Part shown: one piece after another, positions 1-64,000 of the stretch
Position numbering within the stretch: position 1 is the stretch's first letter
Layout: every line of letters starts with the position of its first letter
Assembly: GCF_002287505.1 (NCBI RefSeq)
Contig: NZ_CP019688.1
Coordinates: 682,001 to 746,000, forward strand
From: Corynebacterium glaucum
GTDB lineage: Bacteria > Actinomycetota > Actinomycetes > Mycobacteriales > Mycobacteriaceae
Reading direction: 5' to 3'
Length of the DNA: 64,000 bases
The notes under the pieces: model-generated
Told to the model about the DNA's origin: nothing
Databases searched by the model: none
The model's input: the letters and a program-made list of their open reading frames with translations, nothing else
Translations under genes and position numbers: made by a program

Positions 1-338
1 GCAGGGTGTGGGCGAAGCGCTCCCTCCCAGTGAAGTTGTTTGCTGTCAAGTCGTCTTGCTGCTCACGGCGACGGGGCTGGGAAGGATGAAGCGTGCACCC
101 CTTGCCGCATTGCGGGACAGCCTAACGGTTTATAACGATTTAGTCACGCACGGAGCACAAAATAGGTGAACAATGTCCGATTGGCCGCCTACCGGGCGAG
201 TGCTTTAGCGCCATTTCTGCAGGTATAGGGCAGAAACTACAACTAGGGTGATCTGTGTCACACATTCGCGCTTTGTGGGTACGTCGAGGTGGGATAGTAG
301 ACTCCTAGATTTCTAGATTGTGCACAGGAGGTTTGGCC
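1..338. other. Intergenic region upstream of the cold shock gene
   Basis: No convincing ORF is seen in the first 338 bases. The segment is more AT-rich than its surroundings and probably holds the cspB promoter and 5' leader. A GlxR-like site lies at 247-262 and a weak -10-like hexamer TAGACT at 298-303. Anything belonging to a gene to the left cannot be judged at the window edge. Confidence 0.5.
247..262. promoter_or_regulatory. Candidate GlxR (CRP-type) binding site
   Basis: GGTGATCTGTGTCACA fits the corynebacterial GlxR consensus TGTGA-N6-TCACA except for the first base. It lies about 75 bases upstream of the cspB start. That GlxR binds here is inference from the consensus. Confidence 0.4.
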
Positions 339-722
339 ATGCCTATTGGAAAGGTGAAGTGGTACGACGCGGACAAAGGATTCGGTTTCGCGTCGAATCC
401 AGGTGAAGAGGACGTTTTCATCGGAAAGAACGTGCTTCCCGACGGCGTCGATGAGCTCGTGGCCGGCCAGCGCGTCGAGTTCGACTTCGCCGCCGGCCGC
501 CGCGGCCCGCAGGCGCTGCGCGTCAAGGTGCTCGACACTCCGAAGCGCCGCCCCACGCACCAGCGCAAGCCGGAAGAGCTGGGCAGCATGCTCGCCGATG
601 TCATGACGATGATCGAGACCCAGATCCAGCCGGCACTCACCGCCGGGCGCTACCCGGACCGCAAGGAGTCGCGCCAGGTCGCCGAAATCTTGCGCGCCGT
701 TGCCAAGGAGCTCGACGCTTAA
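339..722 (+). CDS. cspB: Cold shock protein, long corynebacterial form
   Basis: A 127-residue single-stranded nucleic-acid-binding protein. The N-terminal half is a cold shock domain with the RNP1-type stretch KWYDADKGFGF and the RNP2-type DVFIG. The C-terminal half, about 60 residues, extends beyond the usual 66-70-residue Csp and is charged. Long Csps of this size are known in corynebacteria, hence the symbol. The ATG at 339 is chosen because AGGAGG lies at 326-331; an upstream in-frame ATG at 318 has no such site. It likely acts as an RNA chaperone. It is convergent with the DUF2771 gene, 24 bases away. Confidence 0.85.
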   Translation: MPIGKVKWYDADKGFGFASNPGEEDVFIGKNVLPDGVDELVAGQRVEFDFAAGRRGPQALRVKVLDTPKRRPTHQRKPEELGSMLADVMTMIETQIQPALTAGRYPDRKESRQVAEILRAVAKELDA

Positions 723-746
723 CGACGGCTTGCGTTCGGCGACGCT

Positions 747-1259
747 CTATTCAAACCCGACCGACCACGTGGCGATGACCGGGATCTCTTCTCCCGCATC
801 GTCTACGTCTACGCCAAGGGCGGAAACCTCGCCCACCACCAGCCGCGCGCCGGTATCAGTGACGGCATCGGCGTTGTACTGCGCTGCTTCGCCGGAGGTA
901 AAGACGACTTCGTTGTTCGCGGCCGGATCGTCGTAGATCAGCAGCATCCGCCAGCTCAGTGCTGCGATTTCGTCGGGGACTTTGAAGGTGACCTCGTCGG
1001 AATCCAGCGACATAGTCGGGGGAGTGCCGCCGGTGCACTCCTCGTCGAGCTCGCAGACTGTGTACGGCTCGATCTCGCGCGTCTCGCCTGCCGAGCTCAC
1101 CTCAATGCGGATGTCGCTCGCCGGGGTACCCGGGCGGGCGCTTTGCCACTCCATGAACATGTACACGGCGGCAACGAGGACGAGTGCCGCCATCGCGATG
1201 AGCGCGATCTGGTTCCAATTTTGGGTTTTCTTGCCCGCTGCGCGCTTGGTGTCAGACAT
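747..1259 (-). CDS. DUF2771-type membrane-anchored protein
   Basis: A 170-residue protein with a short basic N-terminus, one hydrophobic segment at about residues 16-36, then an exported domain rich in Asp, Glu and Val. The layout matches the corynebacterial DUF2771 family, whose function is not established. The start MSDTKR at 1259 is preferred over the upstream in-frame ATG at 1283, which would lie inside the neighbouring coding region. The cyclotransferase gene ends 10 bases upstream on the same strand, so the two probably form an operon. Confidence 0.65.
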   Translation of the reverse strand: MSDTKRAAGKKTQNWNQIALIAMAALVLVAAVYMFMEWQSARPGTPASDIRIEVSSAGETREIEPYTVCELDEECTGGTPPTMSLDSDEVTFKVPDEIAALSWRMLLIYDDPAANNEVVFTSGEAAQYNADAVTDTGARLVVGEVSALGVDVDDAGEEIPVIATWSVGFE

Positions 1260-1269
1260 GGTGAGAAGT

Positions 1270-2064
1270 CTAGCGAGGCACAAATGCCACCCGGTACATG
1301 TCCGGCCACCGCTTGCCGGTCAGGTAGAACTCGTCGGTTCCCGGAATGTGCGCGATGCCGTTGAGCACGTTGTTCGGATCGGCGACAGCGTTATTCGGCA
1401 CGTCGGAGGCGTCGATCACCGCGGTGACGCTGCCCGTGTCGGCGTCGATGCGGACGATGTCTGTGGTGGTGAAGATGTTGGCGTACACCTCATCGCCAAC
1501 GCACTCGAGCTCGTTGAGATCTTCCACGGGCTTGCCATCGAGCTCAACGGTGAAGCGTTCGCGTTCTTCGAAGGTGCGGGGGTCCATGCGGCGCAGTTCT
1601 GCCGAGCCGTCGGAGAAGATCACCTCATCGGCGTCCTCCCGGTAACAAATGCCCCAGCCTTCGCCTTCGTACGCCACCCGCTCGAGCTCTTCAAGCGTTT
1701 CGGCATCGCGGCGCATGGCGACGCCTGCTTGCCAGGTCAACTGCCACAGTGAATCGTCGACAAGCGTGATGCCCTCCCCGAAAAACTCCGGGTCGATGTC
1801 TTTGGAGACAAGCTCTGCGCCGTCGAGTTCGCGGCGGTAGATCCGTGATTCGCCGTGCTGGCCGGTGCCGACAACGAGCGTGCCGTCAGGGGCCACCTCG
1901 AGGCCCTGGGTGAAGCTGGTGTCGTCGAAGTCGTAGCGTTCCTGCACCACCGCCGTCAGCTCCTCGGGGGAATCAGACGCGATGTTGGTGCTGCACGCAC
2001 TGGCGGCCAACGCGACGGCAGCTGTGGACGCGGCGAGGATGCGACGCAGAAGACGGTGAGCCAT
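1270..2064 (-). CDS. Glutaminyl-peptide cyclotransferase-type lipoprotein
   Basis: A 264-residue predicted lipoprotein. The signal peptide ends in the lipobox LAASAC, so the mature protein starts at about Cys 24. The remainder resembles the plant-type glutamine cyclotransferase beta-propeller, with repeats such as SFTQGLEVAPDG and a C-terminal NVLNGIAHIPGTDEFYLTGK stretch. Such enzymes convert N-terminal glutamine to pyroglutamate, here on the outer face of the membrane. The start MAHRLLRRIL puts the basic n-region directly before the hydrophobic core. It is first in a probable operon with the DUF2771 gene and divergent from DUF3027. Confidence 0.75.
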   Translation of the reverse strand: MAHRLLRRILAASTAAVALAASACSTNIASDSPEELTAVVQERYDFDDTSFTQGLEVAPDGTLVVGTGQHGESRIYRRELDGAELVSKDIDPEFFGEGITLVDDSLWQLTWQAGVAMRRDAETLEELERVAYEGEGWGICYREDADEVIFSDGSAELRRMDPRTFEERERFTVELDGKPVEDLNELECVGDEVYANIFTTTDIVRIDADTGSVTAVIDASDVPNNAVADPNNVLNGIAHIPGTDEFYLTGKRWPDMYRVAFVPR

Positions 2065-2100
2065 GCCCACCATCTTGCACCACCCAGATTGCAGGCAACG

Positions 2101-2113
2101 CATAATAGGAGGG
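2101..2113 (+). promoter_or_regulatory. -10 element placing the transcript start at the DUF3027 GTG
   Basis: CATAAT at 2101-2106 ends six bases before the GTG at 2113. A transcript from it would begin at or next to the start codon, giving a leaderless mRNA, which is common in actinobacteria. AGGAGG at 2107-2112 abuts the GTG with no spacer, so it cannot be a normal ribosome binding site. Confidence 0.4.
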
Positions 2114-2811
2114 TGTCTGATCCGAAGAAGCGTTCACGCAACCGCTCGCGCCGCCGGCCCGCGGCGCAGTCGACCCTTCTCACTCCGGAGGCCGTAGCCG
2201 TCGCTCTCGAGGGCCTAGAAGAGGTTGCCGACGACGACGAGATTGGCGAGCACGTCGGTGTCACGGGACTGAGCGCGAACGTGGCCACCCACCGCTTCGA
2301 AGCGACCGTGCCGGGGTATGCCGGGTGGGAGTGGAACGTAGTCGTGGCCTGCGCTACCGGCTCCGACGTGGTCACCATTAACGAGGTTGCGCTCGTGCCC
2401 GCCAACGGCGCGCTTGAAGCGCCGGACTGGGTGCCGTATTCCGAGCGCTTGTTGCCCGGCGATCTCGGCCCCGGCGACATCATGGAGCTTGCGCCGGGCG
2501 ACCCGCGGGTCACGGAAGACTCGTTCTCCCGCCACGCGATTACCTTCCCCGGGCGTGAGACGAAGCGCTACCTCACCGAGCAGGGCTTGACCGAGGCGGA
2601 GAAGCGCTGGCGCACCGGAGAGTACGGCCCGAACAGCGAGTTCGCGGAAAAGGCGACGCTGCACTGCCGCAGCTGTGCGTTCTACCTGCCGATGGGGGAG
2701 CCGGTCGGCGACAACTTCGGGGTGTGCACCAACGAGTTCTCGGCCGACGGGCACGTTGTGGCGGCGTCGTACGGATGCGGTGCCCACTCGGACACGACGG
2801 TGGCGGACTAG
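2113..2811 (+). CDS. DUF3027 family protein
   Basis: A 232-residue protein with a very basic first 20 residues followed by the acidic, tryptophan-containing body typical of the actinobacterial DUF3027 family. The C-terminal part carries CRSC, then single cysteines in FGVCTNE and YGCGAHSD, a possible metal site. Function is unknown. The GTG at 2113 follows a close -10 hexamer. It is divergent from the cyclotransferase lipoprotein and convergent with the VOC gene, whose end lies 7 bases away. Confidence 0.7.
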   Translation: MSDPKKRSRNRSRRRPAAQSTLLTPEAVAVALEGLEEVADDDEIGEHVGVTGLSANVATHRFEATVPGYAGWEWNVVVACATGSDVVTINEVALVPANGALEAPDWVPYSERLLPGDLGPGDIMELAPGDPRVTEDSFSRHAITFPGRETKRYLTEQGLTEAEKRWRTGEYGPNSEFAEKATLHCRSCAFYLPMGEPVGDNFGVCTNEFSADGHVVAASYGCGAHSDTTVAD

Positions 2812-2817
2812 CTCCGG

Positions 2818-3231
2818 CTACTTGGCCGAGTCGGCGTACGCAGCCTGAAACTCCTGGCTCGGATCGATGGGTTCAATTACGTCTACTAGCACGTTATCTG
2901 GCCCGATCAGAATGAAGTGGCGCTGCCCAAACGCTTCATCACGAAGCTCGAGGGCGGTGTCCAAGCCTCGGGTGGCGACAAGGTCTGTGTAAACCGCGTC
3001 AGCATCATCCACCTCGATGTTGAAGAGGATGCCTGCTGGTGCGCTTGAGTAACCGGTTGGGATCGTCTCGTGGTGCTGGTCAAGGATGGCCAGCTCAAAA
3101 TCACCGTGGCGAAGACTCGCGTACCAATCGGAGCTGAATGTGGGTTCGAAGTTGAAGTAGTCGACGTAAAACTTTGCGGCTTGGGCAACATCGTTCGACA
3201 TCAGGACAGGGTAGGTGCTTGTAATGACCAC
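2818..3231 (-). CDS. VOC (glyoxalase/bleomycin-resistance-like) family protein
   Basis: A 137-residue vicinal-oxygen-chelate fold protein. The beta-alpha-beta start (YPVLMSNDVAQAAKFYVDYF) and the C-terminal FILIGPDNVLVDVIEPI strand are typical of this superfamily, which includes lyases, dioxygenases and drug-binding proteins. The substrate is unknown. The GTG at 3231 has GGAG five bases upstream; the longer GTG at 3237 would abut that site. It is divergent from a TetR gene across a shared palindrome, so it is probably that regulator's target. Confidence 0.75.
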   Translation of the reverse strand: MVITSTYPVLMSNDVAQAAKFYVDYFNFEPTFSSDWYASLRHGDFELAILDQHHETIPTGYSSAPAGILFNIEVDDADAVYTDLVATRGLDTALELRDEAFGQRHFILIGPDNVLVDVIEPIDPSQEFQAAYADSAK

Positions 3232-3243
3232 GGACACTCCTTA

Positions 3244-3292
3244 ACGTACGGACTGTATGTATCGGGTTCCACTATACATACAGCATGTACGT
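3244..3292. promoter_or_regulatory. Large inverted repeat, probable TetR operator
   Basis: CTGTATGTAT (3253-3262) and ATACATACAG (3274-3283) are perfect arms around an 11-base spacer. Outer arms ACGTAC (3244-3249) and GTACGT (3287-3292) share the same centre at 3268. Overall, 16 of 19 positions pair per arm. It fills the gap between the divergent VOC and TetR genes. Confidence 0.7.
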
Positions 3293-3300
3293 AAGGAGAG

Positions 3301-3900
3301 ATGATGGCGAGATCTACTGCGGAGGAAACGCAACGAACCCGCGAGCGGGTGTTGCAAGAAGCGCAGGCACAATTTGCAGCCCGCGGATATGCCGGTGCCT
3401 CGCTCGAAGAGATTGCTACACGCGCTTCGGTGACCCGGGGAGCTGTCTACCACCACTTCACCAACAAAAGCGGTTTGTTCCAGGCGGTGATGGGTGCGCT
3501 CCAGTCACAAGTTGCGGCAGAAGTTCGGCAGGCGGCCGAGAACACAGGGCCCGATGCAGAAGCGAGGCTGCGCGCTGGTTGCCACGCTTTTGTAGATGCC
3601 ATTACCGAGCCCTCCCGGCTACGCATCTTGCTCGTAGAGGCTCCGTCTGCGGTGGGGTGGCGAGCCTGGCGAGAAGCTGACGCAGCGAACTCGGAGGTCC
3701 TCTTGCGGGGCGGCCTCAGAGAATGCGGCGTCGACGCGGCACTAATTGACGCGTACGTGGTCCAACTTTCGGGTGCCATGAATGAAGCGGCGCTTTGGAT
3801 CGCGGACCAGAGAAATTCGGCAGAAAGTAGAACGAAGTCACATCGCGTGCTCGATGCGGTGTTGGACTCGGTACAACTAGCCTGCAACGGGAGAGAATAG
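3301..3900 (+). CDS. TetR/AcrR family transcriptional regulator
   Basis: A 199-residue regulator. The HTH lies at about residues 33-52 (SLEEIATRASVTRGAVYHHF), followed by a helical ligand-binding domain. The ATG at 3301 follows AGGAG; a second ATG at 3304 is also possible. It probably represses itself and the divergent VOC gene through the palindrome at 3244-3292. Its stop codon directly abuts the end of the convergent aminotransferase-like gene. Confidence 0.85.
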   Translation: MMARSTAEETQRTRERVLQEAQAQFAARGYAGASLEEIATRASVTRGAVYHHFTNKSGLFQAVMGALQSQVAAEVRQAAENTGPDAEARLRAGCHAFVDAITEPSRLRILLVEAPSAVGWRAWREADAANSEVLLRGGLRECGVDAALIDAYVVQLSGAMNEAALWIADQRNSAESRTKSHRVLDAVLDSVQLACNGRE

Positions 3901-4719
3901 TCACACCGTCGCTGCGCTGCGGCGCCGCACCTCGTTCACCTCGCGGTGCGAGGGGACGCCGTGGCGGTCGAACAGCAGGCGCGCCGGGCGCTTCGTGCCG
4001 TACTCGATCCACGTATCCACTAGCCGCGCTCCGTAGACCGGGTCGATCACCCACACCTCGCGGTCCATCAGATCGCCGCGGTCGAAGCCGCGCGGCTCTT
4101 CGACGATCTCCACGCCTTGGTGGCCGAGCAAGTCGAGCACGCTTTCCAGCGCGATTGAGTGAGCCGTGTCCGGGTGGGAGGAAACGCGCACTCGACCAGG
4201 CTCGACAACCAAAAGCGGGTACATGATGGCGGAAATGACGCGGGACGAGGCGTCGACAAGCAAGCCCTCATGAGCCCCGAGCTGTGCCAACTGGGACTGC
4301 TGCCACCCGACATCCGGGCCGAACGTGCCGGGTTCGAGCCGCTCGTCGGGGATGGGAAGTGAGTGCACCGTGATTTCTGACGGTGCTGGAGCGAGCGGGC
4401 GAAGCGCGAGCGACGGGGTGCCGCTACGGACTTCGAGCACTCCGCGCCGGGTGCCGGAGACTCCCGCGATGGTGATGCGCAGCCGCTGCAGGTCCGCCAC
4501 AGACACACCGAGTTTCCGAAGCGCTGGGATGTAACGGTCCGCATCCGTCAACGCCCCCTCCGTTACGGCGAAGTTGAACAGTTCCACTGCGTCCTTCCCG
4601 GTCCTTCCCGCGGTCATTTTCAGCGCCCTAACAGTATCTGTATTTGGAAAACCACCACCCGGGTGCCAGTCTATGACAGGTATTGGGCAGATAATCCCAA
4701 TGCCCATCCAACGTTTCAT
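3901..4719 (-). CDS. Class IV aminotransferase-like protein (aminodeoxychorismate lyase fold), possibly inactive
   Basis: A 272-residue protein. From about residue 145 it follows the fold-type IV PLP enzyme pattern: GAHEGLLVDASSRVIS, then a helix IALESVLDLLGHQGVEIVEEP, then DREVWVIDPVYGARLV. The position where related actinobacterial proteins have K-G-P-D, with the PLP lysine, reads F-G-P-D here. The N-terminal half matches poorly. It may therefore lack transaminase or lyase activity, or use another residue. The start at 4719 lies 26 bases from the divergent permease; Met5 at 4707 is an alternative. Confidence 0.5.
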   Translation of the reverse strand: MKRWMGIGIICPIPVIDWHPGGGFPNTDTVRALKMTAGRTGKDAVELFNFAVTEGALTDADRYIPALRKLGVSVADLQRLRITIAGVSGTRRGVLEVRSGTPSLALRPLAPAPSEITVHSLPIPDERLEPGTFGPDVGWQQSQLAQLGAHEGLLVDASSRVISAIMYPLLVVEPGRVRVSSHPDTAHSIALESVLDLLGHQGVEIVEEPRGFDRGDLMDREVWVIDPVYGARLVDTWIEYGTKRPARLLFDRHGVPSHREVNEVRRRSAATV

Positions 4720-4745
4720 TGCACAGCAAAGGGCCTTGATTTCCT

Positions 4746-6224
4746 GTGACTACACGACACGTGCCCGCGCCCGAACAGGGCGCGCCCGCCGAAACCGCGC
4801 CGACCGGTGGACTCGACCGATTTTTTCACATCACTGAGCGCGGCTCCACCGTCGGGCGCGAGATCCGCGGCGGTGTGGTCACCTTCTTCGCGATGGCCTA
4901 CATCGTGCTGCTCAACCCCCTGATCATCGGCACCAGCCCCGACCGCGAAGGCACCGTGCTGGGCATCCCGCAGGTCGCCGCCGTCACGGCGCTGGTTGCC
5001 GGCGTGATGTGCATCCTCTTCGGTGTGATTGCGAAGTACCCCTTCGGCATCGCGACCGGTCTGGGGCTGAACACGCTGGTGGCCGTGACACTGGTGGGGC
5101 AGCAGGGGCTGACCTGGCCTGAGGCTATGGGCCTGGTGGTCATTGACGGCATCATCATCTGCATCCTGGCCATCACCGGCTTCCGCACCGCCGTGTTCAA
5201 CGCCATCCCGAACTCGATGAAGGTGGCCATGAGTGTGGGCATCGGCATGTTCATCGCCATGATCGGGCTTGTCGACGCCGGCTTCGTCCGCCGCGTGCCG
5301 GACGCCGCGATGACCACCGTGCCGGTCCAGCTCGGCTTCGAGGGCTCCATCGCGTCTTGGCCCACGCTCGTGTTTGTGATCGGCCTGATCATCTGCGGCT
5401 TCATGGTGATCCGCAACATCCCCGGCGGGCTGTTCATCGGCATCATCGCCACCACCATCATCGCCATGATCGTCGAGGCTGCCACCGGCACCGGGTCCTC
5501 GGCGGACGACCCGCACGGCTGGTCGCTTGCCGTGCCGCGCCTGCCGGAGTCTTTCGGGGGTGTGCCGGATCTCTCCCTGGTAGGCAACGTCGATCTGATC
5601 GGCGCCTTCATCAACGCCGGTGCGATTGCCGCCTCGCTGATGGTGTTCACGCTCGTGCTGGCGAACTTCTTCGACGCCATGGGCACTATGACCGCGCTTG
5701 GCCGCCAGGCTGAGCTGGCAGATGAGAACGGCAACCTGCCGGACATGAAGCGCGCCCTGGTGGTCGAGGGCTTCGGCGCCGTCGCTGGTGGTTTCGCCTC
5801 CAGCTCCTCCAACACCGTCTACGTCGACTCCTCCGCCGGTATCGCCGACGGTGCCCGCACCGGCCTGGCCAATGTGATCACCGGGCTGCTCTTCCTCGCG
5901 GCGATGTTCCTCACCCCGCTCTACGAGATCGTGCCCATCGAGGCCGCGGCACCCGTCCTGGTCGTCGTCGGCGCGCTGATGATGATGCAGGTCGGCTCGA
6001 TCGAGTGGGAGAAGTTCCACGTTGCGCTGCCGGCCTTCCTCACCATCGTGGTCATGCCGTTCACCTACTCCATCGCCAACGGCATCGGCGTCGGCTTCAT
6101 CGCCTTCACCGTCATGGCTGTTTTCGCAGGCAAGACCAAAGACATCCACTGGATTATGTGGCTCATCTCAGCTCTGTTCGTGGTCTACTTCGTCCAGGGC
6201 CCGTTGCTCGCCGCGCTCAGCTAG
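4746..6224 (+). CDS. NCS2-family purine (xanthine/guanine/adenine-type) permease
   Basis: A 492-residue membrane transporter with 12-14 hydrophobic segments. The early stretch EIRGGVVTFFAMAYIVLLNP and the later SSSNTVYVDSSAGIADGART are hallmarks of the AzgA-like branch of the NCS2 nucleobase:cation symporters. The start is the GTG at 4746. TrmH begins 9 bases downstream and may be cotranscribed. The exact base imported cannot be told from sequence. Confidence 0.85.
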   Translation: MTTRHVPAPEQGAPAETAPTGGLDRFFHITERGSTVGREIRGGVVTFFAMAYIVLLNPLIIGTSPDREGTVLGIPQVAAVTALVAGVMCILFGVIAKYPFGIATGLGLNTLVAVTLVGQQGLTWPEAMGLVVIDGIIICILAITGFRTAVFNAIPNSMKVAMSVGIGMFIAMIGLVDAGFVRRVPDAAMTTVPVQLGFEGSIASWPTLVFVIGLIICGFMVIRNIPGGLFIGIIATTIIAMIVEAATGTGSSADDPHGWSLAVPRLPESFGGVPDLSLVGNVDLIGAFINAGAIAASLMVFTLVLANFFDAMGTMTALGRQAELADENGNLPDMKRALVVEGFGAVAGGFASSSSNTVYVDSSAGIADGARTGLANVITGLLFLAAMFLTPLYEIVPIEAAAPVLVVVGALMMMQVGSIEWEKFHVALPAFLTIVVMPFTYSIANGIGVGFIAFTVMAVFAGKTKDIHWIMWLISALFVVYFVQGPLLAALS

Positions 6225-6233
6225 GAGCAATTT

Positions 6234-7046
6234 TTGCTTATCGACGACCCCTTGGACCCCCGCCTCGACGACATCCGTGACCTGAAGCATTCGGATACGG
6301 AAAAGGGGCTGGTGTATGGCGAGGGCCCGCTGGTGTGCGAGCGCCTGATTGCGTCGCGCTTTCCAGTGCGCGCCGTGTTTGGGTTCGGGGGCCGTCTCGC
6401 TACGTTTTTGGAGTCCCACGGCGAGGATCTCGCGCGACGCGACATCCCCGTCTACGAGATAACCCGCGAGATCATGGGCCAGGTCGCCGGCTACGACATG
6501 CACCGCGGCCTGCTCGCGTCCGCCGACAAGCCTGATCCGATGGAGGTGGGAGAGGTCATCGATACCGCCCGCACTGTCGTGGTGCTCGAGGGCGTCGGCG
6601 ACCACGAGAACATTGGCGCAATCTTCCGAAACGCCGCCGGCATGGGCGTTGACGGCGTGCTGTTCGGCGCGAGCTGCGCCGACCCCCTCTACCGCCGCAG
6701 TGTCCGCGTCTCGATGGGGCACGTACTGCGCACCCCGTTCGCGCACCTCGACGGCACGCCTACCACGTGGCAGCGCAGCCTTGCGCAGCTTCAAGACGCC
6801 GGTTTCCATGTCGTCGCGCTCACCCCGGCGCACGATGCGGTCGAACTGAAAGACGCCGTGCGCGACCCCGACACCGGCGAGCAGTACGACAAGATCGCGT
6901 TCCTTGTCGGTGGGGAAGGGCCAGGGCTCACTGAGCACGCGATGCGCGCCGCTGACGTGCGGGCGCAGATTCCGATGGCACCCGGCACCGACTCGCTCAA
7001 TGTAGCGACATCCGCTGCCATCGCGTTCTACGAGCGCATGCGATAG
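6234..7046 (+). CDS. TrmH/SpoU family RNA 2'-O-methyltransferase
   Basis: A 270-residue SPOUT-class methyltransferase. The three knot motifs are ENIGAIFRNAAGMGVDGVLF (about 122-141), LVGGEGPGLTEHAM (about 224-237) and PGTDSLNVATSAAIAFYE near the C-terminus. The N-terminal 90 residues form a substrate-binding domain. The target RNA is not predictable. The start is TTG 6234 with AGGAG at 6223-6227. A copy of the repeated 11-mer GCTTATCGACG begins inside the start codon. Confidence 0.85.
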   Translation: MLIDDPLDPRLDDIRDLKHSDTEKGLVYGEGPLVCERLIASRFPVRAVFGFGGRLATFLESHGEDLARRDIPVYEITREIMGQVAGYDMHRGLLASADKPDPMEVGEVIDTARTVVVLEGVGDHENIGAIFRNAAGMGVDGVLFGASCADPLYRRSVRVSMGHVLRTPFAHLDGTPTTWQRSLAQLQDAGFHVVALTPAHDAVELKDAVRDPDTGEQYDKIAFLVGGEGPGLTEHAMRAADVRAQIPMAPGTDSLNVATSAAIAFYERMR

Positions 7047-7055
7047 CCCTGGAAC

Positions 7056-7919
7056 TTACCGGTCCGAGTTGCGCAGGCGCTCCTGCAGCGAATCCTTCGC
7101 CTGGCCGAGACGGCGCCGCAGGCTCCGGCCAACACGGCGCGCGGCAGCGACGGAGGCGTCGGCGAGCTCTGCGAATTCGTTGCCCTCGTCGGTGTCGCCG
7201 GCAGCTTCGTAGTCGTCGTATGCCTTGTCCTTCTCGGCGAACTTGACGGCGACCTCGTTGACGGTCTTGGTCTTCTTTTCCTGTTTCTTGGCAATCTTCG
7301 GCTCGGGCCTGCCGTCGATGGCGTAGCCCACCACGTGCACGTCGGGCCCGCCGGCACCCGGCTCGAGGTCAATCCCGATCCAGTTCTTCTGCGCCTCCCG
7401 CACCAGATCCTTCGGCTCAAACGGCAAGGTGATGCCGCCGAGCTGCTCGGCCTTCTCACCGGCCCAGTACGGCGCCTCGAACGGCTCGGGCAGACCGATA
7501 TCTTCCAGCACCTGCTCGCGGGTCGCCGTCAACGAGCGCCGCAGATTCTCGCCGACGTAGTGCGCAAAGCCTGCGTAGTCGGAGTCGGTGCCCTCCGCGA
7601 ACATGTACGTTTCCGCCGCGGGCAGCGCCTCTCGCAGATAACCCACGGTTTCGGTGAGCTTTTCCGAGTCGGCCACAAAGGTCTGCACTACGGCCACACC
7701 GGGGTAGCCGGCGATGTAGAACTCGTCGCGGCCCGGTTTGGAGGACCGGTTGAGCGGGAACTCGCCAATCGGAGTGATCGGCCAAGTCGGGTTGATCTGG
7801 GCCAGCAGTTTGCGGCCGAATCCACGGTCGGCCTTGGGTTCTGCGTCCAGCACCGAACCGGGATCTGCGGTGGTGACAAACCAGAAGGTGACAATCGCCG
7901 GGTAGCTAATCGTGTGCAT
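7056..7919 (-). CDS. Conserved actinobacterial protein of unknown function, resembling DUF6928
   Basis: A 287-residue soluble protein. Residues 1-200 form a compact domain beginning ISYPAIVTFWFVTTADPGSV, with FYIAGYPGVAVVQTFV and a Trp-rich FEAPYWAGEK segment. After about residue 205 it becomes a charged low-complexity helical tail. The family resemblance to DUF6928 is from memory and not certain. It lies between the convergent trmH and sepH, which is 30 bases upstream on the same strand, so it may be cotranscribed with sepH. Confidence 0.55.
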   Translation of the reverse strand: MHTISYPAIVTFWFVTTADPGSVLDAEPKADRGFGRKLLAQINPTWPITPIGEFPLNRSSKPGRDEFYIAGYPGVAVVQTFVADSEKLTETVGYLREALPAAETYMFAEGTDSDYAGFAHYVGENLRRSLTATREQVLEDIGLPEPFEAPYWAGEKAEQLGGITLPFEPKDLVREAQKNWIGIDLEPGAGGPDVHVVGYAIDGRPEPKIAKKQEKKTKTVNEVAVKFAEKDKAYDDYEAAGDTDEGNEFAELADASVAAARRVGRSLRRRLGQAKDSLQERLRNSDR

Positions 7920-7949
7920 GCGGTTGGGCTCCTCTTACTCCCCGCTGGG

Positions 7950-8870
7950 TCAATCCCGTGGCCGTTTGGTGTTGGTGCGTACCCCTAAAAGTACGTCCTC
8001 CCAGTGAGGGGTAACGGCCTTCCGCCGACGTTTCTGCGGGTGCTGCTGTTCATCCGGGTAGCGCAGGAACTCACCCTCGGCGATCTCATCGGCCGAGTCC
8101 TCCCGCACCTCATCAGCTGGCTCCAGGTCAGCTTCAGGCTCGGGGGCATGCGTATCGACGGCAGTGAGCGAGCGCACTGGCTGCACAAAGTCTGGGTCGG
8201 TCAGATCCGCGGCAACCGCGTTGCGGGCTTCAGTCGTCGCACCCGAACCCATCTGGCGAGTGTACGACCACACTGCCTCGTTCTCGCTCAACCCGGCTGT
8301 CCAGCGCACATGGACAACCCAGGCGTCCCCAGGTTCACGGGTGGCGTCCCAGGTTGCGTCGGACAACGAGTGGCCGCGGGCGGCAAACGCAGAAGCCAAA
8401 ATCTCAAACAGTGTGAGCTTCGCAGGGCCGTCCTCACGCAGCGGGTGCGACTGCTTCGCTGCCTCCGCTACCTGGGCCCGCTCGAGCAGCACTGGGTGCG
8501 CGTACGGCTCGACGCGGCTTTCCGCCACCCCCATCTCTTCGGCGAGCTCCGCTGCGCTCGCGCCTGCGCGAACGCGTGCCTGTATTTCGTTGGGGCGCAT
8601 GGAAAGCGCGGTGGCGTAGAGCGGATCAGGCTCGGGGAGTGCCCGCTCCTCGACGGGTGCTGCCGGTTCGGGCGCTTCTACTGCCTCGGTGTCATCGCCC
8701 GCGCTGGCGTAGGGAAATTCGAGCTGGTTCTTGTCCGCTTGCTCTCCGCGCAGCTGCTCGAGGATGGGATCCATCTCGGCGCGCGCAAGCTGGTAGCGAA
8801 CGCCATCGGCGTCAAACAGTACGAAGAATGTTTCCGTCGATTCCTCTTCGCTGAGGTACAGCTCGCGCAT
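7950..8870 (-). CDS. sepH: Septation protein SepH
   Basis: A 306-residue protein that starts MRELYLSEEESTETFFVLF, typical of the SepH (DUF3071) N-terminal domain. It has an HTH-like segment at about residues 94-125 (VRAGASAAELAEEMGVAESR) and an acidic, disordered C-terminus ending in a basic patch. SepH is known in actinobacteria as an FtsZ-binding regulator of Z-ring assembly. AAGGAG sits just upstream of the ATG. It lies between serC and an unknown gene on the same strand. Confidence 0.85.
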   Translation of the reverse strand: MRELYLSEEESTETFFVLFDADGVRYQLARAEMDPILEQLRGEQADKNQLEFPYASAGDDTEAVEAPEPAAPVEERALPEPDPLYATALSMRPNEIQARVRAGASAAELAEEMGVAESRVEPYAHPVLLERAQVAEAAKQSHPLREDGPAKLTLFEILASAFAARGHSLSDATWDATREPGDAWVVHVRWTAGLSENEAVWSYTRQMGSGATTEARNAVAADLTDPDFVQPVRSLTAVDTHAPEPEADLEPADEVREDSADEIAEGEFLRYPDEQQHPQKRRRKAVTPHWEDVLLGVRTNTKRPRD

Positions 8871-8924
8871 AGTACTCCTTTAAGCCGGGCACAATTGCGC
8901 CCAGCTTAACGCACGAGCTTGCGT

Positions 8925-10052
8925 TTACTTCGCGCCCACGCCCTGCTCGAGCAAGTAATCAACCGCGCTCGTGAGCTTGGTGATGTCCGCTTCATCGATG
9001 GCGGGGAACATGCCGATACGCAGCTGGTTGCGGCCCAGCTTGCGGTACGGCTCAATGTCCAGCACGCCGTTCTCGCGCAGCGCCTTGGCCAGCTCAGCGG
9101 CGTCGATGGATTCGTCGAAGTCGATCGTGCCAACCACGAGCGAACGAGAAGCAGGCTCCGCCACGAACGGGGTTGCGTGGGCGTGGTTGTCGGCCCAGCC
9201 GTAGAGCGCCTCCGCGTTCGCGGTGGTGCGTGCGACCATGCCGTCGAGCCCGCCGTTATCGTTCATCCACTCGACCTGGTTGGCGAGCATGAGCAGCGTC
9301 GCCACCGCAGGGGTGTTGTAGGTCTGGTTCTTGCGTGAGTTGTCCACTGCAGTCTGCAGGTCCAGGAACGCCGGGATGAAGCGGCCAGACTCCTTGATCT
9401 TCGCGATGCGCTCGATCGCCGCCGGGCTCATTGCTGCAAGCCACAGACCGCCGTCGGAGGCGAAGCACTTCTGGGGCGAGAAGTAATAAACATCGGCTTG
9501 TGCCATCTCGACGGGCAGTCCGCCGGCCCCGGAGGTGGCGTCGATAAGCACGAGTGCCTCGGTGTTGGGGCGAGTGACGGGCACCATTGCGCCGGTGGAC
9601 GTTTCGTTGTGTGCCCAAGCCACGACATCGGCGTCGGTGCCGTCGAGCTGGCTTGGCTGGGGCGCGGTGCCGGGTTCTGCTTCAACCACCTGCGGTGCGT
9701 CGAGCCACGGGGCCTGCTTCGAGGCCTTGGCGAACTTGCCGGAGAATTCGCCGAAGCTCAAGTGGGCCGACTTGTTCTCGATGAGGCCGAAGGTGGCAGC
9801 GTCCCAGAACGCGGTGGCACCGCCGAGGGAGAGCACGATTTCGTAGCCCTCGGGGATGTTAAACAGCGCGCTCAGCCCCTCGCGCACGTTGCCCACCAAG
9901 TCCTTGACTGCCGGCTGGCGGTGCGAGGTGCCGATGATTGCTGCCCCATCAGCGATTGCGTCCAGCTGGGCCGGGCGAACCTTGGACGGGCCGCAGCCGA
10001 AACGGCCGTCGGCGGGAATCAGGTCGGAGGGGAGGGTGGGATACGCGCTCAT
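8925..10052 (-). CDS. serC: Phosphoserine transaminase
   Basis: A 375-residue class V aminotransferase of the serine pathway that converts 3-phosphohydroxypyruvate and glutamate to phosphoserine. Visible features are FGCGPSKVRPAQLDAIA at the N-terminus, HNETSTGAM, and the PLP lysine in YYFSPQKCFASDGG. The length matches the actinobacterial SerC branch. The start MSAYPTLPSD at 10052 has AAGGAAG upstream; the 28 residues before it in the same frame do not look coding. It is divergent from gltA, which is usual in corynebacteria. Confidence 0.9.
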   Translation of the reverse strand: MSAYPTLPSDLIPADGRFGCGPSKVRPAQLDAIADGAAIIGTSHRQPAVKDLVGNVREGLSALFNIPEGYEIVLSLGGATAFWDAATFGLIENKSAHLSFGEFSGKFAKASKQAPWLDAPQVVEAEPGTAPQPSQLDGTDADVVAWAHNETSTGAMVPVTRPNTEALVLIDATSGAGGLPVEMAQADVYYFSPQKCFASDGGLWLAAMSPAAIERIAKIKESGRFIPAFLDLQTAVDNSRKNQTYNTPAVATLLMLANQVEWMNDNGGLDGMVARTTANAEALYGWADNHAHATPFVAEPASRSLVVGTIDFDESIDAAELAKALRENGVLDIEPYRKLGRNQLRIGMFPAIDEADITKLTSAVDYLLEQGVGAK

Positions 10053-10183
10053 AGGTATAAACTTCCTTGCCGTGCTAGCCGTGGGGTCGTGCTGGAATGG
10101 GCTCAATATACCGCACGGGAAACTGGCGCTGACCAAGGATTATTGGTCCACTTTTTGTGGCCCGTCTCAACAAGGTGCACTTG

Positions 10184-10213
10184 TGTCGCCCGTGTCACAG
10201 GATTTGTTACTAT
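10184..10213. promoter_or_regulatory. gltA promoter region with GlxR-like half-matching site
   Basis: TGTCGCCCGTGTCACA (10184-10199) has a full TCACA arm and a 3/5 TGTGA arm. A -10-like TACTAT follows at 10208-10213, about 94 bases before the GTG. gltA of C. glutamicum is known to be GlxR-controlled; binding here is inference. Confidence 0.35.
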
Positions 10214-10306
10214 GGCGATTGGAATTTCCGGGCTTTGGCCACCGCTGCATGGTTCGACCGTAGCGCGCCAGCTCGGATTACTTACGACACGCGGAAAGGC
10301 TTGACC

Positions 10307-11602
10307 GTGGCTTCTGAAAACGAAAACAAGGCTGTACTTCACTACCCAGGCGGCGAGTATGAGATGGACATCATGCCCGCCTCGGAAGGTAACGACGGCA
10401 TTGTGCTGGGCAACTTCCTGGGCGAGACCGGTCTGGTGACCTTCGACCCGGGTTACGTTTCCACCGGTTCGACCGAGTCGAAGATCACCTACATTGACGG
10501 TGCAGAGGGCATCCTGCGCTACCGCGGCTACGACATCGCTGACCTGGCGCAGAACTCGACCTTCAACGAGGTGTCGTACCTGCTGATCAACGGTGAGCTG
10601 CCGACCAAGGAGCAGCACGACGCATTCTCCGACGACATCCGCCACCACACTCTGCTGGACGAGGATTTCAAGGCCGCGTTCAACGTGTTCCCGCGTAACG
10701 CGCACCCGATGGCCGTTCTGGCTTCCTCGGTGAATATTCTCTCCGCCTACTACCAGGACCAGCTGAACCCGCTCGACGAGGAGCAGCTGGACAAGGCCAC
10801 CGTCCGCCTCATGGCTAAGGTGCCGATGCTGGCGGCGTACGCCTACCGTGCCTCCCGCGGTAAGCCGTACATGTACCCGGACAACAACCTCAACCAGACC
10901 GAGAACTTCCTGCGCATGATGTTCGGTTACCCGACCGCAGAGTACGAAGTTGACCCGGTGCTCTCCAGCGCAATGGAGAAGCTCTTCATCCTCCACGCTG
11001 ACCACGAGCAGAACTGCTCCACCTCCACCGTGCGCATGATCGGCTCCGCGCAGGCCAACATGTTCGTGGCCATCGCCGGCGGCATCAACGCCCTGGCAGG
11101 TCCGCTCCACGGCGGTGCAAACCAGGCTGTGCTGGAGATGCTCGAGGACATTAAGAACAACCACGACGGCGACGCCACCGACTTCATGAACCGCGTGAAG
11201 AACAAGGAAAAGGGCGTTCGCCTGATGGGCTTCGGCCACCGCGTGTACAAGAACTACGACCCGCGCGCTGCCATTGTGAAGGACACCGCTCACGAGGTGC
11301 TCGAGCACCTCGGCGGCGACGAGCTGCTGGACCTCGCGCTCAAGCTCGAGGAGATCGCGCTCAAGGACGACTACTTCGTTCAGCGCAAGCTGTACCCGAA
11401 CGTGGACTTCTACTCGGGCCTGATCTACCGCGCGATGGGCTTCCCGACGGACTTCTTCACCGTTCTCTTCGCCATCGGTCGCCTGCCGGGCTGGATCGCC
11501 CAGTACCGCGAGCAGCTGGACATGAACACCAAGATCAACCGCCCGCGTCAGATCTACACCGGCTACGAGCACCGCGACTTCGTGCCGATGGACCAGCGCT
11601 AA
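10307..11602 (+). CDS. gltA: Citrate synthase
   Basis: A 431-residue type II citrate synthase that condenses oxaloacetate and acetyl-CoA at the entry of the TCA cycle. Visible motifs: FDPGYVSTGSTESKITYIDG at the N-terminus, LHADHEQNCSTSTVR, GPLHGGANQAVLEML, and MGFGHRVYKNYDPRA with the active-site His. The GTG at 10307 has GGAAAGG about ten bases upstream and gives the usual start VASENENK; an in-frame TTG at 10301 is also possible. It is followed by a strong hairpin and then the FKBP gene. Confidence 0.95.
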   Translation: MASENENKAVLHYPGGEYEMDIMPASEGNDGIVLGNFLGETGLVTFDPGYVSTGSTESKITYIDGAEGILRYRGYDIADLAQNSTFNEVSYLLINGELPTKEQHDAFSDDIRHHTLLDEDFKAAFNVFPRNAHPMAVLASSVNILSAYYQDQLNPLDEEQLDKATVRLMAKVPMLAAYAYRASRGKPYMYPDNNLNQTENFLRMMFGYPTAEYEVDPVLSSAMEKLFILHADHEQNCSTSTVRMIGSAQANMFVAIAGGINALAGPLHGGANQAVLEMLEDIKNNHDGDATDFMNRVKNKEKGVRLMGFGHRVYKNYDPRAAIVKDTAHEVLEHLGGDELLDLALKLEEIALKDDYFVQRKLYPNVDFYSGLIYRAMGFPTDFFTVLFAIGRLPGWIAQYREQLDMNTKINRPRQIYTGYEHRDFVPMDQR

Positions 11603-11623
11603 CACCGCGAATCCACCACCCCT

Positions 11624-11655
11624 TGTGGGGCCCGGGAACTGCACCGGACCCCACA
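11624..11655 (+). terminator. Hairpin downstream of gltA
   Basis: TGTGGGG (11624-11630) pairs with CCCCACA (11649-11655). After one mismatch, CCGG pairs with CCGG around an 8-base loop. There is no long T tract, so termination is likely but not certain. Confidence 0.55.
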
Positions 11656-11683
11656 GCTGAACCGCCAGAGATGTGCATTCCCT

Positions 11684-11711
11684 TATACTTCGGGGGACGC
11701 CGTCTCGGCGG
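11684..11711 (+). promoter_or_regulatory. -10 hexamer and small hairpin ahead of the FKBP gene
   Basis: TATACT at 11684-11689 is a good -10. Just after the expected transcript start, CGCCG-TCT-CGGCG (11698-11710) forms a short hairpin followed by GTTTCTTTT. This leader hairpin could act as a weak terminator or stabilise the mRNA. Confidence 0.35.
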
Positions 11712-11755
11712 TTTCTTTTCTACGTCTATGAACTTTCCAAGGAGCGAACGACCAC

Positions 11756-12115
11756 ATGGAAAAGCCAACCATTGAAATCCCCCAGGAGCCAGCGCCGGTA
11801 GACCTCGTGATCGAGGATCTTGTTGTCGGCGAAGGCGCTGAGGCGGTGGCGGGCGGCTACGTCAAGGTCCACTACCTCGGTGTCACCTACGATTCTGGCA
11901 GCGAGTTCGACTCCACTTGGGACCGCGGCGAGGCCGCGGAGTTTCCCCTTGACGGCTTGATCCAGGGCTGGCAAGAAGGCATCCCCGGGATGCGCGTCGG
12001 CGGGCGCCGTGAACTCACTATCCCGCCGGAGATGGCTTACGGACCTGCCGGCGGTGGTCACCCGCTCGCAGGTCGTACGCTGGTGTTTGTCATCGATCTG
12101 CTCGACGCAAGCTAG
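11756..12115 (+). CDS. FKBP-type peptidyl-prolyl cis-trans isomerase
   Basis: A single FKBP domain of 119 residues without a signal peptide, so it acts in the cytoplasm as a prolyl isomerase or folding helper. Motifs: VKVHYLGVTYDSGSEFDSTW, FPLDGLIQGWQEGIPGMRVG, and the C-terminal YGPAGGGHPLAGRTLVFVID. AAGGAG is at 11739-11744. The aldo/keto reductase starts 12 bases after the stop, so they may be cotranscribed. Confidence 0.9.
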   Translation: MEKPTIEIPQEPAPVDLVIEDLVVGEGAEAVAGGYVKVHYLGVTYDSGSEFDSTWDRGEAAEFPLDGLIQGWQEGIPGMRVGGRRELTIPPEMAYGPAGGGHPLAGRTLVFVIDLLDAS

Positions 12116-12127
12116 GGGAGACTCATA

Positions 12128-12955
12128 GTGCGCATCCCGGTAACCACGCTTAACGACGGCTACGACTTCCCCTTGTTGGGTCTGGGTACGTACAAGCTCC
12201 GCGGAGACGAAGCAGAACGCATCGTCCGCACCGCTATCGAGCTTGGGTACCGGCACATCGACACTGCAGCGCTCTACGAGAACGAAGTAGAGGTGGGTAG
12301 AGCAATCAACGCCGCCATCGCTGCCGGCGATGTCAGACGTGAAGAACTGTTCATCACCACCAAGCTGGCTAACGATGATCAGCACCGCGCGGCCGAGGCG
12401 TACCAAGAGTCGCTGCGACGCCTCGACCTCGAATTCATCGACCTCTACCTCGTGCACTGGCCGATGCCGCAGCGCGGCACCTACGTGTCCGCATTTGAGC
12501 AGATTGCCCAACTGCAGGGTATGGGTCAGCTGCAGTCAGTAGGTGTGGCGAACTTCTACGAGGAGTTGCTGGACGAACTTATCAACGAAACGGGTGTGAC
12601 CCCGGTGTTGAACCAAGTTGAGCTCCACCTTGGCTTCACCCAGCCAGAGCTGCGTGCTTACCACGATGAGCACGACATTGTGACGGAGGCTTGGGCGCCG
12701 CTGGCCCGCGGTGAGAATTTCGACGCCCCCGAACTCGTGGCCGTCGCTGATAGATATGGTGTCACCCCGGCGCAGGTTGCGTTGGCGTATCTGCTTCGCA
12801 TGGGATGCTCGGTGGTTCCGAAGACTGCGAACCCGCAGCGGCTGGTGGAGAACCTTGCGGCGGTTGACGTGGAACTCGGCGACGATGATGTCGAAGCGCT
12901 CGATGCAGTCACGGGAGAGCGCCTCTGGGGCAATCCGCGGACGTTCCCCGATTAA
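12128..12955 (+). CDS. Aldo/keto reductase
   Basis: A 275-residue NADPH-dependent oxidoreductase with a TIM-barrel fold. The catalytic tetrad is visible as Asp and Tyr in DTAALYENE, Lys in TTKLAND, and His in YLVHWPMP. The cofactor-binding end has VVPKTANPQRLVENL. It resembles 2,5-diketogluconate reductase-type enzymes, but the substrate is unknown. The GTG at 12128 has GGGGAG seven bases upstream. A clear terminator follows. Confidence 0.85.
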   Translation: MRIPVTTLNDGYDFPLLGLGTYKLRGDEAERIVRTAIELGYRHIDTAALYENEVEVGRAINAAIAAGDVRREELFITTKLANDDQHRAAEAYQESLRRLDLEFIDLYLVHWPMPQRGTYVSAFEQIAQLQGMGQLQSVGVANFYEELLDELINETGVTPVLNQVELHLGFTQPELRAYHDEHDIVTEAWAPLARGENFDAPELVAVADRYGVTPAQVALAYLLRMGCSVVPKTANPQRLVENLAAVDVELGDDDVEALDAVTGERLWGNPRTFPD

Positions 12956-12991
12956 AGGTCGATCTTCACCGTCTCGGAGTCACCGAATAAG

Positions 12992-13013
12992 CCCGCCGAT
13001 CCGGCGGGTTTTT
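12992..13013 (+). terminator. Rho-independent terminator
   Basis: CCCGCCG (12992-12998) and CGGCGGG (13002-13008) form a 7-base stem with a 3-base loop, followed by TTTTT. It ends the FKBP/aldo-keto reductase unit. Confidence 0.8.
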
Positions 13014-13020
13014 CGCTATC

Positions 13021-13086
13021 TGGGGGGCCATACGGGGGTAGTTCGCAGAACGCACATCTTTGCAGCTCGGCGGGCCTGACGGGGGT
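13021..13086. promoter_or_regulatory. Three G-rich stretches, candidate RamA sites for mctC
   Basis: TGGGGGGC (13021-13028), CGGGGGT (13033-13039) and CGGGGGT (13080-13086) all fit the RamA pattern of G4-6 flanked by A/C/T and T/C. RamA activates the DUF485-mctC operon in C. glutamicum, so the position fits known biology. Binding here is inferred. Confidence 0.5.
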
Positions 13087-13233
13087 AGAAACTACTCGAG
13101 TCTCAAATCTGGGTAGGTGAAGATGGCTAGGGAAAATGTGCGGTAGGTTACATTCTTTGTGTTGAGTTACTGGTCTCGCATTGAGCCGGTAATGAGGCGA
13201 GTGTTTGTTTCCCTGAGAAGAAAGGACTGAGCC

Positions 13234-13572
13234 GTGGCTGGACCTACCGCTGCCCCGACACGTCGCGAGCCAACTCCAGACGAGTTCGTCGCGATGCAGC
13301 AGAGCCCGGAATTCCAGGAACTGCGCAGCACGTTCCGAGGCTTCACCTTCCCCGTGATGATCGTGGCGTTCATCTGGTACGTGGTTTACGTGCTTCTCGC
13401 TACGTTCCTCCCCGAGACCATGGCACGCCCGTTCCTTGGCCTCAACGTCGGTCTTTGGCTGGGCCTCGCTCAGTTCCTCACGACGTTTTTGATCACCTGG
13501 ATCTACGTCCGCTGGGCGAACGCCAACATCGAGCCGCGCGCGGCTCACATCCGCCAAGAGATGGAGGGGTAA
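13234..13572 (+). CDS. DUF485 small membrane protein of the acetate-transport operon
   Basis: A 112-residue protein with two hydrophobic segments (about 44-64 and 74-98) and the DUF485 entry motif SPEFQELRSTFRGFTFP. DUF485 proteins are paired with acetate/monocarboxylate symporters (YjcH-ActP, and the gene before mctC in C. glutamicum). The GTG at 13234 follows AAAGGA. MctC begins 6 bases after the stop, an operon arrangement. Confidence 0.85.
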   Translation: MAGPTAAPTRREPTPDEFVAMQQSPEFQELRSTFRGFTFPVMIVAFIWYVVYVLLATFLPETMARPFLGLNVGLWLGLAQFLTTFLITWIYVRWANANIEPRAAHIRQEMEG

Positions 13573-13578
13573 GCAACC

Positions 13579-15228
13579 ATGCAGACTCATCTTCTTGCCG
13601 CCGCTGATGCTCCTGCACAGGGTGCCGGCAACCCGATTCTGAACATCGCGGTCTTCGCTGTCTTCATTATTGTCACCCTCTTTGTTGTGACTCGCGCTGG
13701 TAAAACCACCAGCGAGGCTTCGGACTTCTACACCGGTGGCGCAACCTTCAACGGCACCCAGAACGGCCTCGCCATCGCAGGTGACTACCTGTCTGCAGCG
13801 TCGTTCCTTGGCATCGTCGGCTCGATCGCGCTGAACGGCTACGACGGATTCCTGTACTCCATCGGCTTCTTCGTCGCATGGCTGGTGGCGCTGCTCCTCG
13901 TGGCAGAGCCACTGCGTAACGTCGGCCGCTTCACCATGGCAGACGTGTTGTCCTTCCGTCTGAAGCAGAAGCCCGTTCGCGTGGCCGCCGCATTCGGCAC
14001 CCTCTTTGTGTCGCTGTTCTACCTCATCGCACAGATGGCTGGTGCGGGCTCCCTGGTGTCCGTGCTGCTGAACCTACACACCTTCAGCTCGCAGGCAATC
14101 TGTGTTGCTATCGTCGGCGTGATCATGATCATCTACGTCCTGGTCGGTGGCATGAAGGGCACCACCTACGTGCAGATGATCAAGGCCGTGCTGCTCATCG
14201 CGGGTGTCGCGATCATGGCCGTGCTGGTGTTTGTCAAGCTGCGCGGCGGCGGCCTCTTCGATTCCGCCATCGAAATGCACGCGGCATCTTCGACCCTGGC
14301 TGAAAAGGGTTACGCCGCTGAGGCGATCATGCAGCCGGGCCTGAAGTACGGCGGCACCCTGACGAAGCAGATCGACTTCATCTCCCTGGGACTTGCGCTG
14401 GTCCTGGGTACCGCCGGTCTGCCGCACGTGCTCATGCGCTTCTACACCGTCCCGACGGCAAAGGAAGCCCGTAAGTCGGTGACCTGGGCGATCGTCCTCA
14501 TCGGTGCGTTCTACCTGATGACCCTGATCCTCGGCTATGCAGCCGCAGCATTCGTCGGTCCGGACCGCATCCTCGCAGCCCCGGGTGGCGCGAACTCCGC
14601 TGCACCGCTGCTGGCGTTCGAGCTCGGTGGCTCCATCTTCATGGCGCTGATCTCCGCCGTCGCGTTCGCTACCGTGCTCGCCGTGGTGGCTGGTCTTGCG
14701 ATTACCGCGTCCGCTTCCATCGCTCACGACGTCTACGACGCTGTGCTTCGCGACGGCCAGTCTTCTGAGGCCGAGCAGGTCCGCGTCTCCCGCATCACCG
14801 TGGTCGTCCTGGGTATCGTCTCGATCATCCTCGGCATCCTGGCCATGACGCAGAACGTGGCCTTCTTGGTCTCCCTGGCGTTCGCTATCGCGGCGTCCGC
14901 GAACCTGCCGACCATCCTGTACTCGCTGTACTGGAAGCGCTTCAACACCACCGGTGCTGTGGCGTCGATCTACACGGGCCTGATCTCCTGCCTGCTGCTG
15001 ATCTTCTTCTCGCCGGCAGTCTCCGGCGCTCCGTCGGCAATGTTCCCGAACGCTGACTGGTCGATCTTCCCGCTGTCCAGCCCGGGTATTGTCTCCATCC
15101 CGCTCGGCTTCCTCGCCGGCATCATCGGCACCTTCATTGGTAAGCCGGACAACTTCGATGAGCTGCAGGCGGAAATGGAAGTCCGCTCGCTCACCGGTGT
15201 TGGCGTCGAGGCCCCGGTCGACCACTAA
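13579..15228 (+). CDS. mctC: Cation/acetate-monocarboxylate symporter
   Basis: A 549-residue sodium:solute symporter of the ActP/MctC branch with about 13 membrane segments. Motifs: FYTGGATFNGTQNGLAIAGD, the stretch YLSAASFLGIVGSIALNGYD, and GTAGLPHVLMRFYTVPTAKE. In C. glutamicum MctC imports pyruvate, acetate and propionate; the same role is expected here. The DUF485 partner and the RamA-like sites upstream fit acetate-responsive control. A perfect-stem terminator follows at 15255-15286. Confidence 0.9.
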   Translation: MQTHLLAAADAPAQGAGNPILNIAVFAVFIIVTLFVVTRAGKTTSEASDFYTGGATFNGTQNGLAIAGDYLSAASFLGIVGSIALNGYDGFLYSIGFFVAWLVALLLVAEPLRNVGRFTMADVLSFRLKQKPVRVAAAFGTLFVSLFYLIAQMAGAGSLVSVLLNLHTFSSQAICVAIVGVIMIIYVLVGGMKGTTYVQMIKAVLLIAGVAIMAVLVFVKLRGGGLFDSAIEMHAASSTLAEKGYAAEAIMQPGLKYGGTLTKQIDFISLGLALVLGTAGLPHVLMRFYTVPTAKEARKSVTWAIVLIGAFYLMTLILGYAAAAFVGPDRILAAPGGANSAAPLLAFELGGSIFMALISAVAFATVLAVVAGLAITASASIAHDVYDAVLRDGQSSEAEQVRVSRITVVVLGIVSIILGILAMTQNVAFLVSLAFAIAASANLPTILYSLYWKRFNTTGAVASIYTGLISCLLLIFFSPAVSGAPSAMFPNADWSIFPLSSPGIVSIPLGFLAGIIGTFIGKPDNFDELQAEMEVRSLTGVGVEAPVDH

Positions 15229-15254
15229 AGGTCCCGCTCTCGCCTCACAACAAA

Positions 15255-15286
15255 AGTGGCGGCCAGGAGAAATCCTGGCCGCCACT
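15255..15286. terminator. Perfect 14-bp hairpin with GAAA tetraloop
   Basis: AGTGGCGGCCAGGA (15255-15268) pairs completely with TCCTGGCCGCCACT (15273-15286) around GAAA. It lies between the convergent mctC and DUF1906 genes. A T-rich run follows on the plus side after several bases. It likely serves both directions. Confidence 0.75.
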
Positions 15287-15314
15287 GAGGTGTTTTCGGG
15301 GGAGCTAGAAGAAT

Positions 15315-16253
15315 CTAGAATAGTCCCCGGATGCTCGAGCTTGGCAAGCTTGAACCCGGCAGGCTCGAGTTGGAGGCGACATCCCCGATCAGCTTGCCGC
15401 CCGTGGCCACCAGATCGCTAATCGCAGCGACGGCTTCCTTCTCCTCCTGGGTAAGGCCGCTGAGCGCTTTTCCGGGAGCGGTCGGCGTACCCGGGGCAGC
15501 CGGTGCCGCGGGAACAATCGGCGCCGATACGGTTTGACCCGGAGTCCACTGGCCCCAGTCGGCGGCGTAAACGTTGTTGATGTCCACCTTGACGCCGTCA
15601 ATGGTCGCCTGCCACTTCGCCTTCTGGTGGATGGTGGTGCGCGGGTGGATTTTGCCGCCGGAGCCCCAGTCGTGCTGCCAGAAGAAGGTGCCGATGTTGT
15701 CTTCCACGCACCATTGGATCACGTTGTAGTTGCCATACACGCCGGTCTGGTACCCGGCCAGTGCGAGCGCTGCTTGGAACGCGCGCAGGTAGGGGCGGAT
15801 TTGGTTTTCGTACTGGGCGCGCGACGGGTTGTCGTCAATCGCGACGTAGATCGGTCGGCCGGTCGGGCCGCCTGCTGCAATGTGCAAGCGGATTGCCGAA
15901 GGGGCGTGTTGCGCGGCGGCAGCAGCCCCACCCAGCCAGTCGGCCGTGGTATCGCGGCCGAATTGGTACACCGAAGCCGTCGCTAAGCCTTGTGCCTTAA
16001 AGTCCTGGGTTTCGGCGAGCGTGACTGGTTTGCCCAGCATCCAGTTTGCGCCGGGGCGGCGTTCGGAAACGTAGCGAACGGCGCCCATGTGGCCTGCAGC
16101 TTTGACGGAGCGTGCGGAGGGCACGCCTGCGGAGTAGTCGATGACGGTGCCAACGACGCGGCCTTGCGCCTGCGCGAGGGCGGGGGAGACGAGGGCCGCG
16201 GCAGTAGCGATGGCTGCGGCCTTGAGCATGGTGCGGCGGTTCAGAGTAGTCAC
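15315..16253 (-). CDS. Exported DUF1906 (Rv2525c-like) glycoside-hydrolase-like protein
   Basis: A 312-residue protein with a Tat-type signal (NRRTMLKAAA, then a hydrophobic core ending ALAQAQG). The mature part is the DUF1906 TIM-barrel-like domain: GTVIDYSAGVPS, IYVAIDDNPSRAQYE, YGNYNVIQWCVED, and a Pro/Ala-rich C-terminal tail. Rv2525c is a Tat-exported envelope protein of unproven activity. The GTG at 16253 is chosen because a -10-like TATTGT lies seven bases upstream, which suggests a leaderless transcript. A longer in-frame GTG exists at 16280. Confidence 0.75.
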   Translation of the reverse strand: MTTLNRRTMLKAAAIATAAALVSPALAQAQGRVVGTVIDYSAGVPSARSVKAAGHMGAVRYVSERRPGANWMLGKPVTLAETQDFKAQGLATASVYQFGRDTTADWLGGAAAAAQHAPSAIRLHIAAGGPTGRPIYVAIDDNPSRAQYENQIRPYLRAFQAALALAGYQTGVYGNYNVIQWCVEDNIGTFFWQHDWGSGGKIHPRTTIHQKAKWQATIDGVKVDINNVYAADWGQWTPGQTVSAPIVPAAPAAPGTPTAPGKALSGLTQEEKEAVAAISDLVATGGKLIGDVASNSSLPGSSLPSSSIRGLF

Positions 16254-16304
16254 ATTCGTAACAATAGCCCCATCTGTCACAAATGGGCAGCAGGCGCCAC
16301 GCCC

Positions 16305-17156
16305 TTATTGCAGTGCGACAAACCGAATGTTGCTGTCCCGCAGCTGTTCGAGCGCCAGCCGAACCCCGGCCGCTGTGCCCGAGTGCGGGTGATTCATGTG
16401 CGCGAGCACAATCGCCCCATCGTCAGCGTGCTGAATCCGTGAGGCCACCTCACTTGCACTTGCAGTCGCGCCGCGGTCCCCGTTGACGCTGAATCCGGCG
16501 ATCCGCACGCCGCTGTCGCGAGCAATGCGCACCGCGACGTCGTCGTAATGCGCTGTGCCCGAACGGAACCACGTTGACCGCACCCCAAGGTCTGCGAGGC
16601 GCTGCGCGTTCCCCGCAATCTCCTCGATCGTCTCGGCTGGGCTCGCCGTGCCGCGAATGCTGTACGCCGCGTGGCCGTTAACACTGAGTGGCACATGCCG
16701 CGTGCCGTGATTCTCAATCTGGAACAGCCTATCGGCGGCCAGCTCACGCGCAATATCTTCGTGCGAGTCAATCCACGGTTGCGCAAGGAAGAGCGTCGCG
16801 GGCGCCTCGAACTCGCGCAGGGTGTCAATCAGGGCCGCGTCGTACGCGCCGCCGCAGGCGTCGAAGGTCAAGGCAATCGTGCGCTCGCCCGGCACAGTCG
16901 GCACGGTCTCCACAATGCCGGGCAGGTGCGTGTCAAAGCTTGTCGGCACCTCACCAGCGTAAGTGTCGGGGCTGGGCATGCTTATCGACGCCTCCGTTAT
17001 CGCCGAAGTCGACGTCGCCGATGTCAATGGGGCGGTGCTACTTGGCTGCGTGCTAGTTGGAGGCTGGTCCTGATCGGGCTGCGCACACGCCGTTGCCGGC
17101 CCCAGCGTGAGCAGGGCTGCTGCGAGGAACCGGCGGCGGGGGAGCGGATTGGGCAC
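16305..17156 (-). CDS. Polysaccharide deacetylase (NodB-type) lipoprotein
   Basis: A 283-residue exported enzyme. The N-terminus PRRRFLAAALLTLGPATAC reads as a signal with twin Arg and a lipobox-like Cys. A Ser/Thr-rich linker follows. The NodB domain shows TFDACGG (motif 1, the variant of the Asp-Cys subclass), ENHGTRHVPL (metal His pair), STWFRSGTAHYDD and IVLAHMNHPHSG. It probably removes N-acetyl groups from cell-wall glycan. The start is GTG 17156. It contains one GCTTATCGACG copy, read here with a rare ATA codon. Confidence 0.8.
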   Translation of the reverse strand: MPNPLPRRRFLAAALLTLGPATACAQPDQDQPPTSTQPSSTAPLTSATSTSAITEASISMPSPDTYAGEVPTSFDTHLPGIVETVPTVPGERTIALTFDACGGAYDAALIDTLREFEAPATLFLAQPWIDSHEDIARELAADRLFQIENHGTRHVPLSVNGHAAYSIRGTASPAETIEEIAGNAQRLADLGVRSTWFRSGTAHYDDVAVRIARDSGVRIAGFSVNGDRGATASASEVASRIQHADDGAIVLAHMNHPHSGTAAGVRLALEQLRDSNIRFVALQ

Positions 17157-17213
17157 GATGTCGAATGGTAGATCGGTGCCTACGTACGTGCTCGTCGCAG
17201 GGGCGGTTAGTTG

Positions 17214-17519
17214 CTAACTGAGCAGCCCATTGGCCAGTGCCCGTGCGGCAACGTCGATGTGTGCCGCGCGGGGCAGATCCTCCGGGCTGATTACCGCTCA
17301 GAGCGTGAGTCCGTGCAATACCGAGATGGCGAGACCCGCAATGGTCTCCGTGTCGAGTGAACGTTGCTCCTCTCGTTCCAGGCCGGCGCTGATCGTGTCA
17401 CGCCGCGGATTTAGCGCATTGGATCTGGCATCCGTGGTTTCGAACGCCTGCGGTGCCGTCAGCACAGTCGTGGATGCGAGGGACCGAAACTGCTTGTCGG
17501 ATCTGAGTATCCTCACACT
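17214..17519 (-). pseudogene. Remnant of a TetR regulator related to the one at 41778-42362
   Basis: The minus strand encodes ILRSDKQFRSLASTTVLTAP and on to GLTL, then an in-frame TGA where the intact relative has TCA (Ser), then AVISPEDLP and ALANGLLS. This aligns over the whole C-terminal half of the TetR at 41778-42362. The N-terminal half with the HTH is missing; similarity stops near 17519. It is therefore both truncated and interrupted by a stop. An unrelated TetR gene begins 28 bases further on. Confidence 0.8.
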
Positions 17520-17546
17520 GCTTCTGACCGAAATAAGATGGTTCCG

Positions 17547-18143
17547 TCAAGATAAGAGTTTCTTGATGCCCTCGGAGAGGATCTCGCGTGGGCTAATGTG
17601 GTGTGCCGCGTGGAGGCGCGCATAAGTCGGGGCTTGTTCGGGGGCGATGGCGACGCGCTTTTCGTCAGGTGCCATGGGAGCCGTCAGGGCGGCGCCGATC
17701 ACTAGGTTTGATAAACAGTAGGCAGTTCCCAACGGGTCCGGGATGCCCTCTCTTTCGAGCAGGACGCACATACGCTCAGAGAGCGCCAGGTAAGCAGGGC
17801 CCCTGGGGGCGCGCATGCCGATAACCTGACCGGCCCACCGGTGGGTCGTGAGGTGCACGAAGAAAGCCTGTATCAGAGTGGGCAGGTCTGCGTTGCGGAT
17901 TGACTCGGACATTGCGGGGTCATCTGCAAGCGCCGTATCGAGGGCAAGGTCGAATAGGTCCTCGGCTGTCTCCACGCGGGAGTACAGGCTGGCTGGAGCG
18001 ACGCCCACTTGCTGGGCTACCGCCCTCAAGGTGAGTGCCCTCAACCCACCTTCATCCAACAGCCTCACCGATGCTCTCGCGACCTCCGCAATATCCACGG
18101 CGCGGTGACGTTGAACAGGCTTTCGGTGTTCCCAGTAGCTCAC
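17547..18143 (-). CDS. TetR/AcrR family transcriptional regulator
   Basis: A 198-residue regulator. The HTH lies at about residues 38-59 (LTLRAVAQQVGVAPASLYSR); the rest resembles the TetR C-terminal dimerisation domain (RWAGQVIGMRAPRGPAYLAL). The start is GTG 18143. It is divergent from the GNAT gene with a CCTAAC-TAT-GTTAGG palindrome between them. It could control the acetyltransferase. Confidence 0.8.
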   Translation of the reverse strand: MSYWEHRKPVQRHRAVDIAEVARASVRLLDEGGLRALTLRAVAQQVGVAPASLYSRVETAEDLFDLALDTALADDPAMSESIRNADLPTLIQAFFVHLTTHRWAGQVIGMRAPRGPAYLALSERMCVLLEREGIPDPLGTAYCLSNLVIGAALTAPMAPDEKRVAIAPEQAPTYARLHAAHHISPREILSEGIKKLLS

Positions 18144-18179
18144 CCCACCAGCCTAACCAAACATGCTTGAACCACCTAT

Positions 18180-18194
18180 CCTAACTATGTTAGG
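18180..18194. promoter_or_regulatory. Palindrome between tetR and GNAT genes
   Basis: CCTAAC-TAT-GTTAGG is a perfect 6-base inverted repeat. A further CCTAAC half site lies at 18152-18157. It probably is the operator of the adjacent TetR protein. Confidence 0.55.
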
Positions 18195-18202
18195 TTTGGC
18201 AC

Positions 18203-19282
18203 ATGCTGGATGCCACCAACCTCCCGATCGCCTTTGAAAACACTCGCCTGCGCCCTCTCTCCGAACTGGACGCAGACGCGTATGCAGCCGGCACCAAAGA
18301 CGAAGCTGTGCGGCGCTTCGCTCACCTGCCTGAACCCGACTACACCCCCGAGTCCGTGCGACGGATGATTCGTGAGGAGGTCGCGACGGGCCTCTCATCC
18401 GGCACGTTGGCAGTCCTCGCGCTTGGCGACGCTGAGACCGACCGGTTCGTGGGCTCCTTAGTGCTTTTCGACGTCAGCCCCGAGGCTGCCGAGGTCGGGT
18501 TCTGGATTCATCCCGATGCGCGGGGTGATGGACACGCTCGTCGGGGACTGGAGTTGGCATCGCGCTTCGCGCGCAGCAGTGGACTTCGAACCCTGACGGC
18601 ACGCACGCTTCCGGAGAACAAGGTCTCCCAGCACTGCTTGACAACGGCGGGATTCCGAGAGGCCGGACGCAGCGTAGGAGTCACGCCTGCAGGACAGCGC
18701 GAGGAGTTGTTCCATTACCAGCGCGATCTCGTGCCCACCGCCCAGTGGCCGTTGGTGACAGAACGACTTCAACTCCGCCTGCATGAGACAGGCGATGTCA
18801 CATGGCTTCACAATCTGTACTCGCAACCCGACGTTGCCCGATATCTGTTGGACGAGCCATGGACTATGGACGTCACCCGCGACAAGCTCACGGAGCGTCT
18901 ATCAAAGACTGACCTCGATGGTGAGGCTGATGCGCTTGCACTGGTCATCGAGCATGAAGGCAACGCGATCGGGGACGTTGCACTATGGCTGACAGATAAG
19001 GAGTACCGCCAGGGTGAGATCGGGTGGGTGCTGGACCCAGCGCACGGTGGACAAGGCTTCGCCAGTGAAGCCGTTCGCGCGGTACTTGCCCTCGGGTTTG
19101 ATCACTACCATCTCCACCGCATCACCGCGCAGATGGATGCTCGCAACAGCGCCTCCGCGGCACTTGCTAACCGCGTTGGGCTCCGGCTCGAAGCGCATCA
19201 CGTCCAAGACTGGTTCAGCAAGGGCGAATGGACTGACACCCTCATCTACGCGCGACTCGCCTCCGAGCACATGAGCCAATGA
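18203..19282 (+). CDS. Protein with two tandem GNAT acetyltransferase domains
   Basis: 359 residues. The first GNAT domain (about 5-175) contains EVGFWIHPDARGDGHARRGL, and the second (about 185-355) contains EIGWVLDPAHGGQGFASEAV. Both show the acetyl-CoA binding R/Q-x-x-G-x-G/A loop, although the first reads ARGDGHA. The second ends in RIGLRLEAHH-type GNAT strand (ANRVGLRLEAHHV). It is similar to RimJ/antibiotic N-acetyltransferase-like proteins; the substrate is unknown. It is divergently paired with a TetR regulator. Confidence 0.8.
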   Translation: MLDATNLPIAFENTRLRPLSELDADAYAAGTKDEAVRRFAHLPEPDYTPESVRRMIREEVATGLSSGTLAVLALGDAETDRFVGSLVLFDVSPEAAEVGFWIHPDARGDGHARRGLELASRFARSSGLRTLTARTLPENKVSQHCLTTAGFREAGRSVGVTPAGQREELFHYQRDLVPTAQWPLVTERLQLRLHETGDVTWLHNLYSQPDVARYLLDEPWTMDVTRDKLTERLSKTDLDGEADALALVIEHEGNAIGDVALWLTDKEYRQGEIGWVLDPAHGGQGFASEAVRAVLALGFDHYHLHRITAQMDARNSASAALANRVGLRLEAHHVQDWFSKGEWTDTLIYARLASEHMSQ

Positions 19283-20252
19283 TTGGGGGCTGATTTGAGA
19301 AGGGGGGCGGCTAGAAGCGATTAACTGACAGTCATATCCAGCAGCATTTCGGCCCGAACGTCCCCGACAGCGGTCCCAAAAACAGAGCGCCCCACCTCAA
19401 CCTCCACCAATGACAAAGTCGGCACCCCAGAAAACCAAAAACCGAGGCGCCGGTTTGTCCACCATGTCGCGACTCATCTGTCAAACATGTCGCGACTCAG
19501 GAGGGGCATTCAGTAAACTCCCCGGCCTCTAGACACGCCGCCGCTTCCGCGGCGGCTTACATGTTTTCCACCGCTTCCTTACACCCCGCCACGCCCACCG
19601 TCTCGAAACCCGCCCCGAGCCCCGAACCGAGTTCCGAGGCGAAAACACACACCGCATCCCGCATCGAAACCCGCCACGCACCTCGCAAAGCCCTCCGTCT
19701 CGTTTCCCGCTCCGGAAATCCCGTCTCGGAACCACGCACCGAGAACCGAAACGCTCACCGCCGCGCCCGCCGCCCCGAACCCCAAAACGCTAACGCCCCG
19801 CCGCACCGTCCCTGCCACGCCCACCGTCTCGGCAACCGAACCGAACCCCGCAACGCTCACCGTCGCGGTAACCCCGCCGCGACTTCCGAACCGAACCCCG
19901 TCTCGACAAGCCGCCGCGGACTCCGTGTCGGAAACTCGTAACGGAGCCTCGGGGCGAGACCCCAACCGCCAACCGCCACGTTCTGCGTCACGCTTACCGC
20001 CTCGAAAATCCGCAGCGCCTACCGACTCCCGCCCCGAGGTGCGTCTCGGTGCCCCGCGGGTTTCGTTTCGGAGCTCGTTGCGGTTTTCGACCCGGGTGCC
20101 GTTTCGGGCACGTCCTCACGCTTCGGAGTCCGACACGTTAGCCGGAGCTGTTGCCGACACGGAAGCGGGGTACGGAGCGGGGACGTTGAACGTGCTGCGT
20201 GACCGTTGCATGTGAGCCAGAACCGCCGAAACCGCTTCGTACAATGACACCT
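19283..20252. other. 970-base gene-free region at the left edge of the island
   Basis: No ORF here is convincing. The first 170 bases include AGAGCGCCCCA (19384-19394), which also occurs at the 3' end of tRNA-Arg, and two 21-base direct repeats. From about 19545 to 20110 the sequence is C-rich, with degenerate recurring words: CCGTCTCG at least five times, plus many ACTTCCG, CCGAACC and CGAAAC variants. ORFs in this part translate to low-complexity Arg/Pro or Gly/Val protein and are not credible. Confidence 0.6.
19456..19499. repeat. Tandem 21-base direct repeats with CATGTCGCGACTCA core
   Basis: Copies are at 19456-19476 and 19479-19499, starting TGTC and sharing CATGTCGCGACTCA, with two mismatches overall. 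Such TGTCGCGAC words next to TGTCCACC resemble the ends of IS481-type insertion elements; this is a resemblance only. Confidence 0.5.
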
Positions 20253-21472
20253 ATGTTCACCGCCTTGCACTCCGCCCTTGGAATAGTGCCCACCGACGAA
20301 TTCACAAATGAGATGCTCGACCGACTGGTCGAAGAGCGTATTGCGGAGCGGCAAGACCTCGACTTCAAGGAGAAGATCGACAGCAAGCCGACTCGGCCTG
20401 AGAGCGACGTGAAGAAAGACCTGTGTGCTATGGCGAACAGCGGTGGTGGGGTCATTGTCTACGGCGTGGGTGAGCTTCCCGACATGAAAGACCACGCCGG
20501 TAAAAGGGTCAGTGCCGGCGAGTACTCCTCTGGACTGGAACAGTCGTATTTGACCGTTGCCACCGCCTACATTTCGCCGCCGCTGCGGGGTGTGGAGTTC
20601 CACCGGGTCGAACACCCCGAACACGAAGCATTCGTCGTCGTGGTGCCGGCGAGTCAGCAAGTGCCGCATATGTACTTCGCCGAAAAGAAAAACGCCACGG
20701 TGCTCGCTGCGCCGACTCGTAACGGGAGTCACTCAGAGTGGTTGAGTGAGCCTGAAATTGCGAACCTGTACAGGCTGCGGTTTCAACGGGAAGAATCCTC
20801 GTCCCGTGAAGTAGACGAGGTGTATAGCAAGGTGGCCGCGAAGCGGTCTAGTGACGGCTTTTGGGGTGTCGGTGTTGCGGTGCCGACGTACCCGGCAAGA
20901 AAGGACGACGTTACTGAGCGTGACGCGATTATGGCAAGGTTTGCCGCTTATGACGACCCGCTGCGCCTGGAATACAACGGGGCGGTGTCTCCGGCGACTG
21001 CCTCGAATTACCGCAGGGGTTTGAAGTGTTGGACGTTTTCGGGAAAGCAGTACGACACGCAAGAATTGCTCGCGTATGTCGAGCTGCACGAAAACGGGGT
21101 TGTCACCGTCCTGTCGCGGCTGGACAGGGAGACGTTCTCGCGGGGGACCAGATAGTGCCCACGCATGCGTTTGCGTGCTTGGCGGGTGACCTTTTGGCAC
21201 TCATTCGCCACTACGGAGGTGTCACCGGCAACACCGACTACACCGTGCGTTGCAACGTCGAGTGGGACCAAGACAAGCCGCTGGTGTTGTGGCAGCGGAA
21301 AGATCCGAGGTACTTCTCTGAAGACCCACTGCCGTTAGAGTCCTTTAGCCCGGTGGAGGCGGAGGTAAGTGTTACCGCGAACGCTCCGCTCATTGACACC
21401 GCGAGGTCGCTGGTGCGGGACTGCTTGAACCAGGCAGGAGTTGAGCAGCTTCCGGTGTGGAGAAAGCAGTAA
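20253..21472 (+). pseudogene. AlbA_2 (Schlafen-type) domain protein, frameshifted
   Basis: The 5' part runs to a stop at 21155. The N-terminal AlbA_2 domain is clear: RIAERQDLDFKEKIDS and DLCAMANSGGGVIVYGVGE. Downstream, another frame continues in natural protein sequence (GDQIVPTHAFACLAGDLLAL to VEQLPVWRKQ) to 21472. One extra G in the GGGGG run at about 21139-21143 would join them into about 406 residues. AlbA_2 proteins bind nucleic acid or nucleotides and are common in phage-defence and regulatory loci. The start at 20253 follows TACAAT at 20240-20245 and suggests a leaderless transcript; ATG 20244 is an alternative. Confidence 0.7.
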
Positions 21473-21500
21473 AGCTTAAACGCCTGTCCGTGTCAGGCTA

Positions 21501-21848
21501 CTAGAACTGCGGGTTCTTCTTCCGCTGGTAGGCGGCAGTGTCCACCGTTTCGAGCACCGAGCCGTCTGCCGTCACGACGCGCAATTCGGTGACCATTTCG
21601 CGTAGGTAGACGGACTGCTTATTCGTCCAGCCGAGCTCCGTGGCGTAGAAGTCGCCGAGCGAGTCGGAGTAGCCCTCGTTCAGTGAGTTCCAGGCGCCCA
21701 AGTCAACGAACTTCTCCGGCTCGATGGTCACCGTCAGCACGCCGTCGCTGTAGGCGACGTCGGTAACGACCTTTGCGCGGACAACGCCTGCTTCGGCGCG
21801 CTCATTCAGCCAGTCTCGAACAATGTTGTCGGGGGCAGGGAAAGGCAT
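21501..21848 (-). CDS. Unknown 115-residue protein
   Basis: It starts MPFPAPDNIVRDWLNERAEA and continues with an alternating beta-strand pattern (VVTDVAYSDGVLTVTIEPEK), without signal peptide, membrane segment or cysteines. A GAGGAGC-type site precedes the ATG. I do not recognise the family. It lies convergent to the frameshifted AlbA_2 gene inside the island; an inverted repeat TGTGTTG/CAACACA (21873-21893) just upstream may belong to its promoter. Confidence 0.6.
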   Translation of the reverse strand: MPFPAPDNIVRDWLNERAEAGVVRAKVVTDVAYSDGVLTVTIEPEKFVDLGAWNSLNEGYSDSLGDFYATELGWTNKQSVYLREMVTELRVVTADGSVLETVDTAAYQRKKNPQF

Positions 21849-22221
21849 TCTGTGCTCCTCGGTTGGTTGGGTTGTGTTGGAAGGGGCAACACAGAGGGTA
21901 GCGGCGGGTTCGACACGGGTGCGGAAGTATCGACTACATGTTCTGCTCGTTGGCCGGTCACCGACAGGGGCGGTTTGCCGAAAATCGCCATGGTGAACCT
22001 TTCGCTCACCGTGGCGGGTTTCTCTCTGTATTTCTACACGGGGTAGACCGTACGAGTTGTCCTACTCAACTGCGCCGGCACACCCTCGTCCCGGAACGAC
22101 TGGTTAATGCGACGAGCTTATTGGTCGTGGCACATCGGAGTAGGGGGACCTAGGCGATTTGTGACTAATGTGGCAATATCCCTTTTACGTTCCCCGAGAT
22201 GGCCCTATCTGGGCCACCGTT
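21849..22221. other. Gene-free stretch of 373 bases
   Basis: It holds the probable promoter of the 115-residue gene with the inverted repeat TGTGTTG-N7-CAACACA at 21873-21893. The rest shows no convincing ORF, RNA gene or terminator. Confidence 0.45.
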
Positions 22222-23262
22222 CTAGCCCTCCCTTGCGTGCTGCAATAGGTTGTGGACGGCGGCACAGCGGGGACACGGATCGAGGTTGTGGTGATCCTGC
22301 CGGGGAACAAACGTCGTTCCACAAAGAGCGAACACCGGTTCACCGAAAGCGGTTGCGTCTGCTACCGATCTGATATGGGATTCACCCTCAACCTGGATCG
22401 CGTAGTGGTGTTTCGTACCGGGTCTGAACCAGGCCGGCGGCTTGGCGCTGTGATGTCGATTCAAGACCGTTTCAAGACCCACTTCCTCATTAAATTCGAG
22501 AGAAAACTGGGGGTTACCACTGGACGTTAGACCATCTTTGGACCACGACTGCTCGCCATCATAAATTGCGGCTGCGACAGTTTCGATACCGAGTAGACAG
22601 AGCGGTTGAAGTCGCTGATCAAAAACCTGCTCTTGAACTACCTCGACACCCAAGTAATTCTCTCCGCCGAATGAAATAAGACGGACTGCAACTTCCGGCA
22701 ATGACTGGGCTGTTATTTTGTCGTCGAGGTGCTGAATTATCCCATCTAGGTTGATCCAAAATGTGGGATCACCGCTTGATCCTAGTAATTGGGAACTACC
22801 GATTTTCTTCAGACCAGACGATACTTGCTCGTATAACCCAAGCCGCCACTCCAATAGTTGATTTGCTTTGATGTCCCGTGCCCTCGATGCGCGGTCACTT
22901 TTGCTCGGGAGCCACCACCCTTCCTGTGCCTCGCATCGCCTCATAAATTTCCGGTAGAAGTCATCCCGATCTCGGCCTTTACGCAAGCCCGCTGCAACGA
23001 TCCACACTTGACCTTCCGTGTCGATGTAAGCAATTCCTCTGAATCGAGAAGTCTTAATTTTGTAGCACGTTGGTCTGACGCCACTGATTTTCTCGGGGGC
23101 CTTTGACGTGTCTCGATCTTGCGGAAACAGCTCAATAGCATGATCCACGATTGGGTGAATTACATGATGCGTCGCGTCACCGATAGGACCGCTGTCATCC
23201 CAGTTATCTAGCTCTAGGTCTTCCAGCGCGCAGCGGATTGTTAGTCGTGGGGGTAGATACAT
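22222..23262 (-). CDS. Unknown protein with DUF3039-like zinc-binding C-terminus
   Basis: 346 residues. The N-terminal part contains ykiKTSRFRGIAYIDTEGQ followed by VWIVAAGLRKGRDRDDFY, a compact strand-rich unit seen in some phage and RelE-like small proteins. The C-terminal 60 residues (ADATAFGEPVFALCGTTFVP, then DPCPRCAAVH) match the Cys pattern of DUF3039, a likely zinc ribbon. It lies 12 bases downstream of a small HTH-like gene, so the pair is an operon. Its base composition is lower in GC than the core genes, which supports transfer. Toxin-antitoxin organisation is possible but unproven. Confidence 0.55.
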   Translation of the reverse strand: MYLPPRLTIRCALEDLELDNWDDSGPIGDATHHVIHPIVDHAIELFPQDRDTSKAPEKISGVRPTCYKIKTSRFRGIAYIDTEGQVWIVAAGLRKGRDRDDFYRKFMRRCEAQEGWWLPSKSDRASRARDIKANQLLEWRLGLYEQVSSGLKKIGSSQLLGSSGDPTFWINLDGIIQHLDDKITAQSLPEVAVRLISFGGENYLGVEVVQEQVFDQRLQPLCLLGIETVAAAIYDGEQSWSKDGLTSSGNPQFSLEFNEEVGLETVLNRHHSAKPPAWFRPGTKHHYAIQVEGESHIRSVADATAFGEPVFALCGTTFVPRQDHHNLDPCPRCAAVHNLLQHAREG

Positions 23263-23274
23263 TTTGGGGTGAGT

Positions 23275-23646
23275 TTACGCCCCAATTGCGTTTGCAGCCT
23301 GCTCTACCAGCCGCCCTTGGTGAGCGGCGTGAAGGGCAAAGACTTCACGGCTTCTCATGCATCCCTCAAGACGGCTCATGACAGATGAAGTTTCAACCTT
23401 GATCCCACTACCGGTCGTCATCATTCTCAGCTTGCCGTCTCGACCCATCAGTCGGATGTGAAGTTTGCTAACTCCGAGGATGGTGGCGGCAGAGTCGAGA
23501 TCGATCCAAGATGGAAGCTTCGCGGTTCCATGCTCGAAAGAAACGGCAGTCACAGCAGCCGCTCCATCAACCCCCGCTTCCGCCGTACGCTCAAGGACAT
23601 CGGAAGTGGTCAGCGACGATTCAACCTGATAAGCTTCGCCTCCCAT
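23275..23646 (-). CDS. Small HTH-like protein upstream of the DUF3039-like gene
   Basis: 123 residues. The centre reads WIDLDSAATILGVSKLHIRL then MGRDGKLRMM, which fits an excisionase/MerR-type winged HTH (HTH_17 pattern), with flanking helices on either side. AGGAG lies just upstream of the ATG in TACCGAAATGGG context. It is the first gene of a two-gene operon. It could be an antitoxin or a regulator of the downstream protein. Family assignment is tentative. Confidence 0.5.
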   Translation of the reverse strand: MGGEAYQVESSLTTSDVLERTAEAGVDGAAAVTAVSFEHGTAKLPSWIDLDSAATILGVSKLHIRLMGRDGKLRMMTTGSGIKVETSSVMSRLEGCMRSREVFALHAAHQGRLVEQAANAIGA

Positions 23647-24231
23647 TTCGGTACTCCTTCCTCATTTCGGCGGGCAACGTGCTGCTAACTATAACCGGAT
23701 GAGCTCAATAAAGGGGAGCTACTACCCCCGTTTCGAGTAAGAATTTCGGGCATCGACACCTCAGGAACCCCCTTTTTAGTCGAGACTCCCGTACTGAGAC
23801 GGGATACGTCTAGCGTAGCGGCCACCGCTTCGAGAAACCTTTTCTTTCGAACACCCGTCGACTCTGCCAGGCTTGTAGGAAACCCGCCCCGCCACTCGGC
23901 CGGGACCGCAGTGTATACGTGTCGGAAGCCGAGCGCATTTTCTTCGCTTAGAACGTCTCCGGGGCAGCTTAGTGGACCATTTCGAACTAGGCACACCACC
24001 GTCACTGTCGTGTCGTTGTTGAGTCATGGACGGGCATTGTGTCGTCGCGAGAGACGAACCGCTACAGCGAGGGTTCGCACCTTGTCCCAACTCGGGACTC
24101 TGCTGCCACTATTGACGCACCCCTCCAGGCCAAAGCCCCACTTCCAACCCCTGACACCCTCCCGCACCGACCCTCGCCACGACTTCCGAAACGACTCCCG
24201 TCCCGGAACCCAGCCTTGCGACAACCGCGTC
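23647..24231. other. Gene-free stretch of 585 bases with repeated element A
   Basis: It contains one copy of an approximately 80-base intergenic repeat (23791-23873; the other is at 26398-26479). The right third (24080-24231) is C-rich, with words such as ACTTCCGAAACGACTCCCG that recall the 19.5-20.1 kb region. Short ORFs here (for example a 106-codon one on the minus strand at 23685-24005) have no recognisable features. Confidence 0.5.
23791..23873. repeat. Island intergenic repeat, copy A
   Basis: It shares TTTTCTTTCGAACACC and GTCGACTCTGCCAGGCT with copy B, differing by one C between them. A weaker shared left part includes AGCGTAGCG. It lies about 150-230 bases upstream of the HTH-like gene. 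Confidence 0.65.
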
Positions 24232-25647
24232 TCACCACTGGCTCTCGTCCTCTGGCAACCGCTGCTCAAACGCTGCAATCAGCCCACGGTTCTCGTGCTC
24301 GTCGAAGGGGACGGCCATAGGCAAGTCGGTTTCGCCCAGAGCGTTGGTCTTGGTCAGCCGTTCCCTGCACCAGTTGAGCCACTCTTCGGCCTCTGGAACG
24401 CCTTCGAGCGCGTCGAGGTGCTCCTCAATTTCCCGCCGCTCTTTCCAGGCCTCAACGCGCTTGAGAAGCACCTTGTGACACTCACCCTCCCGGTGGTGGA
24501 CACGGGCGAGCTCCGTTGCCTTGTCGAGCCGGCGCTGCCGGCGCTCAGCCTCAATTCGGTCTCGCTCTTCCACCACTGCATACCACTGCTCCCTGCGGTG
24601 GACGTCAGCGAAGAAGTCTCCGAGCACCGAATTCAGCCGCGTCGGCTTCGCAGGGGTGTCGTTACGCCTGGTGAAACCGACAGTGAGAAACACCAGACCT
24701 GTGCCTTCTTTGACGTAGTACTTCGGCATTTCTTTGCCCTTGTTGTACGACCAGCGCAGCGAGTCCTCGTAGGCTTTGACTTCCTTCTTCGTCGGCGGCC
24801 GCTCAACGCTATTTTCGCGCTCGCTGGCCCACACTTCATACGAGCGGTAGTCGGTGTCGAGTGTGACTTTCTCCAGCACCTTCTTTCCCTTGTGGTCCTC
24901 GGTGTCGTGGGCCGTCACACTCCACCCGCGGGCTTCGGCCTCAGTGACAACGACGTGCAAAAGCAACTTTGCGCGCTGTTTGGTCTCTGCGCTGTACCAC
25001 TTAGAGGTTCGCAGAAGCCGGTTGATGGCCGGGTGGAATTTGCGGACCTCAACTTCTCCCCGCAGGACAGGTCCTGGGTCTGGTGACACCCACTCGTCCG
25101 CGTCGAGCAACGCAGCGGTCACCGTCACGGGAGAGTTGAAATGCCACGAGTCGTAGCTCCAGTCGAGCATGAACTCTTTGCCGTCTGGGACAAGGTCCTT
25201 CCGCGGTCCTTTGACCCACTTTTCTACGGGGTCCCAGTCGGCTCTCGCCACGTCGCGGTTTTCTACGCGCCTGACAACCCACCCGCGCTGAGAGGCGACC
25301 AAGTCCGCGAAGAGGTCAGTCACGCGCGTGTCGAGTTCTATTTCGCTTGCAGGTGGCGGCTCTGGTGGAGCGTAGGCCGGCTGGGCGTACACCGTCTCGG
25401 CTGCCGTACCGCGCTTGCGTTTCGGTCTCCGGAGCGGTTCTTTACCTGCCAGCACCCGCTTGCCGCGCTCAGTGACCGTTGCTTGCCAGGTCTTGCCGTG
25501 GCCTTTGACCTTGACGAGCTCGTGGCCTTCGAGCGTGCGGGCGGTGGTTTTGTACGTCGAAGGCACTTCAGGGTCGGTGGGGCACCCGTCAACGACCCAT
25601 TGCAGGACGGTGCGTTGGCGCGGGGTGAGTTCGTTCGCGGCTGGCAT
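24232..25647 (-). CDS. Unknown 471-residue island protein with N-terminal HTH-like domain
   Basis: It begins MPAANELTPRQRTVLQWVVD, which looks like a winged-helix domain to about residue 70. A basic, Pro-rich linker follows (RRPKRKRGTAAETVY), then a large domain with paired Trp motifs (RSYEVWASEREN, LRWSYNKGKEMPKYY). A long charged coiled-coil-like region runs from about 370 to 445 (EERDRIEAERRQRRLDKATE). I do not recognise the family. The ATG at 25647 is preferred over the upstream in-frame start at 25725 because the added residues are low complexity. It shares strand with the DUF4145 gene upstream. Confidence 0.55.
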   Translation of the reverse strand: MPAANELTPRQRTVLQWVVDGCPTDPEVPSTYKTTARTLEGHELVKVKGHGKTWQATVTERGKRVLAGKEPLRRPKRKRGTAAETVYAQPAYAPPEPPPASEIELDTRVTDLFADLVASQRGWVVRRVENRDVARADWDPVEKWVKGPRKDLVPDGKEFMLDWSYDSWHFNSPVTVTAALLDADEWVSPDPGPVLRGEVEVRKFHPAINRLLRTSKWYSAETKQRAKLLLHVVVTEAEARGWSVTAHDTEDHKGKKVLEKVTLDTDYRSYEVWASERENSVERPPTKKEVKAYEDSLRWSYNKGKEMPKYYVKEGTGLVFLTVGFTRRNDTPAKPTRLNSVLGDFFADVHRREQWYAVVEERDRIEAERRQRRLDKATELARVHHREGECHKVLLKRVEAWKERREIEEHLDALEGVPEAEEWLNWCRERLTKTNALGETDLPMAVPFDEHENRGLIAAFEQRLPEDESQW

Positions 25648-25721
25648 GGGTTTATTGTCGCCGGTCGGAACGGGTTGCGCAGCGGTTAGCGGGGCGGGTG
25701 TCGTTTCGGGGGGACCACCCC

Positions 25722-26387
25722 TCAAGACTCGTTTTCGGCGTTTGCGTTTCCCTCAAACTCAAAGGCCATGCGAAGAATCATCTGGGTAAACTCGATGGCT
25801 TTCAACGCGGTAGATTGCCTCACCGATTTCAGCTCGTGAGTGGCTGCATTGCCCCAGAGTCGAATGCTGTCAGCCCAACTGTCCTTGATGCGCTTAGTGA
25901 GAATTCCCTCATTCACCAAAAAATTCACGCACTCTTCGAACTTTGGTGCCCAGCCCCTGTCGTTTTTCTCTGGTAGACCGCAACGAACAGCAGCAGCGAA
26001 GACTATCTTGCGGCACATAAGCACCGCGCTGGTGTAGGCGCCAACAGAGTATGTGAGGTTCGCTTCCTCCCACATCTCTGCAACGTCGCCAGGTAGGTTG
26101 TCGATAGGTTGCTGTTGTGTCCGCGGCGGGTAGATCTCCTCGCCACCACCCTCCCGAAAAATGCTGATTGAAGCTCCGCAGCAATCTTGGCAGACCATCC
26201 AGCGGTACCCGGTTTCAGCGAAGTCGCGCCTGTCGGTGGCCCAGGCGATGTTGACCGTTTTTCCTGCTCCGCACACCGGGCAGGTGATAGCACCCGACTG
26301 TGCGCTATCGTCAGCAAACTCAAATCGTTGGTGTCCTTGGTTAACGTCCAGTTCAAGCAGGGCAAAATTTCTGTAGCCGAGCATCAT
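25722..26387 (-). CDS. DUF4145 domain-containing protein
   Basis: 221 residues. An N-terminal zinc ribbon (ITCPVCGAGKTVNIAW, then VCQDCCGAS) is followed by the DUF4145 helical domain: NLPGDVAEMWEEANLTYSVG, AVLMCRKIVFAAA and WGNAATHELKSV. DUF4145 is a HEPN-like fold often found near restriction systems and other defence genes. AAGGAG precedes the ATG pair at 26387/26384. Copy B of the island repeat lies directly upstream and may contain its promoter. Confidence 0.75.
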   Translation of the reverse strand: MMLGYRNFALLELDVNQGHQRFEFADDSAQSGAITCPVCGAGKTVNIAWATDRRDFAETGYRWMVCQDCCGASISIFREGGGEEIYPPRTQQQPIDNLPGDVAEMWEEANLTYSVGAYTSAVLMCRKIVFAAAVRCGLPEKNDRGWAPKFEECVNFLVNEGILTKRIKDSWADSIRLWGNAATHELKSVRQSTALKAIEFTQMILRMAFEFEGNANAENES

Positions 26388-26397
26388 TCTCCTTCGA

Positions 26398-26479
26398 AAC
26401 GGGAATCGACACGTTAAGCGTAGCGAGCACCCCGACGCGCCTCGTTTTCTTTCGAACACCCCGTCGACTCTGCCAGGCT
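26398..26479. repeat. Island intergenic repeat, copy B
   Basis: It is the partner of copy A at 23791-23873. The best-conserved block is TTTTCTTTCGAACACC to GCCAGGCT (26445-26479). It sits immediately upstream of the DUF4145 gene, 62 bases before the IS element. Confidence 0.65.
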
Positions 26480-26540
26480 AAAAAGCGACACTCGACTCGT
26501 TTTCCGAGACGGTTCGATACGCTTATTCCAGCAAAAGAGA

Positions 26541-27385
26541 GGGTGCTGTTGCAAAGTTGGGCGGAGAGCTGAGACGACCCAGTTTCTCATTTCCTGATGG
26601 CCGCTGCGTGTGGGCGTTCTCAGGCCGTCTCGAAGACCCGGTTGACGATCACCGCGTCCGGATTGGGGTGCCCATAAGCAAACATCGTGCCCTGGGCTTT
26701 CCGTAATGAATGCATCGCTTCCATCCCTTTCAACGTCCGGTAGGCAGACGTCCGATTTTTGAACGCCCCCTTCGGTCCCAGGATTCGTTTCAACCGGCCA
26801 TGATCTCCCTCGAGAACGTTGTTCAGGTATTTCACCTGCCGGTGCTCCACCGTCTGAGGGCAGATTCCCTCCGCCTTCAGCTCGAATATTGCCTTGGCCA
26901 GAGCTGGTGCCTTGTCGGTGTTGATGACCCGCGGGGACCCGGCTGTCGTATTCGATCGCAGGGTCTTGGCCAGGAAACGCTTGGCCGCCGCGACATTGCG
27001 CTTCGGAGAGAGATAAAAGTCCAGGGTCTGCCCACCGGCGGTAATAGCCCGGTAGAGATAGCACCACGTGCCGCCGACCCGAATATAGGTCTCATCCACC
27101 CGCCAGGACCGGGCCTGCCAGTCGGGTACCTGCCGGTACCACCGAGTGTGCTTATCCAGCTCAGGGGCGTATTTCTGCACCCAGCGGTAGATCGTGGTGT
27201 GATCGACTGGCACACCCCGCTCGGTCATCATCTCTTCGAGATCGCGGTAGCTCACGCCGTAGCGGCAGTACCACCGCACCGCCCACAGGATGATGTCACG
27301 GGGGAAATCCCGACCGGAGAAGATGCCCATGGCCGTGATTATTTCACGTCAATCTTCCTACTGCCCCAACTTTGCAACAGCACCC
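26541..27385 (-). mobile_element. Complete IS6-family element (IS1628-like)
   Basis: 845 bases bounded by perfect 20-base inverted repeats: GGGTGCTGTTGCAAAGTTGG at 26541-26560 and its complement at 27366-27385. It contains one intact transposase gene. The 8-base flanks (AAAAGAGA and TGCACAGC) differ, so this is not a simple insertion; IS6 elements form cointegrates and adjacent deletions. The right end truncates a relaxase gene. The IS name is a resemblance. Confidence 0.85.
26620..27330 (-). CDS. IS6-family transposase
   Basis: 236 residues with the IS6/IS240 layout: an N-terminal helix-turn-helix (SYRDLEEMMTERGVPVDHTT) and a DDE catalytic core, with Asp in WRVDETYIRVGG, Asp in VINTDKAP, and Glu in NNVLEGDHGRLKR. 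It is intact, unlike the other two copies at 32.2-33.1 kb. It catalyses replicative cointegrate transposition of its element. Confidence 0.9.
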   Translation of the reverse strand: MGIFSGRDFPRDIILWAVRWYCRYGVSYRDLEEMMTERGVPVDHTTIYRWVQKYAPELDKHTRWYRQVPDWQARSWRVDETYIRVGGTWCYLYRAITAGGQTLDFYLSPKRNVAAAKRFLAKTLRSNTTAGSPRVINTDKAPALAKAIFELKAEGICPQTVEHRQVKYLNNVLEGDHGRLKRILGPKGAFKNRTSAYRTLKGMEAMHSLRKAQGTMFAYGHPNPDAVIVNRVFETA

Positions 27386-28380
27386 TGCACAGCAAGGTCA
27401 TCCAACAGCGCCAGGCGTTGCACGGTCTTGCCTTCAAGATTGGTGGGGTCGTAACCGGCATCGCGCAGTTCCTGCACCCACCACTGCTCGTCATGCAGGT
27501 CGGTGGGCTTCTTGTCAGGGCGTTGGTGCGTCCATGCGATGCCCTGCATCCGCGCCGTCACGACCGGGCCGAGAACTTCGCCAGGATGCGCGGCTTCCCA
27601 CTTGACTTCAAGCCGGTCAAGGTTGCGCCTGATCTGTGCTGAGCGCTTCGACATGACCGCGTTGAACGACTCCAACTCGACTACTTCACCGGATGCGGCG
27701 TCGAGGGTCAGACCGTGTTCGGCGAGCGCCCGCACGAGCTGCGGGTGCGCAGCAATCACCGCAGTGCCCAACGCGCGGATCGCACCCTGCTGCTTGAACA
27801 GCGCGGCGGTGCCCAGCGCCCGCCACTTCCCAGCGGTGAACACCCTCGTGCCGATCTGCATGTGGATATGCCGGTGCGGATCACCCGCCCGAGAAGTCTT
27901 GTGCCGGATACCGACCACCTGCATCTGTTCGATCGGCACGACCTCCCGCGCCTCACGCGGCCCGACCCTCGTCACGGAGTGCTGACCGAACCATCGCCGT
28001 ATCTCCGCCAGCGCGTCCTGCTGCGCGGCGTCGAGTGCCTCGGAGACTCCGGGATGGAGGGCGGTGGCGACCGACAGGCTCTTGGGGGCGTTGATCGTCA
28101 TCTCCGCGAACAACGGCGACCCGTTCGTCCCCTCAGCGGCCGCACGTGGGGTACCCATCGACTCGCCCGTGATCGGGTTGATCCAGTCCACCCAGCCCTC
28201 GTACTCATCCGCTGTCAGGGAACGGGCGGCGGTGACCTCGCCGCTGGCATCGAGCACCGTGTATTCGGCCACGGCGTCGTCCGCGCCGAGGTAGTACTTA
28301 TCGGCGCGGGAGCGGTCGGCCTCGACATAGCGGCGCGCGGCAGCACCAGAGCCGCGGAACAAGATCACCCCGCCCTTCAT
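27358..28380 (-). pseudogene. MobF/TrwC-type conjugative relaxase, truncated by the IS element
   Basis: The N-terminal relaxase domain is preserved: GSGAAARRYVEADRS, then the Tyr pair in DKYYLGADD, TINAPKSLSVATAL, and the metal-binding His triad in GDPHRHIHMQIG. MobF relaxases run to 1000 residues or more with a helicase half. Here the reading frame enters the IS right end after about 330 residues and stops at 27358. The start MKGGVILFRG at 28380 follows GGAGG. It indicates that the segment derives from a conjugative plasmid; it cannot be functional for full transfer. Confidence 0.8.
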
Positions 28381-28492
28381 TCTGGCCTCCTCATGAGTCG
28401 TCTCATGAGGGAGGTGCGCACCACGGCCCCGCCGTGGCATACGTGCATCCAGTAGTTAGGCGTCAGCAGGTGGAAAGGGCGAGACGCAGCAG

Positions 28493-28521
28493 GTCGGAGA
28501 CTCGTAAGGCGAGTCTGCGAC
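28493..28521. repeat. Inverted repeat upstream of the relaxase, oriT candidate
   Basis: GTCG-G-AGACTCG (28493-28504) pairs with CGAGTCT-G-CGAC (28510-28521) around the loop TAAGG, 11 of 12 positions. It lies about 115 bases upstream of the relaxase start, where oriT hairpins of MobF plasmids are often found. A nic site cannot be identified. Confidence 0.35.
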
Positions 28522-28597
28522 GCGGGTACTTGCAGTGGGGCGCGCGGCTGTCAGACGGACGGAGTGGAGAAACGCGGCTCGTGGTGGTGCCTGGGCG

Positions 28598-29206
28598 CTA
28601 AGGCTTTGACGTTCCCTTGGATGTGGCGAGCAGCGTCCGTGCAACGGTGACGAGGTGTGCCAGGTCTTCGTATGCGGCCCCGTCTCTGGCCTGGACGGAC
28701 ATGCCCTGAATCAGGGCTCCGATAGTGCGAGCGAGTCCTGTGACATCGGTCGTCTCAGGGAGTTCACCGTCAGCGATGGCGTCGGTCATGCGCTGGCGGA
28801 GGCCGGTGAGGGCTTGGTCTCGTTCTGCTCGGCAGATTGCTGCGGCGGCCTCGGCGTCCTGCCCCGTGGCGAGCAGCCCGGTTGACACCAGGCATCCAAG
28901 GCCGGGCTCGGTCGTGAACTCGCGGGCGGCTCGGTCGAGGTACTCGATGACAGCGTCGGCGAGGGGGATGTCCGGTCGGATGCCGAAGCCGTACTCCTCC
29001 TGGTAGAGCCGCACCGCTCGTTTGAAGAGGCGTTCCTTGGAGTCGAACGCCCGGTAGAGCTGCGGTGCTGTCAGCCCGGTCGCCTCCTGTAACGCGGTCA
29101 TGCTCGCACCCTCGTAGCCCCGTTCCCAGAACACCATGAGGGCACGGTGGAGTGCCTGCTCTGGGTCGAACGTCCGTGGGCGTCCTGCCTTGCGCATGGT
29201 TTCCAT
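28598..29206 (-). CDS. TetR/AcrR family transcriptional regulator of the MFS cassette
   Basis: A 202-residue regulator. The HTH lies at about residues 34-55 (SMTALQEATGLTAPQLYRAF), then a C-terminal domain with GLGCLVSTGLLATGQDAEAA. ATG 29206 is used; Met4 at 29197 is an alternative. It is divergent from an SDR-MFS-oxidoreductase operon, with palindromic sequence between them, which suggests local repression of that operon. Confidence 0.85.
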   Translation of the reverse strand: METMRKAGRPRTFDPEQALHRALMVFWERGYEGASMTALQEATGLTAPQLYRAFDSKERLFKRAVRLYQEEYGFGIRPDIPLADAVIEYLDRAAREFTTEPGLGCLVSTGLLATGQDAEAAAAICRAERDQALTGLRQRMTDAIADGELPETTDVTGLARTIGALIQGMSVQARDGAAYEDLAHLVTVARTLLATSKGTSKP

Positions 29207-29232
29207 AGTGACTGCTATGATACTCTAAGCCC

Positions 29233-29247
29233 GATTACGTAACAATC
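29233..29247. promoter_or_regulatory. Palindromic sequence between tetR and SDR genes
   Basis: GATT-ACGTAAC-AATC, overlapping TTACGTAA at 29235-29242, lies just before the SDR ribosome binding site. It is a probable operator of the divergent TetR. Confidence 0.4.
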
Positions 29248-29261
29248 ACTACGGAGGAATC

Positions 29262-29477
29262 ATGACCCGATCCACAGCTCTCATCACCGGCGCATCCCGA
29301 GGCATCGGCGCTGCCACCGCAGCAGCGCTCGCCCGCGACGGCGCCGCGCAGGTCTCCGCGTTCGGCGGGATCGGCACCCCCAAGGACGTCGCCGACATCA
29401 TCAGTTTCCTCGCCAGCGATCGCGGGCGCTGGGTCACCGGGCAGACGATCGACGCCACCGGCGGCTCCAGCCTCTGA
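29262..29477 (+). pseudogene. Short-chain dehydrogenase with a large internal in-frame deletion
   Basis: The 71 residues join the SDR N-terminus (TALITGASRGIGAATAAALA, the NAD-binding loop) directly to the SDR C-terminus (GGIGTPKDVADIISFLASDR, then WVTGQTIDATGGSSL). SDRs are about 245 residues; the whole centre with the Ser-Tyr-Lys catalytic residues is missing, so no reductase activity is possible. GGAGG precedes the ATG, and the MFS gene follows after 11 bases, so the short ORF may still serve to start the operon. Confidence 0.8.
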
Positions 29478-29488
29478 GCCCGCACGAA

Positions 29489-30718
29489 ATGAACATGACC
29501 AGAACCGAAACCTCTGTCCACTCCCATCCTGTACGTCCTGGCCTCGCGCTGGCGGGGTTTGTGCTGCTGGTGTTCTGCACCGCCAGCGCCGAATACCTCG
29601 TCGCGGGAGTCCTCCCGCAGCTCGCGGCCGATGTCTCGGTCTCCATCGCAGCAGCGGGCCAGACCGTGACCGCCTACGCGCTCGGTGTTGCCATCGGCGG
29701 GCCGATCGTGACCGTGCTGACCGCGAAGCTGCCGCGCAAGGGGCTCGCCATCGGGCTCGGGGTGCTGTTCATCGCGGGCACGGTGCTGACCGTTCTCGCG
29801 CCATCGTTAGCGTGGATCATCGTCGGCCGCGTGGTCTCCGCGTGCAGCCAGGCCACGCTATTCGCCATCAGTCTCACGACTGCGACCGCCCTGCTCGGAG
29901 CGGAGAAACAGGGCCGGGCGATCGCGATCGTCACCTCCGGGCTCACGGTCGCTACCGTGCTGGGCGTGCCCCTCGGGGCATTCCTGGGTGGCGGCACGAA
30001 CTGGAGGCTCCCGTTCGCGGTGATCGCCGCCGCCGCGATCCTTGCCACCCTGCTGCTCGTATGGACGATGCCTCGCACTCCCGCGCCGACCACCGACGTG
30101 CGCGATGAGATCCGCGCCCTGCTGCGCGGCCCGGTACTCCTGGCCGTGGCGACCACGGTGATCGGTTTCGCCGGAGTCAGCGTGGTCTTCACCTACCTCG
30201 TGCCGCTGCTGACCGACGTGACCGGCATCGCAGCAGGAGTGATCCCCGCACTGCTGCTCGCATACGGCATCGGCGGCTTCATCGGGAACCTCATCGCCGG
30301 TCGCCTCACCGACCTCTCGCTCGGCAAGACACTCGTCGGGGTGTTCCTCGCCCTCGTCGTCACACTGGCCGCGTTCCCACTGCTCGCGGGATACCGGGTG
30401 CCGATGATCGGACTCGTGCTGATCCTGGGCTTGCTCTCCACCGCGACAATCGCCCCCTTGCAGTCGCTCGTCCTCCGCCACGCGGGAGCCGCGCCAACCC
30501 TGTCGCTGGCGGTCAACGTCGGCGCGTACAACCTCGCCATCGCGATCGGCTCCGCCCTCGGCGGCGTCGGTGTCGCCGCAGGGCTCTTGCAATGGGGCGG
30601 CTTCGGCGGGGCCGGTTTCGCCATCCTCGGCCTGATCCTCGCGACCGTTGCACTCCGCGCTAAGCCACGACCTGACACGACCCCCACTGATTCCGCGACC
30701 GAGGAGACACACGCATGA
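29489..30718 (+). CDS. MFS drug:proton antiporter-type transporter (DHA1)
   Basis: A 409-residue protein with 12 hydrophobic segments. The second segment region shows ASAEYLVAGVLPQLAADVSV and the loop 2-3 stretch GGPIVTVLTAKLPRKGLAIG, typical of AraJ/Cml-like DHA1 exporters. The substrate is unknown; sugar or drug export are both possible. ATG 29489 or 29495 may be used. It overlaps the following oxidoreductase gene by ATGA, so they are translationally coupled. Confidence 0.85.
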   Translation: MNMTRTETSVHSHPVRPGLALAGFVLLVFCTASAEYLVAGVLPQLAADVSVSIAAAGQTVTAYALGVAIGGPIVTVLTAKLPRKGLAIGLGVLFIAGTVLTVLAPSLAWIIVGRVVSACSQATLFAISLTTATALLGAEKQGRAIAIVTSGLTVATVLGVPLGAFLGGGTNWRLPFAVIAAAAILATLLLVWTMPRTPAPTTDVRDEIRALLRGPVLLAVATTVIGFAGVSVVFTYLVPLLTDVTGIAAGVIPALLLAYGIGGFIGNLIAGRLTDLSLGKTLVGVFLALVVTLAAFPLLAGYRVPMIGLVLILGLLSTATIAPLQSLVLRHAGAAPTLSLAVNVGAYNLAIAIGSALGGVGVAAGLLQWGGFGGAGFAILGLILATVALRAKPRPDTTPTDSATEETHA

Positions 30719-31617
30719 AGATCGCACCCATCACCAGCTACGGCGGCCCCGAAGTCCTGACCGTCCAGGACGCGCCGATCCCGGAACCCGGCACGGGCGA
30801 AGCTCTGGTCGCAGTGATCGCCTCCACGATCAACCCGGTTGACGTGAAGACCCGCACGCCTGGCACACCGCAACAGGCTGGCCGCTTCCCGGCGGTGCTC
30901 GGCTGGGAATTGGCGGGCATCGTCATTACCGCGCCCATCGAGTCGGGCTGGTCGCCGGGCGATCGGGTCATTGCCATGCACCCACCCCGGCCGGACGGGT
31001 CGGGAAGCTGGCAGCAGTACGTCACGATCCCCGCCCAGTTCCTCGCGCCTGCGCCGGAGTCCGTCGATCTGCCAACGGCGGCGACCTTACCGCTTGCTGC
31101 GTTGACCGCCGACCAAGCGCTGCAACGGCTCGACCTCAAAGACGGTGAGCGGCTGCTTATCACAGGTGCCGCAGGCGGTGTCGGTGGCATGGCGGTGCAG
31201 CTCGCCGCACGCGCAGGGGTCACGATTGCGGGGCTGGTCTCACGTCCGGAACACGAGGCGGCAGTCCTCGAACTCGGGGCCGCATCCGCGCACTCGAACC
31301 CGACGAGCATGAGTGCGTTCGATGCAATCTTCGATACCGCAGGCATCTTCGACCACCCTCACCTGCTGCGCGAGGGAGGCAGGCTCGTCACCATCAGCGA
31401 CGACACCATCCCCGAAACTCTTGAACAACGTGCAGTGATCGCGGTGCATAACTACGTCCAGCACGACTCGCAACGGCTCCGACAACTCTCTGACCTTGTG
31501 GACTCGGGCAAGCTCACACTGCGCGTCGCCGAACAGTACCCGCTTGCTCTGATCGAGCAGGCACATAGAAGCGCCGAGGTAGGCGGTCTACTCGGCAAAG
31601 TCGTCCTCACGACGTAG
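30715..31617 (+). CDS. NADP-dependent quinone-oxidoreductase-like protein (MDR superfamily)
   Basis: 300 residues. The N-terminal GroES-like domain has ASTINPVDVKTRT and FPAVLGWELAGIV; the Rossmann half has LLITGAAGGVGGMAVQLAAR. No zinc-binding cysteines are seen, as expected for quinone-reductase-type MDR proteins. It is coupled to the MFS gene by a 4-base overlap. Together with TetR and the former SDR it forms a transferable cassette, perhaps for detoxification. Confidence 0.85.
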   Translation: MKIAPITSYGGPEVLTVQDAPIPEPGTGEALVAVIASTINPVDVKTRTPGTPQQAGRFPAVLGWELAGIVITAPIESGWSPGDRVIAMHPPRPDGSGSWQQYVTIPAQFLAPAPESVDLPTAATLPLAALTADQALQRLDLKDGERLLITGAAGGVGGMAVQLAARAGVTIAGLVSRPEHEAAVLELGAASAHSNPTSMSAFDAIFDTAGIFDHPHLLREGGRLVTISDDTIPETLEQRAVIAVHNYVQHDSQRLRQLSDLVDSGKLTLRVAEQYPLALIEQAHRSAEVGGLLGKVVLTT

Positions 31618-31705
31618 GGCAATACGCATGTGTCGAGCTATTCCAGCTGGTGCGGGTCGAGGTGCTCACAGAGCGTCTACTCCATCCAGGTTGTGCGCAG
31701 TGGAG

Positions 31706-31867
31706 TCAACGGAGCAGCCAGGACTTCCCTACCGCCAGCAACTCGAAGTGTGACTGAGCGCCGGGTGCCCTCGTCCATTTGACGCCCAAGTGCTCGGCCA
31801 GCCGTACCGGGGTGTAATCCCCGGCGCACATCAGTCGCCCGTATCGACGCACAACGCGTATCCGCAT
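31706..31867 (-). CDS. Possible small ORF of unknown function
   Basis: 53 residues starting MRIRVVRRYGRLMCAGDYTP and ending in HFELLAVGKSWLLR. The composition looks protein-like rather than low complexity, but no ribosome binding site is obvious. It may be a remnant of a larger plasmid gene, since the same frame is open further upstream for several codons. Confidence 0.25.
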   Translation of the reverse strand: MRIRVVRRYGRLMCAGDYTPVRLAEHLGVKWTRAPGAQSHFELLAVGKSWLLR

Positions 31868-31960
31868 CAACAGCTCTATGCGCGGCGCAGGGTGAGCGGC
31901 GCGTCTGCTGACGGGTCGCCTTTGTAGGGATGCGATGGTGCGCGTTCTGGCGTGGGTTCC

Positions 31961-31992
31961 GGTGGCGCACCTCCTTCACGGGAGGTGCCACC
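31961..31992 (+). promoter_or_regulatory. Hairpin sequestering the ribosome binding site
   Basis: GGTGGC (31961-31966) pairs with GCCACC (31987-31992), and ACCTCC (31969-31974) with GGAGGT (31981-31986), leaving a 2-base bulge and a 6-base loop. The GGAGG ribosome binding site is inside the stem and GTG 31993 follows directly. Translation would need the stem to be opened. Confidence 0.5.
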
Positions 31993-32169
31993 GTGACCGA
32001 ACACACCCCACCCACGACAGGCGACGATGCCCCAGCCCCGGATGGCTCGCCGCGCCACGGGTTCGAGACGCCAGAGGGCTTGCGTGCCCTGCTGATCCGG
32101 TTGCACGAGGCCAGGCCTGGGGCCTGGCGTGGTGACCGTGAAGCAGCGGAACTGATGCGGTACACGGCA
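31993..32169 (+). pseudogene. 5' fragment of a plasmid gene truncated by an IS6 element
   Basis: It starts GTG with GGAGG upstream and encodes an acidic Pro-rich start, then a helical stretch (LRALLIRLHEARPGAWRGDR, EAAELMRYTA) before running into the IS end at 32170. I do not recognise the family. About 59 residues remain. It is probably part of the same plasmid as the relaxase and replicase fragments. Confidence 0.5.
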
Positions 32170-32358
32170 GGGTGCTGTTGCAAAGTTGGGGCAGTAGGAA
32201 GATTGACGTGAAATAATCACGGCCATGGGCATCTTCTCCGGTCGGGATTTCCCCCGTGACATCATCCTGTGGGCGGTGCTGTGGTACTGCCGCTACGGCG
32301 TGAGCTACCGCGATCTCGAAGAGATGATGACCGAGCGGGGTGTGCCAGTCGATCACAC
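32170..32358 (+). mobile_element. IS6-family element fragment, opposite orientation to the complete copy
   Basis: It starts with the same inverted repeat GGGTGCTGTTGCAAAGTTGG and contains the first 45 codons of the transposase from ATG 32225. It is nearly identical to the complete copy at 26541-27385; one difference seen is GTGCTGTGG for GTGCGGTGG. It breaks off at about 32358, where another element begins. Confidence 0.8.
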
Positions 32359-33079
32359 GGTGCTGTTGCAAACTTCAGGTGGAGAGCCGTGACGTCCCAG
32401 TCTTCATCCTCTGATGCTGGCTGCGGGTCGGCGTTCTCAGGCAGCCTCGAACACCCGGCTGACGATCACCGCATCCGGGTTCGGTTGCTCGTAGGCAAAC
32501 ATCGCGCCCTGGCCTTTCCGTAATGAGTGCATCGCTTCCATCCCTTTCAACGTCCGGTACGCCGAGGTCCGGTTTTTGAACGCCCCCTTCGGTCCGAGGA
32601 TCCGTTTCAGCCGCCCATGATCTCCTTCAATGACGTTATTGAGGTATTTCACCTGCCGGTGTTCCACGGTCTGCGGGCAGATTCCCTCTGACTTCAACTC
32701 GGCGATTGCCCTGGCCAGGGAGGGTGCTTTATCGGTGTTGATCACCCGCGGGAACCCGGTTATCGTGTTCGACCTCAGGGTCTTGGCCAGGAAACGCTTC
32801 GCTGCGGCGACATTACGCTTTGGGGACAGGTAAAAATCCAGGGTATGCCCACCCGCGGTGATGGCCCGATAGAGGTAGCACCACTTTCCCCCGACCCGGA
32901 TATAGGTCTCGTCCACCCGCCAGGACCGGGCCTGCCAATCCGGGACTTGTCGGTACCACCGGGTCTGCTTGTCCAGCTCAGGAGCATATTTCTGGACCCA
33001 GCGGTAGATGGTGCTGTGATCGACCGGTACGCCGCGTTCGGTCATCATTTCTTCCAGATCGCGGTAGCTGAGCCCGTAG
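32359..33079 (-). mobile_element. Second IS6-family element type, 5'-truncated
   Basis: It begins with GGTGCTGTTGCAAA directly at the break of the previous fragment. It is a diverged relative of the complete copy (for example AACTTCAGG instead of AAAGTTGG after the terminal repeat). The transposase (32437-33079, minus) lacks its first 20 or so residues; the element ends inside the codons for YGLSYRDLEE, where plasmid replicase sequence starts. Confidence 0.8.
32437..33079 (-). pseudogene. IS6-family transposase, N-terminally truncated
   Basis: The catalytic core is intact: WRVDETYIRVGGKW, VINTDKAPSLARAI and NNVIEGDHGRLKR. The N-terminus from the HTH upward is replaced by sequence read from the replicase fragment in the opposite sense. 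The open frame continues to 33363 but those extra codons are not transposase. Confidence 0.8.
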
Positions 33080-33402
33080 CTGGGAGGGCCACAACGTCCG
33101 AACGTAAGGCATTGGCCACGATGGGCCGTAGAGGCGGGCAGAAGGCCGCACAGCGATGGGAGACCGACCCCGAGGGCGACTACGCCCAACGACAGCGCGC
33201 CACGATGAAGAAAACACACCGGCGCAAGAAGATGCAGGGGCAGACCACGCGCGCGCGGGTGCAACTGTTCATCGGCGAGGCCTTCGCCGACACCGGGAAG
33301 ATACCCACGCGCCGGGAGATTATGCGCGAGACGGGCCTCTCGGAGGCCACGGTGAAGCGCCACGTTCGCTCACTCCGGGAGGACGGCCTCATGCCGGACT
33401 AG
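33080..33402 (+). pseudogene. C-terminal fragment of a corynebacterial plasmid replicase (RepA)
   Basis: The fragment encodes ALATMGRRGGQKAAQRWETD, a basic segment, and a C-terminal HTH (KIPTRREIMRETGLSEATVK then RHVRSLRED). This resembles the C-terminus of replicases of the pNG2/pCG1 plasmid family as I remember them. The N-terminal primase/replicase part is missing, removed at the IS junction near 33079. It is direct evidence that plasmid DNA was captured here. Confidence 0.6.
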
Positions 33403-33811
33403 GGGGGGGGTCACGCCGTAAGCAATATACAGTTCCCCTGGAATTGCAAGAAACCCGTGCGGTATCGGCCCAAAACTCACTCTACCAAACGCCTTGCGTA
33501 CCCCATGTTCGATTGAAGCCGTCTCCGAGACGTTCAGTGCGCCGAAGCCGCTATTTTTGTTGAGTTCCCCGGAGTCGGCCAAAATCGCCAGTTACCCCCG
33601 GAATAGGTCAATCAAATACCCCCGGACGGGGTCATCCGAGCGTGCAAACATGCACAAACGTCCGCCACTCCTGTCGACGTCGTTCCGGCCACCCGCGTCG
33701 ACACATCAAATCGGAACGACTTGCGCCTGCCAGGGGGTGTACTTTTGCGAGTGTGCGAGCGTTTTAGCCATGCGAAACAACAAAACTTTCACCAGCACAC
33801 ACCCGCAAGGC
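33403..33811. other. Gene-free stretch of 409 bases at the right plasmid/island junction
   Basis: It starts with a G8 run after the replicase stop. It holds two related words TTACCCCCGGAAT and ATACCCCCGGACGG near 33590-33630 and a palindromic site at 33639-33656. ORFs crossing it show no natural protein sequence. Confidence 0.5.
33639..33656. repeat. 18-base site AGCGTGCAAACATGCACA, inverted relative to 35642-35659
   Basis: The core GTGCAAACATGCAC is nearly palindromic. The exact 18-base reverse complement occurs at 35642-35659, on the other side of the HTH and first recombinase-like genes. Confidence 0.7.
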
Positions 33812-34153
33812 TTACGGGTAGTCGTACCCGCCCTTCGACTTCAACCCCTTTCGCGACGGAGCTTTTTGGTACGGCCACATGGGCATGTGGACTGCGGCTT
33901 CGACGGCAGCAACTGTGTCGGCAGACGGCCACACGTCACCTGTGACCCAGCGCGAGAGCACCGAGGGGTGCAGCCCGCACCTGCGGGCAAAGTCCGACCT
34001 GTTTTTAGCCCAGCCCTCGGCAACGTAGTACTCGACGGTTTTCACGAGGTTGTCCCGCAATGCCCAAGCCTTGCGGTAGACCTCCGGCACCGTCTCGACG
34101 TCCACATCGGGCCACGTCTCGTATGCGCGCCTGGGTGGTGGGAACTGGGCCAT
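33812..34153 (-). CDS. Small XRE-like HTH regulator of the recombinase module
   Basis: 113 residues starting MAQFPPPRRAYETWPDVDVE. A clear HTH is seen at about residues 55-78 (NRSDFARRCGLHPSVLSRWV, TGDVWPS), like Cro/CI-type regulators; the C-terminus is basic. The start at 34153 is chosen for the natural protein beginning and a GGCAGG just upstream; the longer open frame looks non-coding. It is divergent from the first recombinase-like gene with a CTACC/GGTAG palindrome in its promoter. Confidence 0.65.
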   Translation of the reverse strand: MAQFPPPRRAYETWPDVDVETVPEVYRKAWALRDNLVKTVEYYVAEGWAKNRSDFARRCGLHPSVLSRWVTGDVWPSADTVAAVEAAVHMPMWPYQKAPSRKGLKSKGGYDYP

Positions 34154-34163
34154 ACCTGCCACG

Positions 34164-34178
34164 CTACCGCGTGGGTAG
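34164..34178. promoter_or_regulatory. CTACC-GCGTG-GGTAG inverted repeat upstream of the HTH gene
   Basis: A 5-base perfect inverted repeat 11 bases upstream of the ATG of the XRE-like gene. Autoregulation is likely for such genes; the site is a candidate. Confidence 0.35.
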
Positions 34179-34299
34179 TGCGAACCGAAGCGCAAACAAG
34201 CAATGGGGGTACTGGCTTCGGTGTCACGCCCATTTCCGCCGCGCACCCCGTCTCGTTCACCCGTTACGAGTTCCGCTTCGTGACCCGAGGCGGTGCAGC

Positions 34300-35577
34300 A
34301 TGACGCTCACCAACCAGCAGCGCGAAGAAGTTGTGCGCCGTATTGAAAACTACGTCCCCAACGGCACCGACGACGGCGCTTGGGAACACATTGCTCATTT
34401 CGTCCGTGAGACTGCGAAGAAGGCTACTGTCGAGTCGGCAACCGGGTCGAAGGCATTCGTTGCGGACGCGAAGTCGAGCGTTGACGTGCGTGGTGTACTG
34501 CGTGTGCTGACCCGAGCCTCCGCGAGGGCGTTCAACTCCGGGCGTGTGCTCGCCGTTGACACGGTGCTTAGTGAAGCGAACGTGAACGCAGTGCTTGCGG
34601 GTTTGGAGTCGAGGAACTCGGTCACTCGCGACGGCTACCTCTACCGGCTCCTGCGCGAGGCAATCAACGGCCAGGAGTTGTCGTTGTACCACCGACGGGA
34701 CATCGAAAAGCCGCCGGCACAGCCGTACGAGCCGAACGACTGGCAGCGCCTGCACCACTGGGTCGTTTCACAGTCCACCACGCTTCGTCGCGAGCGTGCG
34801 GCGGTCATTGTCGGTCTTGGCCTGGGTGCCGGCATTGGCCCAGAAGTCGCTCTCGTGAAAGCTCGTGACGTGACGCTCGACGCGAACGGCGTGGTGTGGG
34901 TTGCTGTGCCGCATCGTGTCGCTGAGGGCGCGGCGCCCGCCATTCCTGTGGCGGCGGCACTGGCTCGAAGTGTGTGGGAAGTGGTGCAAGAGCGTGAGCC
35001 CGACGAGTTGCTGCTCGGTGGCGCAGAGAGCGACGTTCGAGAAATTACGAAACGGTTGAACCTAAACCGTTCGTTCAGGGTCGAACTCGACAGGTTGCGT
35101 GCGACGTGGGTGCGCTCGGTGGTGCGCCACTTACCACGTGAGACTGCGGCGGCCGCGGTGGGCACTGACCTCATCAACTTTCGTCGCCTTGAGAAAACCG
35201 CGCGTCTTGACCCGGCCACACCCGACACGCTTGCCGACAGGCTCGACGTGTTGGCAGACCCGCTTCGTGACTGGCCGGCGCTGCGGTTGTCTGAGGCCGC
35301 ACCTGTGGCTGACGTGGAGGAAGGCACCGGTTCCGCCCCGGTCTCCGACGCAGTGGTCGTGACGCTTCCCGGCACGGCCAGCAACAACACGGACGAGGCC
35401 GAACCGGAGCGTGAAACCGAGACACCAGAGCCACAGACCGCCGTCGCCGACCTCGACGCGCACCGCCCAAAGCAGGCACCCCGCTCAATTTCGAGCAAAC
35501 TGCCTGCCCCCGAAGAGGGTCGTCTTACTGACTTTGCCCGCGGACCGAACCCCGGTACGGAACGTCGTGGGTGGTAG
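34300..35577 (+). CDS. Degenerate tyrosine-recombinase-like protein, first paralogue
   Basis: 425 residues. An N-terminal helical domain (about 1-120) with RVLTRASARAFNSGRVLAVD precedes a core resembling the catalytic domain of tyrosine recombinases. GLGAGIGPEVALVKARDVTL stands where those have G-L-R-x-x-E, so the first catalytic Arg is missing. Box II corresponds to LRATWVRSVVRHLPRETAAA. From about residue 340 there is an acidic, Thr/Pro-rich tail. It is clearly paralogous to the next gene, which looks less degenerate. A structural or regulatory role in recombination is possible. Confidence 0.55.
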   Translation: MTLTNQQREEVVRRIENYVPNGTDDGAWEHIAHFVRETAKKATVESATGSKAFVADAKSSVDVRGVLRVLTRASARAFNSGRVLAVDTVLSEANVNAVLAGLESRNSVTRDGYLYRLLREAINGQELSLYHRRDIEKPPAQPYEPNDWQRLHHWVVSQSTTLRRERAAVIVGLGLGAGIGPEVALVKARDVTLDANGVVWVAVPHRVAEGAAPAIPVAAALARSVWEVVQEREPDELLLGGAESDVREITKRLNLNRSFRVELDRLRATWVRSVVRHLPRETAAAAVGTDLINFRRLEKTARLDPATPDTLADRLDVLADPLRDWPALRLSEAAPVADVEEGTGSAPVSDAVVVTLPGTASNNTDEAEPERETETPEPQTAVADLDAHRPKQAPRSISSKLPAPEEGRLTDFARGPNPGTERRGW

Positions 35578-35641
35578 ACATGTTGACCTGCGAAATTGCG
35601 GTGTTTGTCCAGGCAGAACATTCGGGAACACGCCGTATTCG

Positions 35642-35692
35642 TGTGCATGTTTGCACGCTGTGAACCTTGACGTCGTGTGCAAATTTGCACAC
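35642..35692. promoter_or_regulatory. Pair of palindromic sites between the two recombinase-like genes
   Basis: TGTGCATGTTTGCACGCT (35642-35659) is the reverse complement of the site at 33639-33656. GTGTGCAAATTTGCACAC (35675-35692) is a perfect 18-base palindrome with the same half-site GTGCA. Centres are about 34 bases apart, roughly three helical turns. They lie 80-130 bases upstream of the second recombinase-like gene. Confidence 0.7.
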
Positions 35693-35771
35693 ACTGGGGC
35701 TAACTCTTTCCACCATAGGAGTAGCCCACGCCACCACCACCTTGTGTGTGGGCGGACAAGGACAAACGAAT

Positions 35772-36764
35772 ATGACCACCACAACCACCCGCAAGGACGT
35801 CCACCAGGTCATTGCGGCCTACACCCCGAAAGTTGTCGAACCCCACGAATGGGACGTTGTCGCACCGTTTGTGCGCGAGCACGTCGCTGCTGTCGCCAGT
35901 GCTGTCTGGTCGGCTGACCAGTGCCGAAACGCCCTTCGACTCGTGACCCGTCTCGCAGTGCATGTGTTCAACGCTGGGCGAGACGTCAGCGTTGCAGCCG
36001 TGTTCAGCGAGGGTGCTATCAACGCATTTTGCCACCAGGAGCTCGACACCGCGGCAACGCACGTCCGTGGCACGTCACGGGCGACGCTGCGCCGCATTGC
36101 CAAGCAGGTCAACCCGAACTTCGACGGACCGCGTCAGCGTCCCGAGTACGGCAACGAGTCGAAGGCCGCACCTTACACCGAAGCAGAAGTGCTTGGCGTA
36201 AAGACCTGGGCTGACGCTGAGCACACCGAGTCTCGCCGCCAGCAGGCGAACCTGCTGCTTGCACTTGCACTTGGCGCAGGACTTCGCTCCGGCGAGGTCG
36301 CAAACCTCACGGCCGGCGACATTGAGACCGACGCACAGGGCACCGTGGTCTACCCGTGGGGCTACCGCGGGGCGGACAAACGGTTCGTGCCTGTCGAGAG
36401 CGAGTGGGCAGGCGTTGTCGCTCAGGCCGTCGAGAACGCAGCAAGCCGTACAGAGTGGCTGTTTCGGCCAATGCGGACAACCGCCGACTCGGGCACCGTT
36501 GCGACGTTTACGAAACGCTCTCCGCACCGGGGCACCGTGCTCGACATGGCCCGGGCGCGGACGACGTGGCTTGTCAACCAAGTGAAAAAGGGCGTGCCGG
36601 AGACCGCGGTCGTTGAGGCAGCGGGGTTGACCGACTTGCAGCATTACCGGCAGTTCTTGGTCGAACCGACACACGTTTCGGCACGCGAGGCGAGAAGTCT
36701 GCTTTCCGGGACGTTGCACGAGACGCCGAAGCGAGGGCTGACGCTCATTCACGGCAGCGCGTAG
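35772..36764 (+). CDS. Tyrosine-recombinase-like protein, second paralogue
   Basis: 330 residues starting MTTTTTRKDVHQVIAAYTPK. The N-terminal helical domain matches the first paralogue (ALRLVTRLAVHVFNAGRDVS). The core has GAGLRSGEVANLTAGDIETD, a good match to the recombinase Arg-I box with Arg at about 170. Box II reads MARARTTWLVNQVKKGVPET instead of H-x-x-R, and a Tyr (HYRQF) sits at about 293 where the nucleophile would be. The pattern is incomplete but suggestive. It lies between its paralogue and the DDE-like gene on the same strand. Confidence 0.6.
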   Translation: MTTTTTRKDVHQVIAAYTPKVVEPHEWDVVAPFVREHVAAVASAVWSADQCRNALRLVTRLAVHVFNAGRDVSVAAVFSEGAINAFCHQELDTAATHVRGTSRATLRRIAKQVNPNFDGPRQRPEYGNESKAAPYTEAEVLGVKTWADAEHTESRRQQANLLLALALGAGLRSGEVANLTAGDIETDAQGTVVYPWGYRGADKRFVPVESEWAGVVAQAVENAASRTEWLFRPMRTTADSGTVATFTKRSPHRGTVLDMARARTTWLVNQVKKGVPETAVVEAAGLTDLQHYRQFLVEPTHVSAREARSLLSGTLHETPKRGLTLIHGSA

Positions 36765-36866
36765 GCGCTTTTCACACAAACTTTTAACCCCATAAAACAC
36801 CTGGTCGCGACCCAGGGTGAGTTTTCTATTGCCAAAAACTTTCCGCTTGAAAAGGAGGTGACAACG

Positions 36867-38723
36867 ATGTCGAAGGGACTTCGCACACGCAAGTTTGCGC
36901 CCGCGAAGAAAGGCCACCGCCACAACATTCGCCTTGTGGAGGAGCGCCGCGTGTCGTACGCGAACATGCAGTTGGCCCAGCGCATTGTTGACACCTCCGG
37001 CGCGGTTGGTCTCGTGGACTCCTGGCGCGTCGCTGACGGGCTGAAAACCGACAAGGGCGGCCGCCCGCCTGAGGTGGACACCCGCGCGGCGCTGACGCTG
37101 TGGACCTACCAGGCAGTCACACAGTCGCCACAGCTCATTGCCCACATGGCAAAGGCCGTCGCCTTCGGTTTGGAAGGTAAGGGCTGGGAACTTCTGGGGC
37201 TCACCCCATTCGACTGGGACGAAGCCGACCCGAAGGCGCATTTCGACACCTACATGACGTGGTACAAGCGTATTGCAGCCTGCCTCGACCGCGTTCGCGC
37301 GACCATTGAGCCCTTCCCGGAGGTGAGCAAGAAGCGCCGCTACACCGTTGAGGAGTGGGTGCCGTTCATTGCCTACTACGACGAAAAGAAGGGCAAGAAG
37401 GAAGTCTTAGCCAAAGTCGAGGAACGCAAAGCCCGCGGCGTCGAACTCGTCAACCGCCTCGTGTGGGCGACTGTGGAACTCATGGACTCCGAGGCCTTCG
37501 CCAAGTGGAACGGCGACATTGCCGTGGACGGCACCATTATTCCGGTGTCGAAAAACGGCAACCCGAACAAGAAGGATATGCTCTCTGGCAAGACCAACAA
37601 GCACCGCCTTGTCGCCTCGACCCCGACACTTGGCTGGCACGCCAAGGAAGGCGACCACGACGGCGAGAACACGAAGAAGACCGCGACACACACCTGGGGG
37701 TTGGAAGCCACTGTTGTCGCCATGTGCGGTGAGGGTTTTGCCGAGCCGGGTGGCGCGCCGGGGCTCATTCTCGGGGTGACTGGCGGAGTACCTGCTGTGG
37801 CACCCTCGCAGCGCGTCTTCGAGTCGCTAAAGAACCTCACCGACCGTCCGGAACTCCCGCGCCGGCATTTCATTGCTGACCGCCTGTACTCGCCGGGTCA
37901 GAACCCGGTGAAGTTCCAAATGCCTATGCGCAAACTGGGCTACGGGTTCGTCGCTGACATGCGCCGTGACACCCGTGGTGTGCAGACTATTACGACGTCT
38001 GGTGCGCCCATTGTGGACGGTACTGCGTACTGTCCTGCAATTCTCAACATGCCGCGCCTGCTCGACCCGTACACCGCTTGGGAAAAGGGGCAACTGACCG
38101 ACCAGCAGTTCTCAAACCTGCTTCAGGCTCGCAAGCGTCTCGCGCTCGCCCGTTATGGCACGAAGCCGAACAAGAAGGGCGACGTGCGCCTGGGCTGTCC
38201 TGCCCGCGCAGAGGGCGCGGAAATTACCTGTCCGCTGGTCCCGCCTGCCGAGGAAGGCAAGAAGAAGGCCGGCTTCCAAAAAGACGAGCTGACCGACTCC
38301 GAGGTGCCCTCGAAGGCTGCATGCCCCAAGGTGTGCCAACAGCGCACCGTGACGCTGAAGAACACCGCCGAGGACGGTGCGAAGTTCCTTCAACACGGTC
38401 CGGCTTTTATGACCGCCGAGTGGCGTAAAGAGTACGGCCGCCGCAACACCATTGAGTCGCGCAACGCCATGCTCAAGAACGGTTCCTACCAGGGTGCCGG
38501 CGACGTCACCACGCGCCTTATGCGTGGCTGGGCAGCGCAAATGCTGTGCATGGCCATGGCCGCGGTGGGGGTGAACCTCGCCATGCTCGACGCTGCTGCC
38601 TGGTCTCGTCCACACACGGGTCAGAAGCCGACTCCGCCTCCGCCGCGGGGCGGCCGCAAGCCCAGCTCGGACGACATTGAGCAATGGAAGTTGGGCGACA
38701 ACGCACCGCCGAAGGCGGCATAA
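36867..38723 (+). CDS. Large DDE-transposase-like protein
   Basis: 618 residues with an excellent AAAGGAGGTG at 36851-36860 before ATG 36867. The DDE-type order is visible: Asp in DIAVDGTIIPV (about 220), Asp in HFIADRLYSPGQ (about 337), and Glu in RRNTIESRNAMLKNG (about 530). Between the last two lies a Cys-rich insert (LGCPARAEGAEITCPL, AACPKVCQQ) likely to bind zinc. The plan resembles IS1182/IS4-type transposases but is longer. No terminal inverted repeats were identified around it. With the two recombinase-like genes it forms a module next to tRNA-Arg. Confidence 0.6.
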   Translation: MSKGLRTRKFAPAKKGHRHNIRLVEERRVSYANMQLAQRIVDTSGAVGLVDSWRVADGLKTDKGGRPPEVDTRAALTLWTYQAVTQSPQLIAHMAKAVAFGLEGKGWELLGLTPFDWDEADPKAHFDTYMTWYKRIAACLDRVRATIEPFPEVSKKRRYTVEEWVPFIAYYDEKKGKKEVLAKVEERKARGVELVNRLVWATVELMDSEAFAKWNGDIAVDGTIIPVSKNGNPNKKDMLSGKTNKHRLVASTPTLGWHAKEGDHDGENTKKTATHTWGLEATVVAMCGEGFAEPGGAPGLILGVTGGVPAVAPSQRVFESLKNLTDRPELPRRHFIADRLYSPGQNPVKFQMPMRKLGYGFVADMRRDTRGVQTITTSGAPIVDGTAYCPAILNMPRLLDPYTAWEKGQLTDQQFSNLLQARKRLALARYGTKPNKKGDVRLGCPARAEGAEITCPLVPPAEEGKKKAGFQKDELTDSEVPSKAACPKVCQQRTVTLKNTAEDGAKFLQHGPAFMTAEWRKEYGRRNTIESRNAMLKNGSYQGAGDVTTRLMRGWAAQMLCMAMAAVGVNLAMLDAAAWSRPHTGQKPTPPPPRGGRKPSSDDIEQWKLGDNAPPKAA

Positions 38724-38813
38724 GCCTCCACAGGCCACCGGCTGAATCTTGAGTTTCAAGGACTTCATGCCGAGTGGCCTACAGGTCGTGCAGCAACACC
38801 AGTTTCAACACAA

Positions 38814-38860
38814 AAAACCGGCCGACAAAGCCTTTTTCAGGCTCAAAACCGGCCGGTTTT
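38814..38860 (+). terminator. Terminator after the DDE-like gene
   Basis: AAAACCGGCC (38814-38823) pairs with GGCCGGTTTT (38851-38860). An inner AGCCT/AGGCT stem is nested, and AAAACCGGCCGGTTTT at 38845-38860 is itself palindromic. T runs follow on both strands, so it is a probable bidirectional terminator. Confidence 0.75.
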
Positions 38861-38975
38861 CGCGTTGTCGGGGATAGTCTCTCCAAAAGTTACCGAACTT
38901 TGAAAACCCGGGTTAACCTGGAAGGAGTTTCCTGAATTGAACGGAAAAGTTAACCGAAACCCCCCAGGACAAGAG

Positions 38976-39048
38976 CGCCCCAGAGAGGAATCGAACCTCC
39001 GACACCGGCTTTAGGAGAGCCGTGCTCTATCCACTGAGCTACTAGGGC
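38976..39048 (-). tRNA. tRNA-Arg (anticodon CCT)
   Basis: 73 bases. Acceptor 5' GCCCTAG pairs with CTGGGGC. The D arm is GCTCAGTGGATAGAGC. The anticodon stem CGGCT/AGCCG has loop CTCCTAA, giving anticodon CCT. The T arm contains GGTTCGATTCC. CCA is not encoded. Its 3' end faces the island, a common integration site for mobile elements. Confidence 0.95.
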
Positions 39049-39109
39049 AGTGGCGCTAGATTACCGCAGCGCCTCGCGGGCTCCGAAATCAGCGACGCCT
39101 CGCCTGTGC

Positions 39110-40168
39110 TTACCGGTTGTACGGCTGCGAAACCCAGGTAAACGGCTGGTCCAGCAGCGTGGTGCCCAGTTCGGACGGGGTGAGCACGAACGCTTCCCCG
39201 TCCGCCGGCACGAGCTGCACCGCGTCCCCGTCGGTGTGCCACGTGAACTGCAGGGTTGCCTCCACCGGGCCGCGCGGAGCGGCGTTGACGCGGTCATCGG
39301 TCATCGCGGCGGTGAGCTGGATGGTCACCTGATCCCCGCTGAGGGTGTAGAAGCCGAGCTGGAGGGCGCCGGAGGCACGTCGCAAAGCGAAAAGCCCGTG
39401 GAACTCACCTTCCGGAGTCTCGCCCTCCACCCGGTAGAAACTGCCGGCCTGGGCACCGTCGTAGGAACCGAATGCGACCTCGGACCAGCGGTCGTCCTGC
39501 GAAATGTCGTCGGCGGGCGGGATGTCGCCGCCAGCCACGGAGTACACGCCGGACAGCTCCGTGCCCTCCCGGTCCAGCGCCCGCGGGATGCCGGTGGCCA
39601 TCGCGTACCCGCCCACACCCAGCGAGGCCACCACGGCCAGCACGGGGAAGAAGCGCGTCACGCGGTGGATTTTCTCGGACGTGATCACGCGCGGCGGCTC
39701 CACCGCCTCGGTCGCGCGGCCCGCGAGGAAGCGGAACACCCGGGGCAGCCACGGCAGCAACACCAGCAGATACAGCAGCGCCTGCACCGCGGACGGGATC
39801 TTGACGGGGATGTCGAACGTCATGTTCAGCAGCCACACCACGGCCAAATCCACGAAGCCGATGAGCCCGCCCAGCCATGCGGTGCGCCGCCACAGCACGA
39901 GCACCGCCGCGACGAACTCGGCCAACCCGGCAAGGAACTGCACCACCGGAGAAAAGCCCATGAACGTCCACAGCAGCCCCATCGGCGACTTCTCGCCGAG
40001 GGTGATCAGCAGGTCCGGAAAATCCGGCTTGCCCATTTGCATCAGCCCGAGCTTGGCCAACGCGTACGGCATGAGCAAGAAGAACGCGAGCATGCGCACA
40101 ACCCAGTGCAGCGCCCAGCCAATCTGTTTCGCAGTCACCCGCCACAGCCTAGCGCGCGTGTTTAGCAT
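39110..40168 (-). CDS. DoxX-like membrane protein with C-terminal extracytoplasmic domain
   Basis: 352 residues. Four hydrophobic segments in the first 150 residues (for example WVVRMLAFFLLMPYALAKLG and FMGFSPVVQFLAGLAEFVAA) resemble the DoxX/DoxD four-helix unit. A fifth segment at about 178-198 is followed by a soluble domain of about 150 residues. Function is unknown. Its start codon overlaps that of the divergent oxidoreductase gene (CATG), so both transcripts probably have little or no leader. Confidence 0.6.
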   Translation of the reverse strand: MLNTRARLWRVTAKQIGWALHWVVRMLAFFLLMPYALAKLGLMQMGKPDFPDLLITLGEKSPMGLLWTFMGFSPVVQFLAGLAEFVAAVLVLWRRTAWLGGLIGFVDLAVVWLLNMTFDIPVKIPSAVQALLYLLVLLPWLPRVFRFLAGRATEAVEPPRVITSEKIHRVTRFFPVLAVVASLGVGGYAMATGIPRALDREGTELSGVYSVAGGDIPPADDISQDDRWSEVAFGSYDGAQAGSFYRVEGETPEGEFHGLFALRRASGALQLGFYTLSGDQVTIQLTAAMTDDRVNAAPRGPVEATLQFTWHTDGDAVQLVPADGEAFVLTPSELGTTLLDQPFTWVSQPYNR

Positions 40169-41567
40169 GGGCGGGGTGAAACCTTCTGCAGTAGTCGTGG
40201 GCGCCGGCCCGAACGGGTTGACGGCCGCCGCTCGACTCGCCGCCAGCGGGTGGAGGGTAGAAGTGCGTGAGCGCGCGAGCTCCGTCGGGGGCGCCGCCTC
40301 AACGCAGTTGCTTGACGACGCTTCGTTGCGCGACCTCGGCTCCGCCTGCCACCCCTTCGGCGCCGCCAGCCCCGCGTTCCGGGCGCTCCGGTTGGAGGAC
40401 TACGGCGTGCGGTGGCTGCGTGCGCCCTACGAGATGGCGCACCCGCTTGACGACGGTGCAGCGGCCGTGCTGGCGGGCTCGTTGGAAGCAACCGCGGCGG
40501 GGCTCGGTGCCGACGCCGACGCGTGGGCGCGGCTGCACCGGCCGATAGTGAGGCGTGTGGACGACGTGCTTGCCGACGCGCTAGCGCCGATGCCCCGCTG
40601 GCCCGACAACCCGCTGCTGCTGGCCCGGTTCGGCGCCCGGGGGTTGTGGCCGGCGACCGCGCTCGGGCGTGCGGCGTTTCGCACCGAGGAGGCACGCGCC
40701 TTGTTTGCGGGCAGCGCGACGCACGCGATCACGTCGCCGTCGAAGCCGCTCACCGGGGCGTTCGGACTGCTTTTCGGCGCGCTCGGGATGACTCGGGGTT
40801 GGCCGGTGGCCGAGGGTGGCTCGGGTGCGATCACGGCAGCGCTCCGCCGGATCGTCGAGGAACACGGCGGGGTAGTGCGCTGCGACGACGAGGTTCGCGA
40901 GATTCCTAACACGGACGCCGTCATTTTGAACCTCACCCCGGCGCAGGTGCTGCGCCTCCGCGACACTGCGCTGCCCGCCCGCCGCAGCCGGTCCATGCGC
41001 CGGTGGCGCTACGGGCCCGCGGTGCACAAGGTGGACTTCCTCCTCAACGCGCCGGTACCGTGGGCCGATGCGCGGGTGGGCCAAGCCGCTACGGTGCACG
41101 TGGGCGGCACGGCCGACGAGATCGTGCGCGCCGAAAAGGCGGTGGCTAGGGGAGTGCTGCCGGACCGGCCGTTCGTGATGGCGAGCCAGCAGTACGCCGC
41201 CGATCCGTCGCGCGGGCTGGTGCTGTGGACCTACGCACACGTGCCGCACGGCTACCGGGAGCGCTACCCCGGCGAGGTGGCGGAAACAATCACAGAGCAG
41301 ATCGAACGATTCGCGCCCGGCTTCAGCGCGGTGGTGAAACAAAGGATTGAGACGTCGCCGCAGGCGCTCGAGGAGTGGAACCCGAACCTGGTCGGCGGCG
41401 ATATCGCGGGCGGCGCGATGAGCGGGACGCAGATGCTGCTGCGCCAACCCCACCGCCTGAGAAGGGGGCTCTACCTCGCGTCGGCCTCGACGGCACCCGG
41501 GGCAGGCGTGCACGGCATGCCCGGCTGGTGGGCGGCGGAGGCGGCGCTGCGGGATTTCCCCGGCTAG
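40167..41567 (+). CDS. Phytoene-desaturase-like FAD-dependent oxidoreductase
   Basis: 466 residues. The N-terminal dinucleotide-binding motif SAVVVGAGPNGLTAAARLAA is followed by RASSVGGAASTQLL, and the C-terminal GAGVHGMPGWWAAEAALRDF closes the FAD site as in phytoene dehydrogenase-related proteins. It probably acts on a lipid or isoprenoid substrate, not identified. ATG 40167 overlaps the divergent start; an in-frame GTG at 40176 is also possible. A displaced end of the mycoredoxin gene follows directly. Confidence 0.8.
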   Translation: MGGVKPSAVVVGAGPNGLTAAARLAASGWRVEVRERASSVGGAASTQLLDDASLRDLGSACHPFGAASPAFRALRLEDYGVRWLRAPYEMAHPLDDGAAAVLAGSLEATAAGLGADADAWARLHRPIVRRVDDVLADALAPMPRWPDNPLLLARFGARGLWPATALGRAAFRTEEARALFAGSATHAITSPSKPLTGAFGLLFGALGMTRGWPVAEGGSGAITAALRRIVEEHGGVVRCDDEVREIPNTDAVILNLTPAQVLRLRDTALPARRSRSMRRWRYGPAVHKVDFLLNAPVPWADARVGQAATVHVGGTADEIVRAEKAVARGVLPDRPFVMASQQYAADPSRGLVLWTYAHVPHGYRERYPGEVAETITEQIERFAPGFSAVVKQRIETSPQALEEWNPNLVGGDIAGGAMSGTQMLLRQPHRLRRGLYLASASTAPGAGVHGMPGWWAAEAALRDFPG

Positions 41568-41570
41568 GGG

Positions 41571-41646
41571 CTACTCCTCGCCGGTCAGCTCGCGCAGCTT
41601 CGCGCGCACGGCGGAAGCCTCCGGGTTGGTTTCGTGGGTGCCGTCG
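41571..41646 (-). repeat. Displaced 3' end of the mycoredoxin gene (left copy of direct repeat)
   Basis: 41574-41646 matches 43827-43899 with one mismatch (GGCGG for CGCGG), 73 bases at an offset of 2253. It encodes the reading-frame end VRAKLRELTGEE and a stop, lacking only the final Asp codon. Sequence identity stops exactly at 41646. Confidence 0.9.
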
Positions 41647-41777
41647 AAAATTGTCCCGATCTCGACGCCGATGCGCGAAGCTTGGACACGAGTGCCAACT
41701 GCAGGCTTAAATCTGTCATCGATTGGAGTGGTTTCGTCGAGCACTGATTCGTGGCACCCAACCGTGCTCGATCGCGG

Positions 41778-42362
41778 CTAATGTAGTAGCCCTTTAGCCA
41801 GCGCCTGCGCTGCAATATCGATGTCTGTCGAGTCGGGCAAATCTTTGGGACTGATCACCGCTGAAAGCGTAAGTCCTTGTAATACCGCGATGGTCAGGCC
41901 CGCAATGGTTTCCGCGTCGAGCGAACTCTTCTCATCCCGCTTCAAAGCGTCCACGATGGTTTCCCGCCATGCATTTAGCCCATTGGATTTGGCGTCCGTG
42001 GCTTCGAAAGCTTGCGGAGCCGTGAGCACAGTCGTGGATGCGAGAGAACGAAACTGCTCGTCGGATCTGAGTAGGGCAATGTATGTGCGAAACAACGAGG
42101 CGAGGAATTCTTCTCCGGATTCCTTCCCGAGTTCAGGGCTGAACAAGCGTGCGCCATAGTCTAACCAACCCCAATTCAACGCCTCAGTCAGCAGTGCTCG
42201 TTTGCTCCGGAAATGGTGATTCAATGCTCCCCTCGTCACTCCAGCGCGCTCGGCGATGCTCTCGAAGGTCGAGGCCTTCCAACCCACCTCGCCGAATGAC
42301 TGGAGGGCTGCCTGGAGTAGCGCTTCGCGCGTCTGAGCTGCTTCGGCCGCTGTTCTCTTCAT
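41778..42362 (-). CDS. TetR/AcrR family regulator of the inserted efflux cassette
   Basis: 194 residues from MKRTAAEAAQTREALLQAAL. The HTH lies at about residues 29-50 (FESIAERAGVTRGALNHHFR). The C-terminal half is the intact counterpart of the dead remnant at 17214-17519. ATG 42362 is preferred over the upstream in-frame ATG at 42401. It is divergent from an MFS exporter gene with a palindromic site between, so it most likely represses that exporter in the absence of ligand. Confidence 0.85.
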   Translation of the reverse strand: MKRTAAEAAQTREALLQAALQSFGEVGWKASTFESIAERAGVTRGALNHHFRSKRALLTEALNWGWLDYGARLFSPELGKESGEEFLASLFRTYIALLRSDEQFRSLASTTVLTAPQAFEATDAKSNGLNAWRETIVDALKRDEKSSLDAETIAGLTIAVLQGLTLSAVISPKDLPDSTDIDIAAQALAKGLLH

Positions 42363-42450
42363 GGAAACAGCATAAATCCGGTTCACGAGAACCTGGCTCA
42401 CCGTGTCAGTTCCAGCTCGATTTCATTGTGGATGTCGTGGTCTAGCAAGA

Positions 42451-42470
42451 TACATGTTAGTTTGTATGTA
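42451..42470. promoter_or_regulatory. Inverted repeat between tetR and MFS genes
   Basis: TACAT (42451-42455) and ATGTA (42466-42470) flank ten bases in the divergent promoter region. The arrangement fits a TetR operator. Confidence 0.4.
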
Positions 42471-42551
42471 AAACACAGCCGCACCAGACTCCGGTAGACC
42501 GTGAACCGGTCGCTAGGAGGATCTGACAGAACCGTAAGGGGATACGTACTC

Positions 42552-43748
42552 ATGACGAAACACCACCGCTCCAACTCCGCTGGAGGGACAACGCCTACGC
42601 GGGCGCTAATCGTGGGCTCCACCGCACTATTCACCGACATGTTGGTGCACGGGCTCGCAGTCCCAGTGCTTCCCCTTTTGCCCGCAGTTGTCGAGGAGGG
42701 CCCGGCGGCAACAGGCGTCTTGTTTTCCTCTTACGCAGTCGCGATGATCATTGCGACGTTGTTCGCTGGTCGGATGGTCGACCGATTGGGACCGAAAACA
42801 CCACTGCTATTAGGACTCGTTGGCCTGGCCGTTGCAACGATGCTGTTTGCAACCGGGGGTCCGTACTGGCTGCTGTTGGTCGCCCGCCTCGCACAGGGTC
42901 TTGCCGGAGGAATGTCCTGGGTAGCAGCGCTTTCACTGATCGCCGCAACCACCCCGTTTGAGAAACGGGGTCAGGCAATGGGGATAGCAATGTCCACCAT
43001 CACTCTCGGCGTGCTGATCGGCCCGCCCGTTGCCGGATTCCTGGTCGATCACTACGGCACCGCGGCACCGTTCCTCTTGGCGGCGGCGCTCGCACTTGCG
43101 GATGGCGTACTCAGGGTCGTTCTTATCGACGGCTCGCCCAAGGTTTCCGACGACCCCGGTGGCCCCGCTTCGGTCATGCGGGTTCCTGGTTCTCTCTCGA
43201 TTGTGTTGGCCATCGTTGTCGGTGCGGGAGTGCTTTCCGGAATTGAGCCGGTCCTCCCAGTCCACCTAGGGGCCACTGCCCAGACAGTCGGTTTGCTTTT
43301 CGGGTTGGCGTCACTCACCGCCATGGTTGCGAATCCCGTTGTCGGCTATCTGGTTCCGAAGGTGTCCTCGAAGGTATTGGTCGGAGGCGGAGTCGTTGCC
43401 GCCGCAGCATCCTTGCTTGTCATTGGATGGGCAAGCGCACTGTGGGGGGTGTGCATTGGAATGGCACTTCTCGGAGCTTCTTCGGCGTTGCTGCTTGCAC
43501 CTGCAACAACGCTAATTAGCGAGCAAGGGCTCCGTTCTGACCCTCCGACGCTTGGTGGTGCGTTCGCGCTCTACAACTTCGCTTATGCGGCGGGTCTGGC
43601 TGGCGGGCCCATGCTTACCGGGGTTGCCGTGCAACAGCTAGGGTTCTCGAGCGCGATGGCTGTGACCACGGGCGTGTTGGCAATCATCGGCTGCGCGAGC
43701 CTTTTCAAGCTGCCCAACCAGGGAGCCGGAACAATATCTCGAGACTGA
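42552..43748 (+). CDS. MFS multidrug efflux-type transporter
   Basis: 398 residues with 12 hydrophobic segments. The motif A-like loop reads FAGRMVDRLGPKTPLLLG, and motif C-like GVLIGPPVAGFLVDHYG lies in segment 5, the signature of drug/proton antiporters of the DHA1 family. The substrate is unknown. The ATG at 42552 gives the natural start MTKHHRSNSAGG. It is the cargo, with TetR, of the cassette bounded by the 73-base direct repeats. Confidence 0.85.
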   Translation: MTKHHRSNSAGGTTPTRALIVGSTALFTDMLVHGLAVPVLPLLPAVVEEGPAATGVLFSSYAVAMIIATLFAGRMVDRLGPKTPLLLGLVGLAVATMLFATGGPYWLLLVARLAQGLAGGMSWVAALSLIAATTPFEKRGQAMGIAMSTITLGVLIGPPVAGFLVDHYGTAAPFLLAAALALADGVLRVVLIDGSPKVSDDPGGPASVMRVPGSLSIVLAIVVGAGVLSGIEPVLPVHLGATAQTVGLLFGLASLTAMVANPVVGYLVPKVSSKVLVGGGVVAAAASLLVIGWASALWGVCIGMALLGASSALLLAPATTLISEQGLRSDPPTLGGAFALYNFAYAAGLAGGPMLTGVAVQQLGFSSAMAVTTGVLAIIGCASLFKLPNQGAGTISRD

Positions 43749-43820
43749 AGGCCCGGCGCGATTTAACCGCCGAGCTTTGGGGAAAGAAAGTTGGTGCCCG
43801 TCAAACACCGTTGACCGTAT

Positions 43821-43899
43821 CTAGTCCTCCTCGCCGGTCAGCTCGCGCAGCTTCGCGCGCACCGCGGAAGCCTCCGGGTTGGTTTCGTGGGTGCCGTCG
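43821..43899 (-). repeat. Functional 3' end of the mycoredoxin gene (right copy of direct repeat)
   Basis: 43827-43899 repeats 41574-41646. It supplies the C-terminus and stop of the present mycoredoxin gene, so the insertion left the gene intact. Confidence 0.9.
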
Positions 43900-44111
43900 G
43901 AGTACAGCACGGTCGGCACGACGCGGTTGCCGTCATTGACGCTCTCGATCCAGGCGTTGACATCGTCCATGCCCTCGGCCTCAACGTCGACCAGGTCGTA
44001 CGGGGTCTCGGTGCGGTCGAGGCGCTCGCGCAGCTTGCGGCAGAAGGGGCACCAGTCCGCCGCGAAGATGGTCACGTGTGCGTCGGTGCTTGGGGGAGTA
44101 GGCGCAGTCAT
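43821..44111 (-). CDS. mrx1: Mycoredoxin (glutaredoxin-like)
   Basis: 96 residues with a thioredoxin fold: VTIFAADWCPFCRKLRERLD carries the CPFC redox site, and NRVVPTVLYSDGTHETNPEA contains the cis-Pro loop. Mycoredoxins reduce mycothiol mixed disulfides in actinobacteria. Its ATG overlaps the folA stop by 4 bases (ATGA), so it is coupled to folA-thyA-cysQ. Its last 25 codons are the right-hand copy of a direct repeat that arose by insertion of the efflux cassette. Confidence 0.8.
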   Translation of the reverse strand: MTAPTPPSTDAHVTIFAADWCPFCRKLRERLDRTETPYDLVDVEAEGMDDVNAWIESVNDGNRVVPTVLYSDGTHETNPEASAVRAKLRELTGEED

Positions 44112-44593
44112 GCTTTCCTTTCAAAACGTTGGAACTTGTAGCGCAAGCCGGTAGTAGAGGTTTGCCATTCGCCGTCGGAGACGAGCTCGAACTCGTCGCC
44201 GATGCGTGGCGCGTAGACGGGAGTGGCGACGGCGGGTTCCAAGGTGGCGTCGATAAGCGTGCGTTCAATGACGTCGACCTCGTCGAGCGTTGCCTCGTAG
44301 AGCTGTCCGCCGCCGATGATCCACGCATCTGCCTCAAGGTCCGGCAAGTCGTGAGACACGTACGCGCCGTCAGACCACGCGCCGGGGGTGCGCGAGGAGA
44401 GCACGTGGTTCACGCGTCCTGGCAGCGGTTGAATCGGCAGGGCCTCCCACGTGCGGCGCCCCATGATGATGGGGTGGCCCATGGTGGTGTCTTTGAAGTG
44501 CTTGAGGTCTTCGGGCAGGTGCCAGGGCATGCCGACGCCGTCGCCGATCACTCCGTCGCGTGACTGCGCCCAGATCGAACCGAGTGTGGCCAT
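44108..44593 (-). CDS. folA: Dihydrofolate reductase
   Basis: 161 residues. It shows IGDGVGMPWHLPEDLKHFKD (substrate-binding region with Trp and Asp replaced by Glu-Asp order as in Gram-positives) and HPIIMGRRTWEALP (NADPH binding). It reduces dihydrofolate to tetrahydrofolate. It abuts thyA, whose stop overlaps its start, forming the usual thyA-folA pair. It contains a GCTTATCGACG copy as codons for Leu-Ile-Asp. Confidence 0.95.
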   Translation of the reverse strand: MATLGSIWAQSRDGVIGDGVGMPWHLPEDLKHFKDTTMGHPIIMGRRTWEALPIQPLPGRVNHVLSSRTPGAWSDGAYVSHDLPDLEADAWIIGGGQLYEATLDEVDVIERTLIDATLEPAVATPVYAPRIGDEFELVSDGEWQTSTTGLRYKFQRFERKA

Positions 44594-45393
44594 TAGACGG
44601 AGACTTTCGCCGTAATGGTCGGGTGCGGGTCGTAGCCGGTGACCTCGATGTCCTCAAAGGTGTAGTCGAAAATCGAGTCGGCCTTGCGCAGTTTGAGCTG
44701 CGGGTAGGGCCGCGCCTCGCGAGAGAGCTGCTCTTTGACCTGTTCAACGTGGTCGTTGTAGATGTGGCAATCGCCGCCAGTCCAGATCAGCTCGCCCACC
44801 TTCAAGCCAGCCTGCTGCGCGAACATGTGGGTCAACAGCGCATAGGACGCGATGTTGAACGGCACGCCGAGGAACATGTCGGCGGAGCGCTGGTACACCT
44901 GCATGGACAAGGTGCCATCGGCAACGTAGAGCTGAAACAGCAAGTGGCAGGGCATAAGCGCCATCTTGTCCAGTTCGGCAACGTTCCACGCGGACACGAG
45001 GATGCGGCGCGAGTCCGGGTTGGCGCGCAGCATCTCCACGGCCTGTTCGATCTGGTCGACGTGCTGGCCGTTCGGGGTCGGCCAGGAGCGCCACTGCACG
45101 CCGTAGACCGGGCCGAGCTCGCCGTCCTCATCCGCCCACTCGTTCCAGATCCGGACGTTGTTCTCCTGCAGCCAGCGCACGTTGGAATCGCCGCGCAGGA
45201 ACCACAGCAGCTCGCCGACGATCCCGTGGAAGTAGACCTTCTTCGTGGTCAGCAGCGGAAACGCCTCGGAGAGGTCGTAGCGGATCTGGCGGCCGAACAC
45301 GCTCCTGGTGCCGGTGCCGGTGCGGTCGCCCTTCGGGGTGCCGTGCTTTAAGACGTCTGCAAGCAACTCCTCGTACGGGGTGGGCACACTCAC
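44593..45393 (-). CDS. thyA: Thymidylate synthase
   Basis: 266 residues, the standard ThyA length. Motifs: [20 protein letters not shown], the active-site Cys in [13 protein letters not shown], and [20 protein letters not shown]. It makes dTMP from dUMP with methylene-tetrahydrofolate, generating the dihydrofolate that FolA recycles. It overlaps cysQ upstream and folA downstream by single bases, a tight operon. Confidence 0.95.
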
Positions 45394-46166
45394 TAGTTGG
45401 AAACTCCTTCGTAGCTGCCGTGCTCGTCGTGGTAGCGCGCGCAGGCGGCCAGGATGTCCTCGGCAAGCTCGGGGCGGCAGATCAGTAGATCAGGAATATA
45501 GGTGTCCTCGTTGTTGTAGCGCAATTCCGAGCCGTCCAGGCGCGAGCAGTGCAGACCCGCGGCCATTGAAACACCCACGGGAGCGGCCTGATCCCACTCA
45601 TATTGACCACCGGCGTGAACGTACGCGTCGTAATCGCCGAGCAGCACGTGCATCGCCTTTGCGCCGGCGGAGCCGACCTGGGCAGTTTCAAAACCCAGCT
45701 CGCTTGCCACATACGCAGCGACAGCCGGGGGACGGTTGCGGCTCATCGCGATCTTGCCCGCGAACGGGCCGGAGACGTGGCGGACGTCGGAGGACTTGAA
45801 CACCACCCCGAGGTCCGGCAGGCCCACAGCCGCGTGGGTGGGCACGCCGTCTTCCACCAACGCCACGTGCACAGCCCAGTCTTGGCGACCGGTGGCAAAT
45901 TCCTTCGTGCCGTCAAGCGGGTCCACAATCCACACGCGATTGTTGCCCAAACGGCTGTGATCGTCCGCCGCTTCCTCGGAGAGGAATCCGTCGCCCGGAC
46001 GGTGCTGCTCAAGCACGCGTGCAATCCAGTTTTGCGCGAGGTCGTCGCCAGCTTCACCGAGTTCACGGCCGCGCAGGAGGCCAACACCGCGGATGCCTTT
46101 GAGAATCTCGCCGGTGCCTTGGGCGATGAGGTTGGTCAGCCGGGAATCAGAGTACTGGGCGCTCAT
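45393..46166 (-). CDS. cysQ: Inositol-monophosphatase-family phosphatase, CysQ-like
   Basis: 257 residues. The metal-binding site is seen in [10 protein letters not shown] and [15 protein letters not shown], and a C-terminal [19 protein letters not shown] stretch holds the second metal Asp. These features fit 3'(2'),5'-bisphosphate nucleotidase (CysQ), which removes the PAP by-product of sulfate activation; inositol phosphatase activity is also possible. It is the first gene of the thyA-folA-mrx operon. Confidence 0.8.
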
Positions 46167-46197
46167 GGTTCCAGACTCTACCGGCTAAAGTATGCCC

Positions 46198-49100
46198 ATG
46201 CCCCCTGAGAGTTCTTCCATCCTGAACCGGTTCCACCCGCAGGTGGCCACTTGGTTCGAGGAAGTCTTCCAGGCCCCGACCGCCGTGCAGGAGCAGGCGT
46301 GGCGCGCGATCTCGGAGGGAGAGAACTCTCTGGTGGTTGCGCCCACAGGCTCGGGCAAAACCCTCGCCGCGTTCTTGTGGTCGCTCAATTCGCTCGTGGA
46401 GCGCGCCGGCCAGCAGGCTTTGCCCATCGAGGGCTCAAGCTTATCGACGCACGGTGGAACGCGCGTCCTTTACATCTCTCCGCTCAAAGCACTCGGCGTC
46501 GACGTGGAGAATAACCTGCGCGCGCCTTTGTCCGGTATTGCACGCGTGGCGCGGCGCATGGATAAGGACATGCCGGATATCTCGGTGGCGGTGCGCTCCG
46601 GCGACACCCCCCAATCCGAGCGCAACCGGCAGCTGCGCAAGCCCCCGGACATCCTCATCACCACGCCCGAGTCCCTCTACCTCATGCTCACCTCCAAGGC
46701 GGCGGCCATTCTCAAGACCGTGGACACGGTGATTGTGGACGAGATCCACGCGCTCGCCGGCACGAAGCGCGGCGTGCACCTAGCGCTCTCCCTCGAGCGG
46801 CTGGAGCGTTTGGCAGGCAAGTTCCAACGCATCGGGTTGAGCGCGACCGTGCGCCCCTTGTCGACGGTGGCGAACTTCCTTGGGCCGCGCACCACCATCA
46901 TCAACCCGCCTACGGAGAAGAAATGGGAGCTCACCGTCCGCGTACCGGTGGACGACATGAGCGACCTGCCCGTGCCAGAAGACGCCTCCACCATCGGCGA
47001 GGCGATCATCGACGACAAGCTGTTCCTTGACGGGTCTCCAGGTGACGGGGCTCCAGGTGACGGCGCAGGATCCGCCGCGGAGCCGATAGCGCCGCCGATC
47101 GGGGCGTCGAAAAGCATCTGGCCCCACATTGAGCAAGCCGTATACGAGGAGGTGATGGCGCACCGCTCGACGATTGTGTTTGTGAACTCGCGCCGGACCG
47201 CAGAGCGGCTGACCAGCCAGATCAACGAACTGTGGGCGAAGGAGCACGACCCGGAGGCGCTGAGCGCGCCGACCAGGCGGCCGCCAGCGCAGCTGATGAA
47301 GCCGGTGGATACAGCGGGGCACGCCGCGACTGTGATCGCGCGTGCGCACCACGGCAGCGTGTCCAAAGAAGAACGCCTGCAAACCGAAACGATGCTGAAA
47401 GAGGGCACGCTGAAGGCCGTGATCTCCACGTCTTCACTGGAGCTGGGCATCGACATGGGTGCCGTTGACCTGGTGATTCAAGTGGAGGCGCCGCCGAGCG
47501 TCGCATCCGGTCTGCAGCGCGTGGGCCGCGCCGGACACTCCGTGGGCGCGGTTTCTGAGGGCACGTTCTATCCGAAGCACCGCTCAGATCTAGTGCAGAC
47601 CGCGGTGACCGTGCCGCGCATGCGCGCCGGGCTGATTGAGGAGCTGCACCCGCCGAAAAACCCGCTCGACGTGCTCGCGCAGCACACCGTGGCCGCGGTC
47701 GCGTTCGAGGACCTGGATGTGGACGAGTGGTACGAGACCGTCACCCGCGCTTGGCCGTACCGCGACCTGGCGCGAGATGTGTTCAACTCGGTGATCGACC
47801 TGGTCACCGGGGTCTACCCGTCGACGGACTTCGCAGAATTGCGCCCCCGCGCGATTCTGGAGGGCACCACCTTGAAGGCCCGACCCGGCGCACAGCGCGT
47901 CGCGGTGACCAACGCGGGCACCATCCCGGACCGCGGCATGTTCGGCGTGTTCCTCGTCGGCTCCGATGCGGAAGGCGGCGTACCCCGCCGCGTCGGCGAG
48001 CTGGACGAGGAGATGGTCTACGAGTCGCGCGTCGGCGACGTATTCACCCTCGGCGCGTCGAGCTGGCGCATCGAGAACATCACCCGCGACCAAGTGCAGG
48101 TTTCCCCCGCGCCGGGCCACACGGGGCGCTTGCCGTTCTGGACTGGTGACGCGCTTGGGAGGCCGTATGAGTTGGGGAAGGCGGTTGGGGAGTTTCGTCG
48201 ACAAGCAAGCGAAGCCCTCGATCCTTCCTTAGACGAGCGGGCCCGCAACAACCTGCTGGCCTACCTGGCCGAACAGGAGGAAGCGACCGGAATCCTGCCG
48301 GACGACACGACGCTGGTGCTCGAGCGCTTCACCGACGAGTTGGGGGACTGGCGCGTGGTGCTGCACACCCCGTTTGGCAAGGGTGTGAACGCCGCGTGGG
48401 CGCTGGCGACCGGTTGGCGAGTGGCGCAGGAGACCGGCATGGACGCCCAGGCGGTGGCGGGCGACGACGGCATTGTGCTGCGCCTGCCGCAAGGCGACAA
48501 GGAGCCGGACGCGTCGGTGTTCCTGTTTGATGCGGACGAGATCGCCGACATTGTGACTGAGCAGGTGGGCAACTCAGCGCTGTTCGCGTCCCGGTTCCGC
48601 GAGTGCGCAGCGCGTGCGCTGCTCTTGCCGCGGCGCAATCCGGGCAAGCGCGCGCCGCTGTGGCAGCAGCGACAGCGCGCGGAGCAGCTCTTGGACGTGG
48701 CGCGCAACTATCCGTCGTTTCCGATCATCCTGGAGACGGTGCGCGAGTGTCTGCAGGATGTGTACGACCTGCCTGCGCTTACCGAGGTGATGCAGCACCT
48801 GAACACGCGGCGGGTGCGCATCGCGGAGGTGACGACGGATCAGCCGAGCCCGTTCGCGTCATCGCTGCTGTTCAACTACACCGGCGCGTTCATGTACGAG
48901 GGCGATACGCCACTGGCGGAAAAACGCGCGGCGGCGCTGTCTTTGGATCCTTCGCTGCTGGCGAAACTCTTGGGCACGGTGGAGCTGCGCGAGCTGCTCG
49001 ACGCCGACGTGATCGCGGAGGTGGACCGCAACCTGCGGCGCGTGGGGCGCGCGGAGACATCCGAGCAGTTCGCGGACACGCTGCGCATCATCGGCCCGGT

Positions 49101-50943
49101 GCCGGTGGACGAGCTGGGGGAGTACACCTCCGTGCCGCTTGTCTCGCTCGAGCAATCACTCGGGCCCGCACGCATGATGCGGGTTCGCATCGGCGGCCGC
49201 GAGCACGTTGCGCAGGTGCTCGATGCGCCGTTGCTTCGCGACGCCCTTGGCGTGCCCATCCCGCCCGGCGTCCCCGCCCAGGTGGCCACGATCCCGGACG
49301 CCCTTGCCCAGTTAGTGGGCCGGTGGGTGCGCACCCGCGGGCCGTTTACGCTGCGCGATCTCGCCGAAGCGTTTGGTCTTGCGGTTGGTGGGGCGTTTGA
49401 GCCGTTGTCGCGCCTGGTCGAGTCGGACAAGGTCATCGAGGGCCGCTTCCGCCAGGGCGTGGACGAGCAGGAATACGTCGCGGCGGAGGTGCTGCGCACG
49501 ATCCGAACGCGATCCTTGGCGGCGGCGCGGGCTCAGTCGCGGCCGGTGTCGCAGTCCGCGTTCGGCCGCTTCCTGCCCGCGTGGGCAAACGTGGCGCCCT
49601 CCGGGGTGGTGCCGGCACTGCGCGGGGCAGACGGGGTGTACTCGGTGCTGGAACAACTCGCCGGCGTACGCCTGCCGGCCAGTGCGTGGGAATCGCACAT
49701 CTTGGCGTCACGCGTTGGGGATTACGCGCCGGAGATGCTCGACGAGCTCACCTCCGGCGGCGAGATCGCCATTGTCGGCGCCGGCAAGGCGGGTGCGCGC
49801 GACCCGTGGATCATGCTGCTACCCACCGACTACGCCGCCCAGCTCATGCCGCAGGTCGAACCGCCGGTGCTTTCACTGACGCAGCAGCAGGTGCTGGACC
49901 AAGTCGGCCGCGGCGGCGGGTACCTCTTCACGGACCTGTTGGCCGGACCCACTGGCCAACAGACCACCACCTCCGAAGAGCTGCGCGAGGCAATGTGGGA
50001 CCTTGTCGAGGCCGGGTTCCTATCGCCCGACTCCTTCGCCCCGATCCGGGCGCGCTTGGCGGGCGGGAAGACGGCGCACCGGGCGCGCAGGAGACCGTCG
50101 AGAAGCAGGGTGCGCTCCGGCCGCACAAGTTTTGCCAACCTCACGCCCCCCGACATGGCTGGGCGCTGGGCTGCGACTCCCACTCCCGACGGCGACGCGA
50201 CGCGGCGCTCGCTCGCGTTCGGCGAGGCCTGGCTGGACCGCTACGGCGTGGTCACGCGTGGCAGTGTCGTCGCCGAGGACGTGCTCGGCGGGTTCGCGCT
50301 GGCGTACAAGGTTCTTTCCGGGTTCGAGGAATCCGGCAAAGCGATGCGCGGATACCTCATCGAAGGCCTCGGTGCCTCGCAGTTCTCCACGCCCGCGACC
50401 ATCGACCGGCTGCGCGGCTACCAGGATTCCGACGACGTGGTCGGCTGGCCATCCGGCACCCGCGAGCCGCTGGTCCACGTCCTCGCCGCTACCGACCCGG
50501 CCAACCCTTACGGCGCCGCGCTTCCCTGGCCGGAGCAGGGCCCCACTCGCTCGGCAGGGGCACTCGTCGTGCTTATCGACGGCTTGCTTGCCGCCCACAT
50601 CACCCGCGGCGGCAAAACCATGACCACGTTCTTCGACCACTTCCCGGACGGTGTTGGCGACCCGATGCCGCTGGTGGTGCAGGCGCTGACCGACGCGGTG
50701 AACCGCGGCCGCATGTCGCCCCTGAGCGTGGAGAAACTCAACGGCGGCGGCGCGTTCGTTTTGCGCGACTACGGCGCGACGGTGACGCACAAGGGCGCGC
50801 GCATCGGCGGCAAGGTGCACGCCGCCCCGAAACGCCGCGGCCGCAGCGTCACCGAGGCCATCGAGGAGATGGAGGGGACCGCGCGGACGGCTGGGCTGGT
50901 TGATCTCGACGGCTTCGACGAGGAGCTCAGCTTCGACGATTGA
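46198..50943 (+). CDS. lhr: Lhr-type ATP-dependent helicase
   Basis: 1581 residues, the size of actinobacterial Lhr. The SF2 core has Walker A in VVAPTGSGKTLAAFLWSL, DEIH in VIVDEIHALAGTKRG, SAT in IGLSATVRP and the HRxGRxGH motif in GLQRVGRAGHS. A winged-helix and a large C-terminal Lhr domain follow. Lhr is a 3'-5' DNA:RNA helicase linked to DNA repair. ATG 46198 lies seven bases after a -10 TAAAGT (46186-46191), suggesting a leaderless mRNA; ATG 46192 is the alternative. Two GCTTATCGACG copies lie inside, one using a rare TTA Leu codon. Confidence 0.95.
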   Translation: MPPESSSILNRFHPQVATWFEEVFQAPTAVQEQAWRAISEGENSLVVAPTGSGKTLAAFLWSLNSLVERAGQQALPIEGSSLSTHGGTRVLYISPLKALGVDVENNLRAPLSGIARVARRMDKDMPDISVAVRSGDTPQSERNRQLRKPPDILITTPESLYLMLTSKAAAILKTVDTVIVDEIHALAGTKRGVHLALSLERLERLAGKFQRIGLSATVRPLSTVANFLGPRTTIINPPTEKKWELTVRVPVDDMSDLPVPEDASTIGEAIIDDKLFLDGSPGDGAPGDGAGSAAEPIAPPIGASKSIWPHIEQAVYEEVMAHRSTIVFVNSRRTAERLTSQINELWAKEHDPEALSAPTRRPPAQLMKPVDTAGHAATVIARAHHGSVSKEERLQTETMLKEGTLKAVISTSSLELGIDMGAVDLVIQVEAPPSVASGLQRVGRAGHSVGAVSEGTFYPKHRSDLVQTAVTVPRMRAGLIEELHPPKNPLDVLAQHTVAAVAFEDLDVDEWYETVTRAWPYRDLARDVFNSVIDLVTGVYPSTDFAELRPRAILEGTTLKARPGAQRVAVTNAGTIPDRGMFGVFLVGSDAEGGVPRRVGELDEEMVYESRVGDVFTLGASSWRIENITRDQVQVSPAPGHTGRLPFWTGDALGRPYELGKAVGEFRRQASEALDPSLDERARNNLLAYLAEQEEATGILPDDTTLVLERFTDELGDWRVVLHTPFGKGVNAAWALATGWRVAQETGMDAQAVAGDDGIVLRLPQGDKEPDASVFLFDADEIADIVTEQVGNSALFASRFRECAARALLLPRRNPGKRAPLWQQRQRAEQLLDVARNYPSFPIILETVRECLQDVYDLPALTEVMQHLNTRRVRIAEVTTDQPSPFASSLLFNYTGAFMYEGDTPLAEKRAAALSLDPSLLAKLLGTVELRELLDADVIAEVDRNLRRVGRAETSEQFADTLRIIGPVPVDELGEYTSVPLVSLEQSLGPARMMRVRIGGREHVAQVLDAPLLRDALGVPIPPGVPAQVATIPDALAQLVGRWVRTRGPFTLRDLAEAFGLAVGGAFEPLSRLVESDKVIEGRFRQGVDEQEYVAAEVLRTIRTRSLAAARAQSRPVSQSAFGRFLPAWANVAPSGVVPALRGADGVYSVLEQLAGVRLPASAWESHILASRVGDYAPEMLDELTSGGEIAIVGAGKAGARDPWIMLLPTDYAAQLMPQVEPPVLSLTQQQVLDQVGRGGGYLFTDLLAGPTGQQTTTSEELREAMWDLVEAGFLSPDSFAPIRARLAGGKTAHRARRRPSRSRVRSGRTSFANLTPPDMAGRWAATPTPDGDATRRSLAFGEAWLDRYGVVTRGSVVAEDVLGGFALAYKVLSGFEESGKAMRGYLIEGLGASQFSTPATIDRLRGYQDSDDVVGWPSGTREPLVHVLAATDPANPYGAALPWPEQGPTRSAGALVVLIDGLLAAHITRGGKTMTTFFDHFPDGVGDPMPLVVQALTDAVNRGRMSPLSVEKLNGGGAFVLRDYGATVTHKGARIGGKVHAAPKRRGRSVTEAIEEMEGTARTAGLVDLDGFDEELSFDD

Positions 50944-51038
50944 TGCCTAGCGGCGGATGGCATGAGGTGCCCGCTCTGTAAAAGATTGCCCGCGTCTTAC
51001 AGAATGGAACGAGACGAGAGGGGTGTACCCTCGCACGC

Positions 51039-51854
51039 ATGCCCGAAGGCGATTCCGTCTACCAGCTCTCCAAACGCCTGCAGTTCATGGCCGGCCGCGA
51101 GGTCACGCATACGTCGCTGCGCGTGCCGCGTTACGCCACCACCGACTTCACCGGCATGACCTGCACGCGGGTGTGGCCCTACGGCAAGCACCTGTTTATG
51201 GAGTTTGCCGCCGAGGGCTACGAGCCGCAGGTGCTGCACACCCACTTGAAGATGGAGGGCACCTGGGCGATGCACCGCGCCGGCGACCGGTGGCGCAAGC
51301 CCGGTTACACCGCGCGGGTAGTCCTGCGACTCGCGGACCCGCCGCATAAGGACATCGAGCTGGTCGGCCACGAGCTCGGCCTCGTTGAGGTTTGGCCCGC
51401 GCGCGACTACGACGAGCGGATGGGCTACCTCGGCCCGGACCTGCTCGCGGAGGACTTCGATTTCGAAGAAGCTTATCGACGCCTCGTGGAAGACCCCGAT
51501 CGGGAAATCGGACGCGCCCTCTTGGATCAGTATCGGGTGGCGGGCATCGGTAACGAGTACCGCGCGGAGATCTGCTTCCTCGGAGGGGTGCACCCGAGTG
51601 CAAAGGTGGGGGACGTGGACGTCGATAAGCTCTTGGAGCTCTCGCGGCGCCTGATGTGGGCGAACAAGGACGAGCCTGTGCGGGTGACCACGGGTGTGAA
51701 GCGGGCGGGAGAGACGTCGTACGTGTTTGGGCGCAACAACAAGCCGTGCCGCCGGTGCACGACGCTGATCAAGAAAGGGTTCCTCGGTGGGGAGGGGGAC
51801 TTGGAGCGGGTTATTTGGTGGTGTCCGGTGTGCCAGCCTGAGCCCAAGGATTAA
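51039..51854 (+). CDS. nei: Fpg/Nei family DNA glycosylase (endonuclease VIII type)
   Basis: 271 residues. The N-terminal MPEGDSVYQLSKRL has the catalytic Pro2-Glu3 of the Nei branch. The helix-two-turn-helix is in YRVAGIGNEYRAEICF. The C-terminal zinc finger is CRRC then WWCPVCQ. It excises oxidised pyrimidines and nicks the strand by beta,delta-elimination. It lies 95 bases after lhr in the same direction. Two GCTTATCGACG copies fall within 160 bases of each other on opposite strands. Confidence 0.9.
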   Translation: MPEGDSVYQLSKRLQFMAGREVTHTSLRVPRYATTDFTGMTCTRVWPYGKHLFMEFAAEGYEPQVLHTHLKMEGTWAMHRAGDRWRKPGYTARVVLRLADPPHKDIELVGHELGLVEVWPARDYDERMGYLGPDLLAEDFDFEEAYRRLVEDPDREIGRALLDQYRVAGIGNEYRAEICFLGGVHPSAKVGDVDVDKLLELSRRLMWANKDEPVRVTTGVKRAGETSYVFGRNNKPCRRCTTLIKKGFLGGEGDLERVIWWCPVCQPEPKD

Positions 51855-52254
51855 TTACTTCAACTCCCGTGTGCTCGAAGTCGCCCACGCTTCGGGTGGC
51901 CAGCGGGGCGCCGTGGCTCCGGCAGATAGCCGCGATCATTGCGTCTTGCGGTGAGATAGGTTTCCCCTCTGCCTTTCGCAATACCAACACTGTGGCGTAC
52001 TCGACCGCGGCGAAATGGTCGAAAGGGAGAACCGAGCCGAGTTGCTCGAACTCGGAGAGTTGCGCGATTACAACCTCCGAAAGCTTTGTCTTGCGGTGCC
52101 CGTGCGGCATGGCACTCAAGCCTGCCCTCAACTCTGCCGCCGTAACCGCGGTGATCGAAGTTTCATCGTTGAGAGCCGCTAACCACCGCAGGACGGAAGA
52201 ATGTGGCGACGGTTTAGTTACCTCGGAGAGCACATTCGTGTCCAGAACGATCAT
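51811..52254 (-). CDS. PIN-domain toxin (VapC/FitB type)
   Basis: 147 residues. The PIN acidic residues are seen in MIVLDTNVLSEVTKP, ITAVTAAELRAGL and SPQDAMIAAICRSHGAPLAT. Such toxins are Mg-dependent ribonucleases. Its last 44 bases overlap the end of the convergent nei gene. Its ATG overlaps the antitoxin stop (ATGA), the usual coupling in these pairs. Confidence 0.85.
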   Translation of the reverse strand: MIVLDTNVLSEVTKPSPHSSVLRWLAALNDETSITAVTAAELRAGLSAMPHGHRKTKLSEVVIAQLSEFEQLGSVLPFDHFAAVEYATVLVLRKAEGKPISPQDAMIAAICRSHGAPLATRSVGDFEHTGVEVINPWAQAGTPDTTK

Positions 52255-52481
52255 GAGAAATCGGCGTAACGCGCTTCGCCCTCTCTGGGTGGTAAGGGAA
52301 AGTCGTCGACAGCGTGCTCGCGGGTCGCTTCGTAGAGAGCCAACGCGATGTTGTGGGGGCGGGTTCCTTCTTCGATAAGTCTACGAGCTTCTGCTTCCAT
52401 CGAGCGACCGTTTCTTTCGGCCTGCTGAACGAGCCTCTTCTTTACCGATTCGTCGAGGCCCCGAACAATTATCGATGTCAT
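52251..52481 (-). CDS. Ribbon-helix-helix antitoxin (FitA/VapB type)
   Basis: 76 residues. The N-terminal SIIVRGLDESVKKRLVQQAE and NGRSMEAEARRLIEEG form an Arc-type ribbon-helix-helix DNA-binding domain as in FitA; the acidic C-terminus would wrap the toxin. It precedes the PIN toxin with a 4-base overlap. A perfect palindrome 20 bases upstream is the probable autoregulatory operator. Confidence 0.85.
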   Translation of the reverse strand: MTSIIVRGLDESVKKRLVQQAERNGRSMEAEARRLIEEGTRPHNIALALYEATREHAVDDFPLPPREGEARYADFS

Positions 52482-52500
52482 TACCCCACCTCCTACCGTT

Positions 52501-52520
52501 TGATAGCAATCATGCTATCA
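52501..52520. promoter_or_regulatory. Palindromic operator of the toxin-antitoxin pair
   Basis: TGATAGCA-ATCA-TGCTATCA, perfect 8-base arms with a 4-base spacer, lies 19 bases upstream of the antitoxin ATG. It overlaps the end of the convergent-side dedA gene region (stop at 52518). Confidence 0.75.
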
Positions 52521-53144
52521 CGCCTGAGCCTGGCCGCGCTCCTTGATTGCGCGGCGGATGAAGAAGATAAGGAAGCCCAGGATGATCAGGGCGAGGATCG
52601 CGTAGATCACATTGGAGTAGGTGTCCGCGTACTCGGTGGCCTTCTCCCAGTTATCGCCGAGGATGAAGCCGAGGTAAATGAGGATGGCGTTCCAGATGCC
52701 GGAGCCGAGGGTGGTCCATAGGCCGAAGGTGACCAGGTTCATCCGGTCGAGGCCGGCTGGGATCGAAATCAGTGAGCGTACACCTGGGATGAGGCGGCCG
52801 AAGAAGATCGACGGCTTACCGTACTTAGTGAAAAAGCTCATCGCGGCATCGACATCGGACGCCTTCACCAGCCACATCCAATCGGCGATCGCGCGCAGGC
52901 GGGCAAGGCCCAGCCACGCGCCGATACCGTACAAGACGTAGGCGCCGAGTACGGAACCGACCACCGACCAGATGAACACCGAGAGGAAGTTCAAGCTGCC
53001 CTGGGCGACGGTGAAGCCCGCCAGGGGCAGCACCACTTCCGAAGGAATCGGGGGGAAGAGGTTCTCTAAAAGAATGGCGATGCCGACACCAGGGGCACCG
53101 AGGACCTCCATGAGGTTCACAATCCAGTCAATGATGCTCTGCAC
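52518..53144 (-). CDS. DedA family membrane protein
   Basis: 208 residues with about five hydrophobic segments. The family signature is seen in ENLFPPIPSEVVLPLAGF and FGRLIPGVRSLISIPAGL, the re-entrant loop and Arg region. DedA-family members act in undecaprenyl-phosphate or phospholipid flipping. It is followed on the same strand by the toxin-antitoxin pair, whose operator overlaps its stop codon, and lies 16 bases downstream of the ligase gene. Confidence 0.9.
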   Translation of the reverse strand: MQSIIDWIVNLMEVLGAPGVGIAILLENLFPPIPSEVVLPLAGFTVAQGSLNFLSVFIWSVVGSVLGAYVLYGIGAWLGLARLRAIADWMWLVKASDVDAAMSFFTKYGKPSIFFGRLIPGVRSLISIPAGLDRMNLVTFGLWTTLGSGIWNAILIYLGFILGDNWEKATEYADTYSNVIYAILALIILGFLIFFIRRAIKERGQAQA

Positions 53145-53160
53145 AACCGGCTATTGTGCC

Positions 53161-54647
53161 CTACTCAACCTCGAGCGACCAAGTGTGCACCGGCGCGCCA
53201 GTGTTCTGATTCTTCAGGTACTGCCTGAGCAGACGCTCGAGTGCGTCCCGACGCTCGGCCGTCTCGGGGCGCGATGCGGGTGCGATCCGGTTGAGCGCGT
53301 TGAGCTGCCACATCGCGCCGTTCTGCCGGTTTCGCACGCGGCCCTCCATGATGGAGAGGTACTCGTCGGCACAGCTCGGGGAAACGTTGAGCGTTTTCAG
53401 CCCATCGGCCGCGATTTGCAGCAGATGGTGCTCAACGAGGTCAGTCACTGGAAGCGTGCCCAGAGTCGGCCACTCCAGGTTGGCAGTGAGTCCGTGGCGC
53501 GCGCCCTGACGGAAGTTTTCCCGCGCAGCTTCGAAGCTCAGCCGCGACCAGACCGGACGGGTCTGGTCGGCGAGAGTTTTCACGCAGCCGTAGTAGAACG
53601 CCGCATCAGCGATGATGTCTTTGACCGTGGGACCTGCGGGCAGGATGCGGTTTTCCACGCGGATGTGGCTGAGTTCCCCATTCGGATCATAAATCGGGCG
53701 GTTCCAGCGCCAGATGGTGCCGTTTTGCAGGTTGAGGTAGTGCAGGCCGGGGCTGTCGCCCAGCATCTCGGGCTTGCCTGCCTCCGCGCGGCCCTCCGGC
53801 AGAAGGGGAGAGAAGTAGCGGACGTTCTCCTCGAAGAGGTCGAACACCGAGGTGATCCAGCGCTCGCCGAACCACACGCGCGGGCGCACGCCCTGGTTGA
53901 TCAGCTCCTTGGTGCGCGTGTCTATCGCCTGCTTGAACACGGGGATGCGCGACTCGTGCCACACGCGGTGCCCCAAAAACAGCGGGGAGTTGGCTGACAG
54001 AGCGACCTGGGCACCAGCAATGGCTTGCGAGGCGTTCCACGCGTTGGCAAACATGTCCGGTTTTACTTGCAGGTGCAACTGCATCGAGGTGCAGGCGGAC
54101 TCCGGTGCGATGCTGTCGAAGTCGTGGCCGTAAGTCTCCTCGCGCCACAGATGCATCTCAACCAGCTCGCCGCGCGACTCCATGACAGAGCGGTTCAGCC
54201 CCGAGTAGCGGTTCTCCGGCGTCATCCACTCCGGATCCTCGAGGAAAGCCGTGCTCAGCGTGGGCAGGGTACCGATCATTGCAAGCTGCGACCCGACTTC
54301 GCCAGCTGCCCGACGCACGTGGTCAAGACGCTCCTGTAAGCCCTGCTCCAGTTTCGACAGGCCATCGCCCTCGATGGAAAGCGGCGGGTGATTGAGCTCC
54401 ACGTTGAACTGGCCAACTTCTGCCTGGTACTCATCACTCAGCGTTTGAAGGACCTGCTGGTTCGTGGTGTGGGGCCGCATCCGATCGTCGACAAGGTTCA
54501 GCTCAAGCTCGAGCCCGATCGTGCCTTTGTCGATGAACTCTGCCTCTTGCAAGTGGCGGTCGAATGCTTCGAGTTCCTCCTCGAGCTGGCGGCGGTAGAC
54601 CGTGCGCTGGCGAGGGGTGTATGAATCAACCGAGATTTGCTCGCCCA

Positions 54648-54648
<1 letters not shown>
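53161..54648 (-). CDS. Glutamate-cysteine ligase family (GCS2-like) protein
   Basis: 495 residues. GTIGLELELNLVDDRMRPHT at about 43-62 carries the Glu/Glu metal motif of carboxylate-amine ligases. Later blocks are FNVELNHPPLS, MQLHLQVKPDMFANAWNAS and IRVENRILPAGPTVKDII. In corynebacteria such a protein could supply gamma-glutamyl-cysteine or a related dipeptide; the substrate is not certain because corynebacteria use mycothiol. The start at 54648 overlaps the pgi stop (TAATG), so it is coupled to pgi. Confidence 0.75.
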
Positions 54649-56285
<1,637 letters not shown>

Positions 56286-56397
56286 TGTTCCTCCCAGGTG
56301 CGTGCTGGTATTCGTCGCCGGTAGTTGCTTTCCACGGTAATCAAAAACAGTTGTCGGGGCCGGGGGAACATTCTTCGGGCGGGGCATAATGGCGGGC

Positions 56398-56763
56398 ATG
56401 AGCATTGTGAAAATCAACGCGATTACTGTCCCTGAAGGAGCCGGGGAGGAACTGGAGCGTCGCTTCCAAGCCCGCAAGCATGCTATCGATTCGCAGCCTG
56501 GGTTCGAAGGCTTCCAGTTGCTACGCCCGGTCAAGGGTGAAGAGCGCTACTTCGTAGTCACCCGCTGGGCCGACGAGGATGCATACAACGCATGGTGGGA
56601 GGGTGAAGGCCGTGCAGGCCATGCCCAGTCCGGCGATCCCGGCGAGGGCCACGGACACGATGAAGGTCACGCTGAGGGGCGCGGCGGCGAGCGCAAGCCA
56701 GTTTCCTCGAAGGCTGAGCTGCTTGAGTTCGAGGTTGTCCTCGACTCGCTCGAGCAGGACTAG
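56398..56763 (+). CDS. mhuD: MhuD-type heme-degrading monooxygenase with His-rich insertion
   Basis: 121 residues. [20 protein letters not shown] and [18 protein letters not shown] match the mycobacterial heme oxygenase MhuD closely, and the Asn of K-I-N and a Trp in the NAWWEG block are kept. MhuD frees iron from heme without releasing CO. Between the HAQ segment, where MhuD has its heme-ligand His, and the final strand [13 protein letters not shown], there is an insert rich in His, Gly, Asp and Glu ([17 protein letters not shown]) of about 12 extra residues. It is divergent from pgi. Met at 56398 is the likely start; 56389 is possible. Confidence 0.75.
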
Positions 56764-56785
56764 AGCTCTCGCGGTTTCAGTCCCG

Positions 56786-57079
56786 TTACCCCAGTTTGCC
56801 GCGGCCGAGGCGCAGAAGAATCTGCGCTAGCCCTGGCCCTTCTTCGCCGAGCTCGTCGCGGAACTGGTTAATAATCGCCACCTCGCGGGTGTGCACGAGC
56901 TTGGTGCCTCCGGACCCCATGCGGGTTTTGCCAATGGCCTGCGAGATCTCGGTGCGGCGCTTCACTGCGTCCAGGATGACCCGATCTAGCCGATCAATCT
57001 CCTTGCGGTACTCCTGGATCTCCGCGTCGGACAACGGGTCGTCGGTACCGGAGGGCATGCGGATCTCAAGCTCGCTCAT
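56786..57079 (-). CDS. aroQ: Chorismate mutase (AroQ type)
   Basis: 97 residues, all-helical. EIQEYRKEIDRLDRVILDAV and KRRTEISQAIGKTRMGSGGT carry the Arg/Lys residues that bind chorismate, and REVAIINQFRDELGEEG forms the last helices. It converts chorismate to prephenate for Phe/Tyr synthesis. The 90-residue stand-alone form typical of actinobacteria usually needs DAHP synthase as partner for full activity. It is convergent with mhuD, 22 bases apart. Confidence 0.85.
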   Translation of the reverse strand: MSELEIRMPSGTDDPLSDAEIQEYRKEIDRLDRVILDAVKRRTEISQAIGKTRMGSGGTKLVHTREVAIINQFRDELGEEGPGLAQILLRLGRGKLG

Positions 57080-57128
57080 GGGAAATGATTATGCCTGACC
57101 GCCAGCGCCGACCTGTTGCTTTCCCCCC

Positions 57129-57758
57129 CTAGATAGACGACGTGACCAGCATCCCAGCCATGATGAACATAGTAATGGCCACCAGAACCTCGATGATCCG
57201 CCAGGCTCGGGGAGAGGAGAGTAGGGGAGCGAGCTGGTAGGCACCGAACCCGAGACCTGAGAACCACACGATGGAGCCCAACAGGGCACCGAGGCTGAAG
57301 AAAAAACCGTGATCCCCGTGCTGGTGCGCAACGCTGCCCAGCAAAATAACGGTGTCCAGGTAGACGTGCGGATTCAACCAGGTGAGAGAGAGTGTGGTCA
57401 CCGCGACGCTGTGTAGCGTTGTCGCGTCCGCGTGCCCATTCGCCTGGTCCGGTGTAGAGACCTCGAGAGACTCTTCACTGCGAAGGTTCCGGAGAGACTG
57501 AAGCCCGATGTAAACGAGGTATGCGGCGCCGAGCCATTTCATCGCGGTGATCAACTTGGGCTGCTGGCTCAGAAACGCCCCGAGGCCGAAATAGCCAGCC
57601 ATGATTAAGGTCGCGTCGGACACGATGCAGATCGCAACGACCGGCACAATGAACTCGCGCCGAATACCTTGGCGGAGCACGAACGCATTCTGCGCTCCGA
57701 TTGCGGCGATGAGTCCGAGTCCCATCGCAAAACCGGTACCGAGGGCGCTTGCAGGCAT
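57129..57758 (-). CDS. LysE/ArgO-family amino acid exporter
   Basis: 209 residues with five or six hydrophobic segments. The start MPASALGTGFAMGLGLIAAI then GAQNAFVLRQG is the LysE/ArgO signature, and FKWLGAAYLVYIGLQSLR-type sequence (MKWLGAAYLVYIGLQSLR) marks the central helices. Family members export Lys or Arg. No LysG-type regulator is adjacent; pcrA lies divergent. The long upstream extension of the open frame is not coding. Confidence 0.85.
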   Translation of the reverse strand: MPASALGTGFAMGLGLIAAIGAQNAFVLRQGIRREFIVPVVAICIVSDATLIMAGYFGLGAFLSQQPKLITAMKWLGAAYLVYIGLQSLRNLRSEESLEVSTPDQANGHADATTLHSVAVTTLSLTWLNPHVYLDTVILLGSVAHQHGDHGFFFSLGALLGSIVWFSGLGFGAYQLAPLLSSPRAWRIIEVLVAITMFIMAGMLVTSSI

Positions 57759-57842
57759 GGTTCGAAAGATTACCGCGGTGCGTCTCCCGGAGTTCGAACA
57801 CCCGCACGAGTCGTGTTGGAGGCGGTGGGTAGGGTTTAGCCC

Positions 57843-60170
57843 ATGAGCAATCAGACCGATCTGACGCTGGGGCTGAACCCGCAGCAGCAGGCCGCCGTAG
57901 TGCACGAAGGTGGCCCGCTGCTCATCGTCGCGGGTGCGGGCTCGGGCAAAACTGCGGTGCTCACCCGCCGCATTGCGCACTTGCTGCAAGACAGGGGAGT
58001 GGCACCCTGGCAGATTCTCGCGATCACGTTTACCAATAAGGCCGCGGCTGAGATGCGCGAGCGCGTTGCGGCGTTAGTCGGGCAAACAGCTGAGCGCATG
58101 TGGGTGGCAACGTTCCACTCGGTGTGCGTGCGCATCTTGCGCCAGCAGGCCCAGCTCGTGCCGGGGTTGAACACCAACTTCACTATCTACGACGCGGATG
58201 ATTCTCGCCGCTTGCTCGGCATGATCGCGAAGGACTTTAACCTCGATCTGAAGAAGTTCACGCCCCGCACGCTCGCCAACGCGATCTCAAACCTCAAGAA
58301 CGAGCTCATCGGCCCTGAGCAGGCGCTCCCAGAGGCGGAGCGGACCCACAACCCGTTCGAGACCACGGTGGCGAAGGTCTATGCGGAATATCAACGCCGG
58401 TTGCGTCAGTCCAACGCTCTCGACTTTGACGACCTCATTGGTGAGGTGGTGCGCATTTTCAAGATGCACCCGCAGGTCACCGACTACTACCGTCGCCGCT
58501 TCCGCCATGTGCTGGTGGACGAGTATCAGGACACGAACCATGCCCAGTACGAGCTGATTCACACCCTGGTAGGCGATGGGCCAGACGCGCCAGAGCTCGC
58601 CGTCGTGGGCGACTCCGACCAGTCCATTTATGCGTTCCGTGGCGCGACCATCCGCAATATCGAGGAGTTTGAGCGCGACTACCCAAATGCCACCACGATC
58701 GTGCTGGAGCAGAACTACCGTTCGACGCAGAACATCCTCAGTGCTGCGAATTCGGTGATTGCCCAAAACGTTGACCGTCGCCCGAAGAAGCTCTGGACGG
58801 ATCACGGGTCGGGCGAGAAGATTGTGGGCTACGTCGCCGACAATGAGCACGATGAGGCACGCTTCATCGCCGCCGAGATCGACGCACTGACCGACCAGGG
58901 CGTGCGGTACTCCGATATCGCGATCATGTACCGCACCAACAACGCCTCTCGTGCGATGGAGGACATCTTCATCCGTTCCGGCATCCCGTACAAGGTCGTT
59001 GGCGGCACCCGCTTCTACGAACGGCGAGAGATCCGCGATATCGTTGCGTACCTCAAGGTGCTAGATAATCCGGATGACACGGTGAGTCTGCGGCGCATCG
59101 TCAACGTGCCCAAGCGCGCCATCGGAGACAAAGCCCAGGCGATGGTTGCACTCCACGCCGACAATCACGGTCAGAGCTTTGGCCGCTCGCTTATCGACGC
59201 TTCGTTGGGCAACGTCGACATGCTCAACTCCCGCTCAACCAACGCCATCTCCGGGTTCGTGCAAATGATGGAGGGTATCCGTGAGGAAATGCCGCAGATG
59301 GTCAACGAGGTCACCGGCATGCCGGACCTCGGCCAGCTGGTAGCGCGAATTCTAGATGCCACCGGGTACAAATCGGAGCTCGAGGCATCGAACGATCCTC
59401 AAGATGCTGCGCGTCTCGACAACCTCAACGAGCTTGTTTCCGTCGCGCGCGAATTCTCCTCGGAGGCGGCCAACCAGCTCGCATACATGACGCAGGAAGA
59501 CCTTGACGCAGCAATGGAAGAGGGGGAACCCGCCCCAGGATCACTTCAGGCCTTCTTAGAGAAGGTTTCGCTAGTCGCTGACGCGGATCAGCTGCCGGAC
59601 AATGATCAGGGTGTGGTCACGATGATGACGCTGCACACCGCAAAGGGCCTGGAGTTTCCGGTGGTGTTTGTTACAGGCTGGGAAGACGGGCAGTTTCCCC
59701 ACCTGCGCTCGCTCGGCGATCCGGAGGAACTTGCCGAGGAGCGCCGTTTGGCATATGTGGGCATCACCCGCGCCCGCGAGCGGCTGTACCTCACGCGCGC
59801 GATCCTGCGCGCTTCGTGGGGCGCTCCGGTAACTAATCCCGCCAGTCGCTTCCTCGCTGAGGTCCCGGAGGACCTCGTCGACTGGCGGAGGGTGGCACCT
59901 GAGCCGGAGTTCAACTCGAGCGCGTGGGGCACACCTGCTTCCGTTCCCGCACGGGCGAAACGTACACGGCGCGGTATTGCGGGCGATATGAAAGTGAATA
60001 AGAACCTCGAACTGGCCGTTGGTGATCGCGTCAACCACGCGAAGTACGGCCTCGGCACGGTGCTCACCGTAGAAGGTACCGGTGTGCGTGAGACGGTAAC
60101 GGTGGACTTCGGTTCTTCTGGCACGGTCCGTCTCATGCTGATCGGTGGCGTGCCAATGGAGAAGCTTTAG
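57843..60170 (+). CDS. pcrA: ATP-dependent DNA helicase PcrA/UvrD
   Basis: 775 residues. SF1A motifs: Walker A in IVAGAGSGKTAVLTRRIA, DEYQDT in VLVDEYQDTNHAQYE, QSIYAFRGA, MTLHTAKGLEFPVVFV and the VGITRARERLYL motif. The C-terminus VGDRVNHAKYGLGTVLTVEG is the Tudor-like module that contacts RNA polymerase. It acts in nucleotide excision repair and replication-transcription conflict. Its stop overlaps the end of the convergent M23 gene by 4 bases. It carries one GCTTATCGACG copy. Confidence 0.95.
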   Translation: MSNQTDLTLGLNPQQQAAVVHEGGPLLIVAGAGSGKTAVLTRRIAHLLQDRGVAPWQILAITFTNKAAAEMRERVAALVGQTAERMWVATFHSVCVRILRQQAQLVPGLNTNFTIYDADDSRRLLGMIAKDFNLDLKKFTPRTLANAISNLKNELIGPEQALPEAERTHNPFETTVAKVYAEYQRRLRQSNALDFDDLIGEVVRIFKMHPQVTDYYRRRFRHVLVDEYQDTNHAQYELIHTLVGDGPDAPELAVVGDSDQSIYAFRGATIRNIEEFERDYPNATTIVLEQNYRSTQNILSAANSVIAQNVDRRPKKLWTDHGSGEKIVGYVADNEHDEARFIAAEIDALTDQGVRYSDIAIMYRTNNASRAMEDIFIRSGIPYKVVGGTRFYERREIRDIVAYLKVLDNPDDTVSLRRIVNVPKRAIGDKAQAMVALHADNHGQSFGRSLIDASLGNVDMLNSRSTNAISGFVQMMEGIREEMPQMVNEVTGMPDLGQLVARILDATGYKSELEASNDPQDAARLDNLNELVSVAREFSSEAANQLAYMTQEDLDAAMEEGEPAPGSLQAFLEKVSLVADADQLPDNDQGVVTMMTLHTAKGLEFPVVFVTGWEDGQFPHLRSLGDPEELAEERRLAYVGITRARERLYLTRAILRASWGAPVTNPASRFLAEVPEDLVDWRRVAPEPEFNSSAWGTPASVPARAKRTRRGIAGDMKVNKNLELAVGDRVNHAKYGLGTVLTVEGTGVRETVTVDFGSSGTVRLMLIGGVPMEKL

Positions 60171-60862
60171 CTCGGAATCGAGATGCCTCGGGCGTTGAAC
60201 CACGCCACTGGATCAGCCTGGGTGACTCCATCCGGCTTGATTTCGAAGTGCAGGTGCGGGCCGGTGGACTGGCCTTCGTTGCCGATCTTGGCGATCTGCT
60301 CGCCGGCGGAGACACGCTGGCCGACGCTGACGTTGTAGTCGCGCATGTGGCCGTAGACGGAGACCTCGCCGTCATCGTGTCGAATGACGACCCAGTTGCC
60401 GAAGCCCTGGGCGGGACCCGCGTTAATGACGGTTCCGTCCATCACAGCGTAGATCGGGGTGCCAATCGAATTCGCGATGTCGATGCCGTTGTGCAGCGTT
60501 CCCCAACGCGAGCCGAAGCCAGAGGTAAATGTGCCCTCAGTGGGTGTGACAACTTTGCGGCCGTCAGAAGTGCTGCCCTCCTGGGAGGAAACCCAGTTTT
60601 CGGGCAACTCAGGTGCGAATGCCTCTGCTACCTCATCACCCAGTGAACGAGGGTCGTACACTACCGAATATCCGGCGTAGCTCAGGGTGGCACCGGAAGT
60701 CACGATCGTGTTTGCTGCGTCGGCCAGGGCCTTGAGCGTTTGCTGGCCGTTGTCGGTGGGAACTCCGTTGACGTGGAGGGTGACAGCACCAGCGTGCGGG
60801 GCGGCTGCGGCAGTTAGTACTAGCACCGCTGCGAGAGCGGTGGAAAGCAGACGACAGTTCAT
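60167..60862 (-). CDS. Secreted M23 family metallopeptidase
   Basis: 231 residues. A signal peptide (RLLSTALAAVLVLTAAAAPH, cleavage after AGA) precedes a linker and the C-terminal LytM domain: TSGFGSRWGTLHNGIDIANS with the zinc His and Asp, and TGPHLHFEIKPDG with H-x-H. It cuts peptidoglycan crossbridges. It is a paralogue of the next gene, similar over the last 120 residues. Upstream GTTAC-type repeats could bind MtrA. Confidence 0.9.
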   Translation of the reverse strand: MNCRLLSTALAAVLVLTAAAAPHAGAVTLHVNGVPTDNGQQTLKALADAANTIVTSGATLSYAGYSVVYDPRSLGDEVAEAFAPELPENWVSSQEGSTSDGRKVVTPTEGTFTSGFGSRWGTLHNGIDIANSIGTPIYAVMDGTVINAGPAQGFGNWVVIRHDDGEVSVYGHMRDYNVSVGQRVSAGEQIAKIGNEGQSTGPHLHFEIKPDGVTQADPVAWFNARGISIPS

Positions 60863-60906
60863 GGTGGAGCGAAACCTTTACGTTCGGTGGGTGATACCGC
60901 CGTAGA

Positions 60907-60923
60907 ATGTAACGCCGTTACAT
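60907..60923. promoter_or_regulatory. Palindrome ATGTAAC-GCC-GTTACAT upstream of an M23 gene
   Basis: Perfect 7-base arms. Two more GTTAC words follow at about 61009 and 61021. The M23 gene starts at 60862 on the minus strand, so this sits about 45 bases upstream of its start. A response regulator such as MtrA is one candidate. Confidence 0.5.
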
Positions 60924-61070
60924 CCCTTTGACAATGCGTTGACGTGCATGTTTGTCGAAAGAGTGTTTCAAACGCCAAAGAAATGCGCAGGTCAACAAAA
61001 TGTTACTGGTGTGAAGATTGTTACGAATGTGATTATTGTTCGGGGGTAAAACCGGGGTTGCCCGAGCGCG

Positions 61071-61099
61071 AAAAACCCGCCACCTTGAGGGTGGCGGGT
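61071..61099 (-). terminator. Rho-independent terminator after the second M23 gene
   Basis: ACCCGCCACC (61075-61084) and GGTGGCGGGT (61090-61099) form a 10-base stem with loop TTGAG. In the minus direction the stem is followed by a T run (complement of 61071-61075). Confidence 0.85.
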
Positions 61100-61138
61100 G
61101 CGTTGCTCTGCGCTAGTTAAGGCGATTGCGCGCGAGGG

Positions 61139-61882
61139 TTAGAGGGAGATGCCTCGCTCGGCAAACCATGCGGCCGGATCCACGGGAGTGTTGCCGTCCG
61201 GGTGGATCTCAAAGTGGAGGTGGGTGCCGGTGGAGAAGCCCATGTTGCCCATTCCGGCGATCTTCTGGCCCGCGGTCACGCGCTGGCCGGCGACCACATC
61301 AAGGCTCTCCATGTGGCCGTAGATGGAGAGTGAGCCGTCATCGTGCTTGATGCGGATCCAGTTGCCGTAGCCCTGGGCCGGGCCGGAATCGATCACGGTG
61401 CCGTCCATGACTGCGAGGATCGGGGTGCCGTTCGCGTTGGCGATGTCGACGCCGGAGTGGAATGCGCCCCAGCGCGGGCCGAAGCCGGAAGTGAAAGCGC
61501 CTTCGGCCGGCTTGACCACGTTCGGCATGCGGGCCTGCAGGTCGGCTGCCGCGACCTCGGCGGAGTGCTCGACGGCCTTCACCAGCTGATTGGACAGGTC
61601 TTCGACCGGCTTGTACTCGGTGATCGTGAGGATCTGCGGGGCGGCCTCTTCGATCACGCCTTCAGCTGCGGTATCGACAACGTCGAGCAGCTCCTCAGAG
61701 TCAGCGGCGAGCTCAAAGTCGAGGTTGGCTTCCGCCGTCTTGTTGGTGGTCAGTTCGCCTGCGGCGGCACCGGAGAAACCTGCAGTCGAGACCGCGCCGG
61801 TGGTAACTGCCACCATGGCAACGCGGCCCTTGTTCGGGGACTGCTTGCGGTGCTTACCACCTTTACGAGACGAGTTGTACAT
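61139..61882 (-). CDS. M23 family metallopeptidase, second paralogue
   Basis: 247 residues. A long basic N-region (MYNSSRKGGKHRKQSPNKGR) precedes a hydrophobic segment of about 20 residues, giving a signal or anchor. A helical acidic region follows, then the LytM domain with TSGFGPRWGAFHSGVDIANA and TGTHLHFEIHPDG. It is peptidoglycan-active outside the membrane. The upstream 265 bases contain six GTTAC/GTAAC words. Confidence 0.9.
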   Translation of the reverse strand: MYNSSRKGGKHRKQSPNKGRVAMVAVTTGAVSTAGFSGAAAGELTTNKTAEANLDFELAADSEELLDVVDTAAEGVIEEAAPQILTITEYKPVEDLSNQLVKAVEHSAEVAAADLQARMPNVVKPAEGAFTSGFGPRWGAFHSGVDIANANGTPILAVMDGTVIDSGPAQGYGNWIRIKHDDGSLSIYGHMESLDVVAGQRVTAGQKIAGMGNMGFSTGTHLHFEIHPDGNTPVDPAAWFAERGISL

Positions 61883-61907
61883 ATACCCTCTTTGCGCAGA
61901 TCCTTAG

Positions 61908-62076
61908 GTTACGTTTAAACCGCTCGTGCTCATCCGTAACCATCTCGTTATCTTGACGTTGCTACTGTAACGAATCGGTTTCGGTGGAGCAACCCAGTTC
62001 GCGAACAAAGTACGTCGTTTTGTTCTGAATTTCCGTTACGTCGTTACTTGAGCCACTTTAGTCACACGCGTTACCG
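61908..62076. promoter_or_regulatory. Cluster of GTTAC/GTAAC words upstream of the second M23 gene
   Basis: GTTAC or GTAAC occurs at about 61909, 61937, 61967, 62035, 62042 and 62068, six times in 170 bases. The same word recurs upstream of the first M23 gene. M23 peptidase genes are known MtrA targets in C. glutamicum; the link here is inference. Confidence 0.4.
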
Positions 62077-62147
62077 TCGGTTGCCCCCATATGCGGACGA
62101 GTGTCCCTATCCAATCAGTGCCTTATGTAATGGCAAAGTAAGCGGGG

Positions 62148-63395
62148 ATGAGTAACACACAGAGCACGCGCCCTACCGCCTCCCGTCGCCGGAGGCCGGT
62201 AAAAGGGCTCGTGACCGGGCAACAACGGGAGAAGCCTGAACCGAAAGCGCCCGAAACTTGGGCGCAGCGTCTGAAGCAATACGTGCCGTCCGCAGTTGCG
62301 CCGCTCGCTGTGCTCGCCCTCGCTACCGGCGTTACCTGCTTCGCAGTGATCTTGCTCTCAGATTGGGGCATGAAATACCTGCCCGCCGCAATCGGGCAGT
62401 CCTGGCTCACGTTGCACGGCGTGCCGCTGCGCATCGACGGAGTCGAGTTGTCGCTCGTGCCGCTGCTACCCGCAGTGGGGATCGTTGCGCTTGTCGCCTC
62501 CCGCATCCGCGCCGCAACGAAGACTCGCGTCAGCGTGTTGGACCTCGGAGCCATCTTTGTCCTCGTGACGGTGACGTCGCTCGTGCTAAGTGTGGTCTCC
62601 CTGTTCATGGTCGCGGATGCGTCCCATGTCTTTGCGATTGCTCCGCCCCATCCAGCGGCCGCGATCCTCATGCCGCTCGGCCTGCACCTCGCCGGCTTTG
62701 CGCTCGGCATCAGTCCTGTCGTTTGGCGGGTCATCGCGAAACGCTCCGGAATCCCACCTGAAACTGTCATCACTGCTGGTGCCGCGCTACGCGTCATGCG
62801 GGATCTCGTGCTCGCCGCGGCCGTGGTGTACCTGGTATTGCTCGCACTGAACTACCGCCACATCGCTGAGGCGGTCGGTGCATATCCGAACCTCGGTTGG
62901 TCCGGGGGACTCGCGCTCACGCTGCTGTGCCTCGGCTACCTTCCGAACGCGGCCGTGGCAACGCTTGCAGTGCTCCTAGGCGGCACGTTCGAATACGCAG
63001 GAGCGACGGTAAGCCTTTTCGATGCCACCTCGGTAGCACTGCCGCCACTGCCAATCTTCGCGGCCGTGCCGGCCAGCGCGCCCGTCTGGGTGCCTGCACT
63101 CATGCTCATCCCGGTCGCAGTCGTCTTGCGGTTTGCTCTTACCAGGAGCTTTTCGCTTATCGACGTCGCCGCCACCGCCACTTGGGCGGCAGTCCTGGGC
63201 CTTGTGGTGGCAAGCTATGCAAGCGGCACTGCGGGTGCCTACGGTCATGTCGGCCCCAACCCGTGGGCGTTCGCGGTCTTGATGTTCCTCTGGACCGCGT
63301 TGCCCGGCTTGATCGCGTGGCTGGTTTCTCTCGTTCGGGCGCGTTCCGCTGGCGAAGACAGCGGCCAAGACAGCGGCAAAGACGGCCAGGTCTAA
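62148..63395 (+). CDS. DUF6350 (PerM-like) multi-pass membrane protein
   Basis: 415 residues with a basic, disordered first 40 residues and about ten hydrophobic segments (for example LAVLALATGVTCFAVILLSD and SGGLALTLLCLGYLPNAAVA). The pattern and its position before purN match the actinobacterial DUF6350 family, whose mycobacterial member PerM is linked to cell division. GTG-free start ATG 62148 with AGCGGGG upstream. One GCTTATCGACG copy is near its 3' end. PurN follows after 11 bases. Confidence 0.7.
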   Translation: MSNTQSTRPTASRRRRPVKGLVTGQQREKPEPKAPETWAQRLKQYVPSAVAPLAVLALATGVTCFAVILLSDWGMKYLPAAIGQSWLTLHGVPLRIDGVELSLVPLLPAVGIVALVASRIRAATKTRVSVLDLGAIFVLVTVTSLVLSVVSLFMVADASHVFAIAPPHPAAAILMPLGLHLAGFALGISPVVWRVIAKRSGIPPETVITAGAALRVMRDLVLAAAVVYLVLLALNYRHIAEAVGAYPNLGWSGGLALTLLCLGYLPNAAVATLAVLLGGTFEYAGATVSLFDATSVALPPLPIFAAVPASAPVWVPALMLIPVAVVLRFALTRSFSLIDVAATATWAAVLGLVVASYASGTAGAYGHVGPNPWAFAVLMFLWTALPGLIAWLVSLVRARSAGEDSGQDSGKDGQV

Positions 63396-63406
63396 ACTCG
63401 ACTGCT

Positions 63407-63976
63407 GTGACTACTTCGATCACCGTGCTGGTTTCTGGATCCGGCACGCTGTTGCAAGCGATTCTTGAGAACCAATCCGAGGCGTACCGCGTCGCACTCG
63501 TGGTCGCGGATAAACCGTGCCCGGCGCTCGAACGGGCCGAACGCGCCGGTGTGCCTACGCGCGTCGTTGCTTTGGGGGCAGACCGCGGCGCGTGGGACGA
63601 GAAACTCGCCCAGGCAGTCGCTGCTGGAAACCCGGACCTGGTGGTCTCCGCGGGGTTCATGCGGATCCTGGGGCAGGCGTTTCTGGACCGGTTCCAGGGC
63701 AAGACAGTGAACACGCATCCGTCGTTACTCCCGGCATTTCCCGGTGCGGACGCGGTCGGTGATGCGCTGGCTTATGGTGTAAAGGTCACTGGCTGCACCG
63801 TGCACTTCGTTGACGCGGGGGTAGATACGGGCGAGATCATTGCGCAACGTGCCATCCGCGTTGAAGACGGCGACACGAAGGACACACTTCACGAACGCAT
63901 CAAGCAGGCTGAGCGCGAGCAAATTGTTGGGTTGCTCGCCTCGGCACGATTGGACAATGGAAAGGTGACCTTTTAA
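63407..63976 (+). CDS. purN: Phosphoribosylglycinamide formyltransferase
   Basis: 189 residues. Motifs: ITVLVSGSGTLLQAILEN at the phosphate-binding loop, VVSAGFMRILGQAFLDRF, the catalytic N-T-H-P in VNTHPSLLPAFPGADAV, and VTGCTVHFVDAGVDTGEII with the catalytic Asp. It transfers formyl from 10-formyl-tetrahydrofolate in purine synthesis. GTG 63407 gives the natural start VTTSITVLVSG. The next gene starts immediately after its stop. Confidence 0.95.
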   Translation: MTTSITVLVSGSGTLLQAILENQSEAYRVALVVADKPCPALERAERAGVPTRVVALGADRGAWDEKLAQAVAAGNPDLVVSAGFMRILGQAFLDRFQGKTVNTHPSLLPAFPGADAVGDALAYGVKVTGCTVHFVDAGVDTGEIIAQRAIRVEDGDTKDTLHERIKQAEREQIVGLLASARLDNGKVTF

Positions 63977-64000
63977 ATGGGCATCGAGATCAAGCGCGCG
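63977..64000 (+). CDS. purH: Start of purH (partial, runs off the window)
   Basis: The ATG directly after the purN stop begins M-G-I-E-I-K-R-A, which agrees with the N-terminus of AICAR transformylase/IMP cyclohydrolase (usually continuing to a Ser-Val-Tyr-Asp-Lys-Thr block). The purN-purH order is standard. Only eight codons are visible. Confidence 0.65.

Follow-up and report, generated by a model that had tools for sequence, protein, structure and literature searches.

Which kind of mobile element brings together two proteins of tyrosine-recombinase plan and a DDE-like protein beside a tRNA gene? The question is raised by a segment of the window (the whole 64,000-nucleotide stretch of Corynebacterium glaucum DNA analysed here), in which the initial annotation had placed an XRE-like regulator, two recombinase-like paralogues and a 618-residue DDE-like protein at positions 33812–38860, next to tRNA-Arg. 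The neighbouring gene is indeed tRNA-Arg(CCT), intact and located by ARAGORN at 38975–39048 on the minus strand. The regulator gene (33812–34246, minus strand, start codon uncertain) matches Pfam HTH_3 with an E-value of 1.3e-5, and its XRE-like product probably controls expression.

Comparison with the empty site in another genome of the same species (G892) showed that window positions 19503–38964 form one inserted unit of 19,462 bp, so that the element, cargo included, is much longer than the span first assigned to it. The unit is bordered by a 5-bp target-site duplication (TSD), CAGGA, present at 19498–19502 on the left and at 38965–38969 on the right, and its imperfect inverted ends begin GGGG. 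The left end (19503–19522, plus strand) begins GGGGCATTCAGTAAACT and resembles the left ends of other islands; the right end (38945–38964, plus strand) ends AGTTAACCGAAACCCCC. A second copy of 15,560 bp lies at another tRNA-Arg in the same genome. Comparison with a strain lacking the element had been suggested at the outset, and G892 supplied empty sites for both copies, the one for the second copy containing an extra AAC triplet beyond what a 5-bp TSD would give. Two earlier boundary candidates were discarded. Homology between the copies starts at 33594, which marks a change of cargo and not the left end of a module; short ACCCCC direct repeats, one at 33594 and the other at the right end, considered as attachment cores, were dropped once the empty sites had been compared. 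Judged by the sequence hallmarks of 5-bp duplications, inverted ends and empty sites, the window island is a DDE transposon, whose tRNA-proximal (right) end is made up of the HTH gene, the two tyrosine-recombinase-like genes (YR-A and YR-B) and the 618-aa gene.

Within the island, cargo comprises a Schlafen AlbA_2 domain protein (20199–21155, plus strand; Pfam PF04326, 5.3e-11) and, between 22222 and 31617, Pfam-identified DUF3039, DUF4145, TrwC relaxase, TetR, MFS transporter and zinc-type dehydrogenase genes. An IS6-type insertion-sequence transposase follows at 32437–33363 on the minus strand (Pfam DDE_Tnp_IS240, 4.2e-45). The second copy and G021 also carry the Schlafen AlbA_2 segment, and PADLOC detected type III restriction-modification genes in the second copy. 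Repeat search and pattern scan also revealed a palindrome around TGCAAACATGCA (33639–33656) and related palindromes at 35642–35659 and 35673–35694; they lie next to the HTH gene and between YR-A and YR-B.

The DDE character of the 618-aa protein (36867–38723, plus strand) was supported by modelling and alignment. Its AlphaFold2 model (pLDDT 75.6) has a predicted Tn5-transposase fold, matching 1mm8_A with Z 16.5 and an rmsd of 4.5 over 305 aligned residues; TnsB chains scored Z 7–10 against 16.5 for Tn5 chains, the catalytic core being common to both types. Against viral structure models, transposase matches were weak only. The putative catalytic triad is conserved: D221 is invariant in the 12 rows extending that far, and both D338 and E530 in all 13. 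One more member, L024, carries Glu in place of D338. A long insert separates D338 from E530, and three cysteines (C444, C455, C490) are conserved in 12 of 13 members, which makes the zinc-type insert proposed from the sequence plausible. The protein thus resembles Tn5/IS4-type transposases in predicted fold, DDE layout and an insert before the Glu. It differs from them in strong site choice, in a duplication of 5 bp where that of Tn5 is 9 bp, and in the absence of any match to a Pfam or NCBIfam transposase model among the 13 family members. The Tn3 family has GGGG ends and a 5-bp TSD, both also seen here; its TnpA, however, is about 1000 aa long, compared with 618 aa and no Pfam match for the present protein.

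YR-A (34300–35577, plus strand) and YR-B (35772–36764, plus strand) proved to be paralogues, as the initial annotation had proposed, with 26–32% identity and an E-value of about 1e-16. YR-B matches Pfam Phage_integrase (1.3e-6). No Pfam model matched YR-A, for which structure prediction, one of the checks suggested, gave a Cre/Xer fold (1pvr_B, Z 14.0, rmsd 5.3, 245 aligned) from a model with a mean pLDDT of 61.5, higher over residues 1–300. YR-A does lack the first catalytic Arg and has no Tyr at the expected place. YR-B retains GLRSGE and the late Tyr (Tyr292), also as noted earlier; its box-II His is replaced by Ala and its box-III His is absent. Among 64 aligned YR frames (four of them counted twice, L034 being L139 and L036 being L149), neither the box-II His nor a box-III His/Trp is kept in any. 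The complete set (R, H, R, H/W, Y) expected of Tn554/RIT and other elements driven by tyrosine recombinases was therefore found in 0 of 64. Both Arg residues and a nearby Tyr are present in 25 of the 64, YR-B-type proteins often keeping them, and 28 have a box-II residue possibly tolerated by some active recombinases, so some YR proteins may still act.

The combination is not confined to this locus. The YR-YR-DDE gene order recurs across genomes, which answers the question of whether the three genes co-occur. YR genes adjoin 51 of 57 near-complete transposases, and of the 33 genus genomes that have YR-B relatives, 30 also encode the transposase, where 8 would be expected. One element with a good TSD (G862) has no YR-A relative. 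The YR proteins look like accessory partners of a DDE transposon, a role that had been considered for one recombinase. Domestication, also considered, is unlikely, given that the genome carries the element twice and that tandem copies and numerous insertion sites occur. A new mobile-element family had been the other suggestion; the family is unnamed in Pfam and NCBIfam, and no paper describing it was found in the open-licence PubMed Central literature. Within the literature and libraries searched, it is an undescribed transposon family of Actinomycetota, which may be described elsewhere.

Homologous places examined in Actinomycetota numbered 102, comprising a first set of 62 loci (65 places) and 38 further loci (37 places); in the further set, L177 gave no hit at 1e-4, and L193, L199 and L212 were excluded because they repeat L042, L041 and L049. 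A convergent tRNA or tmRNA gene lies within 400 bp at 62 of the 102 places. For the first set the figure is 43 of 65, versus 1 of 775 controls, which cover first-set loci only. Of 12 delimited tRNA insertions, 10 have an element end at a distance of exactly 26 bp from the T-loop motif, although their TSD sequences differ, and 26 bp also separates the window island from the T-loop motif of tRNA-Arg(CCT). Insertion falls about 10 bp outside the tRNA gene. In a glnA subfamily, insertion is 7 bp past the stop codon (5/5 measured). At the remaining 40 places no tRNA or tmRNA gene was found within 400 bp. Among them are eight glnA places in seven loci (L028, L145, L146, L147 twice and L151; L188 and L210 by sight), and the element at L141 sits in a CRISPR array. 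Others of the 40 are at contig ends, are tandem or decayed copies, have a tRNA gene that the frame overlaps (L192, L209) or have one 0.8–1.6 kb off (L022, L148, L182, L186). Several places, such as L020, L024, L046 and L133, have no recognised target, neither tRNA nor glnA adjoining.

A score combining TSD and end match reached 14–18 of 20 in 9 of 47 loci and exceeded 13 in none of 141 controls. Scores of 12–13, which are in the control range, were obtained for the window island, the second copy, G877, L141, L145, L146 and L147; for the window island, the top automatic TSD hit was tied at 13 and reflected a chance match of CCCCC. These low-scoring ends are placed by the empty sites (window island and second copy), by left-end sequence (G877) or by a tandem copy (L147), and the ends of L141, L145 and L146 are tentative. 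The search found no TSD at G021, G059 and G138, and no element ends for these three and most distant loci.

Tn7 and Tn7-like elements likewise insert at a specific site past a conserved gene's 3' end and duplicate 5 bp; they too are cargo-bearing DDE transposons, and the gene is left unharmed. They use TnsA/TnsB in place of a Tn5-fold transposase, and Tn7 ends are TGT..ACA, compared with GGG..CCC here. Among the ORFs scanned with Pfam from three elements (the window island, the second copy and the 6.9-kb element of G109), none matched TnsC/TniB AAA+ or TniQ/TnsD. A further likeness is found in Tn6022, which inserts into comM and requires TnsA, B, C and TniQ: its TnsF, an inactivated protein of tyrosine-recombinase fold, was shown to select the comM target (PMC10293859). 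The arrangement had initially gone unrecognised, and this has to be qualified, as TnsF is one published precedent for pairing a DDE transposon with an inactivated protein of this fold. Our fold search and residue table reveal the same pairing, the likeness being one of fold and catalytic loss. The present family differs from Tn6022 in having a pair of YR-fold paralogues and a Tn5-fold transposase, and in targeting tRNA, tmRNA or glnA 3' ends.

By analogy, we favour, with moderate confidence, a Tn7-like homing transposon in which a Tn5-fold transposase is served by YR-fold proteins as putative target selectors. Sequence comparison shows that the 19,462-bp unit went in whole, immediately 3' of tRNA-Arg(CCT), and that its relatives did likewise, at set distances from other tRNA, tmRNA and glnA genes. 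The predicted Tn5-fold transposase would excise and paste the element. YR-A and/or YR-B, tyrosine-recombinase derivatives without the full catalytic set, may bind the target-gene end, namely the T-arm and acceptor region of tRNA genes or, in the other subfamily, the conserved 3' coding end of glnA, and would set the transposase at a fixed distance, as TnsD or TnsF does for Tn7-like elements. Since the tRNA gene is left intact, the site can be used again and elements pile up beside it. YR-A is the fastest-diverging protein and does not clearly follow the target in an identity table of five related elements; YR-A may still be the sole target reader, although this table does not support it.

The transposase itself could choose the target, which would argue against a selector role and leave the YR-fold proteins as repressors or regulators. 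We regard this alternative as rather unlikely, yet it has a precedent in MrpR, the SPbeta master repressor, a DNA-binding protein of YR fold that has lost catalysis (PMC10516654) and whose structures (8a0a, 8bj6, 8bpz) are among the fold matches of the YR-A model; the palindromes in the YR-YR spacer and beside the HTH gene would suit it as well. MrpR is a phage repressor outside any transposon. The element already has an HTH regulator, and the retention of two YR paralogues in many lineages (at least two frames in 25 of 47, first set) is much for regulation alone. Resolution of cointegrates by the YR proteins, the function of TnpI or TnpS/TnpT in some Tn3-family elements, is doubtful to a greater degree: the GGGG-starting ends and 5-bp duplication recall that family and a resolution site could lie in the palindromes of the YR-YR spacer, but the predicted Tn5 fold and the long D338–E530 insert suggest cut-and-paste, and the YR catalytic residues are incomplete. 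Least probable is integration driven by the tyrosine recombinases, the DDE protein being a passenger or an accessory. YR-B does retain two Arg and the Tyr, and a tRNA 3' end is the typical location of such integrases and their islands, but insertion occurs outside the tRNA with 5-bp duplications of varying sequence and inverted ends, the two islands for which empty sites are available lack a tRNA 3'-end repeat at their far end, and the box-II and box-III His are missing from all aligned frames. A classic integrase island was rejected on the TSD, the inverted ends and the dead catalytic residues, and the TSDs, inverted ends and empty sites favour a DDE transposon with YR-fold partners over a tyrosine-recombinase element with a DDE partner.

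A broader reading, which we put forward tentatively, is that Actinomycetota have a transposon superfamily, not related to Tn7, in which homing to gene ends evolved independently and a dead YR pair reads the near-universal tRNA T-arm (re-aimed to glnA in one lineage) for a Tn5-fold transposase, without an ATPase switch. If so, a Tn5-type transposon would have acquired homing to safe gene ends separately from Tn7, and tyrosine recombinases would have become aiming parts more than once, as a comparison with TnsF suggests. The conserved T-arm would be a single address repeated over tRNA genes of many kinds and in many species; this would explain how these islands, which are not classic integrase islands, build up beside actinobacterial tRNAs. 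Such a compact, programmable-looking system of one transposase and two selectors would be useful for DNA insertion. Some of the islands bear restriction-modification or Schlafen-type genes.

Longer DNA comparison showed that the islands carrying the module reach further left than the module itself. A second copy was found within the C. glaucum genome, adjoining tRNA-Arg(CCG), and the two copies share 94.7% DNA identity across 5.4 kb; a left-end sequence near window position 19500 and a Schlafen-type gene are common to the window island, the second copy and another genome, G021. The transposase is missing from G892, a genome listed under the same species name, in which both sites are empty. Comparing strains with and without the element, as the initial annotation had recommended, delimited the window island to 19503-38964, with CAGGA on either side and a single CAGGA in the empty site. 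The second copy occupies G000:C1:1029494-1045053 with ACAAC on either side; its site in G892 carries one extra AAC triplet, so that a 5-bp reading here requires a one-triplet strain difference. The left end of the element is GGGGCATTCAGTAAACT and the right end, written in the inward direction, is GGGGGTTTCGGTTAACT; the two are identical at 13 of 17 positions. What appears to be the right end of a different and older member lies to the left of the second copy (G000:C1 near 1029440-1029493; locus L158 near 16950-17005), and is also present in the empty-site genome.

The element inserts as a block, with a 5-bp duplication, and its distance from the gene end is fixed. When relatives were scanned for matching ends adjoined by a 5-bp repeat (score out of 20), 9 of 47 loci scored 14-18 and all 141 shifted controls scored 13 or less. 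The distance from the T-loop motif to the element end in 12 delimited tRNA insertions was 26 bp in ten, 27 bp in one and 20 bp in one. The duplicated sequences vary (CAGGA, ACAAC, CGAGC, CTTAA, CGGGC, CGATG and others), which argues that the insertion position is set by the neighbour and not by the cut site. Elements stacked at one site, with an identical duplication between them, were seen in genome G078 (CTTAA) and at the glnA element of G880 (AGCCC).

A convergent tRNA or tmRNA gene lay within 400 bp of 43 of the 65 transposase places in the first set of 62 loci, compared to 1 among the 775 other long open reading frames of these loci. After addition of 37 places, largely remnants and distant members, the count was 62 of 102. 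Target genes are tRNAs for Arg, Leu, Pro, Ser, Ala, Glu, Gly, Val, Met and Tyr, and also tmRNA. A separate lineage adjoins glnA (L145, L146, L147, L151 and L028; L188 and L210 by sight); in all five cases with a clear element end, 7 bp separate that end from the stop codon, and Pfam confirmed glutamine synthetase at two of the measured sites. Another relative (L141 11560-12275, genome G966) is embedded in a type I-E-like CRISPR array; it has repeats to its left and right and a likely CCACA duplication. We are nearly certain that the element is a transposon with homing.

All the genes that the initial annotation had offered as a possible new mobile element family are present. In Pfam and NCBIfam scans, YR-B (P0002, 35772-36764), a protein of tyrosine-recombinase (YR) fold, matched Phage_integrase and the regulator P0004 (33812-34246) matched HTH_3. 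YR-A (P0001, 34300-35577) and the 618-aa DDE transposase P0003 (36867-38723) had no match in either, and no transposase model matched any of 13 P0003 family members scanned; this transposase carries no family name. The predicted P0003 model (mean pLDDT 75.6) matches Tn5 transposase, for which Foldseek by itself gave an E of 6.9e-3, and Tn5-type chemistry is predicted; the D-D-E triad is kept among relatives, except at L024, where Glu replaces D338. The predicted YR-A model has a Cre/Xer fold in a fold search. The association of YR and transposase genes is conserved: of the 57 near-complete transposases, 51 have YR frames upstream, and the transposase also occurs in 30 of 33 genus genomes with YR-B relatives (expected, 8). 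YR-A changes faster than adjoining genes in the window copy, the second copy (L013), L014 and L137; between the two C. glaucum copies, identity is 84.6% for YR-A versus 99.5% for the transposase.

In the alignment of 64 YR frames, 29 have the first Arg, 62 the second and 45 a Tyr close to the expected position; none has the box-II His or the box-III His or Trp, and box II is replaced by a new signature, R-x-R-x-T-W. Since the YR genes are conserved beside the transposase, have lost catalytic residues and encode a fold that reads DNA by nature, and given the TnsF precedent, these proteins may recognise the target, and we somewhat favor a role for them as target selectors. In Tn6022, an inactivated tyrosine-recombinase protein, TnsF, steers the transposon to comM (PMC10293859); MrpR is a further YR fold without catalysis (PMC10516654). 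Palindromes around TGCAAA..TGCA occur near the YR genes (33639-33656, 35642-35659 and 35673-35694), one form being common to closely related copies; they are candidate binding sites.

The element belongs to none of the named families tested. Recognised Tn7 partners were not found in its scanned ORFs, and its proteins are unlike those of Tn3 and of Tn554/RIT. In mode of working it is like Tn7 and Tn6022.

Of 242 genus genomes, 59 carry the transposase, in many cases just as remnants; a class sample gave 24 of 394 genomes and a phylum sample 14 of 296, and the three samples overlap. Named relatives are mainly from Corynebacterium, with others in Acidipropionibacterium and one Acidimicrobiia bacterium; distant ones, annotated as hypothetical proteins, lie on Streptomyces plasmids. 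None of the phage records searched matched. Within the window island are a TrwC-type relaxase gene (27358-28440), a DUF4145 protein (25722-26459) weakly matching the PD-T7-4 defence family (6.4e-6), an IS6-type insertion sequence (32437-33363) and inverted 66-nt arms (32292-32357 and 33015-33080). Second-copy cargo (L013 2136-9670) comprises a type III restriction-modification pair and a DUF4379 protein, and the restriction-modification segment was found again in related islands.
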